Part shown: positions 1 to 64,000 of the stretch, in pieces
Numbering within the stretch: position 1 is the first letter of the stretch
Layout: each line of letters begins with the position of its first letter
Assembly (NCBI RefSeq): GCF_004349105.1
Contig: NZ_SMLB01000001.1
Location: 248,001-312,000, forward strand
Length of the DNA stretch: 64,000 bases
From: Jiangella aurantiaca
Lineage (GTDB): Bacteria; Actinomycetota; Actinomycetes; Jiangellales; Jiangellaceae
Direction: 5' to 3'
Program-made: the position numbers and the translations under genes
The notes under the pieces: generated by a model
What the model was told of the DNA's origin: nothing
The model's database searches: none
The model's input: only the letters and a program-made list of their open reading frames with translations

Positions 1-317
1 GAGAGCAGGATGACGTCGACGCCCTCGTCGACGAACGAGGTGAACGCGTCGATCTGGGACCGCTGGTCGAGGTTGGTCGCCGGCGCGTACTTCAGCTCGA
101 AGCCGGCCTCTTCGGTGAACGTGTCCTGCACGTTCGCCTCGTTCGCCTGCCGCCAGCCGCCTTCGGGGCCGACCGCGACGAAGCCGACCGTGACGAGGTC
201 GCCGCCGCCGTCGCCGCTGGTGCTGGTGTCATCGTCGCCTCCGCCGCATGCGGCGAGACCCAGGGCGAGTGCCCCGGTGACCGCGAAGGCCCGTGCGACT
301 CGTGGGATGCTGCGCAT
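1..317 (-). CDS. Sugar ABC transporter substrate-binding lipoprotein, YtfQ-like (5' part only)
   Basis: The first 105 residues of a periplasmic-binding-protein-type lipoprotein are present; the rest runs off the left edge. The start is ATG at 317 behind a strong AAGGAGGAG ribosome site. A lipobox (LGLAACGG, lipidated Cys about residue 24) is followed by a Gly/Asp/Ser linker and then VGFVAVGPEGGWR, which resembles the start of the galactofuranose-binding protein YtfQ family (VGFSQVGSESGWR in the enteric protein). It therefore likely delivers a furanose, pentose or hexose to an ABC importer outside the window. A LacI-type operator lies 82 bp upstream, and a LacI gene sits just upstream on the same strand, so control by that repressor is likely. 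The exact sugar cannot be read from this fragment; L-arabinose or a furanoside is an inference. Confidence 0.85.
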   Translation of the reverse strand, partial: MRSIPRVARAFAVTGALALGLAACGGGDDDTSTSGDGGGDLVTVGFVAVGPEGGWRQANEANVQDTFTEEAGFELKYAPATNLDQRSQIDAFTSFVDEGVDVILL

Positions 318-398
318 CGATCTCCTCCTTGAGACCCGTGCCTTCCGGCGTGGTTCGTGGGGCATGCCGACATAGACATGTCGGGAGAACGGGCGAGA

Positions 399-412
399 TG
401 TTACCGGGAACA
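399..412. promoter_or_regulatory. LacI-type operator, copy 1
   Basis: TGTTACCGGGAACA is an imperfect dyad (TGTT/AACA arms around a CCGG core) in the promoter of the YtfQ-like gene. The same 13-base core occurs in the promoter of the neighbouring LacI gene, and a close relative occurs before the GH127 gene. Confidence 0.7.
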
Positions 413-450
413 CCTAGGGTGCGCAAGATGTGAAATTTTACTGTTATCCG

Positions 451-1473
451 TCACATACTTCGAGGCCGGGCCGTCGATTCGCGCACGATGAGCTCCGGTG
501 CAATCCGCGAGCTCCGCTCGCTGCGGTCGCCCTCGAGCGCCGCGACGAGGAGCTCGACCACGAGCGTCCCCAGCGCGTGGAAGTCCTGCCGCACCGTCGT
601 GAGGGTGGGCAGGAAATGCCGCGACACCGAGAGGTCGTCGAACCCGACGACGCTGACGTCCTCGGGAACCCGGATGCCGCGGTCGCGGAAGCCGTGCAGG
701 ATGCCCAGCGCCATCTGGTCGTTCGCGGCGAAGATCGCGGTGAACGGCGGCAGTTCGTCGAAGGCGACCGCGAACTCGTACCCGGAGTCAGCCGACCAGT
801 CGCCGACGAACGCCGGCGGGATGTGCAGGCCGGCCTTCTTCAGGTGGGCGTGCCAGCCGCGCTCGCGCGCCCGCGCGTCCAGCCAGTCGAGCGGGCCGGC
901 GACGTGCACGATCTCGCGGTGGCCGAGGTCCATGAGGTGCTGGACGGCGAGCGTGGCGCCCAGGCGCTGGTCGACTGACGCGGTGAGGAAGTTGGCGTCG
1001 TCGTCGGCCTTGACGATCAGCGTCGGCAGGCCGTCGGTCAGCTCGCGCAGCACGTCGACGGAGGAGGCGCGCGGCGCGATGACGCAGAGCGCGTCGATGC
1101 CGTGCGCGGTCAGGTAGGACATGGCCTCGCGCGGCCGCACGCCGTCGTCGTCGGGGGAGGCGGCGACGGAGCTTACGGAGTAGCCGGCCTCGCGCGCGGC
1201 GTGCTCCACGGCGCGCAGCGTGCTGTCGGGTCCGATCTCGACCGGCCGGTCCACGATGACGCCGATGCGCCGCGACTTGCGGGTGGCCAACGCCCGGGCG
1301 GCGCTGTTGCGCTGGTAGTTGAGCTCCTCGACGACGCGCAGGACCTTCTCGCGGGTCTCCGGGCGGATGTTGGGGTGGTCGTTGAGGACGCGGGAGACGG
1401 TCATGTGCGAGACGCCGGCGAGGGACGCGATGGACCGCAGGTTCGGCTTGTCCTCCGAGTTCCCGGCGCTCAT
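451..1473 (-). CDS. LacI-family transcriptional repressor
   Basis: A 340-residue LacI/GalR repressor. An N-terminal helix-turn-helix at residues 11-32 (NLRSIASLAGVSHMTVSRVL) and a hinge helix region are followed by a periplasmic-binding-like effector domain with the family hallmarks GIRVPEDVSVVGFDD and LTTVRQD. I chose ATG at 1473 because GGGAGGGAAG stands directly upstream; an in-frame ATG 39 bp earlier lacks a comparable site. The gene lies upstream of the YtfQ-like sugar-binding gene on the same strand, and both promoters carry GTTACCGGGAACA, which suggests autoregulation plus control of the transporter. The ligand is probably the transported sugar or a metabolite of it. Confidence 0.92.
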   Translation of the reverse strand: MSAGNSEDKPNLRSIASLAGVSHMTVSRVLNDHPNIRPETREKVLRVVEELNYQRNSAARALATRKSRRIGVIVDRPVEIGPDSTLRAVEHAAREAGYSVSSVAASPDDDGVRPREAMSYLTAHGIDALCVIAPRASSVDVLRELTDGLPTLIVKADDDANFLTASVDQRLGATLAVQHLMDLGHREIVHVAGPLDWLDARARERGWHAHLKKAGLHIPPAFVGDWSADSGYEFAVAFDELPPFTAIFAANDQMALGILHGFRDRGIRVPEDVSVVGFDDLSVSRHFLPTLTTVRQDFHALGTLVVELLVAALEGDRSERSSRIAPELIVRESTARPRSM

Positions 1474-1537
1474 CTTCCCTCCCACGCTCGGCACGACGCA
1501 CCGCGGCGGCACAGTGCCGGGACTCCGGCCGACGTGA

Positions 1538-1551
1538 CGTTACCGGGAACA
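1538..1551. promoter_or_regulatory. LacI-type operator, copy 2 (autoregulatory)
   Basis: CGTTACCGGGAACA lies 64 bp upstream of the LacI start codon and is identical to copy 1 except for its first base. This fits a repressor controlling its own gene. Confidence 0.65.
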
Positions 1552-1601
1552 TAGCGCACGCGACAATCCCGCGTTGCCGCGACGCGCCTACGGGAAAAGG
1601 T

Positions 1602-1639
1602 GAAGCGGCTGGTCAGTGGGGACTCTGACCAGCCGCTTC
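1602..1639. terminator. Perfect 15-bp hairpin
   Basis: GAAGCGGCTGGTCAG pairs perfectly with CTGACCAGCCGCTTC around an 8-nt loop. It has no clear T-tract, as is common for actinobacterial terminators. It lies downstream of the minus-strand LuxR-type gene and of the small ORF at 1684-1845, and upstream of the LacI promoter, so it probably insulates LacI. Confidence 0.6.
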
Positions 1640-1683
1640 GCGTGCCGTGACGGCCGGCGAGCGATGTCAGCCGGCGCCACTCC

Positions 1684-1845
1684 TCACACTGGAAGCCAGC
1701 CGTTGTCGTCGTCAGGATCGCTGCCGGCGGCGGTCGGCTCCGCGTCCGGCCCGGCCGTCGCGGCGGCGCCGTCGGGCTCGTTCGGAGACCCGTCGGAGCC
1801 GCGGCGGCGCTGCGGAGTGAGCTGGGAGCCGGGGCTGTCCTCCAT
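1684..1845 (-). CDS. Possible small acidic protein (53 aa)
   Basis: A 54-codon frame starts with ATG at 1845 and ends just before the 1602-1639 hairpin. The product is low in complexity and rich in Gly, Pro, Ala, Asp and Arg, and ends in DPDDDNGWLPV. It starts 49 bp downstream of the LuxR-type gene on the same strand, and a terminator-like hairpin after it makes transcription plausible. The ribosome site is weak (GGACGTC) and I recognise no family. It could be a chance frame in GC-rich DNA. Confidence 0.3.
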   Translation of the reverse strand: MEDSPGSQLTPQRRRGSDGSPNEPDGAAATAGPDAEPTAAGSDPDDDNGWLPV

Positions 1846-1894
1846 GACGTCCAGCCTGGTCGCCGTGGCCGCCCGCAGCTATGCCCAGTTTCGG

Positions 1895-4798
1895 TCAATT
1901 TTGGTCGAGCTGGTGTGCGATGGCGGCCCGGGACCGGACCCCGAGCTTGCGCATCGCCGTGGTGATGTGCCGGGCGACGGTGTTGACCGACAGGTAGAGC
2001 TCGGCGGCGATCTCCTTGTTCGACCGGCCCTTGGCCGCCAGCTCGGCGACCTCCCGTTCCCGCGGCGACAGCTGCGAGCCGTAACCGCGCCGGCCGCCGC
2101 GGTGGCGGGCCGGGACGGAGAGCCCGTGCCGGCGGGCGGCCGACGTGGCGCGGCCGGCGTCCCACTCGGCGCCGAGGTCGCGGTAGGCGGCCAGCGCGGC
2201 CAGCAGCGCCGCACCCGCGTCCGGCGCGGACGGCCACGACGTGAGCAGCGCGGTCGCCGCGAGCTCGCGGGCCTGGGCCGCCTCGTACGGCGCGCGCAGC
2301 GGTGCGTAGCGTGCGGCCGCCGCAGCGAACCGGTCCGCCGCACCGGCGGGGTCGTCGCGGCCGAGCCGGACGAAGCCCTCCGCGTGCGCCAGGGCCGCCG
2401 GCGCCAGTGGCGCGTCCAGCCCGTCGATGCGGGCGGCGAACGACCGCACCGTCCGCTCCGCCTCGGCCGGACGTCCCGCCGCGACCATTGCCTCGGCGAC
2501 GGCCGGCAGCACCCGGACGGCTGGGGCGAGCACGCCCTTCGGCTCGGCGGCGGCCAACAGGCGGCGACCGCGGTCGAGGACGGTGTCCGCCTCACCCCGG
2601 GCGACGGCGAGCCGGAACAGCGCCGCGGCCGGGATCGGCAGCAGGTCGAACCCGCTCAGCTCGTCGGCCAGGTCGACCGCCGCGGTCAACGCGGCGGCCG
2701 CGCCGTCGAGGTCGCCGCGGGCGAGCGCCAGGCACGCCGCGGCCGCCTCGCCGTCGATGCGGGCGCGGGGGTTGCCGGCCAGCTCGTCCATGAGGACGGC
2801 GGCGTCGTCGGCCAGTCCGTCCCACGAGCCCTGGCAGTAGCGCAGCAGCACCAGTCCGGAGCGCAGGCTGCGTTCCATACGCGTCTCGATGCGCGCGCCC
2901 TCGCCGCCGGCCGCCGCCGTCAACCCGGCCGTCAGGAGCCGGTCGGCCAGCTCGTGGTGGCCGGCGTACGTCGCCTGGGTGCCGATGGACCAGTACGCGT
3001 TGATCTCGCGGCGATGGTGCGGGTCGCCGCCGGTCTGCCGCTCGACCCGGCCGGCGGTGTCGCGCCACGCGGGGTCGCCGGTCGGCACCTGCACCATGGC
3101 GATCTTCCCGAGCAGGAACACCTGGAACGCGTGGTCGGGGATCTCGGGCACGACCGTCAATGCGCGCCGCAGCCAGGCGCGGTGCTCGGCCGGGTCGCCG
3201 TCGCCGGCCATCGGGATACCGAGGACCACCATGGCCCACGCCTTGAGGTCCGGCCGGTGGTCCAGGTCGGCGACGGCGTCGGCGAACAGCTGGTGGGCCC
3301 GGAGCAGTTCGGAGCCGGCGTCGTGCAGCAGCCCACCGAGGCGGAACCGCAGCTCGCCGCGGACGGGCGCCGGCAGGTCGTCCTCTTCGAGAACGGCGCT
3401 GAGCAGGTGGGCGGCGTCCTGCGCCCGGCCGGCCTCGACGGCGGCCTCGCCGAGCAGGACGGCCAGCCGGCCACGCCGCTCCGGCGAGGCCGGCGCGTGC
3501 CGCAGGACGTCCTCGAGGATCCGGACCGCCTCGGCGTCGTTGCTCAGCTCGAACGCCTGCTCGGCGGCCCGTTCGGCGGCGGCCACCCACTCGTCCAGCC
3601 GGCCGGCATGGCGTAGGTGGTGGGCCAGCTGCCCGGCCGGTGCAGGGGCGGCGGCCGCGAGCTCCGTCGCCGCCCGGTCGTGCAGCAGCAGCCGGCGTGG
3701 GCCGGCGAGTTCCTCGTACACGGCCTGCGCCGCCAGCGGGTGCCGGAACCCCAGCGCGTCGCCGTGCTCGGCCAGCACCCCGGACTCCAGCGCCTCGCCG
3801 ACGGCGTGCAGCGCCTCGGCGCGCTCCAGCGGCGCCGTCGCGACCAGCAAGGAGAGTGGAACCGGCACCTGCAGGACGGCGGCCGCCTCGGCCACCTGCC
3901 GGGCGGCGCCGCCGAGCCGGGCGACGCGCTCGAGCACCGAGTCGCGGATCCGGGTCGGGACGTCCAGCTCGTCCAGTGCTCGCCGCGCCCACCCGCCGCC
4001 GCGCCGCTGGACCAGTGTGCCGCGTTCCTGGAGCAGCGCCACCAGCTCCTCGACGGCGAACGGCAGGCCGGACGTGCGCTCGCACAGGTACGACGCGAAC
4101 TCGCCGGACACGGCGTCCACGCCGATGATGGACGCCGCCAGCGCACCGACGTCGGCCGGGCCGAGCGGCGCCAGCGTCACGTTGGCCAGGCCGGTCCCCG
4201 CGGGCAGGCCGGCGGCGAGCGCCCGGACGCGCGGATCGACCGACTCCGGCCGGTAGGTCACGACCACCGAGAGCTCCGGCAGCGACTCCGCGAGCAGGTA
4301 GCCGACGAAGTCGCCGGTCTGCTCCTCGGCCCAGTGCAGGTCCTCGAGGATCAGGACGGCGGGCCCGGCCGACGCGAACACGTCGACGAAGCCGCGGAAC
4401 ACCCGGTGGCGCTCGGCGGCGCGGTCGCCGAGCGGTTCCGGCGCCGGTGGCAGGACGTGCCCCAGCTCCGGCAGGAACGGCCGCAGCGCACCGGCCACGG
4501 GCGACAGGTCCAGGTCGCCGAGATCGTCGCCGAGCCCGCGCACCGCCTCGATGACCGGGCCGAGCGGGAACGGCTCGCGCAGCGCATGGCAGCGGCCCGG
4601 GAGCGGACGCCGCCCGGCCCGCGTCGCCGCGGCGGCCAGCTCGCTGACCAGCCGGGTCTTCCCGATGCCGGCCTCACCGGCGATGACGACGAGTGCGGGG
4701 GAGGCAATGACGGCCTCGACGGCCCGGCGCAGCTCACCGTCACGGCCGACGATGGCCGGCGCGACCAGCCGGTGCGGAGCGTCGCTCGTCTCAGCCAT
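1895..4798 (-). CDS. LuxR-family regulator with N-terminal AAA-type ATPase (LAL-like)
   Basis: A large 968-residue regulator of the LAL/MalT-like kind. Walker A is GEAGIGKTRL (residues 41-50); a Walker B-type VLILEDLHWAEE follows near residue 150. A long helical, TPR-like Ala/Leu-rich middle comes next, and the C terminus is a LuxR helix-turn-helix (LSPREREVAELAAKGRSNKE). The start at 4798 (MAETSDAPH) places the conserved ATPase near the N terminus; longer readings would run into the 140-bp intergenic repeat. The ribosome site is weak. Proteins of this build are ATP-dependent activators that sense a small molecule or protein through the central repeats. The target is unknown, and the gene stands alone between other units. 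Confidence 0.9.
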   Translation of the reverse strand: MAETSDAPHRLVAPAIVGRDGELRRAVEAVIASPALVVIAGEAGIGKTRLVSELAAAATRAGRRPLPGRCHALREPFPLGPVIEAVRGLGDDLGDLDLSPVAGALRPFLPELGHVLPPAPEPLGDRAAERHRVFRGFVDVFASAGPAVLILEDLHWAEEQTGDFVGYLLAESLPELSVVVTYRPESVDPRVRALAAGLPAGTGLANVTLAPLGPADVGALAASIIGVDAVSGEFASYLCERTSGLPFAVEELVALLQERGTLVQRRGGGWARRALDELDVPTRIRDSVLERVARLGGAARQVAEAAAVLQVPVPLSLLVATAPLERAEALHAVGEALESGVLAEHGDALGFRHPLAAQAVYEELAGPRRLLLHDRAATELAAAAPAPAGQLAHHLRHAGRLDEWVAAAERAAEQAFELSNDAEAVRILEDVLRHAPASPERRGRLAVLLGEAAVEAGRAQDAAHLLSAVLEEDDLPAPVRGELRFRLGGLLHDAGSELLRAHQLFADAVADLDHRPDLKAWAMVVLGIPMAGDGDPAEHRAWLRRALTVVPEIPDHAFQVFLLGKIAMVQVPTGDPAWRDTAGRVERQTGGDPHHRREINAYWSIGTQATYAGHHELADRLLTAGLTAAAGGEGARIETRMERSLRSGLVLLRYCQGSWDGLADDAAVLMDELAGNPRARIDGEAAAACLALARGDLDGAAAALTAAVDLADELSGFDLLPIPAAALFRLAVARGEADTVLDRGRRLLAAAEPKGVLAPAVRVLPAVAEAMVAAGRPAEAERTVRSFAARIDGLDAPLAPAALAHAEGFVRLGRDDPAGAADRFAAAAARYAPLRAPYEAAQARELAATALLTSWPSAPDAGAALLAALAAYRDLGAEWDAGRATSAARRHGLSVPARHRGGRRGYGSQLSPREREVAELAAKGRSNKEIAAELYLSVNTVARHITTAMRKLGVRSRAAIAHQLDQN

Positions 4799-4894
4799 GC
4801 CGTCCAGGCCCTCGGGTCGGAAATGCCGGGAGCATATCGCAGCCTCCGCGGCCAAGAACGGGGCAGCTGTCAGGGGACGGGGGAGTCTGGCGAC

Positions 4895-5034
4895 GGGCGA
4901 GGCGTCGCCGGTCCTCCACGGCGTCCACGTGGTGAGATTTCGCCACGATCTGGGGCACGTCACCACGTCTTCTGGAGCCTCACCACGCCTGCAATCGTGG
5001 TGAGGGTGCAGACATCCTGGTGATGTAGGCGATC
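4895..5034. repeat. 140-bp dispersed repeat, copy 1
   Basis: This stretch matches 45186-45325 over its full 140 bases with 8 differences by hand alignment and no gaps. It is rich in the words CACCACG and CGTGGTG and contains a small hairpin, CACCACG-(8 nt)-CGTGGTG. It lies between the LuxR-type gene (5' side) and the 3' end of the giant subtilase gene. Confidence 0.85.
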
Positions 5035-5076
5035 TGACGCGTCGACCCACGGAAGCCGCAGGAGAGCCCGAAATGA

Positions 5077-5108
5077 GGGCGTCACCACCTCGGCGGGTGG
5101 CGACGCCC
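5077..5108. terminator. Hairpin terminator after the giant subtilase
   Basis: GGGCGTCACCACC and GGTGGCGACGCCC form a 13-bp stem with one mismatch around a 6-nt loop, starting 18 bp after the stop codon of the minus-strand protease gene. Confidence 0.7.
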
Positions 5109-5126
5109 TGGTGATCGGAAGCTCCG

Positions 5127-8100
5127 TCAGCGCCGGTCCGGCCCCCGGATCTCGCCGCGCGGGAACACCGTCACCGGTGCGGAGCAGGCGTCCGTCCCGG
5201 CCGCACAGACGCGATAGGTGAACGCCTCGCCGATCCGCGGCCGGCCGATCTGGTCGACGTGCGCCCCGGTGTTCGCGACCGTAGCCACGACCAGGCCGTC
5301 GCGTTCGACGTCGACCCGTTCGGCGTCGATCCCGGTCCAGGTCAGCCGGCCGTACCAGATGCCGCGCTGGAGATACGTCTCCACGGACAGTTCCGGCTCG
5401 CCCGGCTCGCCGACGGTGAGGCGCACCGGTACGGGGGTGACCGGCGCCGCCGGGTCGTCGCTGGCGACGCACAGATGGGCGGCGTACTCGCCCGGCGCCA
5501 GCCCGGCCGCGTCCAGCGTGACCGTGGCCGTCCCGTTCTCGCCGGGCGCGACGGTGCCCGACGCCGGGTCCGCGCCCAGCCAGTCGGGCAGCTCGCACCG
5601 GATCGGCTCGCGCGGCGTCCCGTCGACGGCCATCACCAGGTGCGCGTCGGGGAACCCGAGGCTCTCCATGGTGACGGGGTTCGGCGCGCCGCAGTCGTCG
5701 GCGGAGATGTAGGACGGCCCGGTCTGGCCGGCGCTGTTCGCCCCCGGCACGACGGCGCCGACGTTCAGCAGATCCGGCGTCGCCACCTCCAGGACCAGCG
5801 TCGCGCCGGCCGGGACCCGCGTCGACACCGGCACGCTGACCAGCGTCTCCGCGGCGTCCTCGAGGGTGACCGTCTCCGACGCCAGCCGGGTGAGGTTGAC
5901 GTACTCGAACGGCCCGTCCAGCGTGTAGAGGTTCACCGTCAGGTCCGCCGACGGCGTCACCAGCTGCAGGCCGAAGGTGACCTCGGAGACGTCGAACGCG
6001 CCCTCGATGCCGAAGTCGGCCAGCGTGAAGGTGCGCAGGAACCGGTTCGCGCGGGTGGTGCCGGTCTGGTTGCTCGCGCACACCGGCACCCCGCTCTCGA
6101 CCACTTCCATCGAGGCGGAGTGGGTGAGCCGGACGGTGCCGGTGGCGGGCGCAGCAGGGCCGTCCTCCGTGACCGCCGACGTCCCCTCATCACCGAGCGA
6201 CGTGGCCCACCCGTCGGTGGCTGCGGCCGGCGGCACCGCCGCCGGTCCCGACTCGACGACGGTGGTCGTCCCGGCCGGGCGGAGCGGGCCCGACAGCGTG
6301 CTGGCGGCGTCGATATCCCAGTGCAGGTCGCGCTCGCCGGCGTTGCCGATGGTCAGTTCCTGTGCGGTGCTGCCGCCCGCCGCCACGTCCGCCGCCAGCT
6401 CGCCGGGCTCGACGGTGATCGACGGCGGCGCCGGAGCGTCCGCGCCCGGCACGAACACGTAGGCCGCGCCCTGGTCGGCCACGTCGCCGACATGCGCGTT
6501 CGGGGCACCGGCCAGCACGTCGTCGCCCGACACGGCTACCGCGGTGCCCAGGTGGTCGCCCTGCGCGGTGTCCGATCCGAGCAGCACCCGCTGCTGCGTC
6601 CAGCCGTCGCCGTCGCGGACGAACACGACCGCGGCACCCTTGCGGAGGTCGACGCCGGCGGTGCGGCCGCGGTACGGCGCGCCGACCACGACGGTGCCGC
6701 GGTCGATGCCGACGGACCAGCCGAACCGGTCGTTGACGTGCGTGCCGGTGGACGTCAGCTTGGCCTGCTCGGACCACGCGTCGTCGCGGCCCTCGTAGAC
6801 GTAGACGGCGCCGTGGCTCTGGACCCAGTCCAGGCCTGGGCCGCCGGCGCCGACCACCGCGGTGCCGCGGTCGAGGCCGACGGAGGTGCCGAACGCCAGC
6901 TCTGGGGCGGGGTCGGACGGCAGCAGCGTCGCCCGCTCGGCCCAGCCGTCGCCGTCGTCGGTGAACACGTACGCCGCGCCCTGCCGGAAGACGCCGCGCG
7001 CGGTGGTGTTCGGCGCCCCGACCAGCAGGGTCGTGCCGTCGAGGCTCACCGACGAGCCGAAGTTCCCGAACGACGACACCCCCGAGCCGGCCAGCCGCGG
7101 CCCGGCGGTCCAGGCGTCGCCGTCACGGGTGAAGATCTGGACGACACCCGCGGCGTTGTCGTCGCCGAGGTGCTCGCCCGGCGCGCCGGCCGCGACGGTG
7201 TCGCCGTCGACGGCCACCGAGTAGCCCAGTTCCGCGCCCCAGCGCACGTCGTTCGTGCTGAGCTTGGCCTGCTGGGTCCAGGTGCCGCCGTCGCGGACGA
7301 ACACGTACGCCGCGCCAGGCCGCGAGCCGTCGAACGAGGCGCCCGTCGCGCCGACCACGATCGTGTCGCCGTCGATGGCCACCGACCGGCCGAACACCAT
7401 GCCCCAGTCGCGCTCGCCGTCGGGCAGCAGCGTCGCCTGCCGCTCCCAGCCGTCACCGGACCGCGTGTAGACGTAGGCCGCGCCGGAGGCGCCGAACTCG
7501 TCGACGTCGGCCTGCGACGCGCCCACCACCGCGGTGTCGCCGTCGATCGCGACCGCGTTGCCGAGCTGGTCGTCGGCCAGGCCGTCGGCGGTCAGGCGGG
7601 TCTGGGCGGCGTCGCCGGTCAGGCCGGTGTCGCCGATGACGGTGACCGCCAGTGGCACCGTGGTCAGCTCGTCGTCGGGGTCATTGGTGCGCAGGCAGAG
7701 CAGCCCGGTCCGCGTGCCCGGCCGCAGCCCGGTGGAGTCGACCGTCAGGTCCAGCCGCCCGGTCGCGTCCGGCGCGACGGTGCCCGCCAGCGGGGCGACG
7801 TCGAGCCAGGGCAGCTCGCCGGGCGCGGCGCACGCCGGTGCCTCCGTCGTGCCGACGACATTCATGACCAGGTGGACCCACGGGTAGCCCACGGCGCCGA
7901 GGTCGGCCGGCTCGGTGACGCCGCAGCCCGGCGCGGTGAGGTACGTCGGGGCGCTCTGCCCGGCGCGGTTGGTGCCCGGCCAGAACCCGCCGACGCCGCT
8001 CAGGTCCGGCGCCGACACCTCGACCACCAGCGTCGCGCCGGCCGGGATCACGCCGGTGACGGGCACGGTGGCGAGCGTCTGCCGCTGCGGCTGCAGGGTC

Positions 8101-11024
8101 TGCGTGGCGCTGCCGACGGGCTCGAGGTTGGCCCGGGTCAGTGGCGCCGCCGGGTCCTTCAGCGTGGAGAGGCCGACGGTCAGCTCCTGGGCGACGGTGA
8201 GGCTCTCGACGCCGAACTCCACCTCGGTGACGTCGAACTCGTCTCCGACGCCGAAGTCGGCCAGCGTGAACGTCCGGAGATACGAGTTCGCGCTGGTGGT
8301 GGCGCCGTCGTCGGACGAGCAGGCGATGCCGTTGCCGGCGACGATCGCCTGCGACGCCGAGTGCGTCAGCGTCTGGGTGATGCTGTCGGGCTCGCGGGCG
8401 GGGACGACCGCCTCGCCCGTGGCGCCCGATCCGGTGAACCCGCCGCCGCTCAGCTCCGCCGGGAGTTGCTGCGTCGTCACCGGGGTGACCGCGCCGCGTG
8501 GCTGCCGCAGCTCGTCGTCGGCGTACACCTCCCACCGCAGGTCGGTATTGCCGCCGTTGTCCAGCGTGAGCGTGTGGGCGACCGTCTCGTCCGGCCGCTG
8601 CGTCGCGGTGACGCTGCCCGGCGTGACGGCCAGCGAGGGCGGGACCTCCTCGCGCGGCGTCACGACGACGGGATAGTGCGCCGGCGCGATGGCCCGGCCG
8701 TTCGCATGCGTGGCGTCGGTGGTGAACCGGACCTCGGCGAACGATGCCTGCCCCGGCGGGACGGTGGCGAGGTCAGCCGTGACGGTGACGGTGACGTCCC
8801 GCGTCGCGCCCGGCGCCAGGGTGAACGTCGCCGGCTCGACGGCAACGGTGAGGCCGTCCGGCGCCGTCGCGCCCGCGGTGTAGGTGGCCGGGACGTCGGC
8901 GACGTTGCGCACCGTCCGCGTCCACGCGCAGGTCCCGACGCAGGTGCCGTCGACGAATGCCGGCAGGTTGAGCGTGGCCGGGTCGCCGCCGGCGGCGGGG
9001 TCGGCGGCCAGGAAGTCGGTGTACGACTCGTCCATCACGAGGCCGGCTCGTCCGGCGGCGTCGAGGTCGATGCGGCCGGAGCCGATGTCGAGCGGGTCGG
9101 CCGGGGTGGTTCCGTTCTCCTCGAGGATGCCGGTGTCGGCGGTCGTGGCCAGCGCGGAGCGGATCTCCGCCGGCGACCAGTCCGGGTGCAGTGCGGTCAG
9201 CAGCGCGCCGGCGCCCGCGGCGTGCGGCGAGGCCATCGAGGTGCCGCTGTTGACGATGTACCGGTTCGGGTCTCCGTCGCGCGCGGAGCCGGCGGCCAGG
9301 ATGTCGACGCCCGGCGCGGCGAACGTCGGCGCCAGCAGGTCCAGGTGGCTGGGCCCGCGGGAACTGAACCCGGCGACCAGGTCCTCCCACTCGTGGTTCG
9401 TGATCAGCTCGGTGGTGGCGTTCAGCCGTGCCGTGACGGCGCCCCCGGCGGCCGTGGAACGCAGGGCCGCGGCGGAGCGCTGCTCGATCATCGCCGCCGG
9501 GATCGTGGTGTCCTCGAGCAGGCCCATCGCCGTCGGCGGCCCGCCCACGTTGTTCGCGACGAGGACGGCGACGGCGCCCGCCTCGGCGGCGTTCGTGACC
9601 TTGACGGAGAACTCGCAGTCGCCGCGGTCGACCAGCGCCAGCGCGCCGTCGAACGTCCCGGCCTCGAACGGCTGGCAGCCGCGCGCGTTGCCGGGCGCGA
9701 CGACCGCCGCGTCGCGCAGCTCGGCCTCGATGTCCGCCGAGGGCGCGGGGCCGCTGCCCGGGACCGCGGGCAGGCCGGTCAGCCCGTCCGGGACCGGCGC
9801 CGGACCGGTGACGTCGACGGTGTTTGCGAACGCCCGGTAGTGGGTGGTCGCGGCGACGGCGGCATTCCAGGGGCCGGTGTGCGCGACGGTGCTCTCGCCG
9901 GGGCCGTCGTTGCCGGCCGAGGTCGCGACGAAGATGCCGGCGTTGAACGCCTCGAGGAACGCGAGGTCGACGACGTCGTTCCAGGGGTCGTCGGCGCCGC
10001 TGATGGAGTAGTTGAGCACGTCGACGCCGTCCTCGATGGCCTGCTCGACGGCGGCGACGCTGCTGGTGCTGGGGCACGACGGCGAGCAGACGAGGTAGGA
10101 GATGACGTTGGCGTGCGGCGCGACGCCCTGGACCGTGCGGGTGAACGTGCCGCTGCCGATGGTCGCGGTCGCCTCGTGCACGTTGCCCGCGGCGGTGCTC
10201 GCGGTGTGGCTGCCGTGGCCGTCGTCGTCCTGCGCATCGGGCGCGGAGGGGTGGAAGTTCCACGCGCCGACCAGCTTGTCGTTGCAGATGTCCTCGTGCT
10301 CGGGGTGGTCCGCGGCGCAGACGCCCACGTAGGTGCCGGCGCCGAACGGGTTGGCCGGCGCGTTGCCGTCGCCGCCGGTCTCGGCGAAGGACGGGTGCTC
10401 CGGGTTGATGCCGCTGTCGATGACGCCGACCAGCACGCCCTCGCCGCGGGTGCCGGCGTCGGTGCCGGTCTCGCCGGACCAGATGCTGGGCGTGGAGATG
10501 AGATCGTGGCTGACGTCGGTGAGCGGCTCGCGCTCGACGTCGCGGTAGACGGCGCCGACGCCCGGCACCCGGGTCAGCCGCTCCGCCTCCTCGTCGTCGA
10601 CCCGCACGGCCAGGCCGTTGACCACGTTGCGGTACTCGAACGCCACCTCGACGTCCCGGCCGAGTGCGTGCTCGATGTCGTCGCGGAGCCTGCTCTGGCG
10701 GTCGTCGAGGTGGGCGAGGTACGCGCGGCTGGCCGGCGCCTCGACGTCAAGCTGGTCCGCGCCGGTGACCTGCGGGCTGGTCGGCCGCAGCCCCGCGGTG
10801 CCGCCGGTGTACGTCGCCAGCGACGGCTCCTCGAGCTCGACCACCCAAAGGCCGGTGCCCTCACCCTCGGTGGCGACGAGCAGGCCGGGTTCGTCATCGG
10901 TCTGAGCTGCGGCGGCGTCGGCGGGCGCGGGCTGGGCGGCGGAGGGAACGGCGGCCACGGCGGGCAGCAGCGCGACCACGGTGAGCGCGCCGACCAGGCC
11001 GGCCGTGATTCTTCGTGCGGTCAA
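5127..11024 (-). CDS. Giant secreted subtilase (S8) with PA insert, FG-GAP propeller and duplicated Ig-like modules
   Basis: A 1965-residue secreted serine protease. A Sec-type signal peptide covers about residues 1-31, and an I9-like propeptide region about 45-165. The S8 domain has Asp203 (VIDSGINPEH), His270 (DGHGSHTAST), oxyanion Asn372 (ATSAGNDGPG) and Ser596 (NSGTSMASPH), with a PA domain inserted at about 430-540. A fibronectin-like region follows. A roughly 320-residue module (beta-sandwich, then a THSAS...LRTFTLADFG block, then another Ig-like unit) occurs twice, at nucleotides about 7640-8640 and 5420-6440. Between the copies lies an FG-GAP-type propeller with repeats of the form VAIDGDTAVVGA. 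The start is TTG at 11024 behind GAGGAG. It presumably digests extracellular protein; the substrate is unknown. A hairpin terminates it at 5077. Confidence 0.93.
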   Translation of the reverse strand: MTARRITAGLVGALTVVALLPAVAAVPSAAQPAPADAAAAQTDDEPGLLVATEGEGTGLWVVELEEPSLATYTGGTAGLRPTSPQVTGADQLDVEAPASRAYLAHLDDRQSRLRDDIEHALGRDVEVAFEYRNVVNGLAVRVDDEEAERLTRVPGVGAVYRDVEREPLTDVSHDLISTPSIWSGETGTDAGTRGEGVLVGVIDSGINPEHPSFAETGGDGNAPANPFGAGTYVGVCAADHPEHEDICNDKLVGAWNFHPSAPDAQDDDGHGSHTASTAAGNVHEATATIGSGTFTRTVQGVAPHANVISYLVCSPSCPSTSSVAAVEQAIEDGVDVLNYSISGADDPWNDVVDLAFLEAFNAGIFVATSAGNDGPGESTVAHTGPWNAAVAATTHYRAFANTVDVTGPAPVPDGLTGLPAVPGSGPAPSADIEAELRDAAVVAPGNARGCQPFEAGTFDGALALVDRGDCEFSVKVTNAAEAGAVAVLVANNVGGPPTAMGLLEDTTIPAAMIEQRSAAALRSTAAGGAVTARLNATTELITNHEWEDLVAGFSSRGPSHLDLLAPTFAAPGVDILAAGSARDGDPNRYIVNSGTSMASPHAAGAGALLTALHPDWSPAEIRSALATTADTGILEENGTTPADPLDIGSGRIDLDAAGRAGLVMDESYTDFLAADPAAGGDPATLNLPAFVDGTCVGTCAWTRTVRNVADVPATYTAGATAPDGLTVAVEPATFTLAPGATRDVTVTVTADLATVPPGQASFAEVRFTTDATHANGRAIAPAHYPVVVTPREEVPPSLAVTPGSVTATQRPDETVAHTLTLDNGGNTDLRWEVYADDELRQPRGAVTPVTTQQLPAELSGGGFTGSGATGEAVVPAREPDSITQTLTHSASQAIVAGNGIACSSDDGATTSANSYLRTFTLADFGVGDEFDVTEVEFGVESLTVAQELTVGLSTLKDPAAPLTRANLEPVGSATQTLQPQRQTLATVPVTGVIPAGATLVVEVSAPDLSGVGGFWPGTNRAGQSAPTYLTAPGCGVTEPADLGAVGYPWVHLVMNVVGTTEAPACAAPGELPWLDVAPLAGTVAPDATGRLDLTVDSTGLRPGTRTGLLCLRTNDPDDELTTVPLAVTVIGDTGLTGDAAQTRLTADGLADDQLGNAVAIDGDTAVVGASQADVDEFGASGAAYVYTRSGDGWERQATLLPDGERDWGMVFGRSVAIDGDTIVVGATGASFDGSRPGAAYVFVRDGGTWTQQAKLSTNDVRWGAELGYSVAVDGDTVAAGAPGEHLGDDNAAGVVQIFTRDGDAWTAGPRLAGSGVSSFGNFGSSVSLDGTTLLVGAPNTTARGVFRQGAAYVFTDDGDGWAERATLLPSDPAPELAFGTSVGLDRGTAVVGAGGPGLDWVQSHGAVYVYEGRDDAWSEQAKLTSTGTHVNDRFGWSVGIDRGTVVVGAPYRGRTAGVDLRKGAAVVFVRDGDGWTQQRVLLGSDTAQGDHLGTAVAVSGDDVLAGAPNAHVGDVADQGAAYVFVPGADAPAPPSITVEPGELAADVAAGGSTAQELTIGNAGERDLHWDIDAASTLSGPLRPAGTTTVVESGPAAVPPAAATDGWATSLGDEGTSAVTEDGPAAPATGTVRLTHSASMEVVESGVPVCASNQTGTTRANRFLRTFTLADFGIEGAFDVSEVTFGLQLVTPSADLTVNLYTLDGPFEYVNLTRLASETVTLEDAAETLVSVPVSTRVPAGATLVLEVATPDLLNVGAVVPGANSAGQTGPSYISADDCGAPNPVTMESLGFPDAHLVMAVDGTPREPIRCELPDWLGADPASGTVAPGENGTATVTLDAAGLAPGEYAAHLCVASDDPAAPVTPVPVRLTVGEPGEPELSVETYLQRGIWYGRLTWTGIDAERVDVERDGLVVATVANTGAHVDQIGRPRIGEAFTYRVCAAGTDACSAPVTVFPRGEIRGPDRR

Positions 11025-11488
11025 CGGGGACTCCTCGCCTTCGGATCCGGTCCAGGCAGCCTGCCGTCCCGGCGCGAGTTGTCACCATTGCGAATTGTGG
11101 TGATTTTTGCTCCGAACACGAGGCGAACCGCCGGCCGCCGCGCGCTGTCGGCGCCCGCCCGTAGGGTGGGGGTCCCACCCCAACGGGCGGGGCCTGCCAC
11201 GCGCTGGCGTCAGTCGTCGACGTGGTCGGCCCAGGTGGTGGGACGTCCCCGGCGCTGGTGACCCTCGTCCTTGGCGCGACCCATCGTCTCTGCAGGGTCC
11301 GGTTCGTCCCGATTCCCCAGCACGGCCTGGCGTGCCGAGGCGCCGGCGCCGCTGCGACCCGGCGTGGCCCACGGATCGGGTCGGAGGGCCTGGGGAATGA
11401 GGCTCTTCTGCTGCTTCGGTGGGTGCGTTGCCCGGCGAGGAGCCCGTGTGACCGCGGCCGAAGCCAACGAGGAACGCCACCCCGCCAG

Positions 11489-11562
11489 TGTTGATCTTGG
11501 AGTTGTTCGGTCATCCATCGGACATTTCACCCCCGAATTGCCGAACAACTCCAAGATCAACA
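11489..11562. repeat. 74-bp palindromic dispersed element, copy 1
   Basis: Perfect 22-bp inverted arms (beginning TGTTGATCTTGGAG and ending CTCCAAGATCAACA) flank a 30-nt centre containing CATCGGACAT. A 74-bp relative lies at 52436-52509 with the same outer arms (TTGATCTTGGAG) and a similar centre, but different inner arm bases that still pair with each other. Confidence 0.85.
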
Positions 11563-11657
11563 TGGAGTGTCCGGCGGATCGACACCGCACGCGTGCGATC
11601 ACCATCGGCCTGCGCTGCCCGCTCCGATGGTGTCCGCGCGCAGGTGAGGACACCGGC

Positions 11658-11760
11658 TGATGCCCGGGAAACCGGCGAATGCCCGCGAAACCGGCGGATG
11701 CGGCGGGGATCGGCCCGGCGTCCGTCGGTTTCGCGGGCATCCACCGGAATCGCGGGCACC
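11658..11760. repeat. Cluster of short direct and inverted repeats
   Basis: Two direct copies of a word close to ATGCCCGCGAAACCGGCG are followed by inverted versions (CGGTTTCGCGGGCAT and CCGGAATCGCGGGCA). The block can fold into alternative hairpins. Function unknown. Confidence 0.6.
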
Positions 11761-11849
11761 AGCCACGGCACCCGTTCCGCGATCGGACCTGAGGCGCCCA
11801 CCCACGCACGGAAGCAGCAGACCCTCATTCACATCGGAGGGCGTGGGCG

Positions 11850-12218
11850 TCAGTCGTCGACGAGCGCCGCCACAGCCGCCGGGGTCATCCGGCCGGCGGC
11901 GAGCCCGGCGGCGGCCGGCTCCAGGATGCGGCGCATCTCGAACAGCTTCCGCAGCCCCTCGGCGTCGAACAGCGGAGCGGCGGTGTACCCACGCAGCGGC
12001 CGCTTGACGACGAGCCCCTCGGACTCCAGCCGGGCCAGCGCCTCGCGGACCGGGGTGGGCGACACGTCGAAGTCGCGAGCGATGCCGTCGATGCTGACCT
12101 CGGCGCCCGGCTCGATCCGGTGATCCATGAGCAGGCCGAGGATGACGTCGTAGACGTCGTCGGCCAGCGCCCGCCGCTCGGGCACGAGACGTGCCTCGTG
12201 ATCAGGGCCGATGGTCAC
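11850..12218 (-). pseudogene. Truncated GntR/FadR-family regulator (HTH only)
   Basis: A GTG start at 12218 with an AGGATGG-like site gives 122 residues: a winged helix (VSPTPVREALARLESEGLVVKRP) and only the first helix of the FCD effector domain (LRKLFEMRRILEP...), then a stop. FadR-type GntR proteins are normally about 220-240 residues, so most of the ligand-binding domain is missing, and I could not find it downstream in another frame. The gene precedes nothing functional on its 3' side and borders a repeat-rich gap. With the neighbouring mutarotase and broken aldo/keto reductase it resembles the remains of a sugar-acid operon. It might still bind DNA. Confidence 0.7.
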
Positions 12219-12258
12219 AGCACCATCCTGACGAGACGAAGATCGAGAACTGTCCTGG

Positions 12259-12588
12259 TCAACCGGCCTGTTGCTGCCGGCCGAGGTCCCACACCTCCGG
12301 GAGCGGAGCGGGCGCACCGTCGGACCCGCCGATGAAGCGGTCGACGAACCGGCCGATGTGCGCCTGCCACCGCTCGTTCGCCGGGTCCGACGCCAGCGCA
12401 CGCATGGCCGCGTCGAAGTCGTCGCACTCGACCAGGTGGAACAGCCGGTCGCCGACCCGCCAGATGGTCCACTCGTGGATCCCGACCCGGGCGAACGACG
12501 CCGCCAGGTCGTCCGGGATCCGTTCGTGCTCCCGGTCGTAGTCCAGCTCGTTCCCCGACCGGAGCACGGAGTGCAGCGCAACGCGCAT
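12259..12588 (-). CDS. L-rhamnose/L-fucose mutarotase (RhaM/DUF718 family)
   Basis: A complete 109-residue protein of the RhaM dimeric alpha/beta-barrel family. These enzymes interconvert alpha and beta anomers of L-rhamnose or, in related actinobacterial operons, L-fucose. Family-like features are HSVLRSGNELDYDREHERIP at the start, IHEWTIWRVGDRLFHLVEC in the middle, and ERWQAHIGRFVDRF...PEVWDL at the end. The start is ATG at 12588 after AAGGGATG. It sits between a truncated GntR gene and a truncated aldo/keto reductase gene, which in intact loci belong to an oxidative deoxysugar pathway, so this gene may be the last intact member of a dying operon. Confidence 0.8.
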   Translation of the reverse strand: MRVALHSVLRSGNELDYDREHERIPDDLAASFARVGIHEWTIWRVGDRLFHLVECDDFDAAMRALASDPANERWQAHIGRFVDRFIGGSDGAPAPLPEVWDLGRQQQAG

Positions 12589-12600
12589 CGCGTCATCCCT

Positions 12601-12866
12601 TCACGTCGGCGTCGATGGGCCGTAGTCGTACCGCGCCGCCGGCGCCGGCCGCGGCGTCGCCAGTATGCCCGAGTTGAACACGCCGGCGGCCGCCACCGAC
12701 ACGCCACGCTCGGCCGCCGGCGGCAGCAGGTCGTCCAGCGCGCTCTGGTCCAGCAGCGTGTAGCGGCCGGCCAATATGACGACGTCGAGATCGGTGTGCC
12801 GGACGAACTGCGCAAGCATCGCCGACTGGTTCATCCCGGCGCCGTAGGACCGGATCCCGCGCGACT
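12601..12866 (-). pseudogene. Fragment of an aldo/keto reductase (L-fucose dehydrogenase-like)
   Basis: From about 12866 to the stop at 12601 the minus strand reads a recognisable internal piece of an aldo/keto reductase: GAGMNQSAMLAQFVRHTDLD, then VVILAGRYTLLDQSALDDLL and AAGVFNSGILATPRPAP. Upstream of GAGMNQ the similarity stops abruptly, and after ARYDYG the frame ends, so both ends of the roughly 300-residue enzyme are missing. On the plus strand at about 12852-12903 a short frame (DRIPRDFELLAARLPAVL, then stop) might be the tail of another lost gene. Family members oxidise L-fucose or other aldoses to lactones. Confidence 0.7.
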
Positions 12867-12913
12867 TCGAGCTGCTCGCCGCCCGCCTGCCCGCCGTGCT
12901 CTGACTTGCTGTC

Positions 12914-13945
12914 CTAACGGGCGAGGGCGTGGTGGGCCGCCGGCCGCACGCGCCGCCCGAGCGCGACGAGCGCCAGGCCGGCCCCCGCCCAGGCGGCGAG
13001 CACCAGCGCGGGACCGCCGGCCGCGGCCCCGTCGAAGTACGACGTCGACCGTAGCAGCGTGCCGCCCGCACCGGCCGGAAGCGCCTGGCCCAGCGCTCCC
13101 CAGCCGGTCGGCAGCAGCTCCGGCGCCGACGAGACGCCGGAGATCGAGTTGCCGATCAGGAACATCACGACGGCGCCGAGGCCGATGCCGGCGGGGCCGA
13201 CGAGTGTCACCAGGCCGGTGATGGTCAGGGAGATCGCGGCGACGATCAGGGCGACCGCTCCGGCGTTGGCCCAGGCACTGCCCTGGAGGGCGCCGAGCCA
13301 CGCCTGCGCGACGAGCGTCACGACTCCACCGGCGGCCACGGCCGCGACCAGCGCGCCCGCTACCCGTCGCCACACCCCCGTCACCAGGAACGACATGAGG
13401 ATGCCGACGACCATGCCGCCGAGCACCATCGGCAGTGCGGCGGCGGTGAAGGCGGAGCCGCGCGGGTCGTCGCCGGGGAGCGGGACGACGTCCTCGACCG
13501 CAGGCGCCGACGCGGCCGGCTCCGCGAACCCACCGGCGATCCCGGCCAGCAGCTGCGCGACGACCGGGCTGCCGCCCGAGGCCGTCAGCACCTGCGACGG
13601 GCCGGAACGCCCGAGGACGATCGCGCCGTAGACCTCGCGGTCCTCGATGAGCCGGCGCGCGGCATCGGCGTCCGCCGCCCGCCGCAGCTCCAGCGCGTCC
13701 GGCTGGGTCTCGGCGAGCTGCCGCTCGAGCCGGTCGGCGGCGGCAGCGGAGCCGACGACGGCGACTGGCACGTCGCGGGGCGCCGACTCGGCCGGCGGCC
13801 ACGCGAACGCCGTCACGAGGACGCCGACCAGCACGGCGAAGCCGAGCCCGAGGCCGATGACGCGCCGCCAGCCGGTCGGCGCGGCGGACGGCTCGGGCGG
13901 GCCGGCCGGCACGGTGTTCTCGGTGGTGAGTTGATCGAGTTCCAT
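12914..13945 (-). CDS. Multi-pass membrane protein, YhgE/ABC-2-permease-like
   Basis: A 343-residue protein. One membrane segment lies near residues 26-46 and a soluble extracellular-type domain at about 50-165 (VPVAVVGSAAAADRL...VYGAIVLG); five or so hydrophobic helices follow in the C-terminal half. This pattern of one helix, an outside domain and a helix bundle is that of the YhgE/DUF3533 and ABC-2 transporter-like families. The start is ATG at 13945 with GAAGGAG upstream; it lies 10 bp after the hydrolase gene, so the two are cotranscribed. The function is not known; a role in export or envelope stress is only a guess from family architecture. Confidence 0.75.
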   Translation of the reverse strand: MELDQLTTENTVPAGPPEPSAAPTGWRRVIGLGLGFAVLVGVLVTAFAWPPAESAPRDVPVAVVGSAAAADRLERQLAETQPDALELRRAADADAARRLIEDREVYGAIVLGRSGPSQVLTASGGSPVVAQLLAGIAGGFAEPAASAPAVEDVVPLPGDDPRGSAFTAAALPMVLGGMVVGILMSFLVTGVWRRVAGALVAAVAAGGVVTLVAQAWLGALQGSAWANAGAVALIVAAISLTITGLVTLVGPAGIGLGAVVMFLIGNSISGVSSAPELLPTGWGALGQALPAGAGGTLLRSTSYFDGAAAGGPALVLAAWAGAGLALVALGRRVRPAAHHALAR

Positions 13946-13955
13946 GATGCTCCTT

Positions 13956-15026
13956 CTAGACGCGGGTGCGACGGATGAAGTCGTCGATGGCGGCCGCCAC
14001 CTCGTGGGGCTTGTCCTCCTGGAGGAAGTGGTGCGCGCCGGCGAGGACGGCATGCGGCTGGCCGGCGGCGCCCGGGATGTGGTCGCTCAACGCGCCGTGC
14101 CGGCCGCCGGTGACGTGGTCGTCCGCGCCGAACACGCAGAGGAAGGGGACGTCCAGCGTCGCCAGCACCTCCCAAGCGGCGTCGAACGCCGGCGTGGCCT
14201 CGTCGTCCGCGGTGAGCGGGATGAGCACGGCGAACCGGCGGACGCCGTGCTGGTAGCGGTCGTCGGGGAACGGCGCGTCGTAGGCGGCCAGGACCGCCGG
14301 ATCGAGCGTCGACGTCGTGAACCCTGCGACGACGTCGGACACGGTGAGCGGGTTCGTGCGCTGGGTGAACTGCAACCACGTGGCGAGGTGCTTCCAGCCC
14401 TCGGCGGGCAGGTCCTCGCGGCCGGTCTTCAGGCCGGTGTTCATCGCCACGACCCGGCGGAACCGGTGGGGGTGCTCGGCCAGCAGCCGCAGGCCCAGCG
14501 TGCCGCCCCAGTCGTGGCAGACCATGGTGACGTCGCGCAGGTCCAGCCGCTCGAACACGGCCTCGGTCAGCCAGTCCATGTGCTGCTGGTACGTGTAGCG
14601 GAAGCGATCGGCAGGCTTGTCGGACTTGCCCATGCCGACGAGGTCCAGCGCGACGCACCGGTGCCCGGCCGCCACCAGCGGCGGGATGACGTGGCGGTAC
14701 AGGTAGCTCCACGACGGATTGCCGTGCAGCAGCAGGATCGTCTCCCCGGACGGCCGGACCGGCCAGGCCGGCCGTTCGTCGACGTAGTGCACCCGCACCG
14801 TGCTCCGTGAGCCGTCGCCGAGCCGGACCCGCAGGTAGTGCGGCTCGAACGGGTAGTCCGGCAGGCCGGCGAAGCGGCGCTCGGGGGTCCGGAGCACCTT
14901 CCGGGCCGCCGCACCGGCCGGCACGTGGTCGCCGGCCGCGGCCTGGGGGATCGCGGTGACGGCCAGCGTTCCGGCCGCCAGCGCGGCCGTTCCCGTGAGC
15001 AGCCTCCTGCGGTCGAGCTCGGTCAT
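13956..15026 (-). CDS. Tat-exported alpha/beta hydrolase, haloalkane dehalogenase-like
   Basis: A 356-residue protein with a twin-arginine signal (DRRRLLTGTAALAAG, residues 5-19). The alpha/beta-hydrolase core resembles haloalkane dehalogenases: HGNPSWSYLYR gives the halide-binding Asn103, CHDWGG gives nucleophile Asp172 and halide-binding Trp173, and AHHFLQED gives catalytic His333. An Asp nucleophile followed by Trp separates this group from esterases, which use Ser. Export through Tat is unusual for a dehalogenase. It is part of a minus-strand operon (spacing 10 bp on both sides) that begins with the NmrA-like reductase under a MarR regulator. The substrate is unknown; epoxide hydrolase is the main alternative. 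Confidence 0.85.
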   Translation of the reverse strand: MTELDRRRLLTGTAALAAGTLAVTAIPQAAAGDHVPAGAAARKVLRTPERRFAGLPDYPFEPHYLRVRLGDGSRSTVRVHYVDERPAWPVRPSGETILLLHGNPSWSYLYRHVIPPLVAAGHRCVALDLVGMGKSDKPADRFRYTYQQHMDWLTEAVFERLDLRDVTMVCHDWGGTLGLRLLAEHPHRFRRVVAMNTGLKTGREDLPAEGWKHLATWLQFTQRTNPLTVSDVVAGFTTSTLDPAVLAAYDAPFPDDRYQHGVRRFAVLIPLTADDEATPAFDAAWEVLATLDVPFLCVFGADDHVTGGRHGALSDHIPGAAGQPHAVLAGAHHFLQEDKPHEVAAAIDDFIRRTRV

Positions 15027-15036
15027 GATGTTCTCC

Positions 15037-15564
15037 TCAGTTCGTGGTCGTGACGTTGGATGTCACGGAGTCGGAATCGATGCGCCGGCCCGCGACGGGC
15101 CGGCGGGTCAGTGCGGCCAGGCCAAGGCACGCGAACGCCAACGCGGCGGCCGCCGTCCGCGAGGAGTGGGCGATATGCCAGCGGTCACGCACGTCCGCCC
15201 AGTCGGCCGGCGGCACCTGAACGTCCCAGTCGAGCTGGTCGCTGTTGATCGGCAGGTTGACGGCGAGAGTGATGACCAAGACCGCCACCAGCAGGACCAG
15301 CGCGGCGGCGAGGAGCCGGCGGCCGGTACCGCCCCTGCGTTCCGCGACGACGAGAATCACCGTGGCGGCCAGCGCCGGAAGGAGGGTCGCGGAGGCCAGA
15401 GCGTCGAGCCGGTCGAGCTCTACCTGACGAACCTGCGTGTAGACGCTCGCGTCGAACTCACGCAGGCTGGTCTCGAGCACGAGGACTGCCAGTAGGAAGC
15501 CGGCGAAGAGTCCCGCGAACAGCAGACTCACGCCGCGCGCGACAATGGTGACTGTACTGGTCAT
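15037..15564 (-). CDS. DUF1772 (anthrone oxygenase-like) membrane protein
   Basis: A 175-residue protein with four predicted membrane helices and the DUF1772 hallmarks NLPINSDQLDWD, then DWADVRDRWHIAHSSRT. The family includes fungal anthrone oxygenases and many bacterial proteins of unknown role. ATG at 15564 was chosen because the first helix begins directly after it; the frame continues upstream into the remains of a broken reductase gene. Its ribosome site is weak, so translation may depend on what was once the upstream gene. Confidence 0.8.
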   Translation of the reverse strand: MTSTVTIVARGVSLLFAGLFAGFLLAVLVLETSLREFDASVYTQVRQVELDRLDALASATLLPALAATVILVVAERRGGTGRRLLAAALVLLVAVLVITLAVNLPINSDQLDWDVQVPPADWADVRDRWHIAHSSRTAAAALAFACLGLAALTRRPVAGRRIDSDSVTSNVTTTN

Positions 15565-15591
15565 CGCCTGGTCAGCTTCCCGCCAGTGAGC

Positions 15592-15832
15592 ACGTAGCTC
15601 GAGGACGATGCCGCCGACCTGCGGCAGCGAGACGACCGATCCCGCCGGCGGGCTCGGGCTCCGCACTGCCAGCCGCGAGGCTGGCGGCCGACAGGGAGAA
15701 GGCGTCCAGCCGAGACCGCTGCCGCGAAGGATGTCCTCCATCAGAGCGACATCGGTGTAGTGCCGGCCGAGGACGCGGTTCGACAGCGCGCGTGAGCCCG
15801 GCCGGGTTGCGCACGACGACGGTGAGCTTCAT
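15592..15832 (-). pseudogene. Frameshifted remnant of an NAD(P)-binding reductase (NmrA/SDR type)
   Basis: ATG at 15832 overlaps the stop of the upstream gene (ATGA) and opens MKLTVVVRNPAGLTRA. The reading then shifts, and another frame continues as SNRVLGRHYTDVALMEDILR and GSGLGWT, a segment typical of small NAD(P)H-binding proteins. The GATGGTGR nucleotide loop that should follow MKLTV is absent, as are the next 80 or so residues. So a large deletion and at least one frameshift have destroyed the gene, which was once the second cistron of the MarR-controlled operon. Confidence 0.65.
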
Positions 15833-16698
15833 CGGTGCTCCCGCTCGTCCGTGAAGGCGGCCGCGTGGTCCGCGACCCATTGGCCGAACGTGCGGGCGGG
15901 CCGGCCGAGGATCTTCTCGACGTCGTCCGAGGTCGGCTGCGGTGCGCCTGCGAGCCGTTCGTACCTGGCCATCAGCGCGCCGACGAACGGCTCGGGCAGG
16001 CCGTGCGCGACCAGGTGCTCGGCGACTTCCCGCGGCGGGCGGGCCTCGTAGCGCAGCGGGCGGCCGAGCACGTCGCCGATGACGCCGGCCATCTCCGCGT
16101 GGGTGAGCGACTGCGGTCCGGTCAGCTCGACCCGCCGGCCGACCACGTCGTCGGTGAGCAGGGCGCGAGCGGCCACACTCGCGAGATCCTGCTGATGGAC
16201 CGGTGCCTCGCTGTGGTGGGGGTAGACGTAACGGACGACGTCGCCGCGCCGGATCTGAGCGCCCCACATGGCGATCGTGTTGGCGGCGAAGAAGCTCGCC
16301 CGCAGGCCGGTCCACTCCAGGCCGCTGCCGGCGGCGGCATCCTCGGCCTCGCGGTTGCGGTCGCCGGCGTACCGCGACGGCTGCTCCGACGGGTCGTCGT
16401 CGACGTTCGTGGCCGAGAGGGCGACGATCCGCCGCACCCCGCGTCGCCGGGCCAGGTCCGCGAGCTCGGCGGCCGCGTCGCCCACGGCACGGGGATGCAG
16501 GAACAGCGACGTGACGCCGTCGAGCGCCTCGGCAACGGTGTCCGGCCGGGCGGGGTCGCCATCGACGACCTCGACGCCCGCCGGCAGGCCGGCGGCCGCC
16601 GCGTCGCGGCTGACGGCGCGCACGTGGGCGCCCGCGACGCGCAGCAGGTCGACCAGCGGCCGTCCGACCGTTCCGGTCGCTCCGGTCACCAGAATCAC
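15829..16698 (-). CDS. NmrA-like NAD(P)-binding reductase
   Basis: A 289-residue atypical short-chain reductase. The nucleotide loop VTGATGTVGRP is at residues 4-14, the NmrA-like core has IVALSATNVDDDP and GLRASFFAANT, and the C-terminal part resembles NAD(P)H-binding quinone-sensing proteins (EMAGVIGDVLGRPLRYE). The start is ATG at 16698 with GAGGAG upstream. It is the first gene of an operon with a broken reductase, a DUF1772 protein, a hydrolase and a membrane protein. The operon is divergent from a MarR gene, with two matching dyads between them, so a MarR ligand (often a phenolic or quinone) probably induces it. Confidence 0.88.
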   Translation of the reverse strand: MILVTGATGTVGRPLVDLLRVAGAHVRAVSRDAAAAGLPAGVEVVDGDPARPDTVAEALDGVTSLFLHPRAVGDAAAELADLARRRGVRRIVALSATNVDDDPSEQPSRYAGDRNREAEDAAAGSGLEWTGLRASFFAANTIAMWGAQIRRGDVVRYVYPHHSEAPVHQQDLASVAARALLTDDVVGRRVELTGPQSLTHAEMAGVIGDVLGRPLRYEARPPREVAEHLVAHGLPEPFVGALMARYERLAGAPQPTSDDVEKILGRPARTFGQWVADHAAAFTDEREHR

Positions 16699-16724
16699 GA
16701 TGAGCCTCCTCGATTACTCAATGA

Positions 16725-16739
16725 CTCGTACGATACGAG
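16725..16739. promoter_or_regulatory. Probable MarR operator 1
   Basis: CTCGTA-CGA-TACGAG has perfect 6-bp arms. It lies 27 bp upstream of the reductase start in the divergent promoter region shared with the MarR gene. Confidence 0.6.
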
Positions 16740-16762
16740 AACCGTAGCATCTATTTTGAGTT

Positions 16763-16776
16763 CCGTATCTTATGAG
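16763..16776. promoter_or_regulatory. Probable MarR operator 2
   Basis: Read on the minus strand it is CTCATA-AGA-TACGG, the same pattern as operator 1 with small changes. Two similar sites in one divergent promoter fit a MarR repressor acting on both genes. Confidence 0.5.
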
Positions 16777-16874
16777 AGACGTCACAGTGTGTGCCGGAGG
16801 GCCGGAGGAGGCTGCGATAACCTTTGGGACGCAGACGATATGAAGGCGGAACCATCGAACCGAGGGCGCGGCAG

Positions 16875-17378
16875 ATGACCCCCACCACGGCCGGCGACGA
16901 GGACTCCGACGCGCGCCGTCGGCGGCGCCGGTCGGGCGCCGCGATCAAGGAGTCGATGCGTGAGCTGAGCGTCCAGCTCTCGCTGCTGAACCATCAGATC
17001 AGCGCGTCCTTCGACCTCCGCGACACCGACTTCGACTGCCTGGACGTCATCAAGCGCCACGGTCCGCTGACCCCCAGCGGGCTGGCGCGGCGCACCGGGC
17101 TGCACGCCGCCACGCTGACCGGCATCCTCGACCGCCTCGAGCGAGGGGAGTGGATCGCGCGCGAGCGCGACCCCGCGGACCGCCGGGCCGTCATCGTCCG
17201 TGCCCGCCGCGAGCGCAATCCCGAGCTGTTCCGCAAGTTCGCTGGCATGAACAGCGCGATGGACGGCCTGCTCGCCGACTACAGCCCGGACCAGCTGGAG
17301 CTGCTCGCCGACTTCCTGCGGCGGACGGCCGACGCCGGTCGCGGCGCCACCGATGCGCTTGTCCGGGGTGCGGACTAG
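16875..17378 (+). CDS. MarR-family transcriptional regulator
   Basis: A 167-residue winged-helix regulator. An Arg-rich N terminus is followed by a dimerisation helix and the DNA-binding region (GPLTPSGLARRTGLHAATLT and GILDRLERGEWIARERDPAD), with the wing at RDPADRRAV, which is typical of the family. I chose ATG at 16875 over an in-frame ATG at 16824 because the conserved domain begins about 40 residues later either way; neither has a strong ribosome site. It is divergent from the NmrA-like reductase operon, with two dyads of the same pattern in between, so it likely represses both. Confidence 0.88.
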   Translation: MTPTTAGDEDSDARRRRRRSGAAIKESMRELSVQLSLLNHQISASFDLRDTDFDCLDVIKRHGPLTPSGLARRTGLHAATLTGILDRLERGEWIARERDPADRRAVIVRARRERNPELFRKFAGMNSAMDGLLADYSPDQLELLADFLRRTADAGRGATDALVRGAD

Positions 17379-17431
17379 CGTCCGGCCATGGCGGACGCGC
17401 GGCTGCGGCGACGATCGGTGCTGGCCGGCTG

Positions 17432-17510
17432 ACGCCGTACCGCGAGCCGCACGTGCGGTTCGGCACCAGCATCGTCACGACGCCCGAACACCGCGGACGG
17501 GCTGCCGGTT
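17432..17510 (+). pseudogene. Possible remnant of a GNAT acetyltransferase
   Basis: One frame reads PYREPHVRFGTSIVTTPEHR followed by GR, which resembles the strand and acetyl-CoA loop of GNAT enzymes (usual pattern ...TLVLPEHRGRRLG). The similarity covers only about 25 residues, and no start or remaining domain is visible. It may be chance. Confidence 0.25.
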
Positions 17511-17555
17511 CGAGGTGCGGTTCCCCGCCGGCTGACCGCGGTCCGGCCGTTCCGG

Positions 17556-17585
17556 TTGACACGGTCCCGACTCGGGTCCGAGAAT
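17556..17585 (+). promoter_or_regulatory. Candidate promoter for the SDR gene
   Basis: TTGACA at 17556 and GAGAAT at 17580 are spaced 18 bp apart, with a CTCGG-GT-CCGAG dyad lying in the spacer where a repressor could bind. It is 38 bp upstream of the GTG start. Confidence 0.4.
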
Positions 17586-17622
17586 TCGAACCGGCCGTTG
17601 CATCCATTGAAACGGGTGACGA

Positions 17623-18396
17623 GTGGACGAGGGCCGGCTGGCCGGACGGGTGGCGCTGGTGACGGGCGCCTCCCGGGGCATCGGTGCGGCGGTGGCGCGG
17701 GCGTTCGCCGCCGAGGGTGCATCTCTCGCGCTCGGGTACGAGCCGCGTCCCGACATGGCCGCCTTGGCCGAGGACCTCGCCGCCGAGCTGCGGGCGTCCG
17801 GCACCAAGGCGGTCGCGCTGGCGGCCGACCTCGCCGAACCCGGCGCCGTCGAGGAGCTTGTCGACGGCGCTCGCGCGCACCTCGGCCCGCTCGACGTCGT
17901 CGTCGCGAACGCCGCGCTGTCCGCGCAGTCGCCGTGGCGGGAGATCAGCGTCGCCGAGTGGGACCGCGTTCTCGCCGTCAACCTGCGCGGCAGCTGGCTG
18001 CTCGCCCGGGCCGCGTATCCCGACCTCGTCGCGAGCGGCCGCGGCTCGATCATCACCGTCAGCAGCGTGATGGCCCGCACCGGGCAGGCTGGTGCGCTGC
18101 ACTACACCGCCAGCAAGGCCGGCATCATCGGGCTGACCCGCGCCCTGGCCCGCGAGACCGGCCCCGACGGCGTCCGCGTCAACGCCGTCATGCCCGGCGC
18201 CATCCGGACCGAGCACGAGGAGGCCCTCCAGCCCGACGCAGACGCGGTGTTCGAGCAGGTCACGGCCGTGCAGTCGCTCAAGCGCCGGGGCACCGCCGAC
18301 GACCTCGCCGGCGCCTTCGTCTACCTCGCCAGCGACGACAGCGCGTTCGTCACCGGCCAGGTCCTCACCGTCGACGGCGGCTGGGTGTTCGGCTGA
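17623..18396 (+). CDS. Short-chain dehydrogenase/reductase (classical SDR)
   Basis: A 257-residue Rossmann-fold oxidoreductase. The TGASRGIG nucleotide loop is at residues 14-21, Asn120 in VNLRGSW, catalytic Ser147/148 in TVSSVM, Tyr161 and Lys165 in YTASK, and a C-terminal TGQVLTVDGGW. This is the FabG-like layout, and all catalytic residues are present. The start is GTG at 17623; the ribosome site is not strong. No pathway partner is adjacent, so the substrate is unknown. Confidence 0.9.
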   Translation: MDEGRLAGRVALVTGASRGIGAAVARAFAAEGASLALGYEPRPDMAALAEDLAAELRASGTKAVALAADLAEPGAVEELVDGARAHLGPLDVVVANAALSAQSPWREISVAEWDRVLAVNLRGSWLLARAAYPDLVASGRGSIITVSSVMARTGQAGALHYTASKAGIIGLTRALARETGPDGVRVNAVMPGAIRTEHEEALQPDADAVFEQVTAVQSLKRRGTADDLAGAFVYLASDDSAFVTGQVLTVDGGWVFG

Positions 18397-18447
18397 GCGG
18401 CCGCTTGCCGGCCGACCTTGTCAGTCCCGCTCGATAGAACGCACGGC

Positions 18448-18453
18448 TAGCCT
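18448..18453 (+). promoter_or_regulatory. Candidate -10 box of a leaderless transcript
   Basis: TAGCCT ends 8 nt before the GTG start at 18462, and no ribosome site is present. The same hexamer occurs 6-7 nt before the GTG starts at 51534 and 63864. Confidence 0.45.
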
Positions 18454-18461
18454 TGGCGCTC

Positions 18462-19238
18462 GTGTTCACTCGCAACGAGCGCTCGGCGCTGCGTGACGCT
18501 CTCGTCGCGGCCGCCCGCGCCGACCACCGCATCGACGGCGCCGCCGTCACCGGTTCCGCGGCGAGCGGCGCCGAGGACGGCTGGTCCGACGTCGACCTCG
18601 CGTTCGGCCTGGCCGAGGGCGCCGACCAGGCCGCGGTGATCGCCGACTGGACGGCGGCGATGTACGAGCGGCACGGCGCGGTCGCACACCTCGACGTCCC
18701 GCGCGGCGCAACCATCTACCGGGTGTTCCTGCTGGCCAGCACGTTGCAGGTCGACATCGCGTTCGCGCCGGCGGCGGAGTTCGGCGCCATCGCCCCGACG
18801 TTCCGGCTACTGTTCGGCACCGCTCGCGACGTGCCTGTCGCCGCGCCACCGGAGGCCGCGGGGCTGGTCGGGATGGGCTGGCTGTACGCGCTGCACGCGC
18901 GGTCCAGCATCGAACGCGGCCGCGGCTGGCAGGCGCTGTACATGATCAATGGCCTGCGCGACCAGGTCGTCGCGCTGGCCTGCCTGCAGCACGACCTGCC
19001 CGCCTGGCAGGGCCGCGGCGTCGACGGCCTGCCTGCGGCGGTGACGCAGCCGCTGCTGGGCACGCTGGTCGGTGCGCTCGACGACGCCACGCTGCGCCGC
19101 GCGTTCGCCGTCGCGACCGAGGCGCTGCTCGCCGAGGCCGCCCACGTCGACCCCGCCCTGGCCGAGCGGCTGGCCGGGCCGCTGCGCGCGATGACCGATG
19201 CCGGGCGATCAGGCGCGGCCGGCCAGGAACCGCAGTAG
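18462..19238 (+). CDS. Nucleotidyltransferase-domain protein
   Basis: A 258-residue protein of the polymerase-beta-like nucleotidyltransferase fold. The signature GSAASGAEDGWSDVDLAF (G-S ... D-x-D) lies near residues 31-48, and a helical C-terminal half follows, as in aminoglycoside adenylyltransferase-like proteins. GTG at 18462 is preferred over TTG at 18453 because the TAGCCT box suggests a leaderless start there. The substrate is unknown. Its 3' end overlaps the convergent small gene by 30 bp. Confidence 0.75.
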   Translation: MFTRNERSALRDALVAAARADHRIDGAAVTGSAASGAEDGWSDVDLAFGLAEGADQAAVIADWTAAMYERHGAVAHLDVPRGATIYRVFLLASTLQVDIAFAPAAEFGAIAPTFRLLFGTARDVPVAAPPEAAGLVGMGWLYALHARSSIERGRGWQALYMINGLRDQVVALACLQHDLPAWQGRGVDGLPAAVTQPLLGTLVGALDDATLRRAFAVATEALLAEAAHVDPALAERLAGPLRAMTDAGRSGAAGQEPQ

Positions 19239-19391
19239 TGCCGGGTCGGCCGACGTGAACCGGTCGACCTCCTCGCCGCCGTCGCAGCGGCACAGGGCGA
19301 CGGTGACGGTCGTGGCCGTGCGGGCGACGACGCGCCACTCGCCGCCCGCGTCCTCCCAGCGGGTCACCACGCCGACCGGGTCGTCGCTCAT
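19209..19391 (-). CDS. Small conserved-type hypothetical protein (60 aa)
   Basis: A 60-residue protein (MSDDPVGVVTRWEDAGGEWR...LCRCDGGEEVDRFTSADPAL) that I recall as a type common in actinobacterial genomes, with no known function. The CxC near residue 35 and balanced composition argue for a real gene. ATG at 19391 follows TAGGGT by 6 nt with no ribosome site, suggesting a leaderless transcript whose promoter overlaps the stop codon of the DHFR-like gene. It converges on, and overlaps by 30 bp, the nucleotidyltransferase gene. Confidence 0.65.
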   Translation of the reverse strand: MSDDPVGVVTRWEDAGGEWRVVARTATTVTVALCRCDGGEEVDRFTSADPALLRFLAGRA

Positions 19392-19400
19392 ACCCACACC

Positions 19401-19967
19401 CTAGGCGCGGTCCCGCTCGAACAGGGTGATCAGGACGCCCTCGCCGACGGTCCGCGACTCGGTGGGCCGCCACCGGGTCCGGTCCGTGGTCTCGCCGAAC
19501 AGCTTGCGCCCGGTGCCCAGCACGAATGGGAACGTCATGAGGTGCAACTCGTCGACCAGGTCGTGCTCGAGGAGCTCCTGCGCGAGCTTGATGCTGCCGA
19601 CGACCTGCAGCTCGCCGTCGGTCTCGGCCTTGAGCCGGGCCACCTCGGTGGCGACGTCGCCACTGATCACCTGCGTGTTGTTCCACGTGGGCTCGGTCAG
19701 CGTGCTCGAGACGACGTACTTGCGCATGCCGTTGTATTTGTCGGCCAGGACGCCTTCGTAGCTCGGCCAGGCGGCCGCGAAGCCTTCGTACGTCACCCGG
19801 CCGAGCAGCAGTGCCTCGGCGCCGAGCGCCTCGTCGGTCTTGAACTGCTCGCCCTCGTCGCCGCGGTCGATCTCGAAGGTCCAGTCCCTGTACCTGAAGT
19901 CCTCGCCGGCGGGCGCCTGCACGACGCCGTCGAGGCTGATGAACTCGGTGACGACGATGCGGCCCAC
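19401..19967 (-). CDS. RibD C-terminal/dihydrofolate-reductase-like protein
   Basis: A 188-residue protein of the DHFR/RibD_C family common in actinobacteria. It opens with VVTEFISLDGVVQAPAGEDF and has LLLGRVTYEGFAAAWPS and a DELHLMTFPFVLGTGRKLF C-terminal segment typical of the group. These proteins probably reduce a pterin- or pyrimidine-like substrate with NADPH, but individual roles are rarely known. GTG at 19967 begins 2 bp after the stop of the alpha/beta-hydrolase gene, so the two form one operon under the TetR operator. Confidence 0.85.
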   Translation of the reverse strand: MGRIVVTEFISLDGVVQAPAGEDFRYRDWTFEIDRGDEGEQFKTDEALGAEALLLGRVTYEGFAAAWPSYEGVLADKYNGMRKYVVSSTLTEPTWNNTQVISGDVATEVARLKAETDGELQVVGSIKLAQELLEHDLVDELHLMTFPFVLGTGRKLFGETTDRTRWRPTESRTVGEGVLITLFERDRA

Positions 19968-19969
19968 GG

Positions 19970-20779
19970 TCAGGCCCCCTGCACGAACGCGCGCAGCGCC
20001 GGAGCGAGCACGTCGGCCGTCGTGCCATGGTTCTCGCCCGGCACCGGCTTCAGCGTCGCCGTCGGCAGCAGCTCGGCCAGCGCCCGCGGACCCGGGATCA
20101 GCGTCGGCCAGGTGTCGATGCCGTGCATGACGAGGACCGGGACGTCGATCGACGCCCAGCGGTCGGCCGGCAGCGGGTTGCCGGACATCGTCGTGCCCAT
20201 GATGCGGCCGTCGTAGGCGATCGTCGGCGCGATGCCCAGCATGACCGGCCAGAAGTCGCTCTGCTTCAGCCCTTCGACGTCCTCGGGGGAGGCGACGATC
20301 GCATCGGTCATGAAGATCGCGACCGCCTCGTCCGGCCGCCCGGCCGCGTTGGCGGCGTCGAGCCGTTCGACGTAGTCCGGCGGCAGCGGCGGGCGGACGT
20401 CGTCGACGACGAACGGCGGCTCGAAAACCGCGACGTGGCTGACCGGCACCAGGCCGGAGGCGGCCACGTCCAGGGCCAGGACGCCGCCGGAGGACCAGCC
20501 GAAGATGACGGCCGGCCCGCCGCCGGCATCCTCGACCAGGGTGGCGACGTCCTCGATCTCGCGCCGGACGGCGTACGGCGCGGTGTCGGTGCTCTCGCCG
20601 CGGCCGCGGCGGTCGTAGGCGTAGGTGCGGAACTCGTCGGCCAGCAGCCGGCCGGTCTCGGCGTTCAGCGGGTTGGTCGCACGGTAGGCGGTGGCGCCGT
20701 CGATCATGATCAGCGGCCGGCCGCTGCCGAAGGCGTCGAAGGCGATGGTGGTGCCGTCCTTGGAAATGACCGTGCTCAT
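19970..20779 (-). CDS. Alpha/beta hydrolase
   Basis: A 269-residue hydrolase with the nucleophile elbow GWSSGG, a RRGRGES segment after strand 4 and catalytic His in GENHGTT near the C terminus. It is the first gene of a two-gene operon with the RibD_C protein, divergent from a TetR gene. An 18-bp dyad in the shared promoter indicates TetR control. The substrate is not evident; esterase or lactonase activity is typical for the family. Confidence 0.85.
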   Translation of the reverse strand: MSTVISKDGTTIAFDAFGSGRPLIMIDGATAYRATNPLNAETGRLLADEFRTYAYDRRGRGESTDTAPYAVRREIEDVATLVEDAGGGPAVIFGWSSGGVLALDVAASGLVPVSHVAVFEPPFVVDDVRPPLPPDYVERLDAANAAGRPDEAVAIFMTDAIVASPEDVEGLKQSDFWPVMLGIAPTIAYDGRIMGTTMSGNPLPADRWASIDVPVLVMHGIDTWPTLIPGPRALAELLPTATLKPVPGENHGTTADVLAPALRAFVQGA

Positions 20780-20811
20780 CTCGTGCTCCCGTATCTCGGC
20801 GGTGGCTTGGA

Positions 20812-20853
20812 ACTAGACGGTACAGTACTCACATAAGTACGGAACTGTCTAGT
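20812..20853. promoter_or_regulatory. TetR operator (18-bp arms)
   Basis: ACTAGACGGTACAGTACT and AGTACGGAACTGTCTAGT are inverted copies that agree at 15 of 18 positions, separated by CACATA. The dyad lies midway between the hydrolase and TetR start codons, and the local AT content is high, so promoters probably overlap it. Confidence 0.75.
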
Positions 20854-20882
20854 ACTCTGTTCGCAGCGAGCGAGGAGGAGCC

Positions 20883-21518
20883 ATGGTTCTCGAGGACGTG
20901 GACGAAGGACGGACGGCGCGCAAGCGCCGCGCCATCCTCGAGGCGGCCACCGAGGTGTTCCTGCAGCACGGCTACGTGGGCGCAAGCATGGACCAGGTGG
21001 CGGCGAAGGCGGCGGTCTCCAAGCAGACCGTCTACAAGCAGTTCGCCGACAAGGAGCACCTGTTCGCCGAGATCATCGTCGGCCGGACATCGGTGCTGGG
21101 CGACCGGCTCGCCGAGGTGTACGCGACCCTCGACGACGCCACCGACCCGCGGCAGGCACTGCGCGACGTCTGTCACCAGCTGCTGGGCAGCCTCAGCCGG
21201 CCCGACGTGCTCCAGCTGCGCCGGCTGGTCATCGCTGAGGCCGACCGCTTCCCCGGGGTCTCCGGCACGTGGTGGGAGCGGGCCTTCCATCCGTCGCTGG
21301 TGGTGCTGGGTGAGGCGCTGCAGCGGATGGCCGGTCGGGGCCTGCTGCGCGAACTCGACGACCCGACCCTGGCCGCCTACCACCTCGCCGGTCTCGTCAT
21401 GTACAAGCCGATGAACCGGATGATGTTCGCCGGCACCGCGGCGGTGCCGCCGCCGGACGAGCTGGAGTACCTCGCCGACCGCGCGGCCGACGTGTTCGTA
21501 GCCGCCTACGGACGGTGA
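20883..21518 (+). CDS. TetR-family regulator
   Basis: A 211-residue regulator. The helix-turn-helix (YVGASMDQVAAKAAVSKQTV, then YKQFADKEHLF) occupies about residues 31-65, and the C-terminal ligand domain matches the AefR-like TetR_C group (WWERAFHPSL...). The start is ATG at 20883 behind GAGGAG. It is divergent from the hydrolase/RibD_C operon, with a strong 18-bp dyad between the two start codons, so autoregulation and repression of that operon are likely. Confidence 0.9.
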   Translation: MVLEDVDEGRTARKRRAILEAATEVFLQHGYVGASMDQVAAKAAVSKQTVYKQFADKEHLFAEIIVGRTSVLGDRLAEVYATLDDATDPRQALRDVCHQLLGSLSRPDVLQLRRLVIAEADRFPGVSGTWWERAFHPSLVVLGEALQRMAGRGLLRELDDPTLAAYHLAGLVMYKPMNRMMFAGTAAVPPPDELEYLADRAADVFVAAYGR

Positions 21519-21521
21519 CGC

Positions 21522-21562
21522 AGGTGCGCCGGCCCGGGCTGCGGTCCCGGGCCGGCACACCT
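21522..21562. terminator. Bidirectional terminator hairpin
   Basis: GCCGGCCCGGG pairs perfectly with CCCGGGCCGGC, extended by AGGTG/CACCT, between the converging TetR and GH127 genes. Confidence 0.8.
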
Positions 21563-21584
21563 CCGCCGGATCACGCGGGCGCCG

Positions 21585-24500
21585 TCACGTCACCCGGAGG
21601 TCGGCCTGCGCCCGCGAGGCCGCCGTGATCACGTTCTGCCGGTCGCGCCGGCTGAACCGGCCGGCCGCGACCCACTCGGCCGACACCTCCTCGACCCGGC
21701 GGATGAACCGGCCGTGGTCGGGGAACGGCGCCGCCGCCCAGACCTTGTCGAGGAAGCTGTCGCCGTCGTCGCCGCGGGCCTCGTTGGAGACGCCGGAGTC
21801 GACCGACCCGAACACGATCTTCGGCTCGACCCGCTTGTAGTACACGTGGTGCGCGTCGTTGATGCCGACGTAGAGCGGCCGCAGTGTGTGGTCGTGCGTG
21901 CTGAAGAAGTTCGGTTCCTCCAGCGCCTCGACGGCCGCCGCGAGGTCGCCGTCGAGCTTGAGGTGCGGGTAGAAGGAGAACTGCCGCCACTCGCGCGACC
22001 GGTTGAGCGCCGGCAGCACCACCGGGCCGTGGAAGATGCTCTCGACCTGCGGGTCGTCCAGCGCGCGCTCGGTGCGCAGGCTGAACGGCATCGCGATGTC
22101 GATGCGGTCGCCCGGCGCCCAGCTGTGGTCCAGCGTCAGGTATGTGCCCGGCTCGGCCGCGACGTCCACGGCGGCGCCGTTCACCGTCACGGTGAAGCCG
22201 CGCCGCGCCCAGAACGGCACCCGCAGCTTGACGGCGAGCGGCCCGCTGCCGTCGACGGTGATCGACGTCGACTCCTGCCGCGGGAAGTCCGTCACCTGGG
22301 TGACGGTGAAGCCCTTCTCGGCCCACGTCAGGGTAGAGGCGATGTATAGGTTCACGTACAGCGTCGACCCGTCGGCGGACTGCGCGTAGATCGTCTCCTG
22401 GTACTTCGTGTGGTTCTCCATGCCGGTGCCGCCGCAGCAGGTGCCGTTGTTGCCGAAGCCGCGGGTGGCGCCCGGGTGGGCCGGCAGGAAGTACGTCACC
22501 TGCGGGTCGCCGGCGCTGTCGTTGTCGCGGCGCGAGCCGAGGATGTGGTTGGTCAGGCCCCGCTCGTAGTAGTCCATGTACGCCGGGTCGGGGTTGTGGA
22601 AGTACAGGTTCCGGGTCAGCTTGAGCAGGTTGTACGTCGAGCAGGTCTCGCCGCCGCCGCTGCTGGTGCCCGAGGTCGCGCTCTGGAAGTGCAGCGACTC
22701 GGAGATGTCGCCGCGCGGCTGGAACAGCTCGGGGTTGGTGTTCGCCGGCCGCCCGGGCGCCTCGCCGTACTGTCCGCCGGCCGAGCCGTGGCTGAACATC
22801 CGGTACGGGATGATCATGTGCCAGAAGTTCTCGGCCGCCGTGTGGTACTCGGCGTTGGCCTCGGTGTCCTGCTCGTAGATGCGCAGGTAGCCGGTGAACT
22901 GCGACACGTGCTGGTTGACGTGGATGCCGGTGAGCACGTCGCGGTCCTCCAGGGCCGCCGGGAACACCGTCCGCCGGTTGTCGAACGCCTTCGCGGCGAC
23001 GAGGTACCTGGCGGCCTGCTCGGGGTCGGTCGCGATGGCGGCCAGGTGGGCGAGGTTCTCGTTCGACCCGCCGAACTCGCCGGCGATGTGCAGCGACCAC
23101 ATCCGGTTGAGGTTCTCGCGCGGCACCCGCGACAGCCGGCTGTGCACCCAGTCGCCCATCTTCATGACGATCTCGAGCGCGCGCTGGCTGCCGGCCAGGA
23201 GATGCGCGTCGATGAGGCCGCGCATGATCTTGTGCAGCGTGTAGTACGGCGCCCAGATGCCGGAGCCGCTGTAGGTGGTGAACTCCTCCAGCCGGATGAA
23301 CTGCGCCTCGGTGTACGCGGACAGGAAGCCCGGATGCCGGCGCCCGTCCGTCGCGCCGAAGAACTCGCCGTGGTTGTTGCGCCCGGAGGAGTCGGCGATC
23401 GTCGGGCCGGGCGCCTCGTCGAAGCGGTACCAGGCGACGAGGCCGTCGGTGCCGGAAGACGTGGGATCGGCCACGACGGCGGCGACCTCGGCGGGGCTCA
23501 GGCCGCGGCTGAAAATCTGGAACTCGTCGACCAGGCCGTTCAGGAACTTGATGTTGACCTGTGGGAACTGCGCGCGGCCGATCCAGTTGGCCGGCGTCAC
23601 GCCCAGGTCCGACGGCGACAGGCTCAGTTCGGCGCTACCCGCCGCGACGCCGTTGACGTAGATGGTGCCGATGCCGCCGGACTTGACCACGGCGACGTGC
23701 GCCCACTCGCCGGCCGTGAGCGCCGTCGTCGCCTGGACGCGTTGTTCGCCGGCCGCGCCGCCGGTGGTGATGGCGAAGCGCGGGCCGGTGTCGTTGTGCA
23801 CGGACAGGTACATCCGCGACAACGAGTCCGACGCGGCGCTGCCTGGGTGGCCGAAGTCGAACAGGCGGGCGTTGTCGTCGCGTACGGCGAGGTTCACCCA
23901 CGCGGCCACGGTGAAGTCGGTGAGGCCGCTGACGATGCCGGCCGGGAGCTTGATGTAGTCGGCGTCGCCGGTGATGTGGCCGTTCGGGGTGCCGGTGAGC
24001 CGGATCACTGTCCCGTTCCGGCCGGGCACCCGCGGCGTGGGCCGCGCGGCCTGGGCGGCCAGTGCGTCCTGGCACTCGCCCAGCCCGTTCACCATGTAGT
24101 CGAGCTTGTCCTTGAAGATCTGCTCGCCGGTCGACGCCCACGACTGCGCCAGCAGCGTCAGGAAGTGCCCGCTGAAGTGGCCGCGCAGGTTGCCGTCGGG
24201 CGACTCCCAACTGCCGATCGGGTTCACGCCCTTGTGGTCCAGCCCGGCCGTCACCCGGAAGCTGCGCAGCATGCGGTCCGGCCCGCGCTGGTCGTCGCGC
24301 ACGCCATTGACGACGCTTGGACCGTACTCGCGGGCGTAGTTGAGCAGCCGGTTCCGCTTCTCCTTGAAGACGCTGTCGCCCAGCGTCACCTGGCTCAGCG
24401 TGAACGGGCGCACCCGCCAGCTGTCCGCGATCGGCAGGCTCGGCAGGCTGGTGGGCGTGGCCGCGGCGGTGGAGGCGCTGCCGGGCGCGGCACCGGCGGT

Positions 24501-24587
24501 GCCGGCCGCCATGGTGCCGACGGCCGGTGCCGCGGCCGCCAGGGCCCCCAGGCGTAGGACGGTGCGCCGGGACAGGTCCTTCTTCAT
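21585..24587 (-). CDS. Secreted GH127 beta-L-arabinofuranosidase with inserted LamG domain
   Basis: A 1000-residue exported glycoside hydrolase. A Tat signal (SRRTVLRLGA, residues 6-15) is followed by GH127 sequence (55-180), a LamG/concanavalin-like insert (about 190-415, ending in VDEFQIFSRGLSPAEVAAVV), and the remaining GH127 barrel and beta domains. By comparison with the Bifidobacterium enzyme HypBA1 (Glu322, Glu338, Cys340, Cys417, Cys418), the matching residues are Glu630 (DISESLH), Glu647 and Cys649 (GETC), and Cys717/Cys718 (NGTCCGG), giving an intact Zn/Cys site. HypBA1 cleaves beta-L-arabinofuranosides linked to hydroxyproline in plant extensin; other GH127 members act on different sugars. 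The start is ATG at 24587 behind AAGGAG. A LacI-type operator lies upstream, and the hydroxyproline catabolic genes begin 0.4 kb away. Confidence 0.92.
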   Translation of the reverse strand: MKKDLSRRTVLRLGALAAAAPAVGTMAAGTAGAAPGSASTAAATPTSLPSLPIADSWRVRPFTLSQVTLGDSVFKEKRNRLLNYAREYGPSVVNGVRDDQRGPDRMLRSFRVTAGLDHKGVNPIGSWESPDGNLRGHFSGHFLTLLAQSWASTGEQIFKDKLDYMVNGLGECQDALAAQAARPTPRVPGRNGTVIRLTGTPNGHITGDADYIKLPAGIVSGLTDFTVAAWVNLAVRDDNARLFDFGHPGSAASDSLSRMYLSVHNDTGPRFAITTGGAAGEQRVQATTALTAGEWAHVAVVKSGGIGTIYVNGVAAGSAELSLSPSDLGVTPANWIGRAQFPQVNIKFLNGLVDEFQIFSRGLSPAEVAAVVADPTSSGTDGLVAWYRFDEAPGPTIADSSGRNNHGEFFGATDGRRHPGFLSAYTEAQFIRLEEFTTYSGSGIWAPYYTLHKIMRGLIDAHLLAGSQRALEIVMKMGDWVHSRLSRVPRENLNRMWSLHIAGEFGGSNENLAHLAAIATDPEQAARYLVAAKAFDNRRTVFPAALEDRDVLTGIHVNQHVSQFTGYLRIYEQDTEANAEYHTAAENFWHMIIPYRMFSHGSAGGQYGEAPGRPANTNPELFQPRGDISESLHFQSATSGTSSGGGETCSTYNLLKLTRNLYFHNPDPAYMDYYERGLTNHILGSRRDNDSAGDPQVTYFLPAHPGATRGFGNNGTCCGGTGMENHTKYQETIYAQSADGSTLYVNLYIASTLTWAEKGFTVTQVTDFPRQESTSITVDGSGPLAVKLRVPFWARRGFTVTVNGAAVDVAAEPGTYLTLDHSWAPGDRIDIAMPFSLRTERALDDPQVESIFHGPVVLPALNRSREWRQFSFYPHLKLDGDLAAAVEALEEPNFFSTHDHTLRPLYVGINDAHHVYYKRVEPKIVFGSVDSGVSNEARGDDGDSFLDKVWAAAPFPDHGRFIRRVEEVSAEWVAAGRFSRRDRQNVITAASRAQADLRVT

Positions 24588-24639
24588 GTGGTTCTCCTTG
24601 TCCGGGGAGAGCGTTCCGACGGGTGTGGGAGACACGTTC

Positions 24640-24653
24640 TGTTAGCGGTAACA
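24640..24653. promoter_or_regulatory. LacI-type operator before GH127
   Basis: TGTTA-GCGG-TAACA has perfect 5-bp arms. It matches the operators at 399 and 1538 in 11-12 of 14 positions and lies 52 bp upstream of the GH127 start. Confidence 0.7.
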
Positions 24654-24657
24654 GCGT

Positions 24658-24678
24658 TGAAAGATGTGACATGGTACT
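24658..24678. promoter_or_regulatory. Weak match to the hydroxyproline-regulon dyad
   Basis: A 21-bp stretch containing GATGTGACATGGTACT agrees with the 29336 site at 14 of 21 positions by hand alignment. It lies 4 bp from the LacI operator. Alone it would not be convincing. Confidence 0.3.
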
Positions 24679-24756
24679 GATGCGACGAAACGCGCGTCAA
24701 GGGTGTCACCGTCCCATTGCCGCGGGTGCATCACGACTCGCGGGCACCGTCACGTC

Positions 24757-24811
24757 GATCATGGAGAAGCGCCCCTTTCGGGCACCTCGAGAGGGGACCT
24801 TCTCCCTGATC
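24757..24811. repeat. Palindromic element with GATCATGGAGAAG arms
   Basis: GATCATGGAGAAG and CTTCTCCCTGATC pair with one mismatch around a 29-nt centre that can pair further (CCCCTTT...AGAGGGG). The arms resemble the TTGATCTTGGAG arms of the 74-bp elements at 11489 and 52436. Confidence 0.6.
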
Positions 24812-24853
24812 ATCAACCGGGCCGGAGAGCCTTTGTGTGATCAGCGGTGCACC

Positions 24854-24908
24854 ACGAGGCCCGAACCACCGCGGCCGAGGGGGGCTCGGCCGGTGGTTCG
24901 GGCCTCGT
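24854..24908. terminator. Strong terminator-like hairpin after the GntR gene
   Basis: ACGAGGCCCGAACCACC pairs perfectly with GGTGGTTCGGGCCTCGT. After a 2-nt bulge the stem continues as GGCCGAG/CTCGGCC around a G-rich loop. It lies 126 bp downstream of the minus-strand GntR stop. Confidence 0.75.
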
Positions 24909-25033
24909 CTCCGGGGGCCCAGCGCCGGTGGGAATCATCGGCACCGCCGGCGCTGGTACAAGCCTGCCGCCGGCGTCTAAGTCTCCGGTAAGCCGAGCGT
25001 GAGAGCCCTCTCACTCGGCCGAGCGGAGCAGCC

Positions 25034-25708
25034 TCAGCCCTCGCGGCCGGCCCACTCGCGTCGGATGTGGCCGATGTGGGTCCGCATGAGCTCCTGCAGC
25101 TGCTCCGCCTCGCCGGCCTCGATGAGGTCGCACATCTGCTGGTGCTCGCGGGCGCTGGCGACCAGCCGCCCGGACGAGGCGAGCGACGACAGGCCGTAGA
25201 GGCGGGTCTGGGCGCGCAGCTCCTCGACGATGCGGACGAGGCGCTGATTGCCGCTGGCCGACAGCAACCGGACGTGGAACTCGCGGTCGGCGCCGATGTA
25301 ACTGATGAGGTCACTCTCGGCGGCGGCGTCGACGATGGCCGCGGCGAGGTTGCGCAGGTGGGACAGCTCCTGGGCGGAGATCGCCGAGACGGCCTGGGCC
25401 GCGATGGGCGGCTCGAGCAGCTCGCGAATCTGGGTGATCTGGTCGAGGTCGGTCTCCGACATGTCGGTGACCTTGAAGCCCTTGTTGCGGACGACCTCGA
25501 CGAGGCCCTGCTTGACGAGGTCGAGCATCGCCTCGCGGACAGGGGTGGCGGAGATGCCGAAGCGCTCGGCCAGTCCGGGGGCGGAGTACAGCTCCCCGGG
25601 CTTCATCTCGCCGGACACGATGGCGCCGCGCAGTGCGTCGGCGACCTCTTCTCTGACGCTCATCCGCCGTGCGAAGGACGGCAGAGCCAACTGCCGCAGT
25701 TCAGCCAT
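25034..25708 (-). CDS. GntR-family regulator (FadR/FCD type), probable hydroxyproline-regulon repressor
   Basis: A 224-residue FadR-type GntR regulator. The winged helix holds SAPGLAERFGISATPVREAM and the FCD domain is complete (EFHVRLLSASGNQRLVRIVE, then AREHQQMCDLIEAGEAEQLQ with metal-type His residues). The start is ATG at 25708 behind GGAGGGACC. It is the last gene of the hydroxyproline catabolic block, 80 bp after the epimerase. GntR proteins hold this position in other hydroxyproline clusters, so I infer that it binds the recurrent 21-bp dyads at 27742, 29336, 38082 and 43729 and responds to hydroxyproline or a pathway intermediate. Confidence 0.88.
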   Translation of the reverse strand: MAELRQLALPSFARRMSVREEVADALRGAIVSGEMKPGELYSAPGLAERFGISATPVREAMLDLVKQGLVEVVRNKGFKVTDMSETDLDQITQIRELLEPPIAAQAVSAISAQELSHLRNLAAAIVDAAAESDLISYIGADREFHVRLLSASGNQRLVRIVEELRAQTRLYGLSSLASSGRLVASAREHQQMCDLIEAGEAEQLQELMRTHIGHIRREWAGREG

Positions 25709-25788
25709 CTGTGGTCCCTCCGGTGTTGCACGGCGGCCGAACGTCACGGCGACGTCGCGTTCGTGCGAGATATCCCACCTCTTCAACC

Positions 25789-26790
25789 CTAAAGGAGAAA
25801 GCCCTCGGGAAAGGGATCTGTCGGGTCGAGGAAGTACTGTGCCGTTCCTGTCAACCAAGCGCGTCCGGTGACTGTAGGTATCACCGCGGGAAGGTTTCCG
25901 ATCGTCGACTCGCCGACGAGGCGGCCCACGAATCGGCTGCCGATCAACGACTCGTTGACGAAGTCGGTATCGAGCGGCAGTTCACCGCGGGTGAAGAGCT
26001 GGGCCATGCGGGCCGACGTGCCGGTGCCGCAGGGTGAGCGGTCGAACCAGCCGGGATGGATCGCCATCGCGTGACGCGACCGGCGGGCGTCCGAGCCGGG
26101 ATCGACCAGCTGGACGTGGTGGCACACGTTGATGTCCGGGTTCTCCGGGTGGACGGGGGCATCGTGCTCGTTGATGGCGTCCATGATGGCCAGCCCGGCG
26201 GCGAGCAGCTGGTCCTTCTGCGCGACGTCGACGCGCAGGTCCAGCTGGCCGGCGTCGAGGATGGCGTAGAAGTTGCCGCCGTAGGCGAGGTCGTAGGTGA
26301 CGGTGCCCCACCCGGGGACGTCGACCTTCGCGTCGAGCCGATCGGTGTAGGCGGGGACGTTGCGGATGGTGACGGCCTCGGCGGCGCCGTCGCGGACGGC
26401 CACCTCGCAGACCACCAGCCCGGCCGGGGTGTCGAGCCGGATCGTGGTGACCGGCTCGGTCACCTCGACCATGCCGGTCTCGACCAGCACGGTGGCGACG
26501 CCGATGGTCCCGTGCCCGCACATCGGCAGGCACCCGGAGACCTCGATGTAGACGACCCCCCAGTCGGCATCGGGCCTCGTGGGGGGCTGGAGGATGGCGC
26601 CGCTCATGGCGGAGTGCCCACGCGGCTCGAACATCAGCAGCCGCCGCAGGTGGTCAGAGTGCGCGATGAACCATTGACGCCGCTCCTCCATGGTGGCGCC
26701 CGGGAGGGTGCCGACGCCGCCCGTGACGACGCGCGTCGGCATGCCCTCGGTGTGCGATTCCACGGTGTGGAAGATCCGCTTGGATCGCAT
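25789..26790 (-). CDS. 4-hydroxyproline 2-epimerase (proline racemase family)
   Basis: A 333-residue member of the proline racemase superfamily. Both catalytic cysteines are present: Cys91 in PMCGHGTIG and Cys254 in RSPCGTGTSARMA. Two cysteines mark racemases and epimerases and separate them from trans-3-hydroxyproline dehydratases, which have Thr at the second site. In this context it should convert trans-4-hydroxy-L-proline to cis-4-hydroxy-D-proline, the first catabolic step, in the cytoplasm. The start is ATG at 26790 with GAGGAGT upstream, 27 bp after the deaminase gene, so the two are cotranscribed. Proline racemase is the alternative, but the flanking genes argue for hydroxyproline. 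Confidence 0.9.
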   Translation of the reverse strand: MRSKRIFHTVESHTEGMPTRVVTGGVGTLPGATMEERRQWFIAHSDHLRRLLMFEPRGHSAMSGAILQPPTRPDADWGVVYIEVSGCLPMCGHGTIGVATVLVETGMVEVTEPVTTIRLDTPAGLVVCEVAVRDGAAEAVTIRNVPAYTDRLDAKVDVPGWGTVTYDLAYGGNFYAILDAGQLDLRVDVAQKDQLLAAGLAIMDAINEHDAPVHPENPDINVCHHVQLVDPGSDARRSRHAMAIHPGWFDRSPCGTGTSARMAQLFTRGELPLDTDFVNESLIGSRFVGRLVGESTIGNLPAVIPTVTGRAWLTGTAQYFLDPTDPFPEGFLL

Positions 26791-26817
26791 CGTCGCTACT
26801 CCTCGGTCGTCCCGCTG

Positions 26818-27726
26818 TCAGGCTACGTTCGCCGACGAGAATTGCGCGGCGATGGTTTGCGTGAGCTCGCGGATGAGGGCGGCGTTCTCCGGCACCATCG
26901 GCTGCCGCGGCTGCCGGACCGGGCCGCCGCCGAGGTTCAGGACGTCCATCGAAAGCTTGATGGCCTGGACGAACTCGGTGTGGAAGTCCCAGCGCAGCAA
27001 CGGGTGCAGCGTGCGGTACAGCGGCAGCGCGGTGTCGAGGTCGTGCGCCAGCGTGGCCTCGTACAGCCGGACGCTCTCGCGCGGGAAGACGCTGGTGAAG
27101 CCGGAGATCCAGCCCTTCGCGCCGGCCAGGCCGACCTCGACGACGGAGTCGTCGGTGCCGATGAGCACGTCCAGCCCCGGCGCCCGCTCGCCCAGCTCGT
27201 AGGAGCGCCGCGACTCGCCGGTGAACTCCTTGACGCCGACGATGAGGCCCTCGTTGTACAGCTCGGCCAGCAGCGCCGGCGTGAGGTCGACCTTGGTGTC
27301 GATGGGGTTGTTGTACGCCGACACCGGCAGGCCCGCCTTGGCGATCTCGCGGTAGTGCTCGATGACCGAGCGCTCGTCGGCGCGGTAGGCGTTCGGCGGC
27401 AGCGCGAGGACGACCTCGGCGCCGGCCTCGCCGGCCTGCTCGGCCCACTGGCGCGACTCGCGGGCACCGTACGCGCCGACGCCGGCCATGACGGTGAAGC
27501 CCTCGGGCGCCGCCTCGACCGCGACCTCGACCATCCTGGCCCGCTCGTCGGCCGTGAGCACCTGGTACTCGCCGAGCGACCCGTTGACGCAGACGCCGTG
27601 GCAGCCGCCCTCGGCGAGCCAGCGCACGTGGTCGGCGTACCGGTCATAGTCGACCGACAGGTCGTCACGGAAGAACGTCGGGGTGGCAACCAGAACGCCG
27701 TGCCAAGGCTTTTCACGACCGTCCAT
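26818..27726 (-). CDS. DHDPS-family lyase, probable pyrroline-4-hydroxy-2-carboxylate deaminase
   Basis: A 302-residue (beta/alpha)8 aldolase of the DapA/NanA family. The Schiff-base lysine is Lys166 (VGVKEFTG) and the proton-relay tyrosine is Tyr138 (SAYNNP); the usual GTTGE motif is GSLGEY here, showing that it is not an ordinary DapA. Beside a hydroxyproline epimerase, a D-hydroxyproline dehydrogenase and a semialdehyde dehydrogenase, the expected role is deamination of delta-1-pyrroline-4-hydroxy-2-carboxylate to alpha-ketoglutarate semialdehyde. I chose ATG at 27726 because GGAG lies 7 nt upstream. A match to the regulon dyad and an AT-rich -10 (TATAGTAT) lie just before it. Confidence 0.87.
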   Translation of the reverse strand: MDGREKPWHGVLVATPTFFRDDLSVDYDRYADHVRWLAEGGCHGVCVNGSLGEYQVLTADERARMVEVAVEAAPEGFTVMAGVGAYGARESRQWAEQAGEAGAEVVLALPPNAYRADERSVIEHYREIAKAGLPVSAYNNPIDTKVDLTPALLAELYNEGLIVGVKEFTGESRRSYELGERAPGLDVLIGTDDSVVEVGLAGAKGWISGFTSVFPRESVRLYEATLAHDLDTALPLYRTLHPLLRWDFHTEFVQAIKLSMDVLNLGGGPVRQPRQPMVPENAALIRELTQTIAAQFSSANVA

Positions 27727-27741
27727 GTAAGGCTCCATTTC

Positions 27742-27762
27742 TATACTATATAACATTTCACT
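27742..27762. promoter_or_regulatory. Candidate hydroxyproline-regulon operator (deaminase promoter)
   Basis: Read on the minus strand it begins AGTGAAATGT and ends TATAGTATA, matching the 43729 site at 14 and the 29336 site at 13 of 21 positions. It overlaps a TATA-rich -10 element 16 bp before the deaminase start. Confidence 0.45.
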
Positions 27763-27803
27763 CATGTCTGAAGAACCGGACCATCGGGACTAAGTGCTGA
27801 ATA

Positions 27804-29240
27804 TTAAGTTTGCAGAATGCCGTCCACTCGCCGCGGAATGCCCGGATTCGCCTCGCGCAGCTCCTCGGGTAGTACGTGCTCGGGGGCGTTCTGGTACGAG
27901 ATGGGCCGTAGCCATCGGCGGATCGACGTCGGACCGACGGAGGTGTGCGCGCTGAGGGAAGCCGACGGGTACGGCCCGCCGTGCTGCATGGCCCAGGTGA
28001 CGGCGACGCCGGTCGGGAAGCCGCCGAACAGGAGCCGGCCGGCCCGCCGCCGCAGCGTCGCATGCAGCCGGTCGACGAGCTCGGTCTCACCCTCGCCCGC
28101 GTGCACGGTGGCGGTCAGCTGGCCCTCGAGGCGGTCCAGCGCGGCCAGCAGCTCGCCGGTGTCGCGGTACTCGATGACCAGCGCCGTCGGGCCGAAGCAC
28201 TCCTCCAGCAGCTCAGCGTCGAGGTCGGCCGCGGCGACGGAGAACACCACCGGGCGGCCGAGTGCCGGGTCGTCGCCCTGGCCGTCGCCGAGCGTGCGCA
28301 GCCGGCCGTCGGCGCGCCGCCGCTCGGTCTCGCGCTGGTAGGCGTCGCGGATGGAGTCGTTGAGCATCCGGCCGGCCGGGACCTCGGCGAGCTTCGCGCC
28401 GAGCGCGGCCCGCAGCTCGTCGCCGCCGTCGCCGGCCGGCGCGAACAGCAGCCCTGGCTTGGTACAGAACTGGCCGACGCCCATGGTGATGGAGCCGACA
28501 TAGCCGGCGGCGAACTCCTGCGCCTGGCCGGCCGCCACCTCGGGCGTCACGACGAGCGGGTTCAGGCTGCCGAGCTCGCCGTAGAACGGGATCGGCTGGG
28601 GCCGCGCGGCGGCGAGGTCGGCCAGCGCCCGGCCGCCGCGGGTCGAGCCGGTGAAGCCGACGGCGCGCACGTCCGGGTGGGTGACCAGCTCTTTGCCGGC
28701 CTCGAGCCCCTCGACCAGGCCGAGCGTCCCCTCGGGCAGCTTGGCCTCGGTCAGCCCGGCCCGCATGGCGGCGAACGTGCGCCGGCTGGTCTCCGGGTGC
28801 GACGGGTGCGCCTTGACGACGACGGGGCAGCCGGCCGCGAGCGCCGACGCGGTGTCGCCGCCGGGCACGCTGAAGGCCAGCGGGAAGTTGCTGGCGCCGA
28901 AGACGCCGACGACGCCGACCGGCACCAGCATGCGGCGCAGGTCGGGCTTCGGGCCCATCGGGGTGTCGCCGGCGTGATCGATGGTGGCCTCGACGTACGA
29001 GCCCTCGCGCAGCACCTCGCCGAACAGCCGCAGCTGGTACGTGGTGCGGGTGAGCTCGCCGTTCAGCCGGGTGGCGCCCAGTGCGGTCTCGTCGTCGGCG
29101 GTGGAGACGATGGCGTGGCGGTCGTCCTCGAGCGCGGCGGCGACGGCGTCCAGGGCGTCGGCCCGGCGGACGCGGCCGGCCTGCTCGAACGGCACGGCGG
29201 CCTCGGCCGCCGCGCCGACGGCGTGATCGACGTCAGACAT
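27804..29240 (-). CDS. Alpha-ketoglutarate semialdehyde dehydrogenase
   Basis: A 478-residue aldehyde dehydrogenase of the KGSADH type. The nucleophile is Cys259 (GVGQFCTKPGL) and the general base is Glu222 (FYGELGSLNPLVV); both surrounding motifs are typical of 2,5-dioxovalerate dehydrogenases, which make alpha-ketoglutarate from the semialdehyde. It ends the hydroxyproline pathway and would equally serve oxidative L-arabinose catabolism, which is interesting beside an arabinofuranosidase. The start is ATG at 29240 after GGAAGG. A strong regulon dyad lies 96 bp upstream, so it probably has its own promoter although it follows the dehydrogenase operon. Confidence 0.92.
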   Translation of the reverse strand: MSDVDHAVGAAAEAAVPFEQAGRVRRADALDAVAAALEDDRHAIVSTADDETALGATRLNGELTRTTYQLRLFGEVLREGSYVEATIDHAGDTPMGPKPDLRRMLVPVGVVGVFGASNFPLAFSVPGGDTASALAAGCPVVVKAHPSHPETSRRTFAAMRAGLTEAKLPEGTLGLVEGLEAGKELVTHPDVRAVGFTGSTRGGRALADLAAARPQPIPFYGELGSLNPLVVTPEVAAGQAQEFAAGYVGSITMGVGQFCTKPGLLFAPAGDGGDELRAALGAKLAEVPAGRMLNDSIRDAYQRETERRRADGRLRTLGDGQGDDPALGRPVVFSVAAADLDAELLEECFGPTALVIEYRDTGELLAALDRLEGQLTATVHAGEGETELVDRLHATLRRRAGRLLFGGFPTGVAVTWAMQHGGPYPSASLSAHTSVGPTSIRRWLRPISYQNAPEHVLPEELREANPGIPRRVDGILQT

Positions 29241-29335
29241 GCGTGAGCCTTCCAGGGTCGGTGCGGGGTGAGTCGTCGACGATCTGCCCGCCGGGCGTCG
29301 GACGTCGTCGTCGTGTGCTTCCTGCAGAATATCTT

Positions 29336-29356
29336 AGTGACATGTGAAATGTCACT
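29336..29356. promoter_or_regulatory. Hydroxyproline-regulon operator (strongest copy)
   Basis: Perfect 8-bp arms AGTGACAT and ATGTCACT are separated by GTGAA. The site lies between the dehydrogenase operon and the aldehyde dehydrogenase gene and overlaps the stop codon of the former. Confidence 0.75.
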
Positions 29357-30770
29357 GTTGTCCGTTGTGACCGGCGTCGCCCGCCAGCCGGCCGAGCGAG
29401 ATCGGTGCGGCGATCGGCCGTTCGCTCACCCCCTGTAAGTCGAGCGCCGACACAGGGGCTGACCCAGGGGCCGACGCGGTGAGGCAGGCAGTGGCGTACC
29501 CACACACCCGTCCCTGACACCATCCCATGCCGGCCCGGCTCAGCAACTTCGCGGTCCGTGCATCGGTCGCGCCGAGCTCGTCGACCGCGGCCCGCACCTC
29601 GCCCGCGGTCACCTCCTCGCACCGGCAGACCAGCGTGTCGTCGCCCAGCCAGGTCTGCCAGCCGTCGCGCACCGGATGGACGGCGTGCATGGCCGCGGCG
29701 AACCGGCGCAGCGCCCGCCGGCGACGCCGCAGCCTGGCCGGCACCGGGGCGAGCGCGGTCCCGGTCGCGGTGGCCGCGGCCGCCGTCCCGGCGATCTCGC
29801 CCTCGGCCACGGCCAGCGGCGCCCCACCCACGCCACAGGCCTCGCCGGCCACGTAGACGCCGGGCACCGACGTCCGCTGGTGCTCGTCGACCTCGACGAC
29901 CAGCGAGCCGTCGGCGTCGACCCGGGTCGCGACGCCCAGCGCCAATGGCAGCTCCAGTTGCGGCGTGAACCCCCAGCCGACCGCGACGGCGTCGCACTCG
30001 ACGACCCGCTCCGAGCCGGGCACTACGCGCCACTCGCGGTCGAGCCTCGCGACGGTGACGGCCCCCACCACGTCGTCCCCGTGCGCGGCGACGACGGCTC
30101 GGCGGGTGTGGAACGGCACCCGGTGTCGGGCCAGCGCGGCGGCGTATCCGGCGCCCTCGGTGAGCTTCGCCGCCACCCTGGCGACGGCGCCGGCGTGCCG
30201 GGCCCAGCCCGCAGGCCGGTTCGCCTCGTACACGCCGACGACCCGCGCGCCGCGGGCCGCCAGACCCGCCGCCACCGGCAGCAGGAACGGCCCGGTGCCG
30301 CCGACGACGACCCGCCGGCCCACGAGCACCTCGTTGCCCTTGAGCAGGGCCTGGGCGCCCCCGGCGGTGTACACGCCCGGCAGGTCCCAGCTGCGGAACG
30401 GGACCTGCCGGTCGTACGCGCCGGGGGCGAGCACCAGGCTCCGCGCACCCACCTCCTCCTCGGCGTCGCCGGCCACGGACCGGACGGCGAACCCGTCGGC
30501 GGCTGAGCCTGACACCGTCCACACGTGGTGTCCGAAATATTTGACAGCATGGGCGGCGCCGTCGACTAGAGAGCGGAAGGTGCGCAGGTCGTGGTGGAGG
30601 TCGGCGACCGCTCCCAGATCGCCGGGCCGGTGCCGCCAGTACTGGCCGCCGGGCTGCCGCCCGGCGTCGATCAGGGCGACGCGCGCCCCGCCGGCGAGCG
30701 CCGCGGCCGCCGCGGCCAGCCCGGCCGGACCGGCGCCCACGACGGCGACGTCATACGGCGAGGTGGCCAC
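29352..30770 (-). CDS. D-hydroxyproline dehydrogenase, FAD/NAD-type subunit with 2Fe-2S tail
   Basis: A 472-residue flavoprotein of the HcnB/SoxA-alpha-like group. A Rossmann FAD motif (VVGAGPAGLAAAAAAL, residues 10-25), GGQYWR, a second nucleotide fold (VVVGGTGPFLLPVA) and a C-terminal BFD-type iron-sulfur region (CRCEEVT...GMGWCQGRVCG) are all visible. In known systems this subunit acts with a small ferredoxin-like subunit and a DAO-like flavoprotein to oxidise cis-4-hydroxy-D-proline to pyrroline-4-hydroxy-2-carboxylate. All three are encoded here in overlapping frames. The start at 30770 lies 20 bp inside the small-subunit gene, implying translational coupling. Confidence 0.88.
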   Translation of the reverse strand: MATSPYDVAVVGAGPAGLAAAAAALAGGARVALIDAGRQPGGQYWRHRPGDLGAVADLHHDLRTFRSLVDGAAHAVKYFGHHVWTVSGSAADGFAVRSVAGDAEEEVGARSLVLAPGAYDRQVPFRSWDLPGVYTAGGAQALLKGNEVLVGRRVVVGGTGPFLLPVAAGLAARGARVVGVYEANRPAGWARHAGAVARVAAKLTEGAGYAAALARHRVPFHTRRAVVAAHGDDVVGAVTVARLDREWRVVPGSERVVECDAVAVGWGFTPQLELPLALGVATRVDADGSLVVEVDEHQRTSVPGVYVAGEACGVGGAPLAVAEGEIAGTAAAATATGTALAPVPARLRRRRRALRRFAAAMHAVHPVRDGWQTWLGDDTLVCRCEEVTAGEVRAAVDELGATDARTAKLLSRAGMGWCQGRVCGYATACLTASAPGSAPVSALDLQGVSERPIAAPISLGRLAGDAGHNGQQ

Positions 30771-31023
30771 GGCCGTCTCCTTCCTGGCTGCGGACGATCG
30801 CGCCGGAGGACGCAGGCACCAGGCAGGCGCGCTGGTTGGGCACGTCGTCGACGGTCACCAGGCAGTCGAAGCAGATGCCGATGCCGCAGAACACGCCGCG
30901 CGGTCGGCCCTCGCGCCGGGTCGTCCGCCAGGACCGCACCCCGGCCGCGACCAGCGCCGCGCCGACGGTCTGCCCCTCGCTGAACGGGACCGCACGTCCG
31001 TCGAACTCGAACCGCGCGCTCAT
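30751..31023 (-). CDS. D-hydroxyproline dehydrogenase, small 2Fe-2S subunit
   Basis: A 90-residue ferredoxin-like protein of the HcnA type. It begins FEFDGRAVPFSEGQTVGAAL and has the cluster ligands CGIGICFDC followed by a fourth Cys in NQRACL. ATG at 31023 overlaps the stop of the upstream flavoprotein gene (ATGA), and its own 3' end overlaps the next gene by 20 bp. The subunit passes electrons between the two flavoproteins. Confidence 0.88.
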   Translation of the reverse strand: MSARFEFDGRAVPFSEGQTVGAALVAAGVRSWRTTRREGRPRGVFCGIGICFDCLVTVDDVPNQRACLVPASSGAIVRSQEGDGRGHLAV

Positions 31024-32162
31024 GCCTCGAACCGTTCGGGCCGGTAGGGTGTCACGTCCAGGTCCGGGTCCTCGCCGTCGATCAGCTGGGCGATCAGCCG
31101 CCCGGTGGCGGCGGCCAGGCCGATGCCGGCGCCCTCGTGCCCGCACGCGTGGTACAGGCCGGGCGCCCGTGGGTCCGGTCCGATGACCGGCAGGTGGTCC
31201 GGGCAGTACGGGCGGAAGCCGCGGTAGGCGCGGATGACCTGCACGCCGGCCAGGACGGGGAACAGCGCGACCGCCTGCGCGGCCAGCGCCCGCAGCACCC
31301 GCACCGACAGCGTGCGGTCGTAGCCGACCCGTTCGCGGCTGGCGCCGATGAGGATGGTGCCGGCCTCGGTGCCCTCGACGACGGGTGAGGTCTGCAGGTC
31401 GGCGTCGTCGCTGGCGACGTCGGCGACGTACTCGGCCGCGTAGACCTTGTGCCGGACGATGCGCGGCAGCGGCTCGGTGACGAGGATGAAGCCGCGGCGG
31501 GGCAGCACCGGCACGTCGACGCCGGCCAGGGACGCGACCTCGCCGCCCCAGGTGCCGGCGGCGTTGACGATGGCGCCGGCGGGCAGGTCGCCGGCCGAGG
31601 TCCGCACGCCGGTCACGCGGCCGCCGGAGCGCAGGAACCCGGTGACCTCGACGCCGGTGCGCACCTGAGCACCCTTGGCCCGGGCCGCCCGCAGCAGCCG
31701 GGCGGCCGCCAGCATCGGCTGGACCTGCGCGTCGCCGGGGTACAGGACGCCGCCGGCCAGCGACGGCGTCAGGTGCGGCTCGTGCTCGGCCAGCTCGCCG
31801 GCAGGCACGACGACCGTCTCGACCCCGGTGTCGCGCTGCGACGCGGCCAGCGACACCAGTGTGTCGAACCCGGCCGGCGTGGACGCGACCACCAGGCCGC
31901 CCTTGGCGTCGTACTCGAACCCGCCCACCTCGACGGCCAGCTCGCGCCACAGGCCGGACGACAGCCGGGCGAGGTCCAGCTCGGCGCCCGGCGGCTTGTC
32001 CGAGACCAGGATGTTCCCCTCGCCGGCGCCGGTGGTGCCGCCGGCCACGGAGCCGCGGTCGACGACGGTGACGGACCGCCCCGACCGCGCGGCGTACCAG
32101 GCGGTGGCGGCACCGACGACACCGGCGCCGACCACCACGACGTCGGCGGCGTCAGTGGGCAC
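31020..32162 (-). CDS. D-hydroxyproline dehydrogenase, DAO-family FAD subunit
   Basis: A 380-residue FAD-dependent oxidoreductase of the D-amino-acid oxidase fold, the likely substrate-oxidising subunit. The FAD loop VVVVGAGVVGAATAWYAARSG is at residues 8-28 and the second flavin motif is GHEGAGIGLAAATGRLIAQL near the end. RAYRGFRPYCPDHLPVIGP is typical of the group. ATG at 32162 overlaps the end of the ABC ATPase gene by 11 bp, so transport and oxidation genes form one coupled unit. Related proteins oxidise sarcosine, proline or glycine; the neighbours favour hydroxyproline. Confidence 0.88.
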   Translation of the reverse strand: MPTDAADVVVVGAGVVGAATAWYAARSGRSVTVVDRGSVAGGTTGAGEGNILVSDKPPGAELDLARLSSGLWRELAVEVGGFEYDAKGGLVVASTPAGFDTLVSLAASQRDTGVETVVVPAGELAEHEPHLTPSLAGGVLYPGDAQVQPMLAAARLLRAARAKGAQVRTGVEVTGFLRSGGRVTGVRTSAGDLPAGAIVNAAGTWGGEVASLAGVDVPVLPRRGFILVTEPLPRIVRHKVYAAEYVADVASDDADLQTSPVVEGTEAGTILIGASRERVGYDRTLSVRVLRALAAQAVALFPVLAGVQVIRAYRGFRPYCPDHLPVIGPDPRAPGLYHACGHEGAGIGLAAATGRLIAQLIDGEDPDLDVTPYRPERFEA

Positions 32163-33285
32163 CGGGCGGTCCTCCCGGGGTGAGCCCGCCGGCGACGTGC
32201 GCCTCCGTCGCCTCGATGCTCCCGGGCGAGCTGCCGGCCGGAGTGAGTTCGACCTCCTCCGGCCTCACCTCATGCGGTGTGATCTTCCCGGCCAGGATGT
32301 CCTCGGCGTAGTGGCAGGCCACCTTGTGCCCGGGCGCCACCAGCGGCAGCTCGCGCAGCGCGGGCCGCTCGGTGTCGCACTTCGTCGCCTGCTTCCAGGG
32401 GCACCGGGTGTGGAACCGGCAGCCGGCCGGCGGGTTCGCCGGCGACGGCAGGTCGCCCTGCAGCAGGATCCGGCTGCGGGTCTCCTCGACGTTGGGGTCC
32501 GGCACCGGCACGGCGCTCATCAGCGCCTTCGTGTACGGGTGCAGCGGCTGGCGGTAGAGGTCGGCGGCCGGCGCCTGCTCGACGATGCCGCCGAGGTACA
32601 TGACGGCGACCGTCTTGCTGATGTGCCGGACGACGGCGAGGTCGTGCGCGATGACGACGTAGGTGAGCGAGAACCGCTCCTGCAGCTCCTTGAGCAGGTT
32701 GATCACCTGCGCCTGGATCGACACGTCGAGGGCCGACACCGGCTCGTCGGCGATGATCAGCGCCGGGTTCAGCGCCAGCGCCCGGGCGATGCCCAGCCGC
32801 TGCCGCTGCCCGCCGGAGAACTCGTGCGGGTACCGGTTCACCACCGACTCCGGCAGCCCGACGACGTCGAGCAGCTCGCGCACGCGCTTGGCGTGCCCGG
32901 CCGAGCCGCCGGGGAACTTGTGCGCCCGCAGCGGCTCGGTGAGCAGCGACTCCACGCTCTGCCGGGGGTCGAGGCTGGCCATCGGGTCCTGGAACACCAT
33001 CTGGAACTGGCGGCGGACGGAGCGCATCTTCCGCTCGCTCAGCGCCAGGATGTCCTGGCCGTCGAGCGTGACCGAGCCCTTGGTCGGCTCGATCAGCCGC
33101 ATGATCGCCCGGCCGAGCGTCGACTTGCCGCAGCCGGACTCGCCGACCAGCCCGAACGTCGTGCCGGCCTCGATGTCGAGGTCGACGCCGTCGACGGCCT
33201 TGACGGCGCCGACGGTGCGCTGGAACAGCGTCCCGGACTTGATGGGGAAGTGGACCTCGAGGTCGCGGACTTCGAGCAGACTCAC
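32152..33285 (-). CDS. Peptide ABC transporter ATPase (DppF/OppF-like)
   Basis: A 377-residue ATPase. Walker A is GESGCGKST, the signature is FSGGQRQRLGIARALAL, Walker B is LIIADEPVSALD, and the C terminus holds the oligopeptide/dipeptide extension with Cys residues (CRFHTRCPW...CDTERPAL) that can bind an iron-sulfur cluster in relatives. A GTG start at 33285 overlaps the stop of the partner ATPase gene (GTGA) and has GAAGGGA upstream. It energises uptake through the two adjacent permeases. Confidence 0.95.
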   Translation of the reverse strand: MSLLEVRDLEVHFPIKSGTLFQRTVGAVKAVDGVDLDIEAGTTFGLVGESGCGKSTLGRAIMRLIEPTKGSVTLDGQDILALSERKMRSVRRQFQMVFQDPMASLDPRQSVESLLTEPLRAHKFPGGSAGHAKRVRELLDVVGLPESVVNRYPHEFSGGQRQRLGIARALALNPALIIADEPVSALDVSIQAQVINLLKELQERFSLTYVVIAHDLAVVRHISKTVAVMYLGGIVEQAPAADLYRQPLHPYTKALMSAVPVPDPNVEETRSRILLQGDLPSPANPPAGCRFHTRCPWKQATKCDTERPALRELPLVAPGHKVACHYAEDILAGKITPHEVRPEEVELTPAGSSPGSIEATEAHVAGGLTPGGPPGAH

Positions 33286-34298
33286 CGGGCCACGTTCCCT
33301 TCGTGCAGGATCACGTCCTCGCCGACCGGCCGCACGCAACGGACCGGGTGCGGCACGATCGGCGTACCGAGCTCGGCCACCGGCGGCGGACCGGACAGGC
33401 ACTCGGCCACCGCCCGCTCGCAGCGTGGCTGGAAGGCACATCCACGGTCCCACGGGACGGTGTCGCGCGCGGAGCCGGGGATGGTGTGCAGCAGGTTGTC
33501 CGGATCGTCGTCATCGATGCGCGGGATCGACTGCAGCAGGCCGTCGGTGTACGGGTGCGACGGCCGGGCGAACAGGTCCTTCGTCCCCGCCGACTCGACG
33601 ATGCGGCCGGAGTACATGACGTGGACGTCGTCGCAGAGGCCCGCGACGACGCCGAGGTCGTGGGTGATCATGATCATGCCGCAGCCGCTCTCGGCGACCA
33701 GCGTGCGCAGCAGGTCGAGGATCTGCGCCTGGATGGTGACGTCGAGCGCCGTCGTCGGCTCGTCGGCGATGAGCAGCTTCGGCCGGCAGGCGATCGCGAT
33801 GGCGATCATGACCCGCTGGCGCATGCCGCCGGAGAGCTGGTGCGGGTACTCGCCGAGCCGGCGCACCGGGTCGGGGATGCCGACCCGGCGCAGCAGCTGC
33901 TCGGCCTCGGCCTTCGCCTCGCCCTTGGCAAGCCCGGCATGCCGGATGAGCACCTCGGTGAGCTGCCGGCCGATGGTGACCACCGGGTTCAGCGACGTCA
34001 TGGGGTCCTGGAAGATCATCGCGACGTCGCGGCCGCGGACGTCGCGCAGGGCGCGCTGGTCCATCGAGGTCAGCTCGTTGCCGTCCAGCGTGACGGTGCC
34101 GCCGACGCTCACGCCGCGCGACGGCAGCAGGCCCATGACGGCCAGCGACGTCACCGACTTGCCGGACCCGGACTCACCGACGATGCCGACGGACTGGCCC
34201 GCCGCGACGTCGAAGCTGACGCCGTCGACGGCGCGCACCGGCTGCTGGCCGGAGCGCGTGAACGTGACCGAGAGGTCGCGCACTTCGAGCAGGCTCAT
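33282..34298 (-). CDS. Peptide ABC transporter ATPase (DppD/OppD-like)
   Basis: A 338-residue ATPase with Walker A GESGSGKSV, Q-loop IFQDPMTSLNP, signature LSGGMRQRVMIAIAIA, Walker B LLIADEPTTALD and a cysteine-containing C-terminal extension (GCAFQPRCERAVAECLSG). It is encoded 4 bp after the DppC-like permease gene. Together with the DppF-like protein it forms the nucleotide-binding pair. Confidence 0.95.
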   Translation of the reverse strand: MSLLEVRDLSVTFTRSGQQPVRAVDGVSFDVAAGQSVGIVGESGSGKSVTSLAVMGLLPSRGVSVGGTVTLDGNELTSMDQRALRDVRGRDVAMIFQDPMTSLNPVVTIGRQLTEVLIRHAGLAKGEAKAEAEQLLRRVGIPDPVRRLGEYPHQLSGGMRQRVMIAIAIACRPKLLIADEPTTALDVTIQAQILDLLRTLVAESGCGMIMITHDLGVVAGLCDDVHVMYSGRIVESAGTKDLFARPSHPYTDGLLQSIPRIDDDDPDNLLHTIPGSARDTVPWDRGCAFQPRCERAVAECLSGPPPVAELGTPIVPHPVRCVRPVGEDVILHEGNVAR

Positions 34299-34302
34299 GG
34301 GA

Positions 34303-35238
34303 TCACCGCCGGAACTTCGGGTCGAGGGCCTCGCGCAGCGACTCGCCCACCAGGGTGAAGCCGAGCGCGGCGAGGACGATGGCCAGGCCGGGGTAGATGG
34401 CCAGCATCGGCGCCGACGTCAGCGTCTCCTGCGCGTCGGTGAGCATGCGGCCCCACTCCGGCGCGGACGGGTCGCTGCCGGACAGGCCGAGGAACGCCAG
34501 CCCCGCCGCCTCGACGATGGCCAGCGCCAGCGTCAGCGTGCCCTGGACGATGACGGGGGTGAACGAGTTCGGCAGCACGTGCCGGAACACGATCGCCGAG
34601 CGCGAGATGCCCAGCGACCGCGCCGCCAGCACGTAGTCGGCGCCGCGCTGCCCGAGCATCTCGCCGCGCAGCAGCCGGGCGAAGATCGGCACGTTCACCA
34701 CGGCGATCGCGATCATCACCGAGGTGAGGCTCTGGCCGAGCATGGCGGCGACGGCGATGGCGAACAGCAGGCCGGGCACCGACAGCATGATGTCGACGAA
34801 CCGCATGACGAGGGTGTCGACCCAGCCGCCGAACGCCCCGGCCAGGACGCCGAGCGCGATGCCGGCGACGGCGCCCAGCGCCAGCGAGACGACGCCGATG
34901 AGCAGCGACTGCCGGGCCCCGTAGATGATCCGCGAGAACACGTCGCGGCCGAGCGGGTCGATGCCCAGCCAGTGCTCGGCCGACGGGCCGGGGTACTGAC
35001 CCGGGCGGACCTGGTCCAGCCACGAGTTGTCCGTGGGGGAGTACGGCGCGATCAGCGGCGCGAAGATCGCGACCAGCACGAAGACGGCGATGAGCACCAT
35101 GCCGACGACCGCCATCGGGTTGCGCACCAGCCGGCGCAGCGCCTCGCGGCCCAGGCTGGAGGGCGGCCGCGCGGCCGCCTCCGTCGTGGCTGGGGCCGGT
35201 CCGCCCGGCTCGCCGGCGACCACCTCGTTGACGCTCAT
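34303..35238 (-). CDS. Peptide ABC transporter permease (DppC/OppC-like)
   Basis: A 311-residue inner-membrane permease. It has the N-terminal OppC segment (PMAVVGMVLIAVFVLVAIFA), six membrane helices and the cytoplasmic coupling loop (DYVLAARSLGISRSAIVFRH). ATG at 35238 overlaps the stop of the DppB-like gene (ATGA). It pairs with the DppB-like protein to form the channel. Confidence 0.95.
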   Translation of the reverse strand: MSVNEVVAGEPGGPAPATTEAAARPPSSLGREALRRLVRNPMAVVGMVLIAVFVLVAIFAPLIAPYSPTDNSWLDQVRPGQYPGPSAEHWLGIDPLGRDVFSRIIYGARQSLLIGVVSLALGAVAGIALGVLAGAFGGWVDTLVMRFVDIMLSVPGLLFAIAVAAMLGQSLTSVMIAIAVVNVPIFARLLRGEMLGQRGADYVLAARSLGISRSAIVFRHVLPNSFTPVIVQGTLTLALAIVEAAGLAFLGLSGSDPSAPEWGRMLTDAQETLTSAPMLAIYPGLAIVLAALGFTLVGESLREALDPKFRR

Positions 35239-36239
35239 GAGACCCTCACCCGCGGATCGAGCAGCCCGTAGACCAGATCGACGATCATGTTGATGACGAC
35301 GTAGACGACGGCGATGACCAGGATGAACCCCTGAATGGTCGGAAAGTCGCGCTGCACGATCGCGTCGGCCATGAACTTGCCGACGCCGGCGAACGCGAAC
35401 ACGGTCTCGGTGAGCACCGCGCCGGCCAGCAGGACGCCGAGCTGCAGGCCGATGACCGTCGTGACCGGCAGCATCGCGTTCTTCAGCACGTGCCTGCGGG
35501 TGATGGTGCCCGGCAGCAGGCCCTTGGCCTCGGCGGTGCGCACGTAGTCCTCGTTGATGACGTTGAGGACCGACGCCCGGGTGATGCGGACGATCACCGC
35601 GAGCGGGATCGACGACAGCGCCAGCGCCGGCAGGATCAGATGCTGGATGGCGTCCCAGCTGGCGTCCAGGTTGCCGGTGACGATGCCGTCGAGGACGTAG
35701 AACCCGGTGGGATGCTCCGTCCGGGCTCTCGCGTCGGCCCGGCCGGCCGTGGGCAGCCAGCCGAGCTCGACCGAGAAGACGTACTTGAGCAGGTAGGCGA
35801 GGAAGAAGATCGGGATCGTCACGCCGAGCAGCGAGCCCGTGACCGCGACGCTGTCGATCCAGGTGCCGTAGCGCCGGGCCGCCACGTACCCGAGCGGTAT
35901 CCCGACGCTGACAGCGATCAGCAACGCCGCGACGGCCAGCTCGATGGTGGCGGGGAACCGGCGCAGCATCTCGTCGATGACCGGCTGCCCGGTCTGCAGC
36001 GAAGCGCCGAAGTCGAGCCGGACGGCCCGCCCCAGGAACTGGAGGTACTGCTCCCAGAGCGGGCGGTCCAGGCCCAGCTGCGATTCGATCGCCGCGACGG
36101 CCTCCGGCGTGGCCCGTTCCCCCAGCAGCGCTTGTGCCGGGCCGCCGGGCAGGGCACGAACCCACGCGAACAACAGGACCGACAGACCCAGCAGGATCGG
36201 GACGAGCAGGAGAAGGCGCCGGACGATGAATCTCAGCAC
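35235..36239 (-). CDS. Peptide ABC transporter permease (DppB/OppB-like)
   Basis: A 334-residue permease with the classic N terminus (VLRFIVRRLLLLVPILLGLS), LGLDRPLWEQYLQFL and the coupling loop DYVRTAEAKGLLPGTITRRH. GTG at 36239 was chosen because the conserved first helix starts there and GAGGG lies upstream, 7 bp after the binding-protein stop. A periplasmic-side insertion (about residues 160-185, ADARARTEHPTGFYVLDGI) is usual for peptide permeases. Confidence 0.95.
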   Translation of the reverse strand: MLRFIVRRLLLLVPILLGLSVLLFAWVRALPGGPAQALLGERATPEAVAAIESQLGLDRPLWEQYLQFLGRAVRLDFGASLQTGQPVIDEMLRRFPATIELAVAALLIAVSVGIPLGYVAARRYGTWIDSVAVTGSLLGVTIPIFFLAYLLKYVFSVELGWLPTAGRADARARTEHPTGFYVLDGIVTGNLDASWDAIQHLILPALALSSIPLAVIVRITRASVLNVINEDYVRTAEAKGLLPGTITRRHVLKNAMLPVTTVIGLQLGVLLAGAVLTETVFAFAGVGKFMADAIVQRDFPTIQGFILVIAVVYVVINMIVDLVYGLLDPRVRVS

Positions 36240-36246
36240 GTGTCGA

Positions 36247-37923
36247 TCAGCCCTCGATGTCGACCAGCTTGAAGTACTCCAGGCTGACCGGCGACGGCGT
36301 GTAGCCCGTGATGTCACCGGCGAGCGCGAGCAGCGGCTGGTTGTGGACGAACGGAACGCCGGGGATGTAGTCGTAGATCAGCTGGTTGACCTCCTGGTAC
36401 ACCTCCTCGCGCTGGGCCTGGTCGGTCATCGTCAGCGCCTCGTTCAGCTTGCTCTGGATGGTCGGGTCGGTGAAGCCGAACTCCGGCCGGTCCTGGCGGA
36501 AGAACGTCCCGATGAAGTTGTCCGGGTCGGCGTAGTCGCCGGTCCAGCCCAGCAGGTGCAGCTGGCCGAGGCCGTCGCCCTGGATGTTCTGCAAGTAGTC
36601 CGGCGTCCACGGCACCGTCTTCGGGACGATGGTGAAGCCGACGGCCTGCAGGTCGGCGGCGAACGACTCGTACACGGCCTGCGGGTCCGGCATGTACGGC
36701 CGGGACACGTCGGACGGGTACCAGAACTCCAGCGTCAGGTTGGTCTCGCCGGACTCCTCGATCAGCTGGCGGGCGAGGTCGGGGTCGTACTCGTAGCCCT
36801 CGATGTCGTCGTTGTAGCCCCACTGCTCCGGCGGGAGGAACTCGTTGGCGACGACGGCGCCCTCCGGGTACGCGGCGTCGAGCAGTCCCTGCCGGTTCAG
36901 CGCGTGCGCGATGGCTTGGCGGATCTTCGGGTTCTGGAAGATCGGCAGCTTGTTGTTGAAGCCGACGTAGCCGACGTTGAACGCCGGGCGCTCGACCACC
37001 TGGTCGCCGGCGCTCTCGATGGCGCCGATGTCGGCGGCGTTGACGCCCTCGTAGGCGTCGATCTCACCGGCCTGCAGCGCCTGGAGGCGGGCGGTCGGGT
37101 CGGCGATCGGGCGGAAGATGATCTCGTCCAGCGCGGGCGCCTCGCCCCAGTAGTCCTCGTTGCGCTCCAGGACGAGACTCTCGCCGCGGTCCCAGCTGAC
37201 GAACGTGAACGGGCCGGTGCCGGCCACCACCTCGGAGCCGAAGCCGCCGCTGTAGGTGAACGAGTCGCCGCTGGCCTCGATCTCGGTGCCGCCCTCCTCG
37301 ATGGCCTTCGGACTGGCGATGGAGAACGCCGGCAGCACGAGGCCCGCCAGCAGCGCCGACGACGGCTCGGTGAGGGTCAGCGTGGCGGTGAGCTCGTCGG
37401 TCGCCTCGCAGGACTGGTACCGGCTCGTGTCGGGCGCGGAGTCGACCTCCTTGGTGGCGAAGCCGCCGAAGATCGTCTGCCAGTAGTAGGTGACGTCGCC
37501 ACTCTGCGCGGGGCCGGTGAAGTTGTACCAGCGGTCGAAGTTGAAGCAGACCGCCTCGGCGTTGAACGGCTCGCCGTCGTGGAAGGTCACGCCCTCGCGC
37601 AGGTGGAACGTGTAGGTGAGGCCGTCGGGGCTGATCTCCCACTCCTCGGCCAGGCCGGGGACGACCTCGGTGGTGCCGGGCTCCAGCGCGACCAGGGTCT
37701 CGTAGATCTGGAAGATCACTCGGAACGACTCGCCGTCGGAAACGTAGGCGGCGTCGAGGGTCTTCGGGTCCTCGGACGCGCCGAAGATGAAGGTCTTCGG
37801 GTCGCCGCCGTCGTCGCTGCCGGTGTCACCCGAGCCGGAGTCGTCGCCACCACAGGCTGCGGCCAGCAGCCCTACGGCGGCGGTGAGGGCGAGGAGTCGC
37901 CCTGCCTTGCGGTGCACACGCAT
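36247..37923 (-). CDS. Peptide ABC transporter substrate-binding lipoprotein (DppA/OppA-like, SBP_bac_5)
   Basis: A 558-residue lipoprotein with lipobox LLAAACGGD, an acidic Gly/Asp linker and the family-5 solute-binding fold (TYTFHLREGVTFHDGEPFNA). It starts the eight-gene operon of transporter and D-hydroxyproline dehydrogenase (minus strand, to 29352), with ATG at 37923 behind AAGGAGG. Because every following gene overlaps or nearly touches the next, the likely ligand is hydroxyproline or small hydroxyproline-containing peptides, possibly arabinosylated ones. A copy of the regulon dyad lies 158 bp upstream. Confidence 0.92.
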   Translation of the reverse strand: MRVHRKAGRLLALTAAVGLLAAACGGDDSGSGDTGSDDGGDPKTFIFGASEDPKTLDAAYVSDGESFRVIFQIYETLVALEPGTTEVVPGLAEEWEISPDGLTYTFHLREGVTFHDGEPFNAEAVCFNFDRWYNFTGPAQSGDVTYYWQTIFGGFATKEVDSAPDTSRYQSCEATDELTATLTLTEPSSALLAGLVLPAFSIASPKAIEEGGTEIEASGDSFTYSGGFGSEVVAGTGPFTFVSWDRGESLVLERNEDYWGEAPALDEIIFRPIADPTARLQALQAGEIDAYEGVNAADIGAIESAGDQVVERPAFNVGYVGFNNKLPIFQNPKIRQAIAHALNRQGLLDAAYPEGAVVANEFLPPEQWGYNDDIEGYEYDPDLARQLIEESGETNLTLEFWYPSDVSRPYMPDPQAVYESFAADLQAVGFTIVPKTVPWTPDYLQNIQGDGLGQLHLLGWTGDYADPDNFIGTFFRQDRPEFGFTDPTIQSKLNEALTMTDQAQREEVYQEVNQLIYDYIPGVPFVHNQPLLALAGDITGYTPSPVSLEYFKLVDIEG

Positions 37924-38081
37924 TGGTCCTCCTTGGTTCGACATGCGACAAAGCCGAGGGGGCGGCCGGCTCGCTGATCTGGCGTCGGGACGCTCACTGC
38001 GCCTGTGGCACCCTGGACGGCACGACCGGCGCAGGCGTCTCCAGGCACCACAGAGCACAGATCTACCATCAGAGCGGGCAC

Positions 38082-38102
38082 AGTGCGATGTGCTATTGCA
38101 CT
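38082..38102. promoter_or_regulatory. Hydroxyproline-regulon operator (transporter/dehydrogenase promoter)
   Basis: AGTGC...GCACT arms around GATGTGCTATT; it matches the 29336 site at 15 of 21 positions. It lies in the 388-bp divergent region between the binding-protein gene and the first metalloprotease gene, and the only other signals I see there are the site at 38209 and ribosome sites. Confidence 0.6.
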
Positions 38103-38208
38103 ACTGTGTCCTAATCGTAACGCGGGTGAATGCCCCCTTTTGTCCTGGCGCAGGGCCCCTCGATCAACGTCTCCTCAGGGGCGAGCTCCGGGGTTGTTAC
38201 ACGTGACC

Positions 38209-38228
38209 GGTGACAGTACAATGTCACC
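38209..38228. promoter_or_regulatory. Possible operator before the first metalloprotease gene
   Basis: GGTGACA-GTACAA-TGTCACC has perfect 7-bp arms. It shares the GTGACA/TGTCAC arms of the 29336 site but its spacing is one base shorter. It lies 84 bp before the GTG start. Confidence 0.45.
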
Positions 38229-38311
38229 CCATCTCCCATACCGGCACAGACTCACCGCATCCCGGCGTCGCCGTCCGGTGTCGCCGTCCCGCACCCCGTC
38301 GAGGAGGATCT

Positions 38312-40402
38312 GTGTCTCCGACATCGTCGCGACGCATCAGGGTGCGGGCGCTGCTGATCGCCGTGGCCGCGTCCGCGCTGCTCTTCCCGCAGCTCGCCGG
38401 CGCCGAGGACGCTCGCCCGTCCGGCGCCCCGCCGCTCGTCCCGATCGACCCGCAGGACTGGGACAACCAGTACGACCTCACCTGGGACGACTTCATCCCG
38501 GTGCCGGGCGTGGATTGGACCGACCCCAACCGCGAGCCGAGCGTCGACACCTGGCGAGCGGCGCTCGTCATGGTCGACTACCCGAACATGACGTTCCAGA
38601 TCAGTCAGCCGGAGGGCTCGACCATCTTCGGCACCCCGATCGGAGTCGGTGACGTCCCGCGCGAGGACGTCCCGGAGTTCTACCGCGACCTGCTCAACAC
38701 GCCGGGTGAGCTCAACCACGGGCAGACGCTGAACTCGTACTGGATGGAGGACTCCTACGGCCAGTACGGCGTCGAGGTCGACTCCTTCGGGCCGTTCCGG
38801 ATGCCGCGCAACCACTTCGAGTACGGCAACTCGCCGTTCGGCAACGCCGCCAGCTGCCCGCCGGGCTACACCTGCAACGGCAACTACACCCGCGACGCGA
38901 GGGCGCTCTACGAGGCCAACGTGCCGGCGGAGGTGCGCGCCCAGTACGACCTGATCTTCTTCATGGGCGCCGGCCTCGACGAGTCGACCGCCTGGCAGGT
39001 GTTCGGCGAGATGATGTTCGACTCGCCGGAGGACGTGCCCGATGAGTTCGGCCCGCCGGCCGAGTTCGATCCCGACGGCGTGATGACGAACTGGATGCCG
39101 ACGCGCTACATCCCGTGGACGTCGTGGGCGGCCGGCTCGTTCACCTGGGCCAGCGCCGGCAACGGCACGGGCAACATGGCGGAGTCGTCCGGCACCGCCG
39201 GGTTCGCGCACGAGTTCAGTCACATCCTCGGCATCGGCGACAACTACAACGGCGCCTTCGCCGTGCCGGCGCAGCGCACGTTCACGGGCCAGTGGGACAT
39301 GATGAGCCAGGGCTCGTGGAACGGGCCGACGGGCATGCACACCCGCTGGAAGGTCCCGGCCGACGGCGGCTCGATGGTCGGGCCGCACCACAGCATCCGC
39401 AACAAGCTCGAGCTCGGCCTCATCGACACCGACGACATCGTCGACCTCAGCCGCACCGGGCTGGAGTCGTCCGGCGTCGTCGTCGCCAAGGTGCGTGCGC
39501 GGGCGGCCGGTCCGCTCGAGGACGAGCTGCTCGGCGTGCGGATCCGGCTCGACGGCGCCGCCCCGGTTGACCGCACACCGCCGTGTCACCCGTCGACGCA
39601 CGGCCCCGAGTGCATGGGTCAGAGCGACTACACCCATTACACGCTCGAGGTGGTGCAGCAGCTCGGCGTCGACTCCTACACACCGGGCAACGGCGTGCTG
39701 ATCTACAAGAACAAGGACCGTGCCAGCAACTGCGGCACGGCCACCTGCTTCTCATGGCTGATCGACCCCAACCCCGCGGACATCGGGATGGTCGACTTCT
39801 ACCAGCCCGACGGCACCCCGCGGATGGTCGTCACGGGCGATCCGCGGCAGGTCAACGACGCCACGTTCAACGCCGGCACGAACTCGGGCACGGACTTCGA
39901 GTGGGTCGACGCGCACAACCGGTTGCACTTCTACATCGTCGACGTCGAGAACGACGACGACGGCGTGCGCACGTACACCGTCGCCGTCCGCTCGCTCGAC
40001 GGCGCCGGGCCGCAGGAGCGCGGCGTCGACCTGGCTGCGGGGGAGCCCGGTCGGCATACCCCGGGCAAGGCGGCCACCTGCGCCTTCCCGCTCTCGAACA
40101 CGGGGGCCGCGGCGCCGCTCGACGCCTCCGCGCACCCGAGCGACGTCACCGACGAGGTGGCGGCAGATGTCTACCGGCTGTCGGTGAGTTCTTCGGGCGC
40201 CGGCTGGGACGCCGAGCTGTACAACGAGCTGGCCGCGAGCCGGTTCGGCGACACCGTCGAGGTGCCGGTGTACGTCACCCGCACGCCGGGTGCCGCCCGG
40301 GAGACCACGGTCACGCTGACCGCGACCTCGGAGAGCGACCCGTCCGCGACGGCGACGGCCACCTGCGTGGTCGACGTTGCGGCGACCACGGTGCGCCCCT
40401 GA
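38312..40402 (+). CDS. Secreted M6-like metalloprotease 1
   Basis: A 696-residue exported protease of the immune-inhibitor-A-like M6 group. A signal peptide covers about residues 1-31 (ALLIAVAASALLFPQLAGAE) and is followed by the shared opening DPQDWDNQYDLTWDD. The Zn site is HEFSH (His300, Glu301, His304) with GIGDNYN downstream, and a C-terminal beta-sandwich ends in TVTLTATSESDPSATA. A cysteine pair lies in SCPPGYTCNGN. The GTG start at 38312 follows GAGGAGG; longer readings lack a site. Two paralogues lie at 40492 and 45488. It is transcribed divergently from the peptide transporter operon, which suggests a supply-and-uptake relation. Substrate unknown. Confidence 0.88.
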   Translation: MSPTSSRRIRVRALLIAVAASALLFPQLAGAEDARPSGAPPLVPIDPQDWDNQYDLTWDDFIPVPGVDWTDPNREPSVDTWRAALVMVDYPNMTFQISQPEGSTIFGTPIGVGDVPREDVPEFYRDLLNTPGELNHGQTLNSYWMEDSYGQYGVEVDSFGPFRMPRNHFEYGNSPFGNAASCPPGYTCNGNYTRDARALYEANVPAEVRAQYDLIFFMGAGLDESTAWQVFGEMMFDSPEDVPDEFGPPAEFDPDGVMTNWMPTRYIPWTSWAAGSFTWASAGNGTGNMAESSGTAGFAHEFSHILGIGDNYNGAFAVPAQRTFTGQWDMMSQGSWNGPTGMHTRWKVPADGGSMVGPHHSIRNKLELGLIDTDDIVDLSRTGLESSGVVVAKVRARAAGPLEDELLGVRIRLDGAAPVDRTPPCHPSTHGPECMGQSDYTHYTLEVVQQLGVDSYTPGNGVLIYKNKDRASNCGTATCFSWLIDPNPADIGMVDFYQPDGTPRMVVTGDPRQVNDATFNAGTNSGTDFEWVDAHNRLHFYIVDVENDDDGVRTYTVAVRSLDGAGPQERGVDLAAGEPGRHTPGKAATCAFPLSNTGAAAPLDASAHPSDVTDEVAADVYRLSVSSSGAGWDAELYNELAASRFGDTVEVPVYVTRTPGAARETTVTLTATSESDPSATATATCVVDVAATTVRP

Positions 40403-40442
40403 CTCGCGCGCCGGTCACATTCCCGGCTGCCCGGGGGCGTGA

Positions 40443-40463
40443 CGAGAAATGTGCAATGTCGTA
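40443..40463. promoter_or_regulatory. Weak match to the regulon dyad before metalloprotease 2
   Basis: The core AATGTGCAATGTC aligns with the 29336 site at 14 of 21 positions, 28 bp before the ATG at 40492. AT-rich sequence follows (TATTTTAT). Confidence 0.35.
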
Positions 40464-40491
40464 TTTTATCCAGAATATGTGAGGAGAGCGC

Positions 40492-42657
40492 ATGCGCATG
40501 AGGCTCAAGCGGACGAGCGTCGCGAGGCGGTGGCGGCTGGGACTCGCCGCGGCCGCGGTCACGACGCTCGTCGTCGGCATGGCGGGCGCCGGTCAGGCGG
40601 CGCCGCCTGACTTCGAGGTCCAGCCGATCGACCCGCAGAACTGGAAGAACCAGTACGACATGACCTGGGACGACTGGACCGACATCCCGGGGACCGACTG
40701 GAACGACCCGACGGCCGAGCCGAGTGAGCGCGGGCTGCGCATCGCGCTGGTGGCGGTGGACTTCCCGGACCAGCCGTTCGTCATGACGCAGGAGAAGCAG
40801 ACCGACCTGTTCGGCAACCCGCAGATCGACCCGATCAGCCGGGACGAGGTGCCGCAGTTCTACCACGACTTCTACATGGTCCCGAACGAGTACAACCACG
40901 GCCGCACGATCCAGGAGTACTGGATGGAGCAGAGCCGCGGGAAGCTCGGCGTCGAGGAGATGGACGTCTTCGGCGCGTACCAGGTGCCGCGGAACCTGTT
41001 CGAGTACGGCCTGAACGAGTGGGGCCAGGCCTCCGCCTGTCCCAAGGGCTTCACCTGCAACGGAAACCTCGACCGTGACGTGGACACGGTGTGGAAGGCC
41101 GACCTGGCCGCGAAGGGCATCCCGTGCCCGGACAGCCGGTGCGGCTACGACGTCATCCTGCGGGTCTACGCCGGTTACGACGAGACCAGCATCTGGCAGG
41201 AGTACGGCGAGATGATGTTCAACACGAAGGAGGACATCCCTGAGGAGTGGGGTCCGCCGGCCTCGGTCGACCCCGACAACGAGATGCCGAACTGGGCGCC
41301 GACGCGGTACGTCGAGTGGACGTCGTGGCGGGCCGCGGCCCAGCAGTGGGGCCTCTCGTCGATCCGGCAGGCGGAGAGCTCGGGCACCATCACGCATGAG
41401 ATGGGGCACTTCTTCTTCAGCATCGGCGACAACAACAACAACCCGTTCACCAACCGGCAGAACCCGCCGCAGCCGTTCCACCGGGTCGGCTCTGCACCCT
41501 GGGACATGATGGACCGCGGCTCGTTCAACGGCCCCGGTGGTCACCACATGCGCTGGGTCGTGCCGCCGAACATGGGTGGCTGGTCGCCCTCGGGCCTGAT
41601 GGTCCGGAACAAGATCCACGCGGGCATCCTGCCGGCCGAGAACGTGCTCGACGTCAGCCGTGAGGCGCTGGCCGACACCGGAGTCGTCGTCGACGAGGTG
41701 ACGGCGCGCGCCGTCGACCCCGGCCCTGAGGGCACGTCGGGCATCAAGATCCGGCTCGACGGCCCGGGCGCCGTCCCGGACCGCACCTCGTTCTGCGACG
41801 CCAACGCCGATCCGTTCTGCCACACCGACCCGGTCGACGTCGATCCCCGTCCGGAGGTGGAGAACCTGCAGACCGGGTGGGACAACTACACGCTGGAGGT
41901 CGTGGACCGGATGGGGTTCGACTCGTTCAACCCCGACACCGGCGTCATCATCGCCAAGAACAAGACCAACGAGCGCCCCGCCCGCGACACCTGCGGCTAC
42001 GGCTGCTTCAACTGGGTCATCGACGCCAACCCGCAGGACATCGGGCTGGTCGACTTCTACAAGCCGGACGGCACGCCGGTCATGGCCACGATCGCCGACC
42101 ACCGGCAGCTCAACGACGCCGCGTTCCACGCCGGAACCAACTCCGGCTCGGAGTACGAGTACGTCGACGAGCACAACCGGCTGCACTTCTACGTCATCGA
42201 CCTGGAGCGCGACGAGGACGGCGCGCTGTCGTACACCCTGGCCGTCCGGTCGCTCGACGGGTCCGGCGACCAGGAGCGCGGCGTCGAGCTGGGCGAGGCC
42301 GAGGTCACCGGCCTGCGCATCAGCCAGGCCGCGCAGTGCACGTTCCCGCTGACCAACACCGGCGAGGACGCCACGAATGCGGCCGGCCACGTCAGCGACG
42401 TCAGCGACAAGGTGAAGAACGACGTCTACCGGCTCTCGGCCGACGCCAGCGGCCAGGGCTGGACCGCCGAGCTGGACAACGCGCTCACCACGGCCCGTGC
42501 CGGGGAGACCGTCGAGATCCCGGTGTACGTCACGCGCGAGCCCACCGCGGCGCGGGACACCACCGTCACGCTCACCGCGACGTCGGAGAGCGACCCGGCG
42601 GCCACCCAGTCCGTCACCTGTACGGTCGCGGTCAAGGACACCAACCCGCGCCGTTGA
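40492..42657 (+). CDS. Secreted M6-like metalloprotease 2
   Basis: A 721-residue paralogue of the preceding protease. The signal peptide ends near GAGQAAPP, then DPQNWKNQYDMTWDDW. The Zn motif is HEMGH (His302, Glu303, His306) followed by SIGDNNNNPF, so the second position differs from the HEFSH of its two paralogues but the ligands are kept. The conserved cysteine motif is ACPKGFTCNGN, and the C-terminal beta domain ends in TATSESDPAATQSVT. ATG at 40492 follows GAGGAG. It is followed at short distance by two lipoprotein genes that probably belong to the same transcript. Confidence 0.88.
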   Translation: MRMRLKRTSVARRWRLGLAAAAVTTLVVGMAGAGQAAPPDFEVQPIDPQNWKNQYDMTWDDWTDIPGTDWNDPTAEPSERGLRIALVAVDFPDQPFVMTQEKQTDLFGNPQIDPISRDEVPQFYHDFYMVPNEYNHGRTIQEYWMEQSRGKLGVEEMDVFGAYQVPRNLFEYGLNEWGQASACPKGFTCNGNLDRDVDTVWKADLAAKGIPCPDSRCGYDVILRVYAGYDETSIWQEYGEMMFNTKEDIPEEWGPPASVDPDNEMPNWAPTRYVEWTSWRAAAQQWGLSSIRQAESSGTITHEMGHFFFSIGDNNNNPFTNRQNPPQPFHRVGSAPWDMMDRGSFNGPGGHHMRWVVPPNMGGWSPSGLMVRNKIHAGILPAENVLDVSREALADTGVVVDEVTARAVDPGPEGTSGIKIRLDGPGAVPDRTSFCDANADPFCHTDPVDVDPRPEVENLQTGWDNYTLEVVDRMGFDSFNPDTGVIIAKNKTNERPARDTCGYGCFNWVIDANPQDIGLVDFYKPDGTPVMATIADHRQLNDAAFHAGTNSGSEYEYVDEHNRLHFYVIDLERDEDGALSYTLAVRSLDGSGDQERGVELGEAEVTGLRISQAAQCTFPLTNTGEDATNAAGHVSDVSDKVKNDVYRLSADASGQGWTAELDNALTTARAGETVEIPVYVTREPTAARDTTVTLTATSESDPAATQSVTCTVAVKDTNPRR

Positions 42658-42679
42658 TCCCGGGAAGGGGACATATCCC

Positions 42680-43138
42680 TTGCAAGCAGTGCGTGGCCGC
42701 ACGGCGCTTGCCGTCGCCGCCGTGATCCCGGTCCTGCTGGCCGGATGCGGCGGGTCGTCCGACGACTCGTCCTCCGGCGGTTCGGAGGAGTCCGGCGTCG
42801 TGCGGGTGCTCATCCCGGACGGCAACCTGCGCCGGCTCGGCGAGCCGTGCAACGGGGCGGGCGCGTTCCGCTCCATCCACGCCGAGGCCGCCTTCACCAT
42901 CGAGGACGGCGACGGCGTCGAGGTGGCGCGCGGCGAGCTGCCGAACGGTACCGCGGAGAAGATGATGGACGTCAGCTTCCGCGAGGGCATGCGGCAGCCG
43001 ACGATGTGCGTCATGGAGGTCGAGGTCGAGGGGCTGACCTCGGTCGACGGCCAGAGGTTCGTGGTGGGCGACGGCTTCGCGGTGCCCATCGAGCCGAGCG
43101 AGGACGCCGGACTGATCGGAGAGGTGTTGATCTCGTGA
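42680..43138 (+). CDS. Small lipoprotein of unknown function
   Basis: A 152-residue lipoprotein. Signal VAAVIPVLLAGCGG places the lipidated Cys at residue 23; a Ser/Asp/Gly linker and a compact beta-rich domain with a Cys pair (GEPCNGAG and QPTMCVME) follow. TTG at 42680 was chosen because AAGGGG lies 9 nt upstream; GTG at 42689 is the alternative. It lies 22 bp after protease 2 and overlaps the next gene (GTGA), so it may serve the protease at the cell surface, for example as a chaperone or inhibitor. That role is an inference only. Confidence 0.7.
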   Translation: MQAVRGRTALAVAAVIPVLLAGCGGSSDDSSSGGSEESGVVRVLIPDGNLRRLGEPCNGAGAFRSIHAEAAFTIEDGDGVEVARGELPNGTAEKMMDVSFREGMRQPTMCVMEVEVEGLTSVDGQRFVVGDGFAVPIEPSEDAGLIGEVLIS

Positions 43139-43701
43139 GGCGGGTTCTCACTGGTGTGGTGGCCGCGGCGGTGACGATGGGGCTCGTCGCCGGATGCTCG
43201 GGCTCGGACGACCCGGCAACGGTGTCGTTCGACCTGCCCGGCGACGTCCCCAGCGACGTCACGTTCGTCGACGCGCCTCCGGACGCGCCGCCGGCGCCAC
43301 CGTTCGAGCTCGGCCTGCTCGACGGCAGCACCCTGGACGTCGCCGAACACTGGGAGCAGCGGCCGGTCGTGCTGGTGTTCTTCGAGTCGTTCTGCGAGCT
43401 GTGCGCGCAACAGCAGGCCGAGATCACCGAGCTGAGCGAGGAGTACCGCGACGCGATCCTGTTCGTCGGCGTCGGCAGCGCCTCCAGCGAGGACGACGCC
43501 GCCGAGTACGTGCGCGAGCACGACATCAGCTACCCGGTGGGCCTGGACGCCAGCGGCGAGGTGTTCCGGCGCTACGGCGTCGACGAGCCGCCGCTGGTGG
43601 CGTTGATCGCCCGGGGCGGGCAGCTCGTCCGTGGCTGGCCCGGCGGGGTCCAGGACCTCGGCGCCCAGCTGACGGAGTTCGTCGTCGCAGCTGCCCGATG
43701 A
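43135..43701 (+). CDS. Thioredoxin-like lipoprotein (TlpA/AhpC-TSA type)
   Basis: A 188-residue membrane-anchored thioredoxin-fold protein. The lipobox is GLVAGCSG (Cys21) and the active site is FFESFCELCAQQ with Cys87 and Cys90, followed by YPVGLDASGEVFRRYGV and the cis-Pro region EPPLVALI. It overlaps the upstream lipoprotein gene (GTGA) and shares its transcript with two secreted metalloproteases that carry conserved cysteines. A role in forming or repairing their disulfides outside the membrane is plausible. Confidence 0.85.
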   Translation: MRRVLTGVVAAAVTMGLVAGCSGSDDPATVSFDLPGDVPSDVTFVDAPPDAPPAPPFELGLLDGSTLDVAEHWEQRPVVLVFFESFCELCAQQQAEITELSEEYRDAILFVGVGSASSEDDAAEYVREHDISYPVGLDASGEVFRRYGVDEPPLVALIARGGQLVRGWPGGVQDLGAQLTEFVVAAAR

Positions 43702-43728
43702 CGGTGCCGGCTTCGTCCCGTTCATCCA

Positions 43729-43749
43729 AGTAACATGTGATATGTTACT
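43729..43749. promoter_or_regulatory. Hydroxyproline-regulon operator before the PucR gene
   Basis: Perfect 8-bp arms AGTAACAT and ATGTTACT separated by GTGAT; it matches the 29336 site at 18 of 21 positions. It lies 15 bp upstream of the PucR start codon. Confidence 0.7.
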
Positions 43750-43764
43750 GCGGCGGAGGTGACC

Positions 43765-45066
43765 ATGGAACTCTCGATGCAGCAGATCCTGGAGAGCCTG
43801 GCGCAGCGGGTGGGCCGGCCCGCCGTGCTCGAAGACCGGTTCATGCGGCTCATCGCGTTCAGCTCCCACGACCGGCCGATCGACGAGGTGCGGGAGGACT
43901 CGATCCTGCGCCGGCACGCGTCGGCGGAGGTGCGCGGCTGGCTGAAGCGGTTCGCGCTACCGAACCTGCGCCGGCCGCTGCGGCTGCCGGCCAACCCCGA
44001 GTTGCACATGCTGCCGCGGGTCTGCATCCCCGTCCTCTACCGCGGCAAGCTGCTCGGGCACCTGTGGTTCGTCGACGCCGACGGCAGCATGAGCGACGCC
44101 GACCTCGCCGCGTGCATGCAGGGCGCCGCGGAACTGGGTGAGTGGCTGCACCGCGAGAGCGTGGCCAGCCTGTTCTCGTCTGCCCGGCTGGCCGACACCA
44201 TGCACATCCTGCTGAGCAGCTCGCCGATGAGCGCCCAGGCCGCCCGCAGCCTCGTCGACGCCGGCTACATGCCGGCCCGCGACGGCGTCGTCGCCGTGGT
44301 CCTGCAGGGGGTGCCGCGCCGCTCGTCCGCCGTCGACATCGAGGACGCCCTCGCCCAGGCCGTCGCCGACTTCCGCCGCGTGGTCCGCCGCGGCCAGGCG
44401 CTCGACCTCATCAACCGCGACCACGCCGTGCTGCTGCTCTCGTGCGCCGGCGACCACGACATCTACGTCGACGAGCGGGTCGAGGCGCTGGTCGAGCTGA
44501 CCCGGTCCGCCCTGGCCGGCGGTGGCTCGGAGACGGCTCTGGTCGTCGGTGTCGGCAGCCGCCGCGACGCGCTCGAGGACGCGTACGCGTCGTTCCGCGA
44601 GGCCCGCATGTCCGCCGACGCCGCCAGGTTGCTCCCCGGCCTGGGCGACATCGTGCACTGGTCGCGGCTGGGCATCCACCAGATCGTCGTCAAGCTGGCG
44701 TCACTGGGCGAGGAGGTGCCCACGGTCCACCCCGGCCTGGGCAACCTGCTCGACGACCCCGACGCGCTGCCGCTGCTGGAGACCCTCGAGACCTACCTCG
44801 ACGTCGCCGGCAACGCCCAGCTCACCGCCGAGCGGCTCAACCTGCACCGGACGTCGCTGTACTACCGGCTGCAGCGGCTGGAGCAGCTCGCGCACACCAA
44901 CCTCAAGAGCGGCGCCGAGCGGCTGGCGCTGCATCTGTCGCTCAAGGTCGCGCGGATGACCGGCCAGTACGCCCCGCGTCAGTCCGCCGGCGTCGACCTG
45001 GCGGCGCCTGCGGGCGCCACCGGCACCGACAACGTCACTCCCTTCCCGGCGGTCGCCACGCGCTGA
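43765..45066 (+). CDS. PucR-family transcriptional activator
   Basis: A 433-residue regulator. A variable N-terminal sensory region is followed by a GGDEF-like degenerate domain (about 160-300), and the C terminus carries the PucR helix-turn-helix (LTAERLNLHRTSLYYRLQRL). ATG at 43765 is used because GGAGG lies 5 nt upstream. PucR-type proteins activate purine or proline catabolic genes in other actinobacteria. A near-perfect copy of the hydroxyproline-regulon dyad lies directly before the gene, so it probably belongs to that regulon as a second regulatory layer. Possible targets are the flanking proteases. Confidence 0.85.
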   Translation: MELSMQQILESLAQRVGRPAVLEDRFMRLIAFSSHDRPIDEVREDSILRRHASAEVRGWLKRFALPNLRRPLRLPANPELHMLPRVCIPVLYRGKLLGHLWFVDADGSMSDADLAACMQGAAELGEWLHRESVASLFSSARLADTMHILLSSSPMSAQAARSLVDAGYMPARDGVVAVVLQGVPRRSSAVDIEDALAQAVADFRRVVRRGQALDLINRDHAVLLLSCAGDHDIYVDERVEALVELTRSALAGGGSETALVVGVGSRRDALEDAYASFREARMSADAARLLPGLGDIVHWSRLGIHQIVVKLASLGEEVPTVHPGLGNLLDDPDALPLLETLETYLDVAGNAQLTAERLNLHRTSLYYRLQRLEQLAHTNLKSGAERLALHLSLKVARMTGQYAPRQSAGVDLAAPAGATGTDNVTPFPAVATR

Positions 45067-45145
45067 GCGCCGCGTTCCTTGATCAACGCGACAGTGGGGG
45101 TTGGTGTCGTTGGGGCCCCGTCACCACGATCACCTGAGCGTCGAC

Positions 45146-45325
45146 ACGATTGCAGGCGTGGTGCGACACACGATTTCGTGGTGTGGGGCGAGGCGTCGCC
45201 GGTCCTCCACAGCGTCCACGTGGTGAGATTTTGCCGCGATCTGGGGCACGTCACCACGTTTTCTGGAGCCTCACCACGCCTGCAATCGTGGTGAGGCTCC
45301 AGGGATCCTGGTGATGTAGGCGATC
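45146..45325. repeat. 140-bp dispersed repeat, copy 2, with added inverted arm
   Basis: Positions 45186-45325 match copy 1 (4895-5034) with 8 differences. Unlike copy 1, this copy has an extra upstream arm at 45146-45163 that is a perfect 18-bp inverted repeat of 45272-45289 (CACCACGCCTGCAATCGT), so the whole unit can form a long hairpin. It lies between the PucR gene and the terminator of the third metalloprotease. Confidence 0.85.
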
Positions 45326-45417
45326 CTTGATGATCATGGCTATCCACAGGCGGCAGGTGCACGCCACGGCACCTCGAGGTGTACCCAGACTCGCCCCGTC
45401 CCCTCATTTCCACAAGG

Positions 45418-45472
45418 AACCGGCCACCGGGGCCGCCGCCGCTGCGGATCGGCGGCACCCCGGTGGCCGGTT
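45418..45472. terminator. Terminator after metalloprotease 3
   Basis: AACCGGCCACCGGGG pairs perfectly with CCCCGGTGGCCGGTT, with more pairing inside (GCCG/CGGC). It begins 15 bp after the stop codon of the minus-strand protease gene. Confidence 0.85.
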
Positions 45473-45487
45473 GGGGGAGGTGGACTG

Positions 45488-47851
45488 TTAGTCCGTCGGC
45501 AGCTCCGCGGCCAACGACACCAGGGCGGCGCTGACGAGGTTGCGAGCACCGGTGCCGGCGACATCCTCGGACATCGTCATGAACCGGTCGACGGCGCGCT
45601 CGGCGGCGCGGCCGTTGGCGGCCTCGGCGATGCCCAGCTGCGCGCGCAGCCGCTGGTACTCGCCCTGGGTCAGGAAGCCGCCGGACCGGTAGTCGGCCAG
45701 CAGGTCCTGGGCGTTGTCGAAGGCGACGTCGAGCGTGCCGGACTTCAGCTCGACCTCGACGGTGAACGTGGCGCCGGGGTCGGTCTCGCTGGTGGCCGTG
45801 ATGGTCACCGTCGCCGTCTCCGACGCGTCCTCGCCGGCGCTGGCGTACGCCCAGACCGGCACGGTGTCGCCCGCCTGCGCCGCCTTGATCTCGTACGGCA
45901 GGGTCACGTCCCAGCCCTCGCCCTCGACGGTCGAGGAGATCCGGTACACGTCCGAGCCGTAGATGCCCTCGCCGGCCGCGCCGGTGTTGGTCAGCGGCAC
46001 GTTGACCAGCGCCGTCGAGTCGCCGACGGCGTACGTGGCGGCCTCGCCCAGAGCCACGTCGCGCTCGTGCGGGCCGGCCGCCTCGGTGTGCCGGACGGCG
46101 ACGTCGTAGAACAGCTCGCCCTCGGCGTCCCGGTAGGTGTCCAGGACGTAGAAGTGCAGCTTGTTCGGCGCGTCGACGTATTCGTAGTCGCTGCCCGACG
46201 CGGTGCCGGCGTGGAACGTCGCGTCGTCGAGCTGGCGCGGGTCGCCCTTGACGACGGGGACCGGCTCGCCGCCAGGCTCGGTCGCGTTGCCCGGTCGGTA
46301 GAAGTCGATCCGGCCGATGTCCTGCGGGTTCGCGTCGACGAGCCACACCTGGGGGTTGCCGGAGTTGCGGCCCTGGGCGAGCAGGACACCGTGGCCGGCG
46401 ACGAACGAGTCGTTGCCGGCCCGGTCGACCACCTCCATGGTGAACTTGGACCAGTTAGTGGCGACCGGTGTGCAGAAGAACGGGTCGTCGACGCGCGACT
46501 GGCAGGTGCCCTGGACGAACGGGCCGCCGAGCTCGACGTTGAGGCCGACCATGTCACCGTCGGGCACCGAGGAGCGCGCCTTGAGTGGCACGACGGCGAC
46601 GCCCTGCTCGGCCAGCGCGGCCCGGGTGGTGTTGACGAACTCGCCTTCCTTCACGACCCCCAGCCGGGCGTTGCCGGTGGTCTTGAAGTGCAGCGTGTGA
46701 TGCGGACCGAGTGCCGAACCGCCGGCGTTCGGGACCTGCCAGCGGTTGTGCGTGCCACCCGGCCCGTTGAACGAACCGCGGCTCATCATCTCCCAGTAGC
46801 CGGTGTAGTTTCGGCCGGAACTGGGCTGGAACGGGTTGTTGTAGTTGTCCGGAAGCCCGCGCAGGTGACTGAACTCGTGCGCGAAGACACTGAGGCCAGA
46901 GTTCTCCGCCTGGGTCGACGTCCCGTCCCGGCTGGCGTTCGGCCAGTGGTTGGCCGCCGACTGCCACGAGGTCCAGGGCACGTAGCGGGTCGGGACGGCG
47001 TTCGGGATCGGATTGCCGTCGGCGTTGAGCACCGGGCCTTCGGTCGCGCCGGGCGGGCCGAACTCGGCCGGGACGTCCGCCGGGGTGCGGAACATCATCT
47101 CGCCGAACTCCTGCCAGGTCGACGTCTCGTCGTGGCCGGCGCTGACATAGAAGCCGTTGTCGAAGCCGCAGAGCCCCGACTCGCAGCCGATGTCCGCCCG
47201 CCAGAGCGCGCCGCCGTCGGTGCGGAGGTCCTTGTTACAGGTGTCACCGGCAGGGCAGATCGAGTTGGGCCCGGTGACCGGTGCGAAGACGGAGGCGCCG
47301 TACTCGTGCAGCTTGCCGGGCAGTGTGTACGGACCGAAGACCTCGACGGTCACGCCGATGCGTCCGTGACTGGTCTCCATCCAGTACCCGTGCAGGGTCT
47401 GACCCTTGTTGAACTCGTTCGGCACCGCGTAGTAGTCGTAGTACCACTCGTTCACTTCTTCGGGCGAGACCGGCTCCCACGGGGGCAGTGGGTTCCCGAA
47501 CGGGTGCGACTCCGGCTCCTGCGTGATGAGGAACTTCTCGTCCGTGAACTCCAGCAGGATCACCGCGGTGCGGTACTGGCTCTCCGACCCCTGGCTGGTG
47601 GTGTCCTGGTTCCACGCCTCCGGCCGGACCGGCTTGTAGTCGTCCCAGGTCATCTCGGCCTGTTCTTCCCAGACCTGCTGGTCGACCGGGACGATCGGGC
47701 TGGTGCCGGCGTCATCGGCCACACCGTCCTCGGCGTTGGCCGACACGACCCCCGCCGATGCCGAGAGCGCCACCGCGGCAACGCCGACGATCGCTCTCGC
47801 CCGCCAGGTCCTCCCGCGCCTCGCGGGTCGCCGTTCTGTACTCGCCGTCAC
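45488..47851 (-). CDS. Secreted M6-like metalloprotease 3 with C-terminal FIMAH-like domain
   Basis: A 787-residue paralogue of the proteases at 38312 and 40492. Signal peptide (IVGVAAVALSASAGVVSANA), opening VDQQVWEEQAEMTWDDY, Zn motif HEFSH (His325, Glu326, His329) with GLPDNYNNPF, and cysteine motif ICPAGDTCNKD. After the shared beta domain it has an extra helical tail (LLADYRSGGFLTQGEYQRLR...AERAVDRFM) resembling the FIMAH domain seen on secreted enzymes. The GTG start at 47851 lies behind GGGAGGG. A subtilase gene lies upstream on the same strand, separated by a hairpin. Confidence 0.88.
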   Translation of the reverse strand: MTASTERRPARRGRTWRARAIVGVAAVALSASAGVVSANAEDGVADDAGTSPIVPVDQQVWEEQAEMTWDDYKPVRPEAWNQDTTSQGSESQYRTAVILLEFTDEKFLITQEPESHPFGNPLPPWEPVSPEEVNEWYYDYYAVPNEFNKGQTLHGYWMETSHGRIGVTVEVFGPYTLPGKLHEYGASVFAPVTGPNSICPAGDTCNKDLRTDGGALWRADIGCESGLCGFDNGFYVSAGHDETSTWQEFGEMMFRTPADVPAEFGPPGATEGPVLNADGNPIPNAVPTRYVPWTSWQSAANHWPNASRDGTSTQAENSGLSVFAHEFSHLRGLPDNYNNPFQPSSGRNYTGYWEMMSRGSFNGPGGTHNRWQVPNAGGSALGPHHTLHFKTTGNARLGVVKEGEFVNTTRAALAEQGVAVVPLKARSSVPDGDMVGLNVELGGPFVQGTCQSRVDDPFFCTPVATNWSKFTMEVVDRAGNDSFVAGHGVLLAQGRNSGNPQVWLVDANPQDIGRIDFYRPGNATEPGGEPVPVVKGDPRQLDDATFHAGTASGSDYEYVDAPNKLHFYVLDTYRDAEGELFYDVAVRHTEAAGPHERDVALGEAATYAVGDSTALVNVPLTNTGAAGEGIYGSDVYRISSTVEGEGWDVTLPYEIKAAQAGDTVPVWAYASAGEDASETATVTITATSETDPGATFTVEVELKSGTLDVAFDNAQDLLADYRSGGFLTQGEYQRLRAQLGIAEAANGRAAERAVDRFMTMSEDVAGTGARNLVSAALVSLAAELPTD

Positions 47852-47897
47852 TGAGCCCTCCCAAGAGTCGACGCCGGGCCGCGAGCATGCGGTCCGG

Positions 47898-47938
47898 TCC
47901 GGTGACCGTAGGCCGTGGAACGACCCACGGTCACCGGA
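47898..47938. terminator. Hairpin between subtilase and metalloprotease 3
   Basis: TCCGGTGACCGT pairs perfectly with ACGGTCACCGGA around a 17-nt loop, 54 bp after the subtilase stop codon. It may end that transcript or attenuate read-through into the metalloprotease gene. Confidence 0.65.
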
Positions 47939-47991
47939 CAGGTGCATGGACATCTACCGCATTACTTGGACATCTGTCGATCAGTCCAGAC

Positions 47992-50100
47992 TCATTCGCC
48001 GCGGCCGCGGTTGACGATCGTGGTCGACTGGGTTCCCTCGGTGTTGTCGTTGTGGTCGTTCGAGCGGTACTCGAGGGTGTGGTCGCCGAGGCCGATGACG
48101 CGGAACGGCTCGGTGTAGGTGCGCCAGGGGCCGCCGTCGAGCCGGTACATGATCCGATCGACGCCGGAGCCCCACCCGTCCTGGGCGGTCAGCGTCACCG
48201 TCGGGTTGACGTAGGAGCCGTCGCGGGCCGGCCGCTGGTTGAGCGCCAGCTCCGTCGTCGGCGCGTCGACCTCGATGGAGCGCAGCGCCGCCCGCAGGTC
48301 CGGCCGCGGGCCGATGTTCTCGTGCGTGTTCGTGGTCTGCGGCGTGCCGGTCGCCCGCAGCAGGTCGTTGATCTGCGCGGTCGTCCACGGGCCGAGGCCG
48401 ACGGACATGACGTAGGACTGGACGGCGACGACCGCGTTGGTGACGATCGGGCCGGCGCCGGAGGTGCCACTGAACGAGCGCGAGTACGCCCGGTTGTGGT
48501 CGTTGCCCAGTTCGGCGCAGAGCACGTTGCAGTAGCCGGTGGTGTAGATGTCCTGGCCCCAGCCCTGCAGGTCGAATCGCTGGCCGTAGTTCGAGAAGCT
48601 CAGCCGCGACCGCGCCGGGTTGGCCGCGCGCAGGCCGCTGCCGCCGGCGCCGACGAAGATCGAGCCGGAGTGCTGGACGGCCGGGTCGAACCACTTGACC
48701 CCGTTGAGGGTGTACATCGGGTCGTCGGTGTTCGTGTTGCCGTTGCCGCCGGTGAGCACGACGTTGGCGCCCATCGCCGTCAGCACCTTGTTGGCCTCGA
48801 AGACCGACGGGATCCACTCCAGTGGCGCGTACCGGCTGCCACCGAGCGGGCTGGCGGTCTGCTGCTCCAGGATCAGCGCGTCGCCGGGCCGGACGAACGG
48901 CTGCCCGTTCTCGTCCTTCAACGCGGCGACGAACGCCAGCGCCGGGCCGGGCCGCCACGACGTCCGGGTGCCGAGGTTCTCGACCGGCGAGATGCCGTAC
49001 ATCTCGACATCAGGCACGCCGCCGACCACGCCGTAGCCGTTGTCCTTCGCCACGATCTCGCCGAACACCGCGGTCCCGTGGTCGTCGCCGAAGGTGTCGA
49101 TGCGCACGAACCGGCCCTGGCCGATGTCGCTGGACCAGTCCAGCTGCAGGTCCTCGTGGAAGGGGTTCCAGTTGTACTCGAGGTCGATCACCCGGATGCC
49201 GGCGCCGCGGACCCGCGGGTCGCTGCGGACCAGCTCGGCGTCGATGCCGTTGTGGGTATCCGACGGGCGCAGGTACCCCTGCTGCGGGCTGAGGTCCGGC
49301 GTGGGCTCGGCCGGCGGCGGGGCCGGCTCCGGCGACGGGTAGGCGTAGACGACCTCCGGCAACGCGGTCAGCTCCGCCAGGACGGCGTCGACGTCGGTGC
49401 CGGCCGGCAGCAGCGCCGTGTACCAGGACGCGAGGTCGGGCAGCGGCTCGGCCGACCGGGCCTGGGCCCCGCTGGTGGCGGTGGCCAGGCCGGCCGTCTG
49501 GGCGGGCTCGACGAACGGAATGAGAGCGCTCACATCATGCCGGTCGAGGACGGCGCGGACGTCGTCCAGGCTCTCGCCCGTCGTGCTGCGCAGGGTGGCC
49601 TCGCTGCCGCCGCGGACCTGGTAGCCCTCGGCGAACTTGATCTCCAGGCTGACCTCGGGCTGGACGGGCGCGGTGCCGCCCACGCCCGCGCCATCGCCGG
49701 TGCTCGCCGTCAGCTGCAGGGCGCCGGTCGACGGCGTCAGCTCGCCCTCGGCGGCCAGCTGCTGCTTGTCGACGTGAACGACCAGGTCGTCGGCGCCGTC
49801 GCCGTCGACGTCGTTGACGTGGCTGATGACGGCGCCGGACTCAGAGCGGGCCGGTGCGACGTCGCCGACGGCGACAGTGCGCAGGTCGATGTCGGTGACG
49901 TCCACGGCCGGGGAGCCGTGCACCGTCACCGGGATCAGGCCAGGGCCGGCGAGATTGACGTGGCCGGACAGCCCGGCCGAGATGTCGACCTCGATCTCGG
50001 GCCGGTCGGCGGGCCCGGCCTGTGCGGGCGGGGCCAGCAGGGCGTAGCCAGTCACCGCGAGGGTGCCGAGTGCGACGCCCGCTCTGAAGCGTCGTGCCAT
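47992..50100 (-). CDS. Secreted subtilase (S8) with N-terminal repeat-type region
   Basis: A 702-residue exported serine protease. The signal ends near LLAPPAQAGP. A roughly 290-residue N-terminal region includes an FG-GAP-like DVDGDGADDL segment and a propeptide-like part. The S8 domain has Asp in IRVIDLEYNW, His in DDHGTAVFGE and Ser in SFSGTSGAGPIV, with oxyanion Asn in LTGGNGNTNT. A C-terminal Ig-like domain (VTLTAQDGWGSGVDRIMYRL) follows. The triad motifs differ from the giant subtilase at 5127. ATG at 50100 lies behind AAGGAG. It joins three M6-like proteases in the same 12 kb. Confidence 0.9.
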   Translation of the reverse strand: MARRFRAGVALGTLAVTGYALLAPPAQAGPADRPEIEVDISAGLSGHVNLAGPGLIPVTVHGSPAVDVTDIDLRTVAVGDVAPARSESGAVISHVNDVDGDGADDLVVHVDKQQLAAEGELTPSTGALQLTASTGDGAGVGGTAPVQPEVSLEIKFAEGYQVRGGSEATLRSTTGESLDDVRAVLDRHDVSALIPFVEPAQTAGLATATSGAQARSAEPLPDLASWYTALLPAGTDVDAVLAELTALPEVVYAYPSPEPAPPPAEPTPDLSPQQGYLRPSDTHNGIDAELVRSDPRVRGAGIRVIDLEYNWNPFHEDLQLDWSSDIGQGRFVRIDTFGDDHGTAVFGEIVAKDNGYGVVGGVPDVEMYGISPVENLGTRTSWRPGPALAFVAALKDENGQPFVRPGDALILEQQTASPLGGSRYAPLEWIPSVFEANKVLTAMGANVVLTGGNGNTNTDDPMYTLNGVKWFDPAVQHSGSIFVGAGGSGLRAANPARSRLSFSNYGQRFDLQGWGQDIYTTGYCNVLCAELGNDHNRAYSRSFSGTSGAGPIVTNAVVAVQSYVMSVGLGPWTTAQINDLLRATGTPQTTNTHENIGPRPDLRAALRSIEVDAPTTELALNQRPARDGSYVNPTVTLTAQDGWGSGVDRIMYRLDGGPWRTYTEPFRVIGLGDHTLEYRSNDHNDNTEGTQSTTIVNRGRGE

Positions 50101-50373
50101 GGGGTTCTCCTTGTCGCTGCGGGAAACGAAGGAAGGACGCAGCCATGCCTGCGGGCGTGACTGGGCGTGATGACGCCCGAACATATGGAAACCGGGATGA
50201 ATGGTCACCGGGCATGTGTCTGAAACCCGGCCCGGCCGGGCCGACATCTGTCCTAGTCGCCCGACGATGAGAGCAGTCTCACCCCTGCCTCACCCGGCCG
50301 GCCGATCGGCTCCGGAACGCTCGGACGCAGAGAGCCGGCAGCACCGGCCGGCCACTGCGAAGGGACAAGACCC

Positions 50374-50868
50374 ATGAAGCGCACCGCACTCGCGATCTCG
50401 GCAGCCCTGTGTGCCATGCTGCTCGGCGCGGCTCCCGCCCAGGCCGAGGAGCGCACCTGCCGTGGCACCATCGGCGCCGTCACCGTCGACAACCTCCGCG
50501 TCCCCAGCAACGCGACCTGCACACTGAAGGGCACGTACGTCAAGGGGACGATCAAGGTCGAGTACAACGCGACGCTCTACGCCAGCAGCGTGCGGGTGGT
50601 CGGCAACGTCCAGGCCGAGAACCACAAGCACGTGTCGCTGACGTCGTCGACCGTCGGCGGCAGCGTCCAGGTGAAGCAGGGCAAGACCGCCACCATCACG
50701 TCGAACCGGGTGACCGGCGACGTCCAGTCCTTCACCAACCGCGGCACGCAGCGGATCTCGTACAACCGCATCAACGGCAACCTGCAGTGCAAGGAGAACG
50801 TCCCGGCGCCGACCGGCACCGGCAACGTCGTCCAGGGCAACAAGGAGGACCAGTGCCGCCGGCTCTGA
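50374..50868 (+). CDS. Small secreted protein, beta-helix-like
   Basis: A 164-residue exported protein with a clear signal peptide (ALAISAALCAMLLGAAPAQA, cleaved near residue 24). The mature part has short repeating beta-strand motifs (VDNLRVPSNATCTLKGTYV, GSVQVKQGKTATITSNRVTG, GDVQSFTNRGTQRISYNRIN), suggesting a small right-handed beta-helix, with four to five cysteines. ATG at 50374 lies downstream of AAGGGACA. It is divergent from the subtilase gene. Function unknown. Confidence 0.75.
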   Translation: MKRTALAISAALCAMLLGAAPAQAEERTCRGTIGAVTVDNLRVPSNATCTLKGTYVKGTIKVEYNATLYASSVRVVGNVQAENHKHVSLTSSTVGGSVQVKQGKTATITSNRVTGDVQSFTNRGTQRISYNRINGNLQCKENVPAPTGTGNVVQGNKEDQCRRL

Positions 50869-50987
50869 CCCCGTAGCCAGGCGGCACTAGGCGCCGCGGG
50901 CCTCCGCGACCAGCACGCGGACCCGCGGCGCCGTCTCGCCGGCGTTCCGTTGCACGACCCCCAGCTCGCCGGTCCGTCGGTCGTCGG

Positions 50988-51425
50988 TCATGCGACGTCG
51001 CGCGGGGACAGCTCGAAGGAGTCGCCGTCGATGCCCCAGGCGAGGACGCGGCGGGCGCGAATCCGGATCCACGCAGGCGCGAACGGCATGACGCCGGTGA
51101 TCCGGGCACCGAGCTCCTCGCCCCCCTGGGCGAAGGTCTCGGCCGTCCCGCGGATCTCGATGCCGCGCGGCTGCCATGGGTCGACGCCGGCGAGGTCGTC
51201 GACGACGTAGGCAACCTCCGGGTGTGCCTGAGCGTCGCGGAACTTCCGGCTGGTGCCGAAGCTGGTGCCCGCGTGCCCGGCGACGACGACCGCGTCGGCT
51301 TCCGGGTCGTAGAAGACCCCGACGGGCGTGACGTGCGGCCGTCCGTCCGGGCCGACGGTGGCCAGCCGGCCCAGCGGCTGGCTCTCCAGGTAGGCGATCT
51401 CGGCCTCGGTGAAGATGTTCGACAT
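50988..51425 (-). CDS. PPOX-class F420-dependent flavoenzyme-like protein
   Basis: A 145-residue split-barrel protein of the pyridoxamine-5'-phosphate-oxidase superfamily. It opens FTEAEIAYLESQPLGRLATV, has DGRPHVTPVGVFYDPEADAV and VAYVVDDLAGVDPWQPRGIE, and ends with RRVLAWGIDGDSF. Actinobacterial proteins with this layout are annotated as F420-dependent reductases. ATG at 51425 is 108 bp from the divergent XRE regulator, which may control it. Confidence 0.85.
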   Translation of the reverse strand: MSNIFTEAEIAYLESQPLGRLATVGPDGRPHVTPVGVFYDPEADAVVVAGHAGTSFGTSRKFRDAQAHPEVAYVVDDLAGVDPWQPRGIEIRGTAETFAQGGEELGARITGVMPFAPAWIRIRARRVLAWGIDGDSFELSPRDVA

Positions 51426-51520
51426 GGTGACAATGCTCGGCGTGCCGGGGCGTCGTGGGGAGGCCGCGGCAAGGCTAGCCCTGACGGGGCCATTGTTGCC
51501 GGCCGCGGCGGGTCCGGCGG

Positions 51521-51526
51521 TAGCCT
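51521..51526 (+). promoter_or_regulatory. Candidate -10 box of a leaderless transcript
   Basis: TAGCCT ends 7 nt before the GTG start at 51534, and no ribosome site is visible. Confidence 0.45.
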
Positions 51527-51533
51527 GGGCGGC

Positions 51534-52391
51534 GTGAGCGACAACGAGCTCGGCGCGTTCCTGCGCTCGCGGCGCGATGCCATCACCCCGGCCCAGGTGG
51601 GGCTGCCCGCCGGCCCGCGCCGCCGTGCGCCGGGACTACGCCGGGCCGAGCTGGCGATTCTCGCCGGCGTCAGCGTCGACTACCTCACCCGGCTCGAGCA
51701 GGGCCGCGACCGCCACCCGTCCGCCCAGGTGCTCGGGGCACTGGCCGAAGCGCTGCAGCTGTCGGCGGCCGAGCGGGTGCTGCTGCGCAACCTCGCCAAG
51801 ACCACCAGCGGCGACTTCTTCTGCCCGTCGATCGAGTCGCCGCCGGCGTCGCAGGTCCGGCCGACGGTGCGGGCGTTGCTGAACCGGCTGGAGCCGGTCC
51901 CGGCGGTGCTGGTCAACCGCATCGGCGACGTGCTGGCGTGGACGACGGGCTACGAGTTCCTGGCCGAGCCGCTCGGCGTGCTGAGCGGCGACACGCCGAA
52001 CCTGGTCCGCTACCACTTCACCGACCCGCGGGCGCGGGCGACCTATCCCGACTGGCACGTCGTGGCCGACGCGCTGGTGGCCAACCTCAAGCTCGACTCC
52101 GGCCCCGACGACGCCCACCTGGCCGCGCTGGCCGACGAGCTGACAGTGCTGGCGGGCGCCCCGTTCGCCACCCGCTGGACGGCCCCGGTGTCGACCGCGG
52201 TGCGCACCGGCGTCGAGCGGATCGTGCACCCGGACGCCGGTGAGCTGCGGCTGGCGTTCGAGACCCTCGACCTCTCCGACGGCGAGCACCAGCGGATCAT
52301 CGTCTACCTGCCCGGCGACGAGCCGACGTCTGGCGCCCTGGACCGGCTGACCGGCCTGCGGCCGGGCTCGCTGCACGCCGTCGCCGGCTGA
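51534..52391 (+). CDS. XRE-family regulator with MmyB-like domain 1
   Basis: A 285-residue regulator. An N-terminal HTH (PGLRRAELAILAGVSVDYLT, RLEQGRDRHPS) at about residues 29-65 is followed by a PAS-like MmyB ligand domain (ALLNRLEPVPAVLVNRIGDV, LAWTTGYEFLA). GTG at 51534 has a TAGCCT box 7 nt upstream, suggesting leaderless translation. In actinobacteria such genes often regulate an adjacent oxidoreductase; here the divergent PPOX-like gene is the obvious candidate. Confidence 0.88.
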   Translation: MSDNELGAFLRSRRDAITPAQVGLPAGPRRRAPGLRRAELAILAGVSVDYLTRLEQGRDRHPSAQVLGALAEALQLSAAERVLLRNLAKTTSGDFFCPSIESPPASQVRPTVRALLNRLEPVPAVLVNRIGDVLAWTTGYEFLAEPLGVLSGDTPNLVRYHFTDPRARATYPDWHVVADALVANLKLDSGPDDAHLAALADELTVLAGAPFATRWTAPVSTAVRTGVERIVHPDAGELRLAFETLDLSDGEHQRIIVYLPGDEPTSGALDRLTGLRPGSLHAVAG

Positions 52392-52435
52392 CCCGCGGCC
52401 GCGGCCTGCCGCCCCACCGTCCGCCTCCGCAGCTG

Positions 52436-52509
52436 AGTTGATCTTGGAGAAAGTGGGCCATCTATCGGACATATCGCCCGAGAACTCAACAATTTCTCCA
52501 AGATCAACT
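52436..52509. repeat. 74-bp palindromic dispersed element, copy 2
   Basis: Perfect 17-bp arms (AGTTGATCTTGGAGAAA and TTTCTCCAAGATCAACT) flank a 40-nt centre containing TATCGGACAT. Length, outer arms and centre match the element at 11489-11562, while the inner arm bases differ and remain complementary. Confidence 0.85.
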
Positions 52510-52543
52510 TCTGGCGGCGGGAGCTGGCCGGAGCCGGCGGACG

Positions 52544-52759
52544 TCAGCGGCGCTCGTTTCCGCGCCTGTAGTTGCCGGTCGCCTTGGCGAGCAGCAGCTG
52601 CCGCTCGCGCTCGTCGGCGGCCCGCTCCAGAGCCGCGGCCAGCCGGTCGGCCGCGCGTCCGGCGACGGTGACGACGACCCGGCCGCCGCGGCTGACGCGG
52701 ATCGGCCCGGCCTTCGTCACCTGGTAGTCGAACGGGTCGTCGGCGAGCGGGTCGGTCAT
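52544..52759 (-). CDS. Small conserved-type hypothetical protein (71 aa)
   Basis: A 71-residue charged protein (DPFDYQVTKAGPIRVSRGGR, VVVTVAGRAADRLAAALERA, ending LLLAKATGNYRRGNERR). I recall similar small proteins in other actinobacteria, without a known role. ATG at 52759 overlaps the stop of the ankyrin gene (ATGA), so the two are translationally coupled. The high Arg content at its C terminus suggests nucleic-acid binding, but that is a guess. Confidence 0.7.
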   Translation of the reverse strand: MTDPLADDPFDYQVTKAGPIRVSRGGRVVVTVAGRAADRLAAALERAADERERQLLLAKATGNYRRGNERR

Positions 52760-53778
52760 TCGGTCCCCTCGCCTGGGGTGAGCAACTCGGCCAGGTCGGC
52801 GAAGCCGTAGGCGCGGGCGTGCTCCAACGGCGTCAGCCCGGCGTGCGAGCGCAGGTCGCGGCGGGCGCCGGCCTCGACCAGCACGCGGGCCGCCTCGACG
52901 TGGCCGTGCCAGACCGCGTCGTGCAGGGCGGTGAAGCCGTTGTACGGGCCCTGGGCGTCGACCTCGAGGCCGCGACCGCCGTCGCGGCGGGCGGCCGCGT
53001 CATCCAGCAGCACGCGGAGGGCGTCCGGGTGGCCCATGTACCCGCTCTTGTGACCAGGCGTTGCCTTCATCAGCCCGTCGACCCGGCGGGGATCGGCCCC
53101 GGCGGCCAGCAGCTCGCGGACGATCTGGGCGTGCCCGAACATGGCGGCGACGCCGAGCGGGGTGTAGCCGTCGAAGAACGTGCCGCACATCGGCGCCCGC
53201 TCGTCCGGCGCGGCACCCGCGGCCAGCAGCCGGCTGACCTCGGCCAGGTCGCCGTCCTTGACCGCGGCCATCAGCGGCTGCGCCTCGACGGCGGCGGCGT
53301 CCGCGCGGTCGCGGGCCTCGATCAGCGCCGCCGTCTCCTTCAACCCGTCGCGCCGGGCGACGTCGAGCGCCGTCAGGCCGTAGTGGCTGAGCAGCGTGGT
53401 CTTGGCGCCGCGATCGAGCAGGTAGGCCGCCACCTCGTGGCTCTTGTACCAGACGGCGTCGAACAGTGGGGTGTGCCCGAGGGTCGGCGACTGCAGATCG
53501 ATGAACGCGCCGTGGTCCAGCAGCAGCCGCGTCACGTCCACGCTGCCGCCCTGCGCCGCCTTGTGCAGCGCGCTGGCGCCCATCCTCGGCTCCAGCGCGT
53601 GCACGTCGGCGCCGGCGACCAGCAGCAGTTCCACCAGCTGCGGGCTGCCGATCCCGGCGGCGATCATCAACGGGGTCAGCCCGTCGGCGTCGCGGAGGTC
53701 GGGCGGGGTGCCGTCGCGCAGCTCGTCGGCCGCTGCGATGAGGTCGTTGCGGTGGGCGGCCGCGGCCAGCGTCGTCAT
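52756..53778 (-). CDS. Ankyrin-repeat protein
   Basis: A 340-residue cytoplasmic protein made of about eight ankyrin repeats, with typical units such as DGLTPLMIAAGIGSPQLVEL, GASALHKAAQGGSVDVTRLL and GFTALHDAVWHGHVEAARVL. There is no signal peptide, membrane segment or catalytic domain. ATG at 53778 was chosen; the ribosome site is weak. It is coupled to the 71-residue gene by an ATGA overlap and lies divergent from the second XRE regulator. Confidence 0.88.
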   Translation of the reverse strand: MTTLAAAAHRNDLIAAADELRDGTPPDLRDADGLTPLMIAAGIGSPQLVELLLVAGADVHALEPRMGASALHKAAQGGSVDVTRLLLDHGAFIDLQSPTLGHTPLFDAVWYKSHEVAAYLLDRGAKTTLLSHYGLTALDVARRDGLKETAALIEARDRADAAAVEAQPLMAAVKDGDLAEVSRLLAAGAAPDERAPMCGTFFDGYTPLGVAAMFGHAQIVRELLAAGADPRRVDGLMKATPGHKSGYMGHPDALRVLLDDAAARRDGGRGLEVDAQGPYNGFTALHDAVWHGHVEAARVLVEAGARRDLRSHAGLTPLEHARAYGFADLAELLTPGEGTE

Positions 53779-53865
53779 GCTCGACGACAATAGGTGCCGG
53801 CCGGATGGGGCGACAGAGGTGAGCGCCGACACCGGTACCGGCACTACCAGGATGGCGGGAGGACC

Positions 53866-54717
53866 GTGGCGGACGATGCCAGCGCGACGCGGCGGGCCGA
53901 GCTCGGCGCGTTCCTGACTTCCCGGCGCGGCCGGCTGCGCCCGGCCGACGTCGGGCTGCCCGACGGGCCGCGACGGCGGACGCCGGGGCTGCGCCGCGAG
54001 GAGGTCGCGCAGCTCGCCGGCATCGGCGTCACCTGGTACACGTGGCTGGAGCAGGGCCGCGACATCACCACCACGGCGCAGACGCTGGCCGGCCTGGCTC
54101 GGGCGCTGCGGCTGACCGGCCCGGAGCGGGCCTACCTGCTCCGGCTGGCCCGCCCGGCCGACGCGCTCGACGTCCCGGAGCTCGATGATGGCGCGCGGCA
54201 TGCGCTGACCACTTTCGTGGCGGCGTTGGCCGAACCGGCCTACCTCATGGACGCGCGTTGGGACGTCGTCGCCTACAACGACGCGCTCACCGCCTGGATC
54301 GAGCTGGACTACGCCGACGTGCCGCCGGAGCGCCGCAACGTCATCGTGCAGACGTTCACGTTGCGCAGCTGGCGGGACCGGCAGCGCGACTGGGAGCGGG
54401 TGGCGCGCACCTGCCTGGCGGCGTTCCGGGCCAGCTACGCCGTGGCCGTCGGGGACCCGCGGATGTCCGAGGTGGTCGCTCTGCTGGAGCGGTCCAGCCC
54501 GGAGTTCCGTGCCTGGTGGCCCGAGCACGACCTTCTCGACGGCCCGGCCCAGTCGCTGCAGGTGCACGAGCACCCGCGGGTCGGCACCGTGACGGTGGAG
54601 AACACGCTGCTGCACCCGGCGACCGCGCCGCGGCTGTGGCTGGGTATCCACACGCCGGCCGACCCGGACAGCGCCGAGCGGCTGGCCCGGCTGCGCACGC
54701 CGGCGGCGCGACGCTGA
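53866..54717 (+). CDS. XRE-family regulator with MmyB-like domain 2
   Basis: A 283-residue regulator, related to the protein at 51534. HTH: PGLRREEVAQLAGIGVTWYT, WLEQGRDITTTAQTL. The MmyB-type domain includes LAEPAYLMDARWDVVAYNDA and an HPRVGTVTVENTLLHPATAP C-terminal segment. GTG at 53866 is used because GGGAGGA precedes it. It is divergent from the ankyrin gene and may regulate it. Confidence 0.88.
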   Translation: MADDASATRRAELGAFLTSRRGRLRPADVGLPDGPRRRTPGLRREEVAQLAGIGVTWYTWLEQGRDITTTAQTLAGLARALRLTGPERAYLLRLARPADALDVPELDDGARHALTTFVAALAEPAYLMDARWDVVAYNDALTAWIELDYADVPPERRNVIVQTFTLRSWRDRQRDWERVARTCLAAFRASYAVAVGDPRMSEVVALLERSSPEFRAWWPEHDLLDGPAQSLQVHEHPRVGTVTVENTLLHPATAPRLWLGIHTPADPDSAERLARLRTPAARR

Positions 54718-54722
54718 CGGGC

Positions 54723-55268
54723 TCATGCCGTGAGGCCGGCGGGGCTCCAGTCGAACGTGGGCGGCAGGACGCCCTCCAGCGTAAGCAGCCAGCGCTTGAC
54801 CTCGAGTCCGTTGCCGCCGGACCCGCCGCTGTAGCCGCCCAGCCCGTCGCTGGCCAGCACCCGATGACACGGGACGACGATGGGGATCGGGTTGGCGCCC
54901 ATGATGCCGCCGATGGCCCGGGCCGGGATGCCGGTGCCGCTGCGGTCGGCCAGTTGGCCGTAGGTGACCGACGACCCGTAGCCGACGGTCTCGTGCAGGG
55001 TGCGCAGCACGACGGCCGACGCTGAGCCGGGGACGTAGCGCCAGTCGATCGGGACGTCGAAGTCCTGCCGCCGCCCGGCGAAGTACTCGGTCAGCTGGCC
55101 GAGCACCAGCGCCAGCCGCTCGGCGTCGTCGACCACCGGCAGCCGGCCGGAGGCCGGGCGGCGACCCCAGCCGACCGCGGCGAGCCCGTCGCGGGTGACG
55201 GCCACGCTGATGCGCCCGACCGGTGTGTCGAGCCCGCCGACCGCCACGTCATCGCTCACGCCGTCCAT
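54723..55268 (-). CDS. ogt: Methylated-DNA-protein cysteine methyltransferase
   Basis: A 181-residue suicide alkyltransferase that repairs O6-alkylguanine and O4-alkylthymine. The active site is VVPCHRVLAS with acceptor Cys134, and the DNA-binding helix region is SVTYGQLADRSGTGIPARAI GG with the usual arginine finger and Asn hinge (GANPIPIV). The start is uncertain: ATG at 55268 is preferred; an upstream ATG at 55289 and an internal GTG at 55259 also fit. It converges with the XRE gene. Confidence 0.9.
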   Translation of the reverse strand: MDGVSDDVAVGGLDTPVGRISVAVTRDGLAAVGWGRRPASGRLPVVDDAERLALVLGQLTEYFAGRRQDFDVPIDWRYVPGSASAVVLRTLHETVGYGSSVTYGQLADRSGTGIPARAIGGIMGANPIPIVVPCHRVLASDGLGGYSGGSGGNGLEVKRWLLTLEGVLPPTFDWSPAGLTA

Positions 55269-55433
55269 TCTGCCGTCCACCTCCGACAAGGTCGCACTTG
55301 TGGAGGACCACCAATCCGGTGCCGCGATGCTGGTGCGAATTGCCGACTATGTCCGGCGCAGGTCCGTCGGTCAGAGTGGAGGCACACCGCCGCGGGCCCC
55401 CGCGGCGGGCGCACGCCCAGACAGGAGAGCTCG

Positions 55434-56066
55434 ATGGCAGGAAGATCGCGGTTGCCCGCCGCGGATCTCGCGCGGATCGCCGCGTTCGCCGCGTTGACCG
55501 CCGTCCTCGGGTTGCCGGGGTCGTTCCACCTCTTCGGCAACGCCGTTCCGGTCACCCTGCAGTCGATGGGGCCGCTGCTGGCCGGCGCGATCCTCGGCGC
55601 GAAACGGGGCGCGCTGTCGCAGCTCCTGCTGCTCGCACTGGTCGCCGCCGGGCTGCCGCTGCTGGCCGGCGGACGGGGCGGGCTCGGCGTGTTCGCCGGG
55701 CCGTCGGTCGGCTATCTCATCGGCTTCGTGGTGTCGGCGTTCGTGGTCGGGCTGATCGTCGAACGGTCCGGACGCCGGCCGGGTGTGCACTGGGTGCTGG
55801 CCGCCTGCCTGATCGGCTCGGCGACAACGCTGGCCATGGGCATCCCGGTCCAGTCGGCGGTCACGGGGGTGCCGCTGACGGAGACGTTCCAGCTGTCGCT
55901 GGCGTTCATCCCGGGCGACACGGCCAAGGCGGTGTTCGCGGCGCTGGTCGCGTCCGGCGCGCAGCGGGCCTACCCGGACGCCGCGCCGGCGGCCCGCCGC
56001 GAGCGGGTCGAGGGCAGGGTGGGACGCCGCACCGGGGGCGATGACACCGGCGCCGGCCGGGCCTGA
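55434..56066 (+). CDS. bioY: BioY biotin transporter S component
   Basis: A 210-residue membrane protein with six helices and the BioY features: FGNAVPVTLQSMGPLLAGAI, LGAKRGALSQLLLLALVAAGLP (read as two segments), GPSVGYLIGF and FIPGDTAKAVFAALVA. BioY binds biotin and works alone or with an energising EcfT and ATPase pair. ATG at 55434 lies behind AGGAGAG. It heads a four-gene operon with an acyl-CoA ligase, a thiolase and EcfT; the ATPase BioM is not encoded in this window. Confidence 0.92.
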   Translation: MAGRSRLPAADLARIAAFAALTAVLGLPGSFHLFGNAVPVTLQSMGPLLAGAILGAKRGALSQLLLLALVAAGLPLLAGGRGGLGVFAGPSVGYLIGFVVSAFVVGLIVERSGRRPGVHWVLAACLIGSATTLAMGIPVQSAVTGVPLTETFQLSLAFIPGDTAKAVFAALVASGAQRAYPDAAPAARRERVEGRVGRRTGGDDTGAGRA

Positions 56067-56078
56067 GACGCTGCGTCG

Positions 56079-57377
56079 ATGCCGGTCTTCCGCGAGGTCT
56101 TGGCACACGCAGCCGCCCAGCCGCACCGCGTCGCCGTCCGGTACGGCGACACGGCGCGCACCTACGCGCAGCTGGCCCGGGACGCCGAACGGGCGCGCCC
56201 GGACGTCAAGCCGGGCGCGCTGGTCACGCTGCCTGACGGCGACCCGGTCGCGCAGCTCACCGGGATCCTGGCCGCCGACGCCGCGGGCGCGGTCCCGCTG
56301 ACCGCCGACCCGTCGTGGCGGCCCGAGCACCAGAGGGCGCTGCTCGGTCCGCTGCCGGCGACGGTCGACGACGCGGTGGCGCACGACCTGGCCTGGGCCG
56401 GATTCACGTCCGGCAGCACCGGCCGGCCGCGAGTGGTCGTGCGGTCGCGGTCGTCGTGGACGGGGTCGTTCGAGGCGACCGGCCGGCTCACCGGGATCAC
56501 CGCGGACGACGCCGTGCTGGTGCCGGGGTCGCTGTCGTGGTCGCTGACCGCGTTCGCGACGGCGCATGCGCTGGCGGCCGGTGCGACGGTGCTGCTGACC
56601 GGCGACTGGTCGGTGCCGGGGCTGCGGGCCGCGCTGCCGGCGGCCGACGTCGCGCATCTGGTGCCGCACCGGCTGGCCGCGGTCCTCGACGCGCGGCCGC
56701 GGCGGCTGCGGACGGCGGTCGTCGGCGGCGCCGCACTGGGGACGGCGCTGCGTGACCGGGCGGCGAACGCCGGGGTCGGCGTCGTCGCGTACTACGGCGC
56801 CACCGAGCTGTCCTTCGTCGCCGTCGACCCGGACGGGGAGGGGCTGCGGCCGTTCGCCGGTGTGGAGGTCTCGCTGCGGCCGGCGGCCGCCGGCCCGGGC
56901 GAGGTATGGGTGCGCTCGCCGTGGCTGGCGCACGGATACCTCGGCGCGGGCGGCGGACCGCTGCGCCGCGACGCCGGCGGCTGGGCGACGGTGGGCGACC
57001 TGGCGGAGGACATCGGGCCGAGCGGCCGGCTCGTGCTGCGCGGCCGCGCCGACGGCGCCGTACTCACCGGCGGCGCGACCGTTGTGCCCGCGGACGTCGA
57101 GGCGGTCCTGGCCGAGGTGCCGGGCGTGGACGGCGTCGTGGTCGTGGGGCTGCCGCACGCCGAGCTCGGCCAGGTGGTCGCCGCCGTCGTGCAGGGTGCC
57201 GGCGTGCGCCGGGCCGTGCTGGAGCGGGTGGTGCGCGAACGGCTCGCACCGGCGCAGCGGCCGCGCCGGTGGCTCGCCATCGACGAGCTGCCCAGGACGT
57301 CCACCGGCAAGCCGGCCCGTGCGCTGGTCGGCGCGGGCGTGGCTGCCGGCGACCTGCCCATCCGGCCACTGACGTGA
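56079..57377 (+). CDS. AMP-forming acyl-CoA ligase-like protein
   Basis: A 432-residue class I adenylate-forming enzyme, shorter than the usual 500-550. The P-loop TSGSTGRPRVV is at residues 110-120, YYGATELSFV corresponds to motif A5, WATVGDLAED to A7, and the catalytic lysine is Lys411 (LPRTSTGKPAR). It should adenylate an acid and pass it to CoA. Lying 13 bp after bioY and overlapping a thiolase gene, it may handle a dicarboxylic acid linked to biotin, such as pimelate, but that is an inference from position. Confidence 0.85.
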   Translation: MPVFREVLAHAAAQPHRVAVRYGDTARTYAQLARDAERARPDVKPGALVTLPDGDPVAQLTGILAADAAGAVPLTADPSWRPEHQRALLGPLPATVDDAVAHDLAWAGFTSGSTGRPRVVVRSRSSWTGSFEATGRLTGITADDAVLVPGSLSWSLTAFATAHALAAGATVLLTGDWSVPGLRAALPAADVAHLVPHRLAAVLDARPRRLRTAVVGGAALGTALRDRAANAGVGVVAYYGATELSFVAVDPDGEGLRPFAGVEVSLRPAAAGPGEVWVRSPWLAHGYLGAGGGPLRRDAGGWATVGDLAEDIGPSGRLVLRGRADGAVLTGGATVVPADVEAVLAEVPGVDGVVVVGLPHAELGQVVAAVVQGAGVRRAVLERVVRERLAPAQRPRRWLAIDELPRTSTGKPARALVGAGVAAGDLPIRPLT

Positions 57378-58531
57378 GCGCGCCGGTCGTCGTCGCGGCC
57401 CGCCGGACGCCCATCGCGACCGCTGGGAAGGCGCTGCGCGAGGTCACCGTCGAGAAGCTGGCCGCGCCGGTGCTGTCGGCGGTCGTCGACGACGTGTGGC
57501 CGCTCACCGCGATGCGCGCCGTCGACGACGTCGTGCTCGGCAACTGCCTGGGACCTGGCGGCAACGTGGCCCGGGTCGCGGCCCTGGCCGCCGGGTTCGA
57601 CTCCGCCGTGCCGGGCGTCACCGTCGACCGGCAGTGCGGCAGCGGGCTGGCCGCGATCCTGCAAGCCGGGCAGGCGATCCGGGCGGGCGACGCGCGGCTG
57701 GTGCTGGCCGGCGGCGTCGAGAGCGCGTCGACGGCGCCGCAGCGCTCGCACCGCGTGGCGCCGGCCGGCGGCAGCACCGGGGCGTACGACCGGGCTCCGT
57801 TCACGCCGCCGGAGTACGGCGACCCGGACATGGGTGTCGCCGCCGAGGAGCTCGCCCGCCGCCGCGGCGTCATCCGTGGCCGGCAGGACGCCTATGCCGC
57901 CGCGAGCCACGCGAAGGCGCTGCTGGCCCGCGAGGCCGGCCGGTTCGACGCGGAGTTGGTGCCGGTCGATGGGCTCGAACACGACGACCGGCCGCGGCGG
58001 CTGAACCCCGCGGTGCTGGCCCGGATGCCGGCCGCCTTCGTCCCTCGCGGGACGGTGACCGCGGGCAACTCGTGCGCCAACAGCGACGGCGCTGCCGTCG
58101 TGGCCATGGTCGGCGAGGAGCTCCGAGCCGGCCGGCCGGGGCTGCGGCTGGTCGCCGGCGCCGTCGTCGGGTGCGACCCGCGGTTGCCCGGCTGGGGTCC
58201 GGTGCCGGCCGTGCACCGGGTGCTGGCGGCCGCGCGGGTCGCGCTCGGCGACGTCGGCGCCGTCGAGATCGTCGAGGCGTTCGCCGGGCAGGTGCTGGCG
58301 GTCACCGACGCGCTCGGACTGGACCCGCTCGGCCGCGACGCGGGCGTCGTCTGCGCCGACGGGGGAGCGCTGGCGCTGGGTCACCCGTGGGGCGCGTCGG
58401 GTGCCGTCGTCGTCGTGCGGCTGTTCGCCCGGCTGGTCCGCGGCGGCGCGCCGGCCGGGACGCTCGGGCTCGCGACCGCGGCGATCGGCGGCGGCATGGG
58501 CGTGGCGGCGTTGTTCGAGGTGGTCCGGTGA
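57374..58531 (+). CDS. Thiolase-family protein lacking the second catalytic cysteine
   Basis: A 385-residue thiolase-fold protein. The acyl-accepting Cys88 (DRQCGSG) and the His337 motif (GGALALGHPWGASGA) are present. But the usual C-x-GGG-x-G cysteine is alanine (Ala370 in LATAAIGGGMG), and the NEAF asparagine is valine (Val300 in VEAFAGQ). It might be a degenerate, synthase-like or hydrolytic variant rather than a normal acetyl-CoA acyltransferase. GTG at 57374 overlaps the ligase stop (GTGA), and its own stop overlaps the ecfT start, so the operon is tightly coupled. Confidence 0.85.
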   Translation: MSAPVVVAARRTPIATAGKALREVTVEKLAAPVLSAVVDDVWPLTAMRAVDDVVLGNCLGPGGNVARVAALAAGFDSAVPGVTVDRQCGSGLAAILQAGQAIRAGDARLVLAGGVESASTAPQRSHRVAPAGGSTGAYDRAPFTPPEYGDPDMGVAAEELARRRGVIRGRQDAYAAASHAKALLAREAGRFDAELVPVDGLEHDDRPRRLNPAVLARMPAAFVPRGTVTAGNSCANSDGAAVVAMVGEELRAGRPGLRLVAGAVVGCDPRLPGWGPVPAVHRVLAAARVALGDVGAVEIVEAFAGQVLAVTDALGLDPLGRDAGVVCADGGALALGHPWGASGAVVVVRLFARLVRGGAPAGTLGLATAAIGGGMGVAALFEVVR

Positions 58532-59133
58532 CCCTGCTGACCGGCGCCTACGTGCCTGGCCGCTCGGTGGTGCACCGGACGCCGGCCGGGCTGAAGCTGG
58601 CGGTGCTGGCGGCTGCGTGCACCGCCCTGGTGTTCGCGCGGTCGCTGGTCGCGGTCGGCGTGGCGACGGCGGTCGTGGTGGCGCTGTATGCGCTGGCCCG
58701 GGTGGGCGTCCGGGCCGCGTGGGGGCAGCTGCGGCCGCTGCGCTGGCTGGTCGTCGTGCTGCTGGTGGTGCAGGTGCTGATCGCCGACCTGCCGACGGCG
58801 GTCGCGCTGACGGCGCGGCTGGTGCTCGCCGTCGCGCTGGCCGCGCTGGTGACGCTGACGACCCGGACGACGGACCTGATGGCTGCGCTGGAACGGGCCT
58901 TGCGGCCGTTGCGCCGGGCCGGGGTGGATCCGGGGCGGGTGTCGCTGCTGATGTCGCTGGCGCTGCGCAGCGTGCCCGTCGTCGCCGGGATCGCCGGCCG
59001 GATCCGGGAGGCCCGCTGCGCCCGCGGCCGCGAGCGCAGCGTCCGCGCGTTCGCCGTCCCCCTCGTCGTCGGCGTGCTGCGGCACGCCGACGCGATGGGC
59101 GAGGCCCTGCAGGCCCGCGGCCTCGACGACTGA
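58528..59133 (+). CDS. ECF transporter transmembrane component EcfT (BioN-like)
   Basis: A 201-residue membrane protein with four to five helices and the two Ala-Arg-Gly-type coupling motifs of EcfT proteins (REARCARGRERS and EALQARGLDD). These motifs contact the ATPase subunits. It overlaps the thiolase gene (GTGA). Downstream a convergent phosphatase gene begins, so no ATPase gene follows in this operon; BioY/EcfT must use an ATPase encoded elsewhere. Confidence 0.88.
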   Translation: MTLLTGAYVPGRSVVHRTPAGLKLAVLAAACTALVFARSLVAVGVATAVVVALYALARVGVRAAWGQLRPLRWLVVVLLVVQVLIADLPTAVALTARLVLAVALAALVTLTTRTTDLMAALERALRPLRRAGVDPGRVSLLMSLALRSVPVVAGIAGRIREARCARGRERSVRAFAVPLVVGVLRHADAMGEALQARGLDD

Positions 59134-59145
59134 CCGGCCCGGAAT

Positions 59146-60726
59146 CTACGAGGCGACCTGGGCGATGCCGGGGACGCCGGCCTCTACGTGGAGACTGGCG
59201 CGGGTGGTGACCGGCGCGTCCGGCCGGCGCACGTACGGGACCACCCGGTAGTCGGTGCGCCAGGTGTCGGGCGTCAGGGTGCAAGTGGCGTAGCCGCGCT
59301 GGACATTGTGGAACTTCATGTGCGGGTTCTCAGCCAGCCACACGGCGCCGAGCGCGTCCTGGTCGGCGCCGTCGCCGCCGGCGCTGAGCGACGTGGCGAG
59401 GAACTCGGTGCCGACGGTGGCCGACCCGGGGTCGTCGAAGTTCGCCTTGAGGTCGGCGGCGACGCTGCGGTGCGCGTCGCCGGTGACCACGACGAAGTTG
59501 TCGACGCCGCGCTCGCGGACGCCGTCGAGCAGCCGGCTCCGGGCCGCGGCGTAGCCGTCCCAGGTGTCCATGCCGAACGCCTGCACCGGTCCGGCCTCGT
59601 GGTCGGCCTGCATCATGAAGATCTGGTTGGCCATCACCTTCCACGTCGCCGGCGAGTCCGCGAGCCCGTCCAGCAGCCATGCCTCCTGTGCGTCGCCGAG
59701 CATGGTGCGGGCCGGGTCCAGCCGGTCGGCGCAGTCGATCTGCCGGCCGTCGCCACAGGCCTGGTCGTCGCGGTACTGGCGGGTGTCGACGACGTTGAAG
59801 TCGGCCAGCGTGCCGTACCGCAGCCGCCGGTAGAGCTGCATGTCCGGCCCGACCGGCATCGACGCGCGGCGCAGCGGCATGTTCTCGTAGTACGCCTTCA
59901 GCGCGGCGATGCGCCGGGCCTGGAACTCCGCGCCGCCCACGCCGCCGCCGTCGACGTCGTCGGCCCAGTTGTTGTCGATCTCGTGGTCGTCGAGCACCAC
60001 GATCCATGGCGCGGCGGCGTGCGCGGCCTGCAGGTCCGGGTCGCTCTTGTACTGGCTGTAGCGGATGCGGTAGTCGGTCAGCGAGCGGCACTCGACGGCG
60101 GGCAGGTGGGCGCGGCCGATGGTGCCGACGTTGGGGCCCTCGTAGATGTAGTCGCCGAGGTGCACGACGAGATCGACGTCCTCCTCGGCGAGGTGGCGGT
60201 GCGCGGTGAAGTAGCCGTCGGCGTAGTTCTGGCAGCTGGCGTAGGCGAAGCGCACCTGGTCAGGGCGGGCATCGGCGGCCGGGGCGGTGCGGGTGTGGCC
60301 GACGGGGCTCAGTTCGCGGCCGGCGCGGAACCGGTACCAGTAATCGCGGCCCGGCTCCAGCCCGCCGACCTCCGCGTGCACCGAGTGTGCCAGCTCCGGC
60401 GTCGCACGGACGGCGCCGGCCCGCTCGACCTGCCGGAACTGAGGGTCGCGGGCGATCTGCCACTCGACCGGAACCGCCCGCCCACCCATGCCGCCGCTGC
60501 CGTCGGCCGCCAGCGGCTCAGGCGCCAGCCGTGTCCACAGCACGACGCCGTCGGGCAGCGGGTCGCCCGAGGCGACGCCGAGCGTGAAGGGGTTGTCGCG
60601 GAACAGCGGGTTGGCGCGGACCGGCGCGGCTGAGAACCCGGCCAGCGCGGCGGTGAACGTCAGCACGCCACCGCCGGTCACGGCGAGGAACCGGCGGCGG
60701 TCGAGGGTGGACGGCGATGCGGGCAC
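59146..60726 (-). CDS. phoD: Tat-exported PhoD-like alkaline phosphatase
   Basis: A 526-residue secreted phosphodiesterase/phosphatase. The Tat signal is DRRRFLAVTGGG (residues 9-20). PhoD hallmarks are FTLGVASGDPLPDGVVLWTR, FAYASCQNYADGYFTAHRHL, LGDYIYE, LDDHEIDNNW and VVTGDAHRS, giving the Fe/Ca ligand set. GTG at 60726 is used because GGAGG lies 7 nt upstream. It would release phosphate from organic esters outside the cell. It converges with the ecfT gene with only 12 bp between stops. No PhoP box was recognised in the short upstream region. Confidence 0.93.
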   Translation of the reverse strand: MPASPSTLDRRRFLAVTGGGVLTFTAALAGFSAAPVRANPLFRDNPFTLGVASGDPLPDGVVLWTRLAPEPLAADGSGGMGGRAVPVEWQIARDPQFRQVERAGAVRATPELAHSVHAEVGGLEPGRDYWYRFRAGRELSPVGHTRTAPAADARPDQVRFAYASCQNYADGYFTAHRHLAEEDVDLVVHLGDYIYEGPNVGTIGRAHLPAVECRSLTDYRIRYSQYKSDPDLQAAHAAAPWIVVLDDHEIDNNWADDVDGGGVGGAEFQARRIAALKAYYENMPLRRASMPVGPDMQLYRRLRYGTLADFNVVDTRQYRDDQACGDGRQIDCADRLDPARTMLGDAQEAWLLDGLADSPATWKVMANQIFMMQADHEAGPVQAFGMDTWDGYAAARSRLLDGVRERGVDNFVVVTGDAHRSVAADLKANFDDPGSATVGTEFLATSLSAGGDGADQDALGAVWLAENPHMKFHNVQRGYATCTLTPDTWRTDYRVVPYVRRPDAPVTTRASLHVEAGVPGIAQVAS

Positions 60727-60938
60727 GGGCGACCTCCGGAGGGTGTGGGTGCCGATCGCATCACAGTTGTCCCGACTACCGGTCGAGGCCGAAATGAACG
60801 GCCGGCGTCGGTGTGGTGAAGTCATAGGTGACGCCGGTGGGCGCTCCGACTCGGCCCAGAGATCCGCGGCCTGCGGCCGTAGGGACCGAGGGGGAGCGAC
60901 CTCCCTCGAATGGTCGTCGCTCTCCGTCGGTCACCACG

Positions 60939-62426
60939 TCAGACCATGGCGGTGTAGCGGTTCCAGGTGGTGGCGGTGCCGAGCTGGACGCGGGATGCGA
61001 AGGTTCCGTTGCCTCGTCCGGGCAGGAGGAAGAGCTTGCCGGTGTTCTCGCGGGCGATCACGTCGGGATGGTTGTTGCCGTTGAAGTCGCCGACTCCGAC
61101 GAGTGCGGTGTAGCGGTTCCAATCGGTGGCGGTGCCGATCTGCGTGCGGGATGCGAAGGTTCCGTTGCCTCGTCCGGGCAGGAGGAAGAGCTTGCCGGTG
61201 TTCTCGCGGGCGATCACGTCGGTGTTGCCGTCGCCGTTGAAGTCGTGGTCCGGGACGGGCGGTGGGTTCAGGACGGTGTCCGTGCCGGCGCGGATGGCGC
61301 CCAGCTGGGCGTACAGCAGCTCGCCCGGGCACTCCGTGGCGCCACCGTCGCGGTGCCCCGCGATCGTGGGCAGGGTCTGCTGGTTCGGGTAGGCGAAGGT
61401 GCCGTTCGGGTCGACGTCGTGGAGGCCGAACTTCCAGGCGAACAGCCGCGCGTAGGCGTCGAGGACCGCCTGCCCGGGCTGGGCCGCGGTGAACTCGCCG
61501 AGCGCGGCGACGCCGACCGAGTAGCTGTTGTACCCCGCGACGTGCGCGCCGACGACGGCCCGGTCGATGCCGCCCCAGCGGCCCTCCCAGATGCGTCCGA
61601 ACCGGTCGACGAAGAAGTTGTAGCCGATGTCGCGCCAGCCGCGGCCGACGACGTGGTACTCGTAGATGCCCCGCAGGATGGCCGGCACGTCGGCCTCGGT
61701 GTACGTGTTGGTGCCGGCGGTGTGGTGGACGAAGCCGCCCTGGACGTCGCCGTAGAGCGGGTCGGTCTGCTCACGCAGCGACTCGTCCGCGCCCCAGGCG
61801 GCCCGGCTGTAGATGACCGGCATGGGAGCGTCCGCGCTGGCGGCGGCAGACGACGGCGCGCTGGCAGGTGCCGCCTCGGCCGGCGCCGGTGCCGCGTCCG
61901 CAGCGGCCGTGCCGGGGTCGATCAGGGTGACCTCGAGACCCGCGGGCAGCTCGCCGTCCGGCGTCTCGATCCGGACCTCGATCGCCTCGGAGCCGGGCAG
62001 GACCACCGGGTCGGTGCCGCGTCGCGCCTCCGCCGCCTCGGCCGTGCCCGGATCGGGCGCATGGCCGTCGTCGTGCACCTCGTACCAGGGCGTCCACGTG
62101 TCGGCGCCGCGGGCCCGGATCTGGATGTGGATGTCGGACGGGCCCTCGGCGGCCGGCCAGGTGACGGCGGCGACGTCGAACCGTTCGGTCTCGATCGGGC
62201 CGGCGCCGACGGTGGATTCACCGGCCCGCGCCGTCGCGTCGGTGCCGGTGAGGAGGTCGTCGAGCGCGATCGTCTGGACGGTGGTCTCGGCGGCCTCGGT
62301 GGGCACCGGGTCGTCCGTGCCGCTGCCGCTGGCCGGCAGTGCGGTGAGACCGACCGCGGCCAGCGTCACGACGGCGAGTGCGGCCGGGACGGTGCGGCGG
62401 CGGGCTTCTACATTTCGGGGATGCAT
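60939..62426 (-). CDS. Secreted PGRP-type N-acetylmuramoyl-L-alanine amidase with two FG-GAP repeats
   Basis: A 495-residue exported protein. Signal peptide (ALAVVTLAAVGLTALPASGS), a beta-rich N-terminal region (about 75-170), an Ala/Pro linker, and a peptidoglycan-recognition/amidase_2 domain with Zn ligands His234 (FVHHTAG), His358 (AGHRDGG) and Cys366 (TECPGEL). Two tandem FG-GAP/VCBS repeats follow (HDFNGDGNTDVIARENTGKL and GDFNGNNHPDVIARENTGKL). The last repeat stops at NRYTAMV, where another unit would be expected to begin. ATG at 62426 was chosen; the ribosome site is weak. It probably cleaves cell-wall peptides. Confidence 0.88.
   Translation of the reverse strand: MHPRNVEARRRTVPAALAVVTLAAVGLTALPASGSGTDDPVPTEAAETTVQTIALDDLLTGTDATARAGESTVGAGPIETERFDVAAVTWPAAEGPSDIHIQIRARGADTWTPWYEVHDDGHAPDPGTAEAAEARRGTDPVVLPGSEAIEVRIETPDGELPAGLEVTLIDPGTAAADAAPAPAEAAPASAPSSAAASADAPMPVIYSRAAWGADESLREQTDPLYGDVQGGFVHHTAGTNTYTEADVPAILRGIYEYHVVGRGWRDIGYNFFVDRFGRIWEGRWGGIDRAVVGAHVAGYNSYSVGVAALGEFTAAQPGQAVLDAYARLFAWKFGLHDVDPNGTFAYPNQQTLPTIAGHRDGGATECPGELLYAQLGAIRAGTDTVLNPPPVPDHDFNGDGNTDVIARENTGKLFLLPGRGNGTFASRTQIGTATDWNRYTALVGVGDFNGNNHPDVIARENTGKLFLLPGRGNGTFASRVQLGTATTWNRYTAMV
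60949..61245. repeat. 156-bp tandem repeat coding the FG-GAP units
   Basis: Two units starting at 60949 and 61105 are nearly identical for over 100 bases (for example AGGAGGAAGAGCTTGCCGGT in both). They encode 52-residue repeats at the C terminus of the amidase. The high DNA identity suggests recent duplication or gene conversion. Confidence 0.85.
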
Positions 62427-62476
62427 CGACACGAGGGCGAAATGTACCGGTTCGTGGGCGCGGCCGGTAGTCCGGC

Positions 62477-63799
62477 TCAGGCGGGGTCGAACCACCAGGG
62501 GCTGGAGTAGGCGATCCCGAAGTCGTTGCAGGGATGGCCGTCCGGGCCCGGCGTCCCGTTCGGCTGGGACGGGTCTGAGACGCGCAGGACGACCCAGTCG
62601 CCGTCGTCGCTGTCGAGGGGGACGGTGAACCGCGTGACCCTGCCGGCCGCGGCCTCGATCACGTCGGCGACCTCCGGGACACCCTCGCCGGGTCGCAGCA
62701 CCTGGATGTCCAGCCGCACGCCGTCCCATTCGGCGCCGCGGTCGAGGTCGATGGCGAACCGGATGTCGCCGCGGGCACGCCGGATGGAGCCGCCCATCGG
62801 CGCACCGTCCGCCGTCGCATCCAGCCGCAGACCCGAGACCCGGGTGGCGAAGAACCGCCGCTCTGTCATCGCCTGGTAGACGGCCTCGCGGGTGTTCTCG
62901 GTGACCCACATCCCGGTGCGGCCCTTGCCCTCCGGGAAGCCCCAGTCGGTGCCGTGCTCGTCGGTGACGCCGGACAGCCCGGGCCGCCAGCCGGCGTTCA
63001 GGCAGGTCACCAGTGGTGAGCTGACGCCCTTGGTCCAGCCCTCGAAGAGGTAGTCGTCGTATCGGTTGAACATCTCCATGCTGACCAGCTGGTCGTGCGC
63101 CTTCGGCTCGTACCGGAAGTCGTTGAACCGGCCCGGCTCGCGGCCCGGGTGGTTGAACCCGGCCAGCCCGTCGGCGCCGCCGTCGCCAAGCCCGAAGAAG
63201 GCGTCTTCGCGCGTCAGCCAGCGGTAGAAACCGCCCATCAGCGTCGCGTCGAGCACGTCGGTGTAGGCGTCGGTGAACCACACGTTGACGTGGCCGAGCA
63301 GCGGGTTCGTCCACTCGAAGCCACGGATCGCGGTGAACACGCCCGGCTCGTCCGCGGCGTCGGCCAGCTCCCGGGTGCGGCGCCAGCCGCCACGACTCAG
63401 CCCGGTGATCTGGTTGACGCCGTCGGGCAGCAGCGGGTCGAGGATGCTCAGCACGCCGTCGGACAGCGTCGCGTGGTCGGTGAGCGCGGCGACGTCGAGG
63501 CCGGCGGAGCGCATGGACTCGTAGGCCAGCGCGGGGTCGCCGGAGCCGTCGGAGAGCAGCGTGTGGTTGTGCAGGTCGGCGTGGACGAGCGTGCGGCCGA
63601 GGGTGATCCGGGAGGCGCGCTCGGCGCCGGGCGCACCGGACGCGGTGCGGGTGACGCCCGCGGCGGCGTCGGCGGTACCGGTCGTGCCGGCGGCGGCGGC
63701 CAGGATCAGCCCGCCGGCGGCGCCGGAGAGGACGTCGCGCCGGCTCAGCCCATTGGCGTGCTCGTCGCCGTGCAGGTGCTGGTGGTCCGCGTCGCTCAT
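62477..63799 (-). CDS. Tat-exported PHP-domain metal-dependent hydrolase (CehA/McbA-like)
   Basis: A 440-residue protein with a Tat signal (SRRDVLSGAAGG, residues 19-30). The PHP motifs are HADLHNHTLLSDG (His73, His77, His79), LTDHATLSDG, a conserved FEWTN and the late FNHPGREPG. The layout resembles CehA/McbA carbaryl-type hydrolases and related secreted phosphoesterases. ATG at 63799 follows GGAG. It lies 50 bp upstream of the amidase gene on the same strand, so they may share a transcript. The substrate is unknown. Confidence 0.85.
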   Translation of the reverse strand: MSDADHQHLHGDEHANGLSRRDVLSGAAGGLILAAAAGTTGTADAAAGVTRTASGAPGAERASRITLGRTLVHADLHNHTLLSDGSGDPALAYESMRSAGLDVAALTDHATLSDGVLSILDPLLPDGVNQITGLSRGGWRRTRELADAADEPGVFTAIRGFEWTNPLLGHVNVWFTDAYTDVLDATLMGGFYRWLTREDAFFGLGDGGADGLAGFNHPGREPGRFNDFRYEPKAHDQLVSMEMFNRYDDYLFEGWTKGVSSPLVTCLNAGWRPGLSGVTDEHGTDWGFPEGKGRTGMWVTENTREAVYQAMTERRFFATRVSGLRLDATADGAPMGGSIRRARGDIRFAIDLDRGAEWDGVRLDIQVLRPGEGVPEVADVIEAAAGRVTRFTVPLDSDDGDWVVLRVSDPSQPNGTPGPDGHPCNDFGIAYSSPWWFDPA

Positions 63800-63851
63800 G
63801 CTCCGATCACACACCCTCCCTCGCGGTCGGCCTTCACCCTATGCGAGCGGC

Positions 63852-63857
63852 TAGCCT
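63852..63857 (+). promoter_or_regulatory. Candidate -10 box of a leaderless transcript
   Basis: TAGCCT ends 6 nt before the GTG at 63864, with no ribosome site between. Confidence 0.4.
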
Positions 63858-63863
63858 CCTCTC

Positions 63864-64000
63864 GTGCTGGTGTTGGCGGTCACGGCGTTCTCCGTCGCCT
63901 GGTGGCTGGGGCTCTACCTGGCCGGCCGCGACCCCGCCGACCCCGCGATGCGCCGCGCCGGGCTGGGTCTGGTGTCGTACGCGCTGGCGCTGGCGCTGGC
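63864..64000 (+). CDS. Start of a membrane protein, possibly a sensor (cut by the window edge)
   Basis: The first 45 codons from GTG at 63864 encode a hydrophobic helix (AVTAFSVAWWLGLYLAG), a short loop RDPADPAMRRAG and the start of a second helix (LVSYALALALA). This opening is seen on multi-helix N-terminal sensor domains of actinobacterial histidine kinases and similar proteins. The rest lies outside the window, so the identity is open. Confidence 0.5.
   Translation, partial: MLVLAVTAFSVAWWLGLYLAGRDPADPAMRRAGLGLVSYALALAL

Follow-up and report, generated by a model that had tools for sequence, protein, structure and literature searches.

A lipoprotein pair encoded beside M6-like secreted proteases in Jiangella and its possible role in their maturation

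A small lipoprotein (Lip) and a thioredoxin-fold lipoprotein (Trx) are encoded next to secreted M6-like metalloproteases in Jiangella, and the arrangement extends well beyond this genome. All 32 distinct Lip-Trx pairs that were found, 13 within the family and 19 outside it, adjoin an M6-like gene. Judged from sequence comparison, there is about an even chance that Lip and Trx form a surface-anchored maturation pair dedicated to M6-like proteases, in which Trx acts on the disulfides of both the protease and Lip. A few small clients are known to have thiol-disulfide enzymes of their own. If the proposal is true, actinobacteria would gain a client-specific folding route for large secreted metalloproteases beside the general one, the Lip family would receive a starting function, and co-expression of Lip-Trx would be a practical lead for producing disulfide-rich metalloproteases in culture.

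The window, i.e. the whole stretch of 64,000 nucleotides that was analysed, belongs to a Jiangella genome of 6.6 Mb and holds three proteases, designated A, B and C. The gene order on the + strand is A, B, Lip, Trx and a PucR-type regulator, with C and a subtilase on the opposite strand. The features are as follows.

38312-40402, + strand: protease A, secreted M6-like metalloprotease, 696 aa (TIGR03296 119.4 bits, cut-off 110.8; Pfam M6 29.8, cut-off 22)
38855-38878, + strand: CPPGYTCN motif of A, cysteines invariant in 10 class A sequences of Jiangella
39209-39241, + strand: zinc motif of A, HEFSHILGIGD (from sequence)
40492-42657, + strand: protease B, secreted M6-like protein of a separate clade, 721 aa (TIGR03296 92.6 bits, below cut-off; model matches InhA2 zymogen, Z 14.9)
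41038-41061, + strand: CPKGFTCN motif of B (from sequence)
41395-41430, + strand: zinc motif of B, HEMGHFFFSIGD, one residue longer than in A and C
42680-43138, + strand: Lip, small lipoprotein with TTG start and lipobox Cys23 (sequence; all-beta model)
43135-43701, + strand: Trx, thioredoxin/Redoxin-fold lipoprotein, 188 aa, GTG start, lipobox Cys21 (Pfam Redoxin 52.5 bits, cut-off 26.6)
43393-43404, + strand: CELC active-site motif of Trx, Cys87 and Cys90 (from sequence)
43759-45066, + strand: PucR-type regulator, 57 bases past Trx
45488-47851, - strand: protease C, secreted M6-like metalloprotease, 787 aa, convergent (TIGR03296 122.3 bits; Pfam M6 45.2)
45509-45718, - strand: FIMAH-like C-terminal tail of C (PF22888 12.9 bits, cut-off 24.8; profile-profile 96.9%)
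46847-46879, - strand: zinc motif of C, HEFSHLRGLPD (from sequence)
47234-47257, - strand: CPAGDTCN motif of C (from sequence)
47992-50247, - strand: subtilase, beside protease C

The sequence-only reading of this DNA had described three M6-like proteases, Lip and a Trx with CELC, and each was found where it had been placed. The motifs it named are also exact, e.g. the W-D/K/E...TWDD opening, the series CPPGYTCN, CPKGFTCN and CPAGDTCN, the zinc sites HEFSH, HEMGH and HEFSH, and CELC. Protease A has a GTG start that is preceded by GAGGAGG. The gaps from A through B, Lip and Trx to the PucR-type gene measure 89, 22, -4 and 57 bases, all on the + strand, and this spacing is compatible with a single predicted transcription unit in which the start of Trx overlaps the stop of Lip by 4 bases.

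The three proteases are 49% (A-B), 41% (A-C) and 41% (B-C) identical over the aligned parts, well above chance, and are the only TIGR03296 matches in the genome at E <= 0.01. Both A and C pass the TIGR03296 cut-off and the Pfam M6 cut-off, and are thereby of the M6 immune inhibitor A type (PF05547, TIGR03296). B scores below TIGR03296 (92.6 vs 110.8 bits), has no Pfam M6 match up to E 0.1 and carries a zinc motif one residue longer than that type. The predicted structure of B (mean pLDDT 83, pTM 0.85) has the solved InhA2 zymogen 4yu5 as its best match (Z 14.9, rmsd 4.0, 364 aligned residues, 15-16% identity in the structural alignment), and by this structural match B has an M6/InhA-like fold. 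On sequence it is filed as an M6-like sister clade rather than as a TIGR03296 member. The window proteases differ further from the immune inhibitor A type in their extra conserved cysteine pairs.

The link between Lip-Trx and the proteases was followed from several directions. Within the family, Lip and Trx orthologues occur in the same 13 of 22 genomes, always adjoining an M6-like gene; two other family genomes have a protease without Lip and Trx, and the remaining seven are without all three. Weak partial Lip matches (2.6e-5 to 9e-4) were also seen at nine places elsewhere in family genomes, together with generic Trx matches. Among 71 loci drawn by two peptide patterns, a set conditioned on the protease and not exhaustive, 18 have Lip-Trx alongside (Jiangella, Phytoactinopolyspora, Promicromonospora, Allokutzneria, another Pseudonocardiaceae strain, Kibdelosporangium, Micromonospora, Compostimonas and two MAGs). 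Lip was detected in 12 of 28 protease-selected genomes, at 13 places, every one adjoining Trx and a protease; the other 16, 14 of them actinomycetotes, have no Lip match at E <= 1e-5.

Searches that start from Trx or Lip lead to the same neighbourhoods. In the phylum sample of 396 genomes, with the best eight candidates scored per genome, Trx is found at E <= 1e-20 in 16 genomes and at E <= 1e-43 in four (the Jiangella genome studied here included), and all four strong matches adjoin Lip and an M6-like gene. The 12 further genomes hold weaker Trx matches (1e-20 to 1e-26), and neither Lip nor a protease was present in the 14 stretches examined there; one of the 12 has a TIGR03296 match elsewhere in its genome. 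The protease profile, for which the best two candidates per genome were scored, is positive in six of the 396 genomes, namely the four with strong Trx and two without it. The class sample of 393 genomes contains Lip at E <= 1e-8 in 19 (13 family, 6 outside; best nine candidates scored per genome), and in each of these it adjoins Trx and an M6-like gene. The 396-genome and 393-genome samples share genomes.

The composition of the cassette is retained while its order varies (protease-Lip-Trx, protease-Trx-Lip and Lip-Trx-protease). Identities between 23 cassettes are correlated at 0.85 (protease-Lip), 0.77 (protease-Trx) and 0.93 (Lip-Trx), falling to 0.60, 0.46 and 0.75 in 15 less related cassettes, and none of 5000 permutations reached the observed values. 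Such correlations are also produced by common species history, and two unlike cassettes in Compostimonas are a better sign of co-inheritance. These two are mutually 23% (Lip), 36% (Trx) and 46% (protease) identical, and one of them is nearer to the cassette of another genome (38, 48 and 64%, respectively). The presence of Lip-Trx changes nine times on the protease tree, and the pair has therefore been gained or lost repeatedly.

The cysteines of the proteases provide the second line of evidence. The cysteine table and the protease tree comprise the 76 rows left after removal of first four partial or remote rows and then 11 near-duplicates. The proteases A, B and C contain more paired cysteines than the CPxGxTC motif alone. 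In Jiangellaceae, class A has 8 cysteines, class B 10 and class C 6, constant over 45 sequences except for one extra in two of them, and the number ranges from 4 to 12 outside Jiangellaceae. Each of the five cysteine sites holds either none or two, never one, in all 50 actinomycetote rows. The cysteine total is even in 50/50 of these rows compared with 12/26 of the others, many of which have a single cysteine at a site. The CPxGxTC pair itself appears in only two of the 26 non-actinomycetote rows, one Symbiobacterium-labelled (L093) and one acidobacterial (L096). The protease cysteines thus behave, by sequence, as if gained and lost in pairs, as structural disulfides would be, with the caveat that the 50 actinomycetote rows are related and so are not 50 independent tests. 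Closeness and co-loss suggest the likely bonding partners within each site.

All 37 rows labelled with Lip-Trx have at least two such cysteine pairs. This label was assigned by locus or species, so that it includes both L087 rows, whose own contig has no Lip-Trx although a different contig of that species does, and Jiangella A and C copies that lie in the cluster without directly adjoining Lip-Trx. Paired cysteines of the same kind are present in 13 actinomycetote rows with no Lip-Trx alongside, and within Actinomycetota the cysteine pattern does not differ with Lip-Trx presence. The wider contrast in pattern is confounded by ancestry because the cysteine-poor proteases are all in other phyla. 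A surface disulfide helper for the proteases had been suggested from the sequence alone. This suggestion gains from the linkage of the pair to proteases beyond this genome and from the paired cysteines, and it loses its strict form: given the 13 rows without Lip-Trx alongside and the 14 actinomycetote genomes without a Lip match, the pair is not required for having the cysteines.

Lip and Trx were compared in a set of 23 sequences each, with L150 left out because it duplicates the contig of L072. Besides the lipobox Cys23, Lip has two cysteines, Cys57 and Cys110, that are invariant in 23/23 sequences. Its predicted structure is all-beta, and the fold search returned weak beta-sandwich matches (Z <= 4.5). 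The window Lip matches nothing in Pfam up to E 5 except the lipid-attachment motif and nothing in NCBIfam up to E 0.1. Assignment of Lip to a named family was rejected; none of the scanned Lip proteins passes a Pfam or NCBIfam cut-off, and three others match only under the cut-offs. Trx passes the Pfam cut-offs for Redoxin and AhpC-TSA (52.1 vs 26 bits) and is below those of ResA NF002854 (44.3 vs 170 bits) and DsbE TIGR00385 (21.7 vs 123.15 bits). CxxC is present in 23/23 Trx sequences, with 14 different dipeptides in between. Among solved structures, Trx is matched by Etrx1 (4hqs, E 9e-9, the second best match) and ResA (6e-7), more weakly by mycobacterial DsbE (5e-5) and DsbF (7e-5); the Etrx2 entries are also weaker than Etrx1. 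Of 22 pairs from outside the window, 21 have overlapping Lip and Trx frames, with 4 bases the commonest overlap (10/22); starts were set by script, and the choice of start or of nearest gene makes two of the 22 lines artefacts (L074, L086). In L086 the closest protease is the A copy, which runs convergently; the B copy on the same strand has its end some 770 bases upstream. By these sequence features Lip and Trx behave as a unit, presumably a co-translated pair.

The genes, lipoboxes, tight linkage and paired cysteines are observed; from them we infer a possible course of maturation, with its bonding partners, its chemistry and redox direction, the part played by Lip and the sequence of steps. 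The protease would be exported, with the Sec route assumed. Trx, anchored on the outer face of the membrane, would catalyse formation or correction of the two to five disulfides of the protease, and would also handle the single Cys57-Cys110 pair of Lip. Lip could be an adaptor that brings the protease to Trx, or a holder of the half-folded enzyme. The linkage, the paired cysteines and the relation of Trx to mycobacterial DsbE/DsbF count for this reading; the closer similarity of Trx to the reductase Etrx1 and to ResA counts against it, as do VKOR, which gives the genome a general route to disulfides, the proteases that have the same cysteines and no Lip-Trx, the two of six protease-positive genomes without strong Trx, and the nine presence changes on the protease tree. 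The genome also encodes two DsbD/CcdA-type membrane proteins, one over and one under the cut-off, with the DsbD_TM matches on other contigs. As both VKOR and DsbD/CcdA-type proteins are present, Trx could work in either redox direction. An unlikely variant is that Lip-Trx is a redox module of two lipoproteins, not described before, that controls M6-like proteases as a gate at the surface: the enzyme, bound to Lip, would be inactive or kept at the membrane until its disulfides are set by Trx. Protease release would then be coupled to the redox state outside the membrane.

Lip may have a different task altogether. A small secreted all-beta protein encoded beside a metalloprotease is a familiar layout of protease inhibitors, and Lip, with its all-beta model, resembles it. 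In such a case Lip would be a membrane-held inhibitor or shield of the producer's surface and Trx would maintain its single disulfide, i.e. the two would serve self-protection and not maturation. The two invariant Lip cysteines besides the lipid one and the overlap with Trx agree with this. The Pfam matches of four scanned Lip sequences, however, include no inhibitor family, the fold matches are weak, producers of related proteases without Lip exist, and the thioredoxin would be left with one small client. We consider an inhibitor role doubtful.

Trx, in turn, could be a surface reductase like pneumococcal Etrx1/2 that opens substrate disulfides for the proteases or restores surface proteins after oxidation. 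Its best matches among solved structures include Etrx1 and ResA, and the locus adjoins an oligopeptide ABC transporter, as in protein scavenging. Etrx1 is a reductase, and CcdA feeds the pneumococcal Etrx proteins, which in turn reduce MsrAB2, as described in excerpts of PMC3914529; DsbD/CcdA-type proteins are encoded in the Jiangella genome as well. In an Etrx-type reducing system CcdA would be encoded alongside, but neither a CcdA nor an Msr gene is found among or directly next to the window genes A, B, Lip, Trx, PucR and C, and the genome's DsbD_TM matches come from different contigs. A reductase would also leave the constant presence of Lip and the linkage to M6-like genes unexplained. We consider this alternative improbable.

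Common regulation only, with an envelope thioredoxin and an unrelated lipoprotein in a protein-scavenging operon and no direct contact with the protease, is very improbable: operon partners often have just a pathway in common, and a peptide transporter, a subtilase and a PucR regulator are at the locus, but the M6-like genes that Lip-Trx accompanies belong to several clades, with differing gene orders and surroundings; all 32 pairs are M6-linked; Lip at E <= 1e-8 and Trx at E <= 1e-43 were not met away from proteases; and weaker Lip and Trx matches exist elsewhere, the viewed neighbourhoods, all of Trx, showing no such linkage.

Oxidoreductases dedicated to one client encoded beside them include those of sublancin operons and DsbL/DsbI. 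A thiol-disulfide enzyme is co-inherited with a specific exported client in these systems and in the proposed maturation pair alike. In contrast to them, the client of Lip-Trx would be a family of large secreted metalloproteases, and Lip-Trx always includes an unnamed second lipoprotein. The top-ranked titles and abstracts of the open-licence literature included none on a thioredoxin or lipoprotein encoded with an M6 protease; within the searched literature, the three-gene association and the Lip family appear to be undescribed, and the other component types are known. Trx shares with TlpA/ResA/DsbE-type oxidoreductases, including mycobacterial DsbE/DsbF, its Redoxin/AhpC-TSA assignment, CxxC and a position on the secreted side of the membrane. 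It differs from them in falling below the ResA and DsbE cut-offs, in its varied CxxC dipeptides and in being M6-linked. Mycobacterial DsbE and DsbF carried out oxidative folding of a test protein, according to excerpts of PMC3853704. Trx resembles pneumococcal Etrx1/Etrx2 as a surface lipoprotein with a thioredoxin fold, here predicted from sequence, whereas the Etrx partners CcdA and MsrAB2 named in the excerpts of PMC3914529 have no gene in the Lip-Trx cluster.

The proteases themselves appear to be old, separate lineages. The tree was obtained by a quick search with no mixture model, its deepest forks are weak and it carries a long-branch warning, so that the separate well-supported clades were relied on. 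A, B and C fall into three such clades. The A clade comprises four rows, with Micromonospora; label A beyond Jiangella and Micromonospora denotes the best BLAST match only and is not firmly joined to the window's A in the tree. The C clade has 14 rows, including Phytoactinopolyspora and Promicromonospora, and the B clade has 48, reaching Bacteroidota, Verrucomicrobiota, Planctomycetota and Acidobacteriota. The proposed divergence after duplication is contradicted by the phylogeny of the copies, which places them in supported clades common to other families and, for B, to other phyla; a recent duplication of A, B and C was rejected on the same tree.

The zinc motifs divide along the same line. 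HExxHxxFxxGDNN is found in 48/76 rows, 25 of them outside Actinomycetota, and HExxHxx[G/S/T]xxDN in the remaining 28. The longer motif is best taken, on sequence, as an old class feature, because its 48 rows are exactly those of the supported B clade, and a degenerate zinc site in B was rejected on this basis. Class B relatives from Bacteroidota, Verrucomicrobiota, Planctomycetota and Acidobacteriota (L095-L127) likewise have a zinc motif one residue longer than A and C. The two classes matter for annotation, as Pfam M6 fails to detect protease B of the window. TWDD in its exact form is present in 41/76 rows.

The usual Jiangella set consists of A, B, a second B copy (B') and C. Nine of the 11 other Jiangella genomes contain all four, a tenth contains B and C, and the eleventh contains none. 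The window genome is without B', which in the same number of other Jiangella genomes (9/11) sits between B and Lip (42657-42680 in the window). Loss of B' by recombination into B was considered, and no segment of B is clearly nearer to B'.

The C-terminal tail of C had been read as a FIMAH-like gain after duplication. The tail is below the PF22888 cut-off, and FIMAH is not among the matches in the Pfam scan. Profile comparison with seven over-cut-off FIMAH domains of the same genome gave 96.9% probability (E 2e-10), so the FIMAH-like character holds by profile comparison and is weak against Pfam. A recent gain does not hold: 12 of the 14 class C rows carry the tail, those of Promicromonospora and Isoptericola among them, and it is by sequence a feature of the class.

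Several observations concern the surroundings of the cluster. Genes for an oligopeptide/dipeptide ABC transporter (binding protein, two permeases and two ATPases) lie upstream at 32155-38058, divergent from the protease cluster. With the transporter adjoining the proteases, the gene content of the locus looks like one for extracellular protein digestion with peptide uptake. In Micromonospora craterilacus (L086), a binding protein 70% identical to that of the window transporter likewise adjoins a protease cluster. The PucR-type regulator is a candidate regulator of the proteases; it lies close to class C proteases in other Jiangellaceae as well, and is kept near a class C protease in two Phytoactinopolyspora-group genomes (L058, L059) without Lip and Trx. 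The subtilase has a C-terminal OmpL47-type domain, and relatives about 52% identical to it are encoded near class B proteases in Nonomuraea (L118, L119, L122). Lastly, the 16-base sequence CTGGAGCCTCACCACG forms an inverted repeat around a short loop at 45263-45302, with both arms exact, and recurs at 4972-5011 with one arm exact and two mismatches in the other. Five matches at <=3 mismatches were counted in the window against 1.5 expected, and CTGGAGCCTCACCACG looks like a dispersed palindrome.
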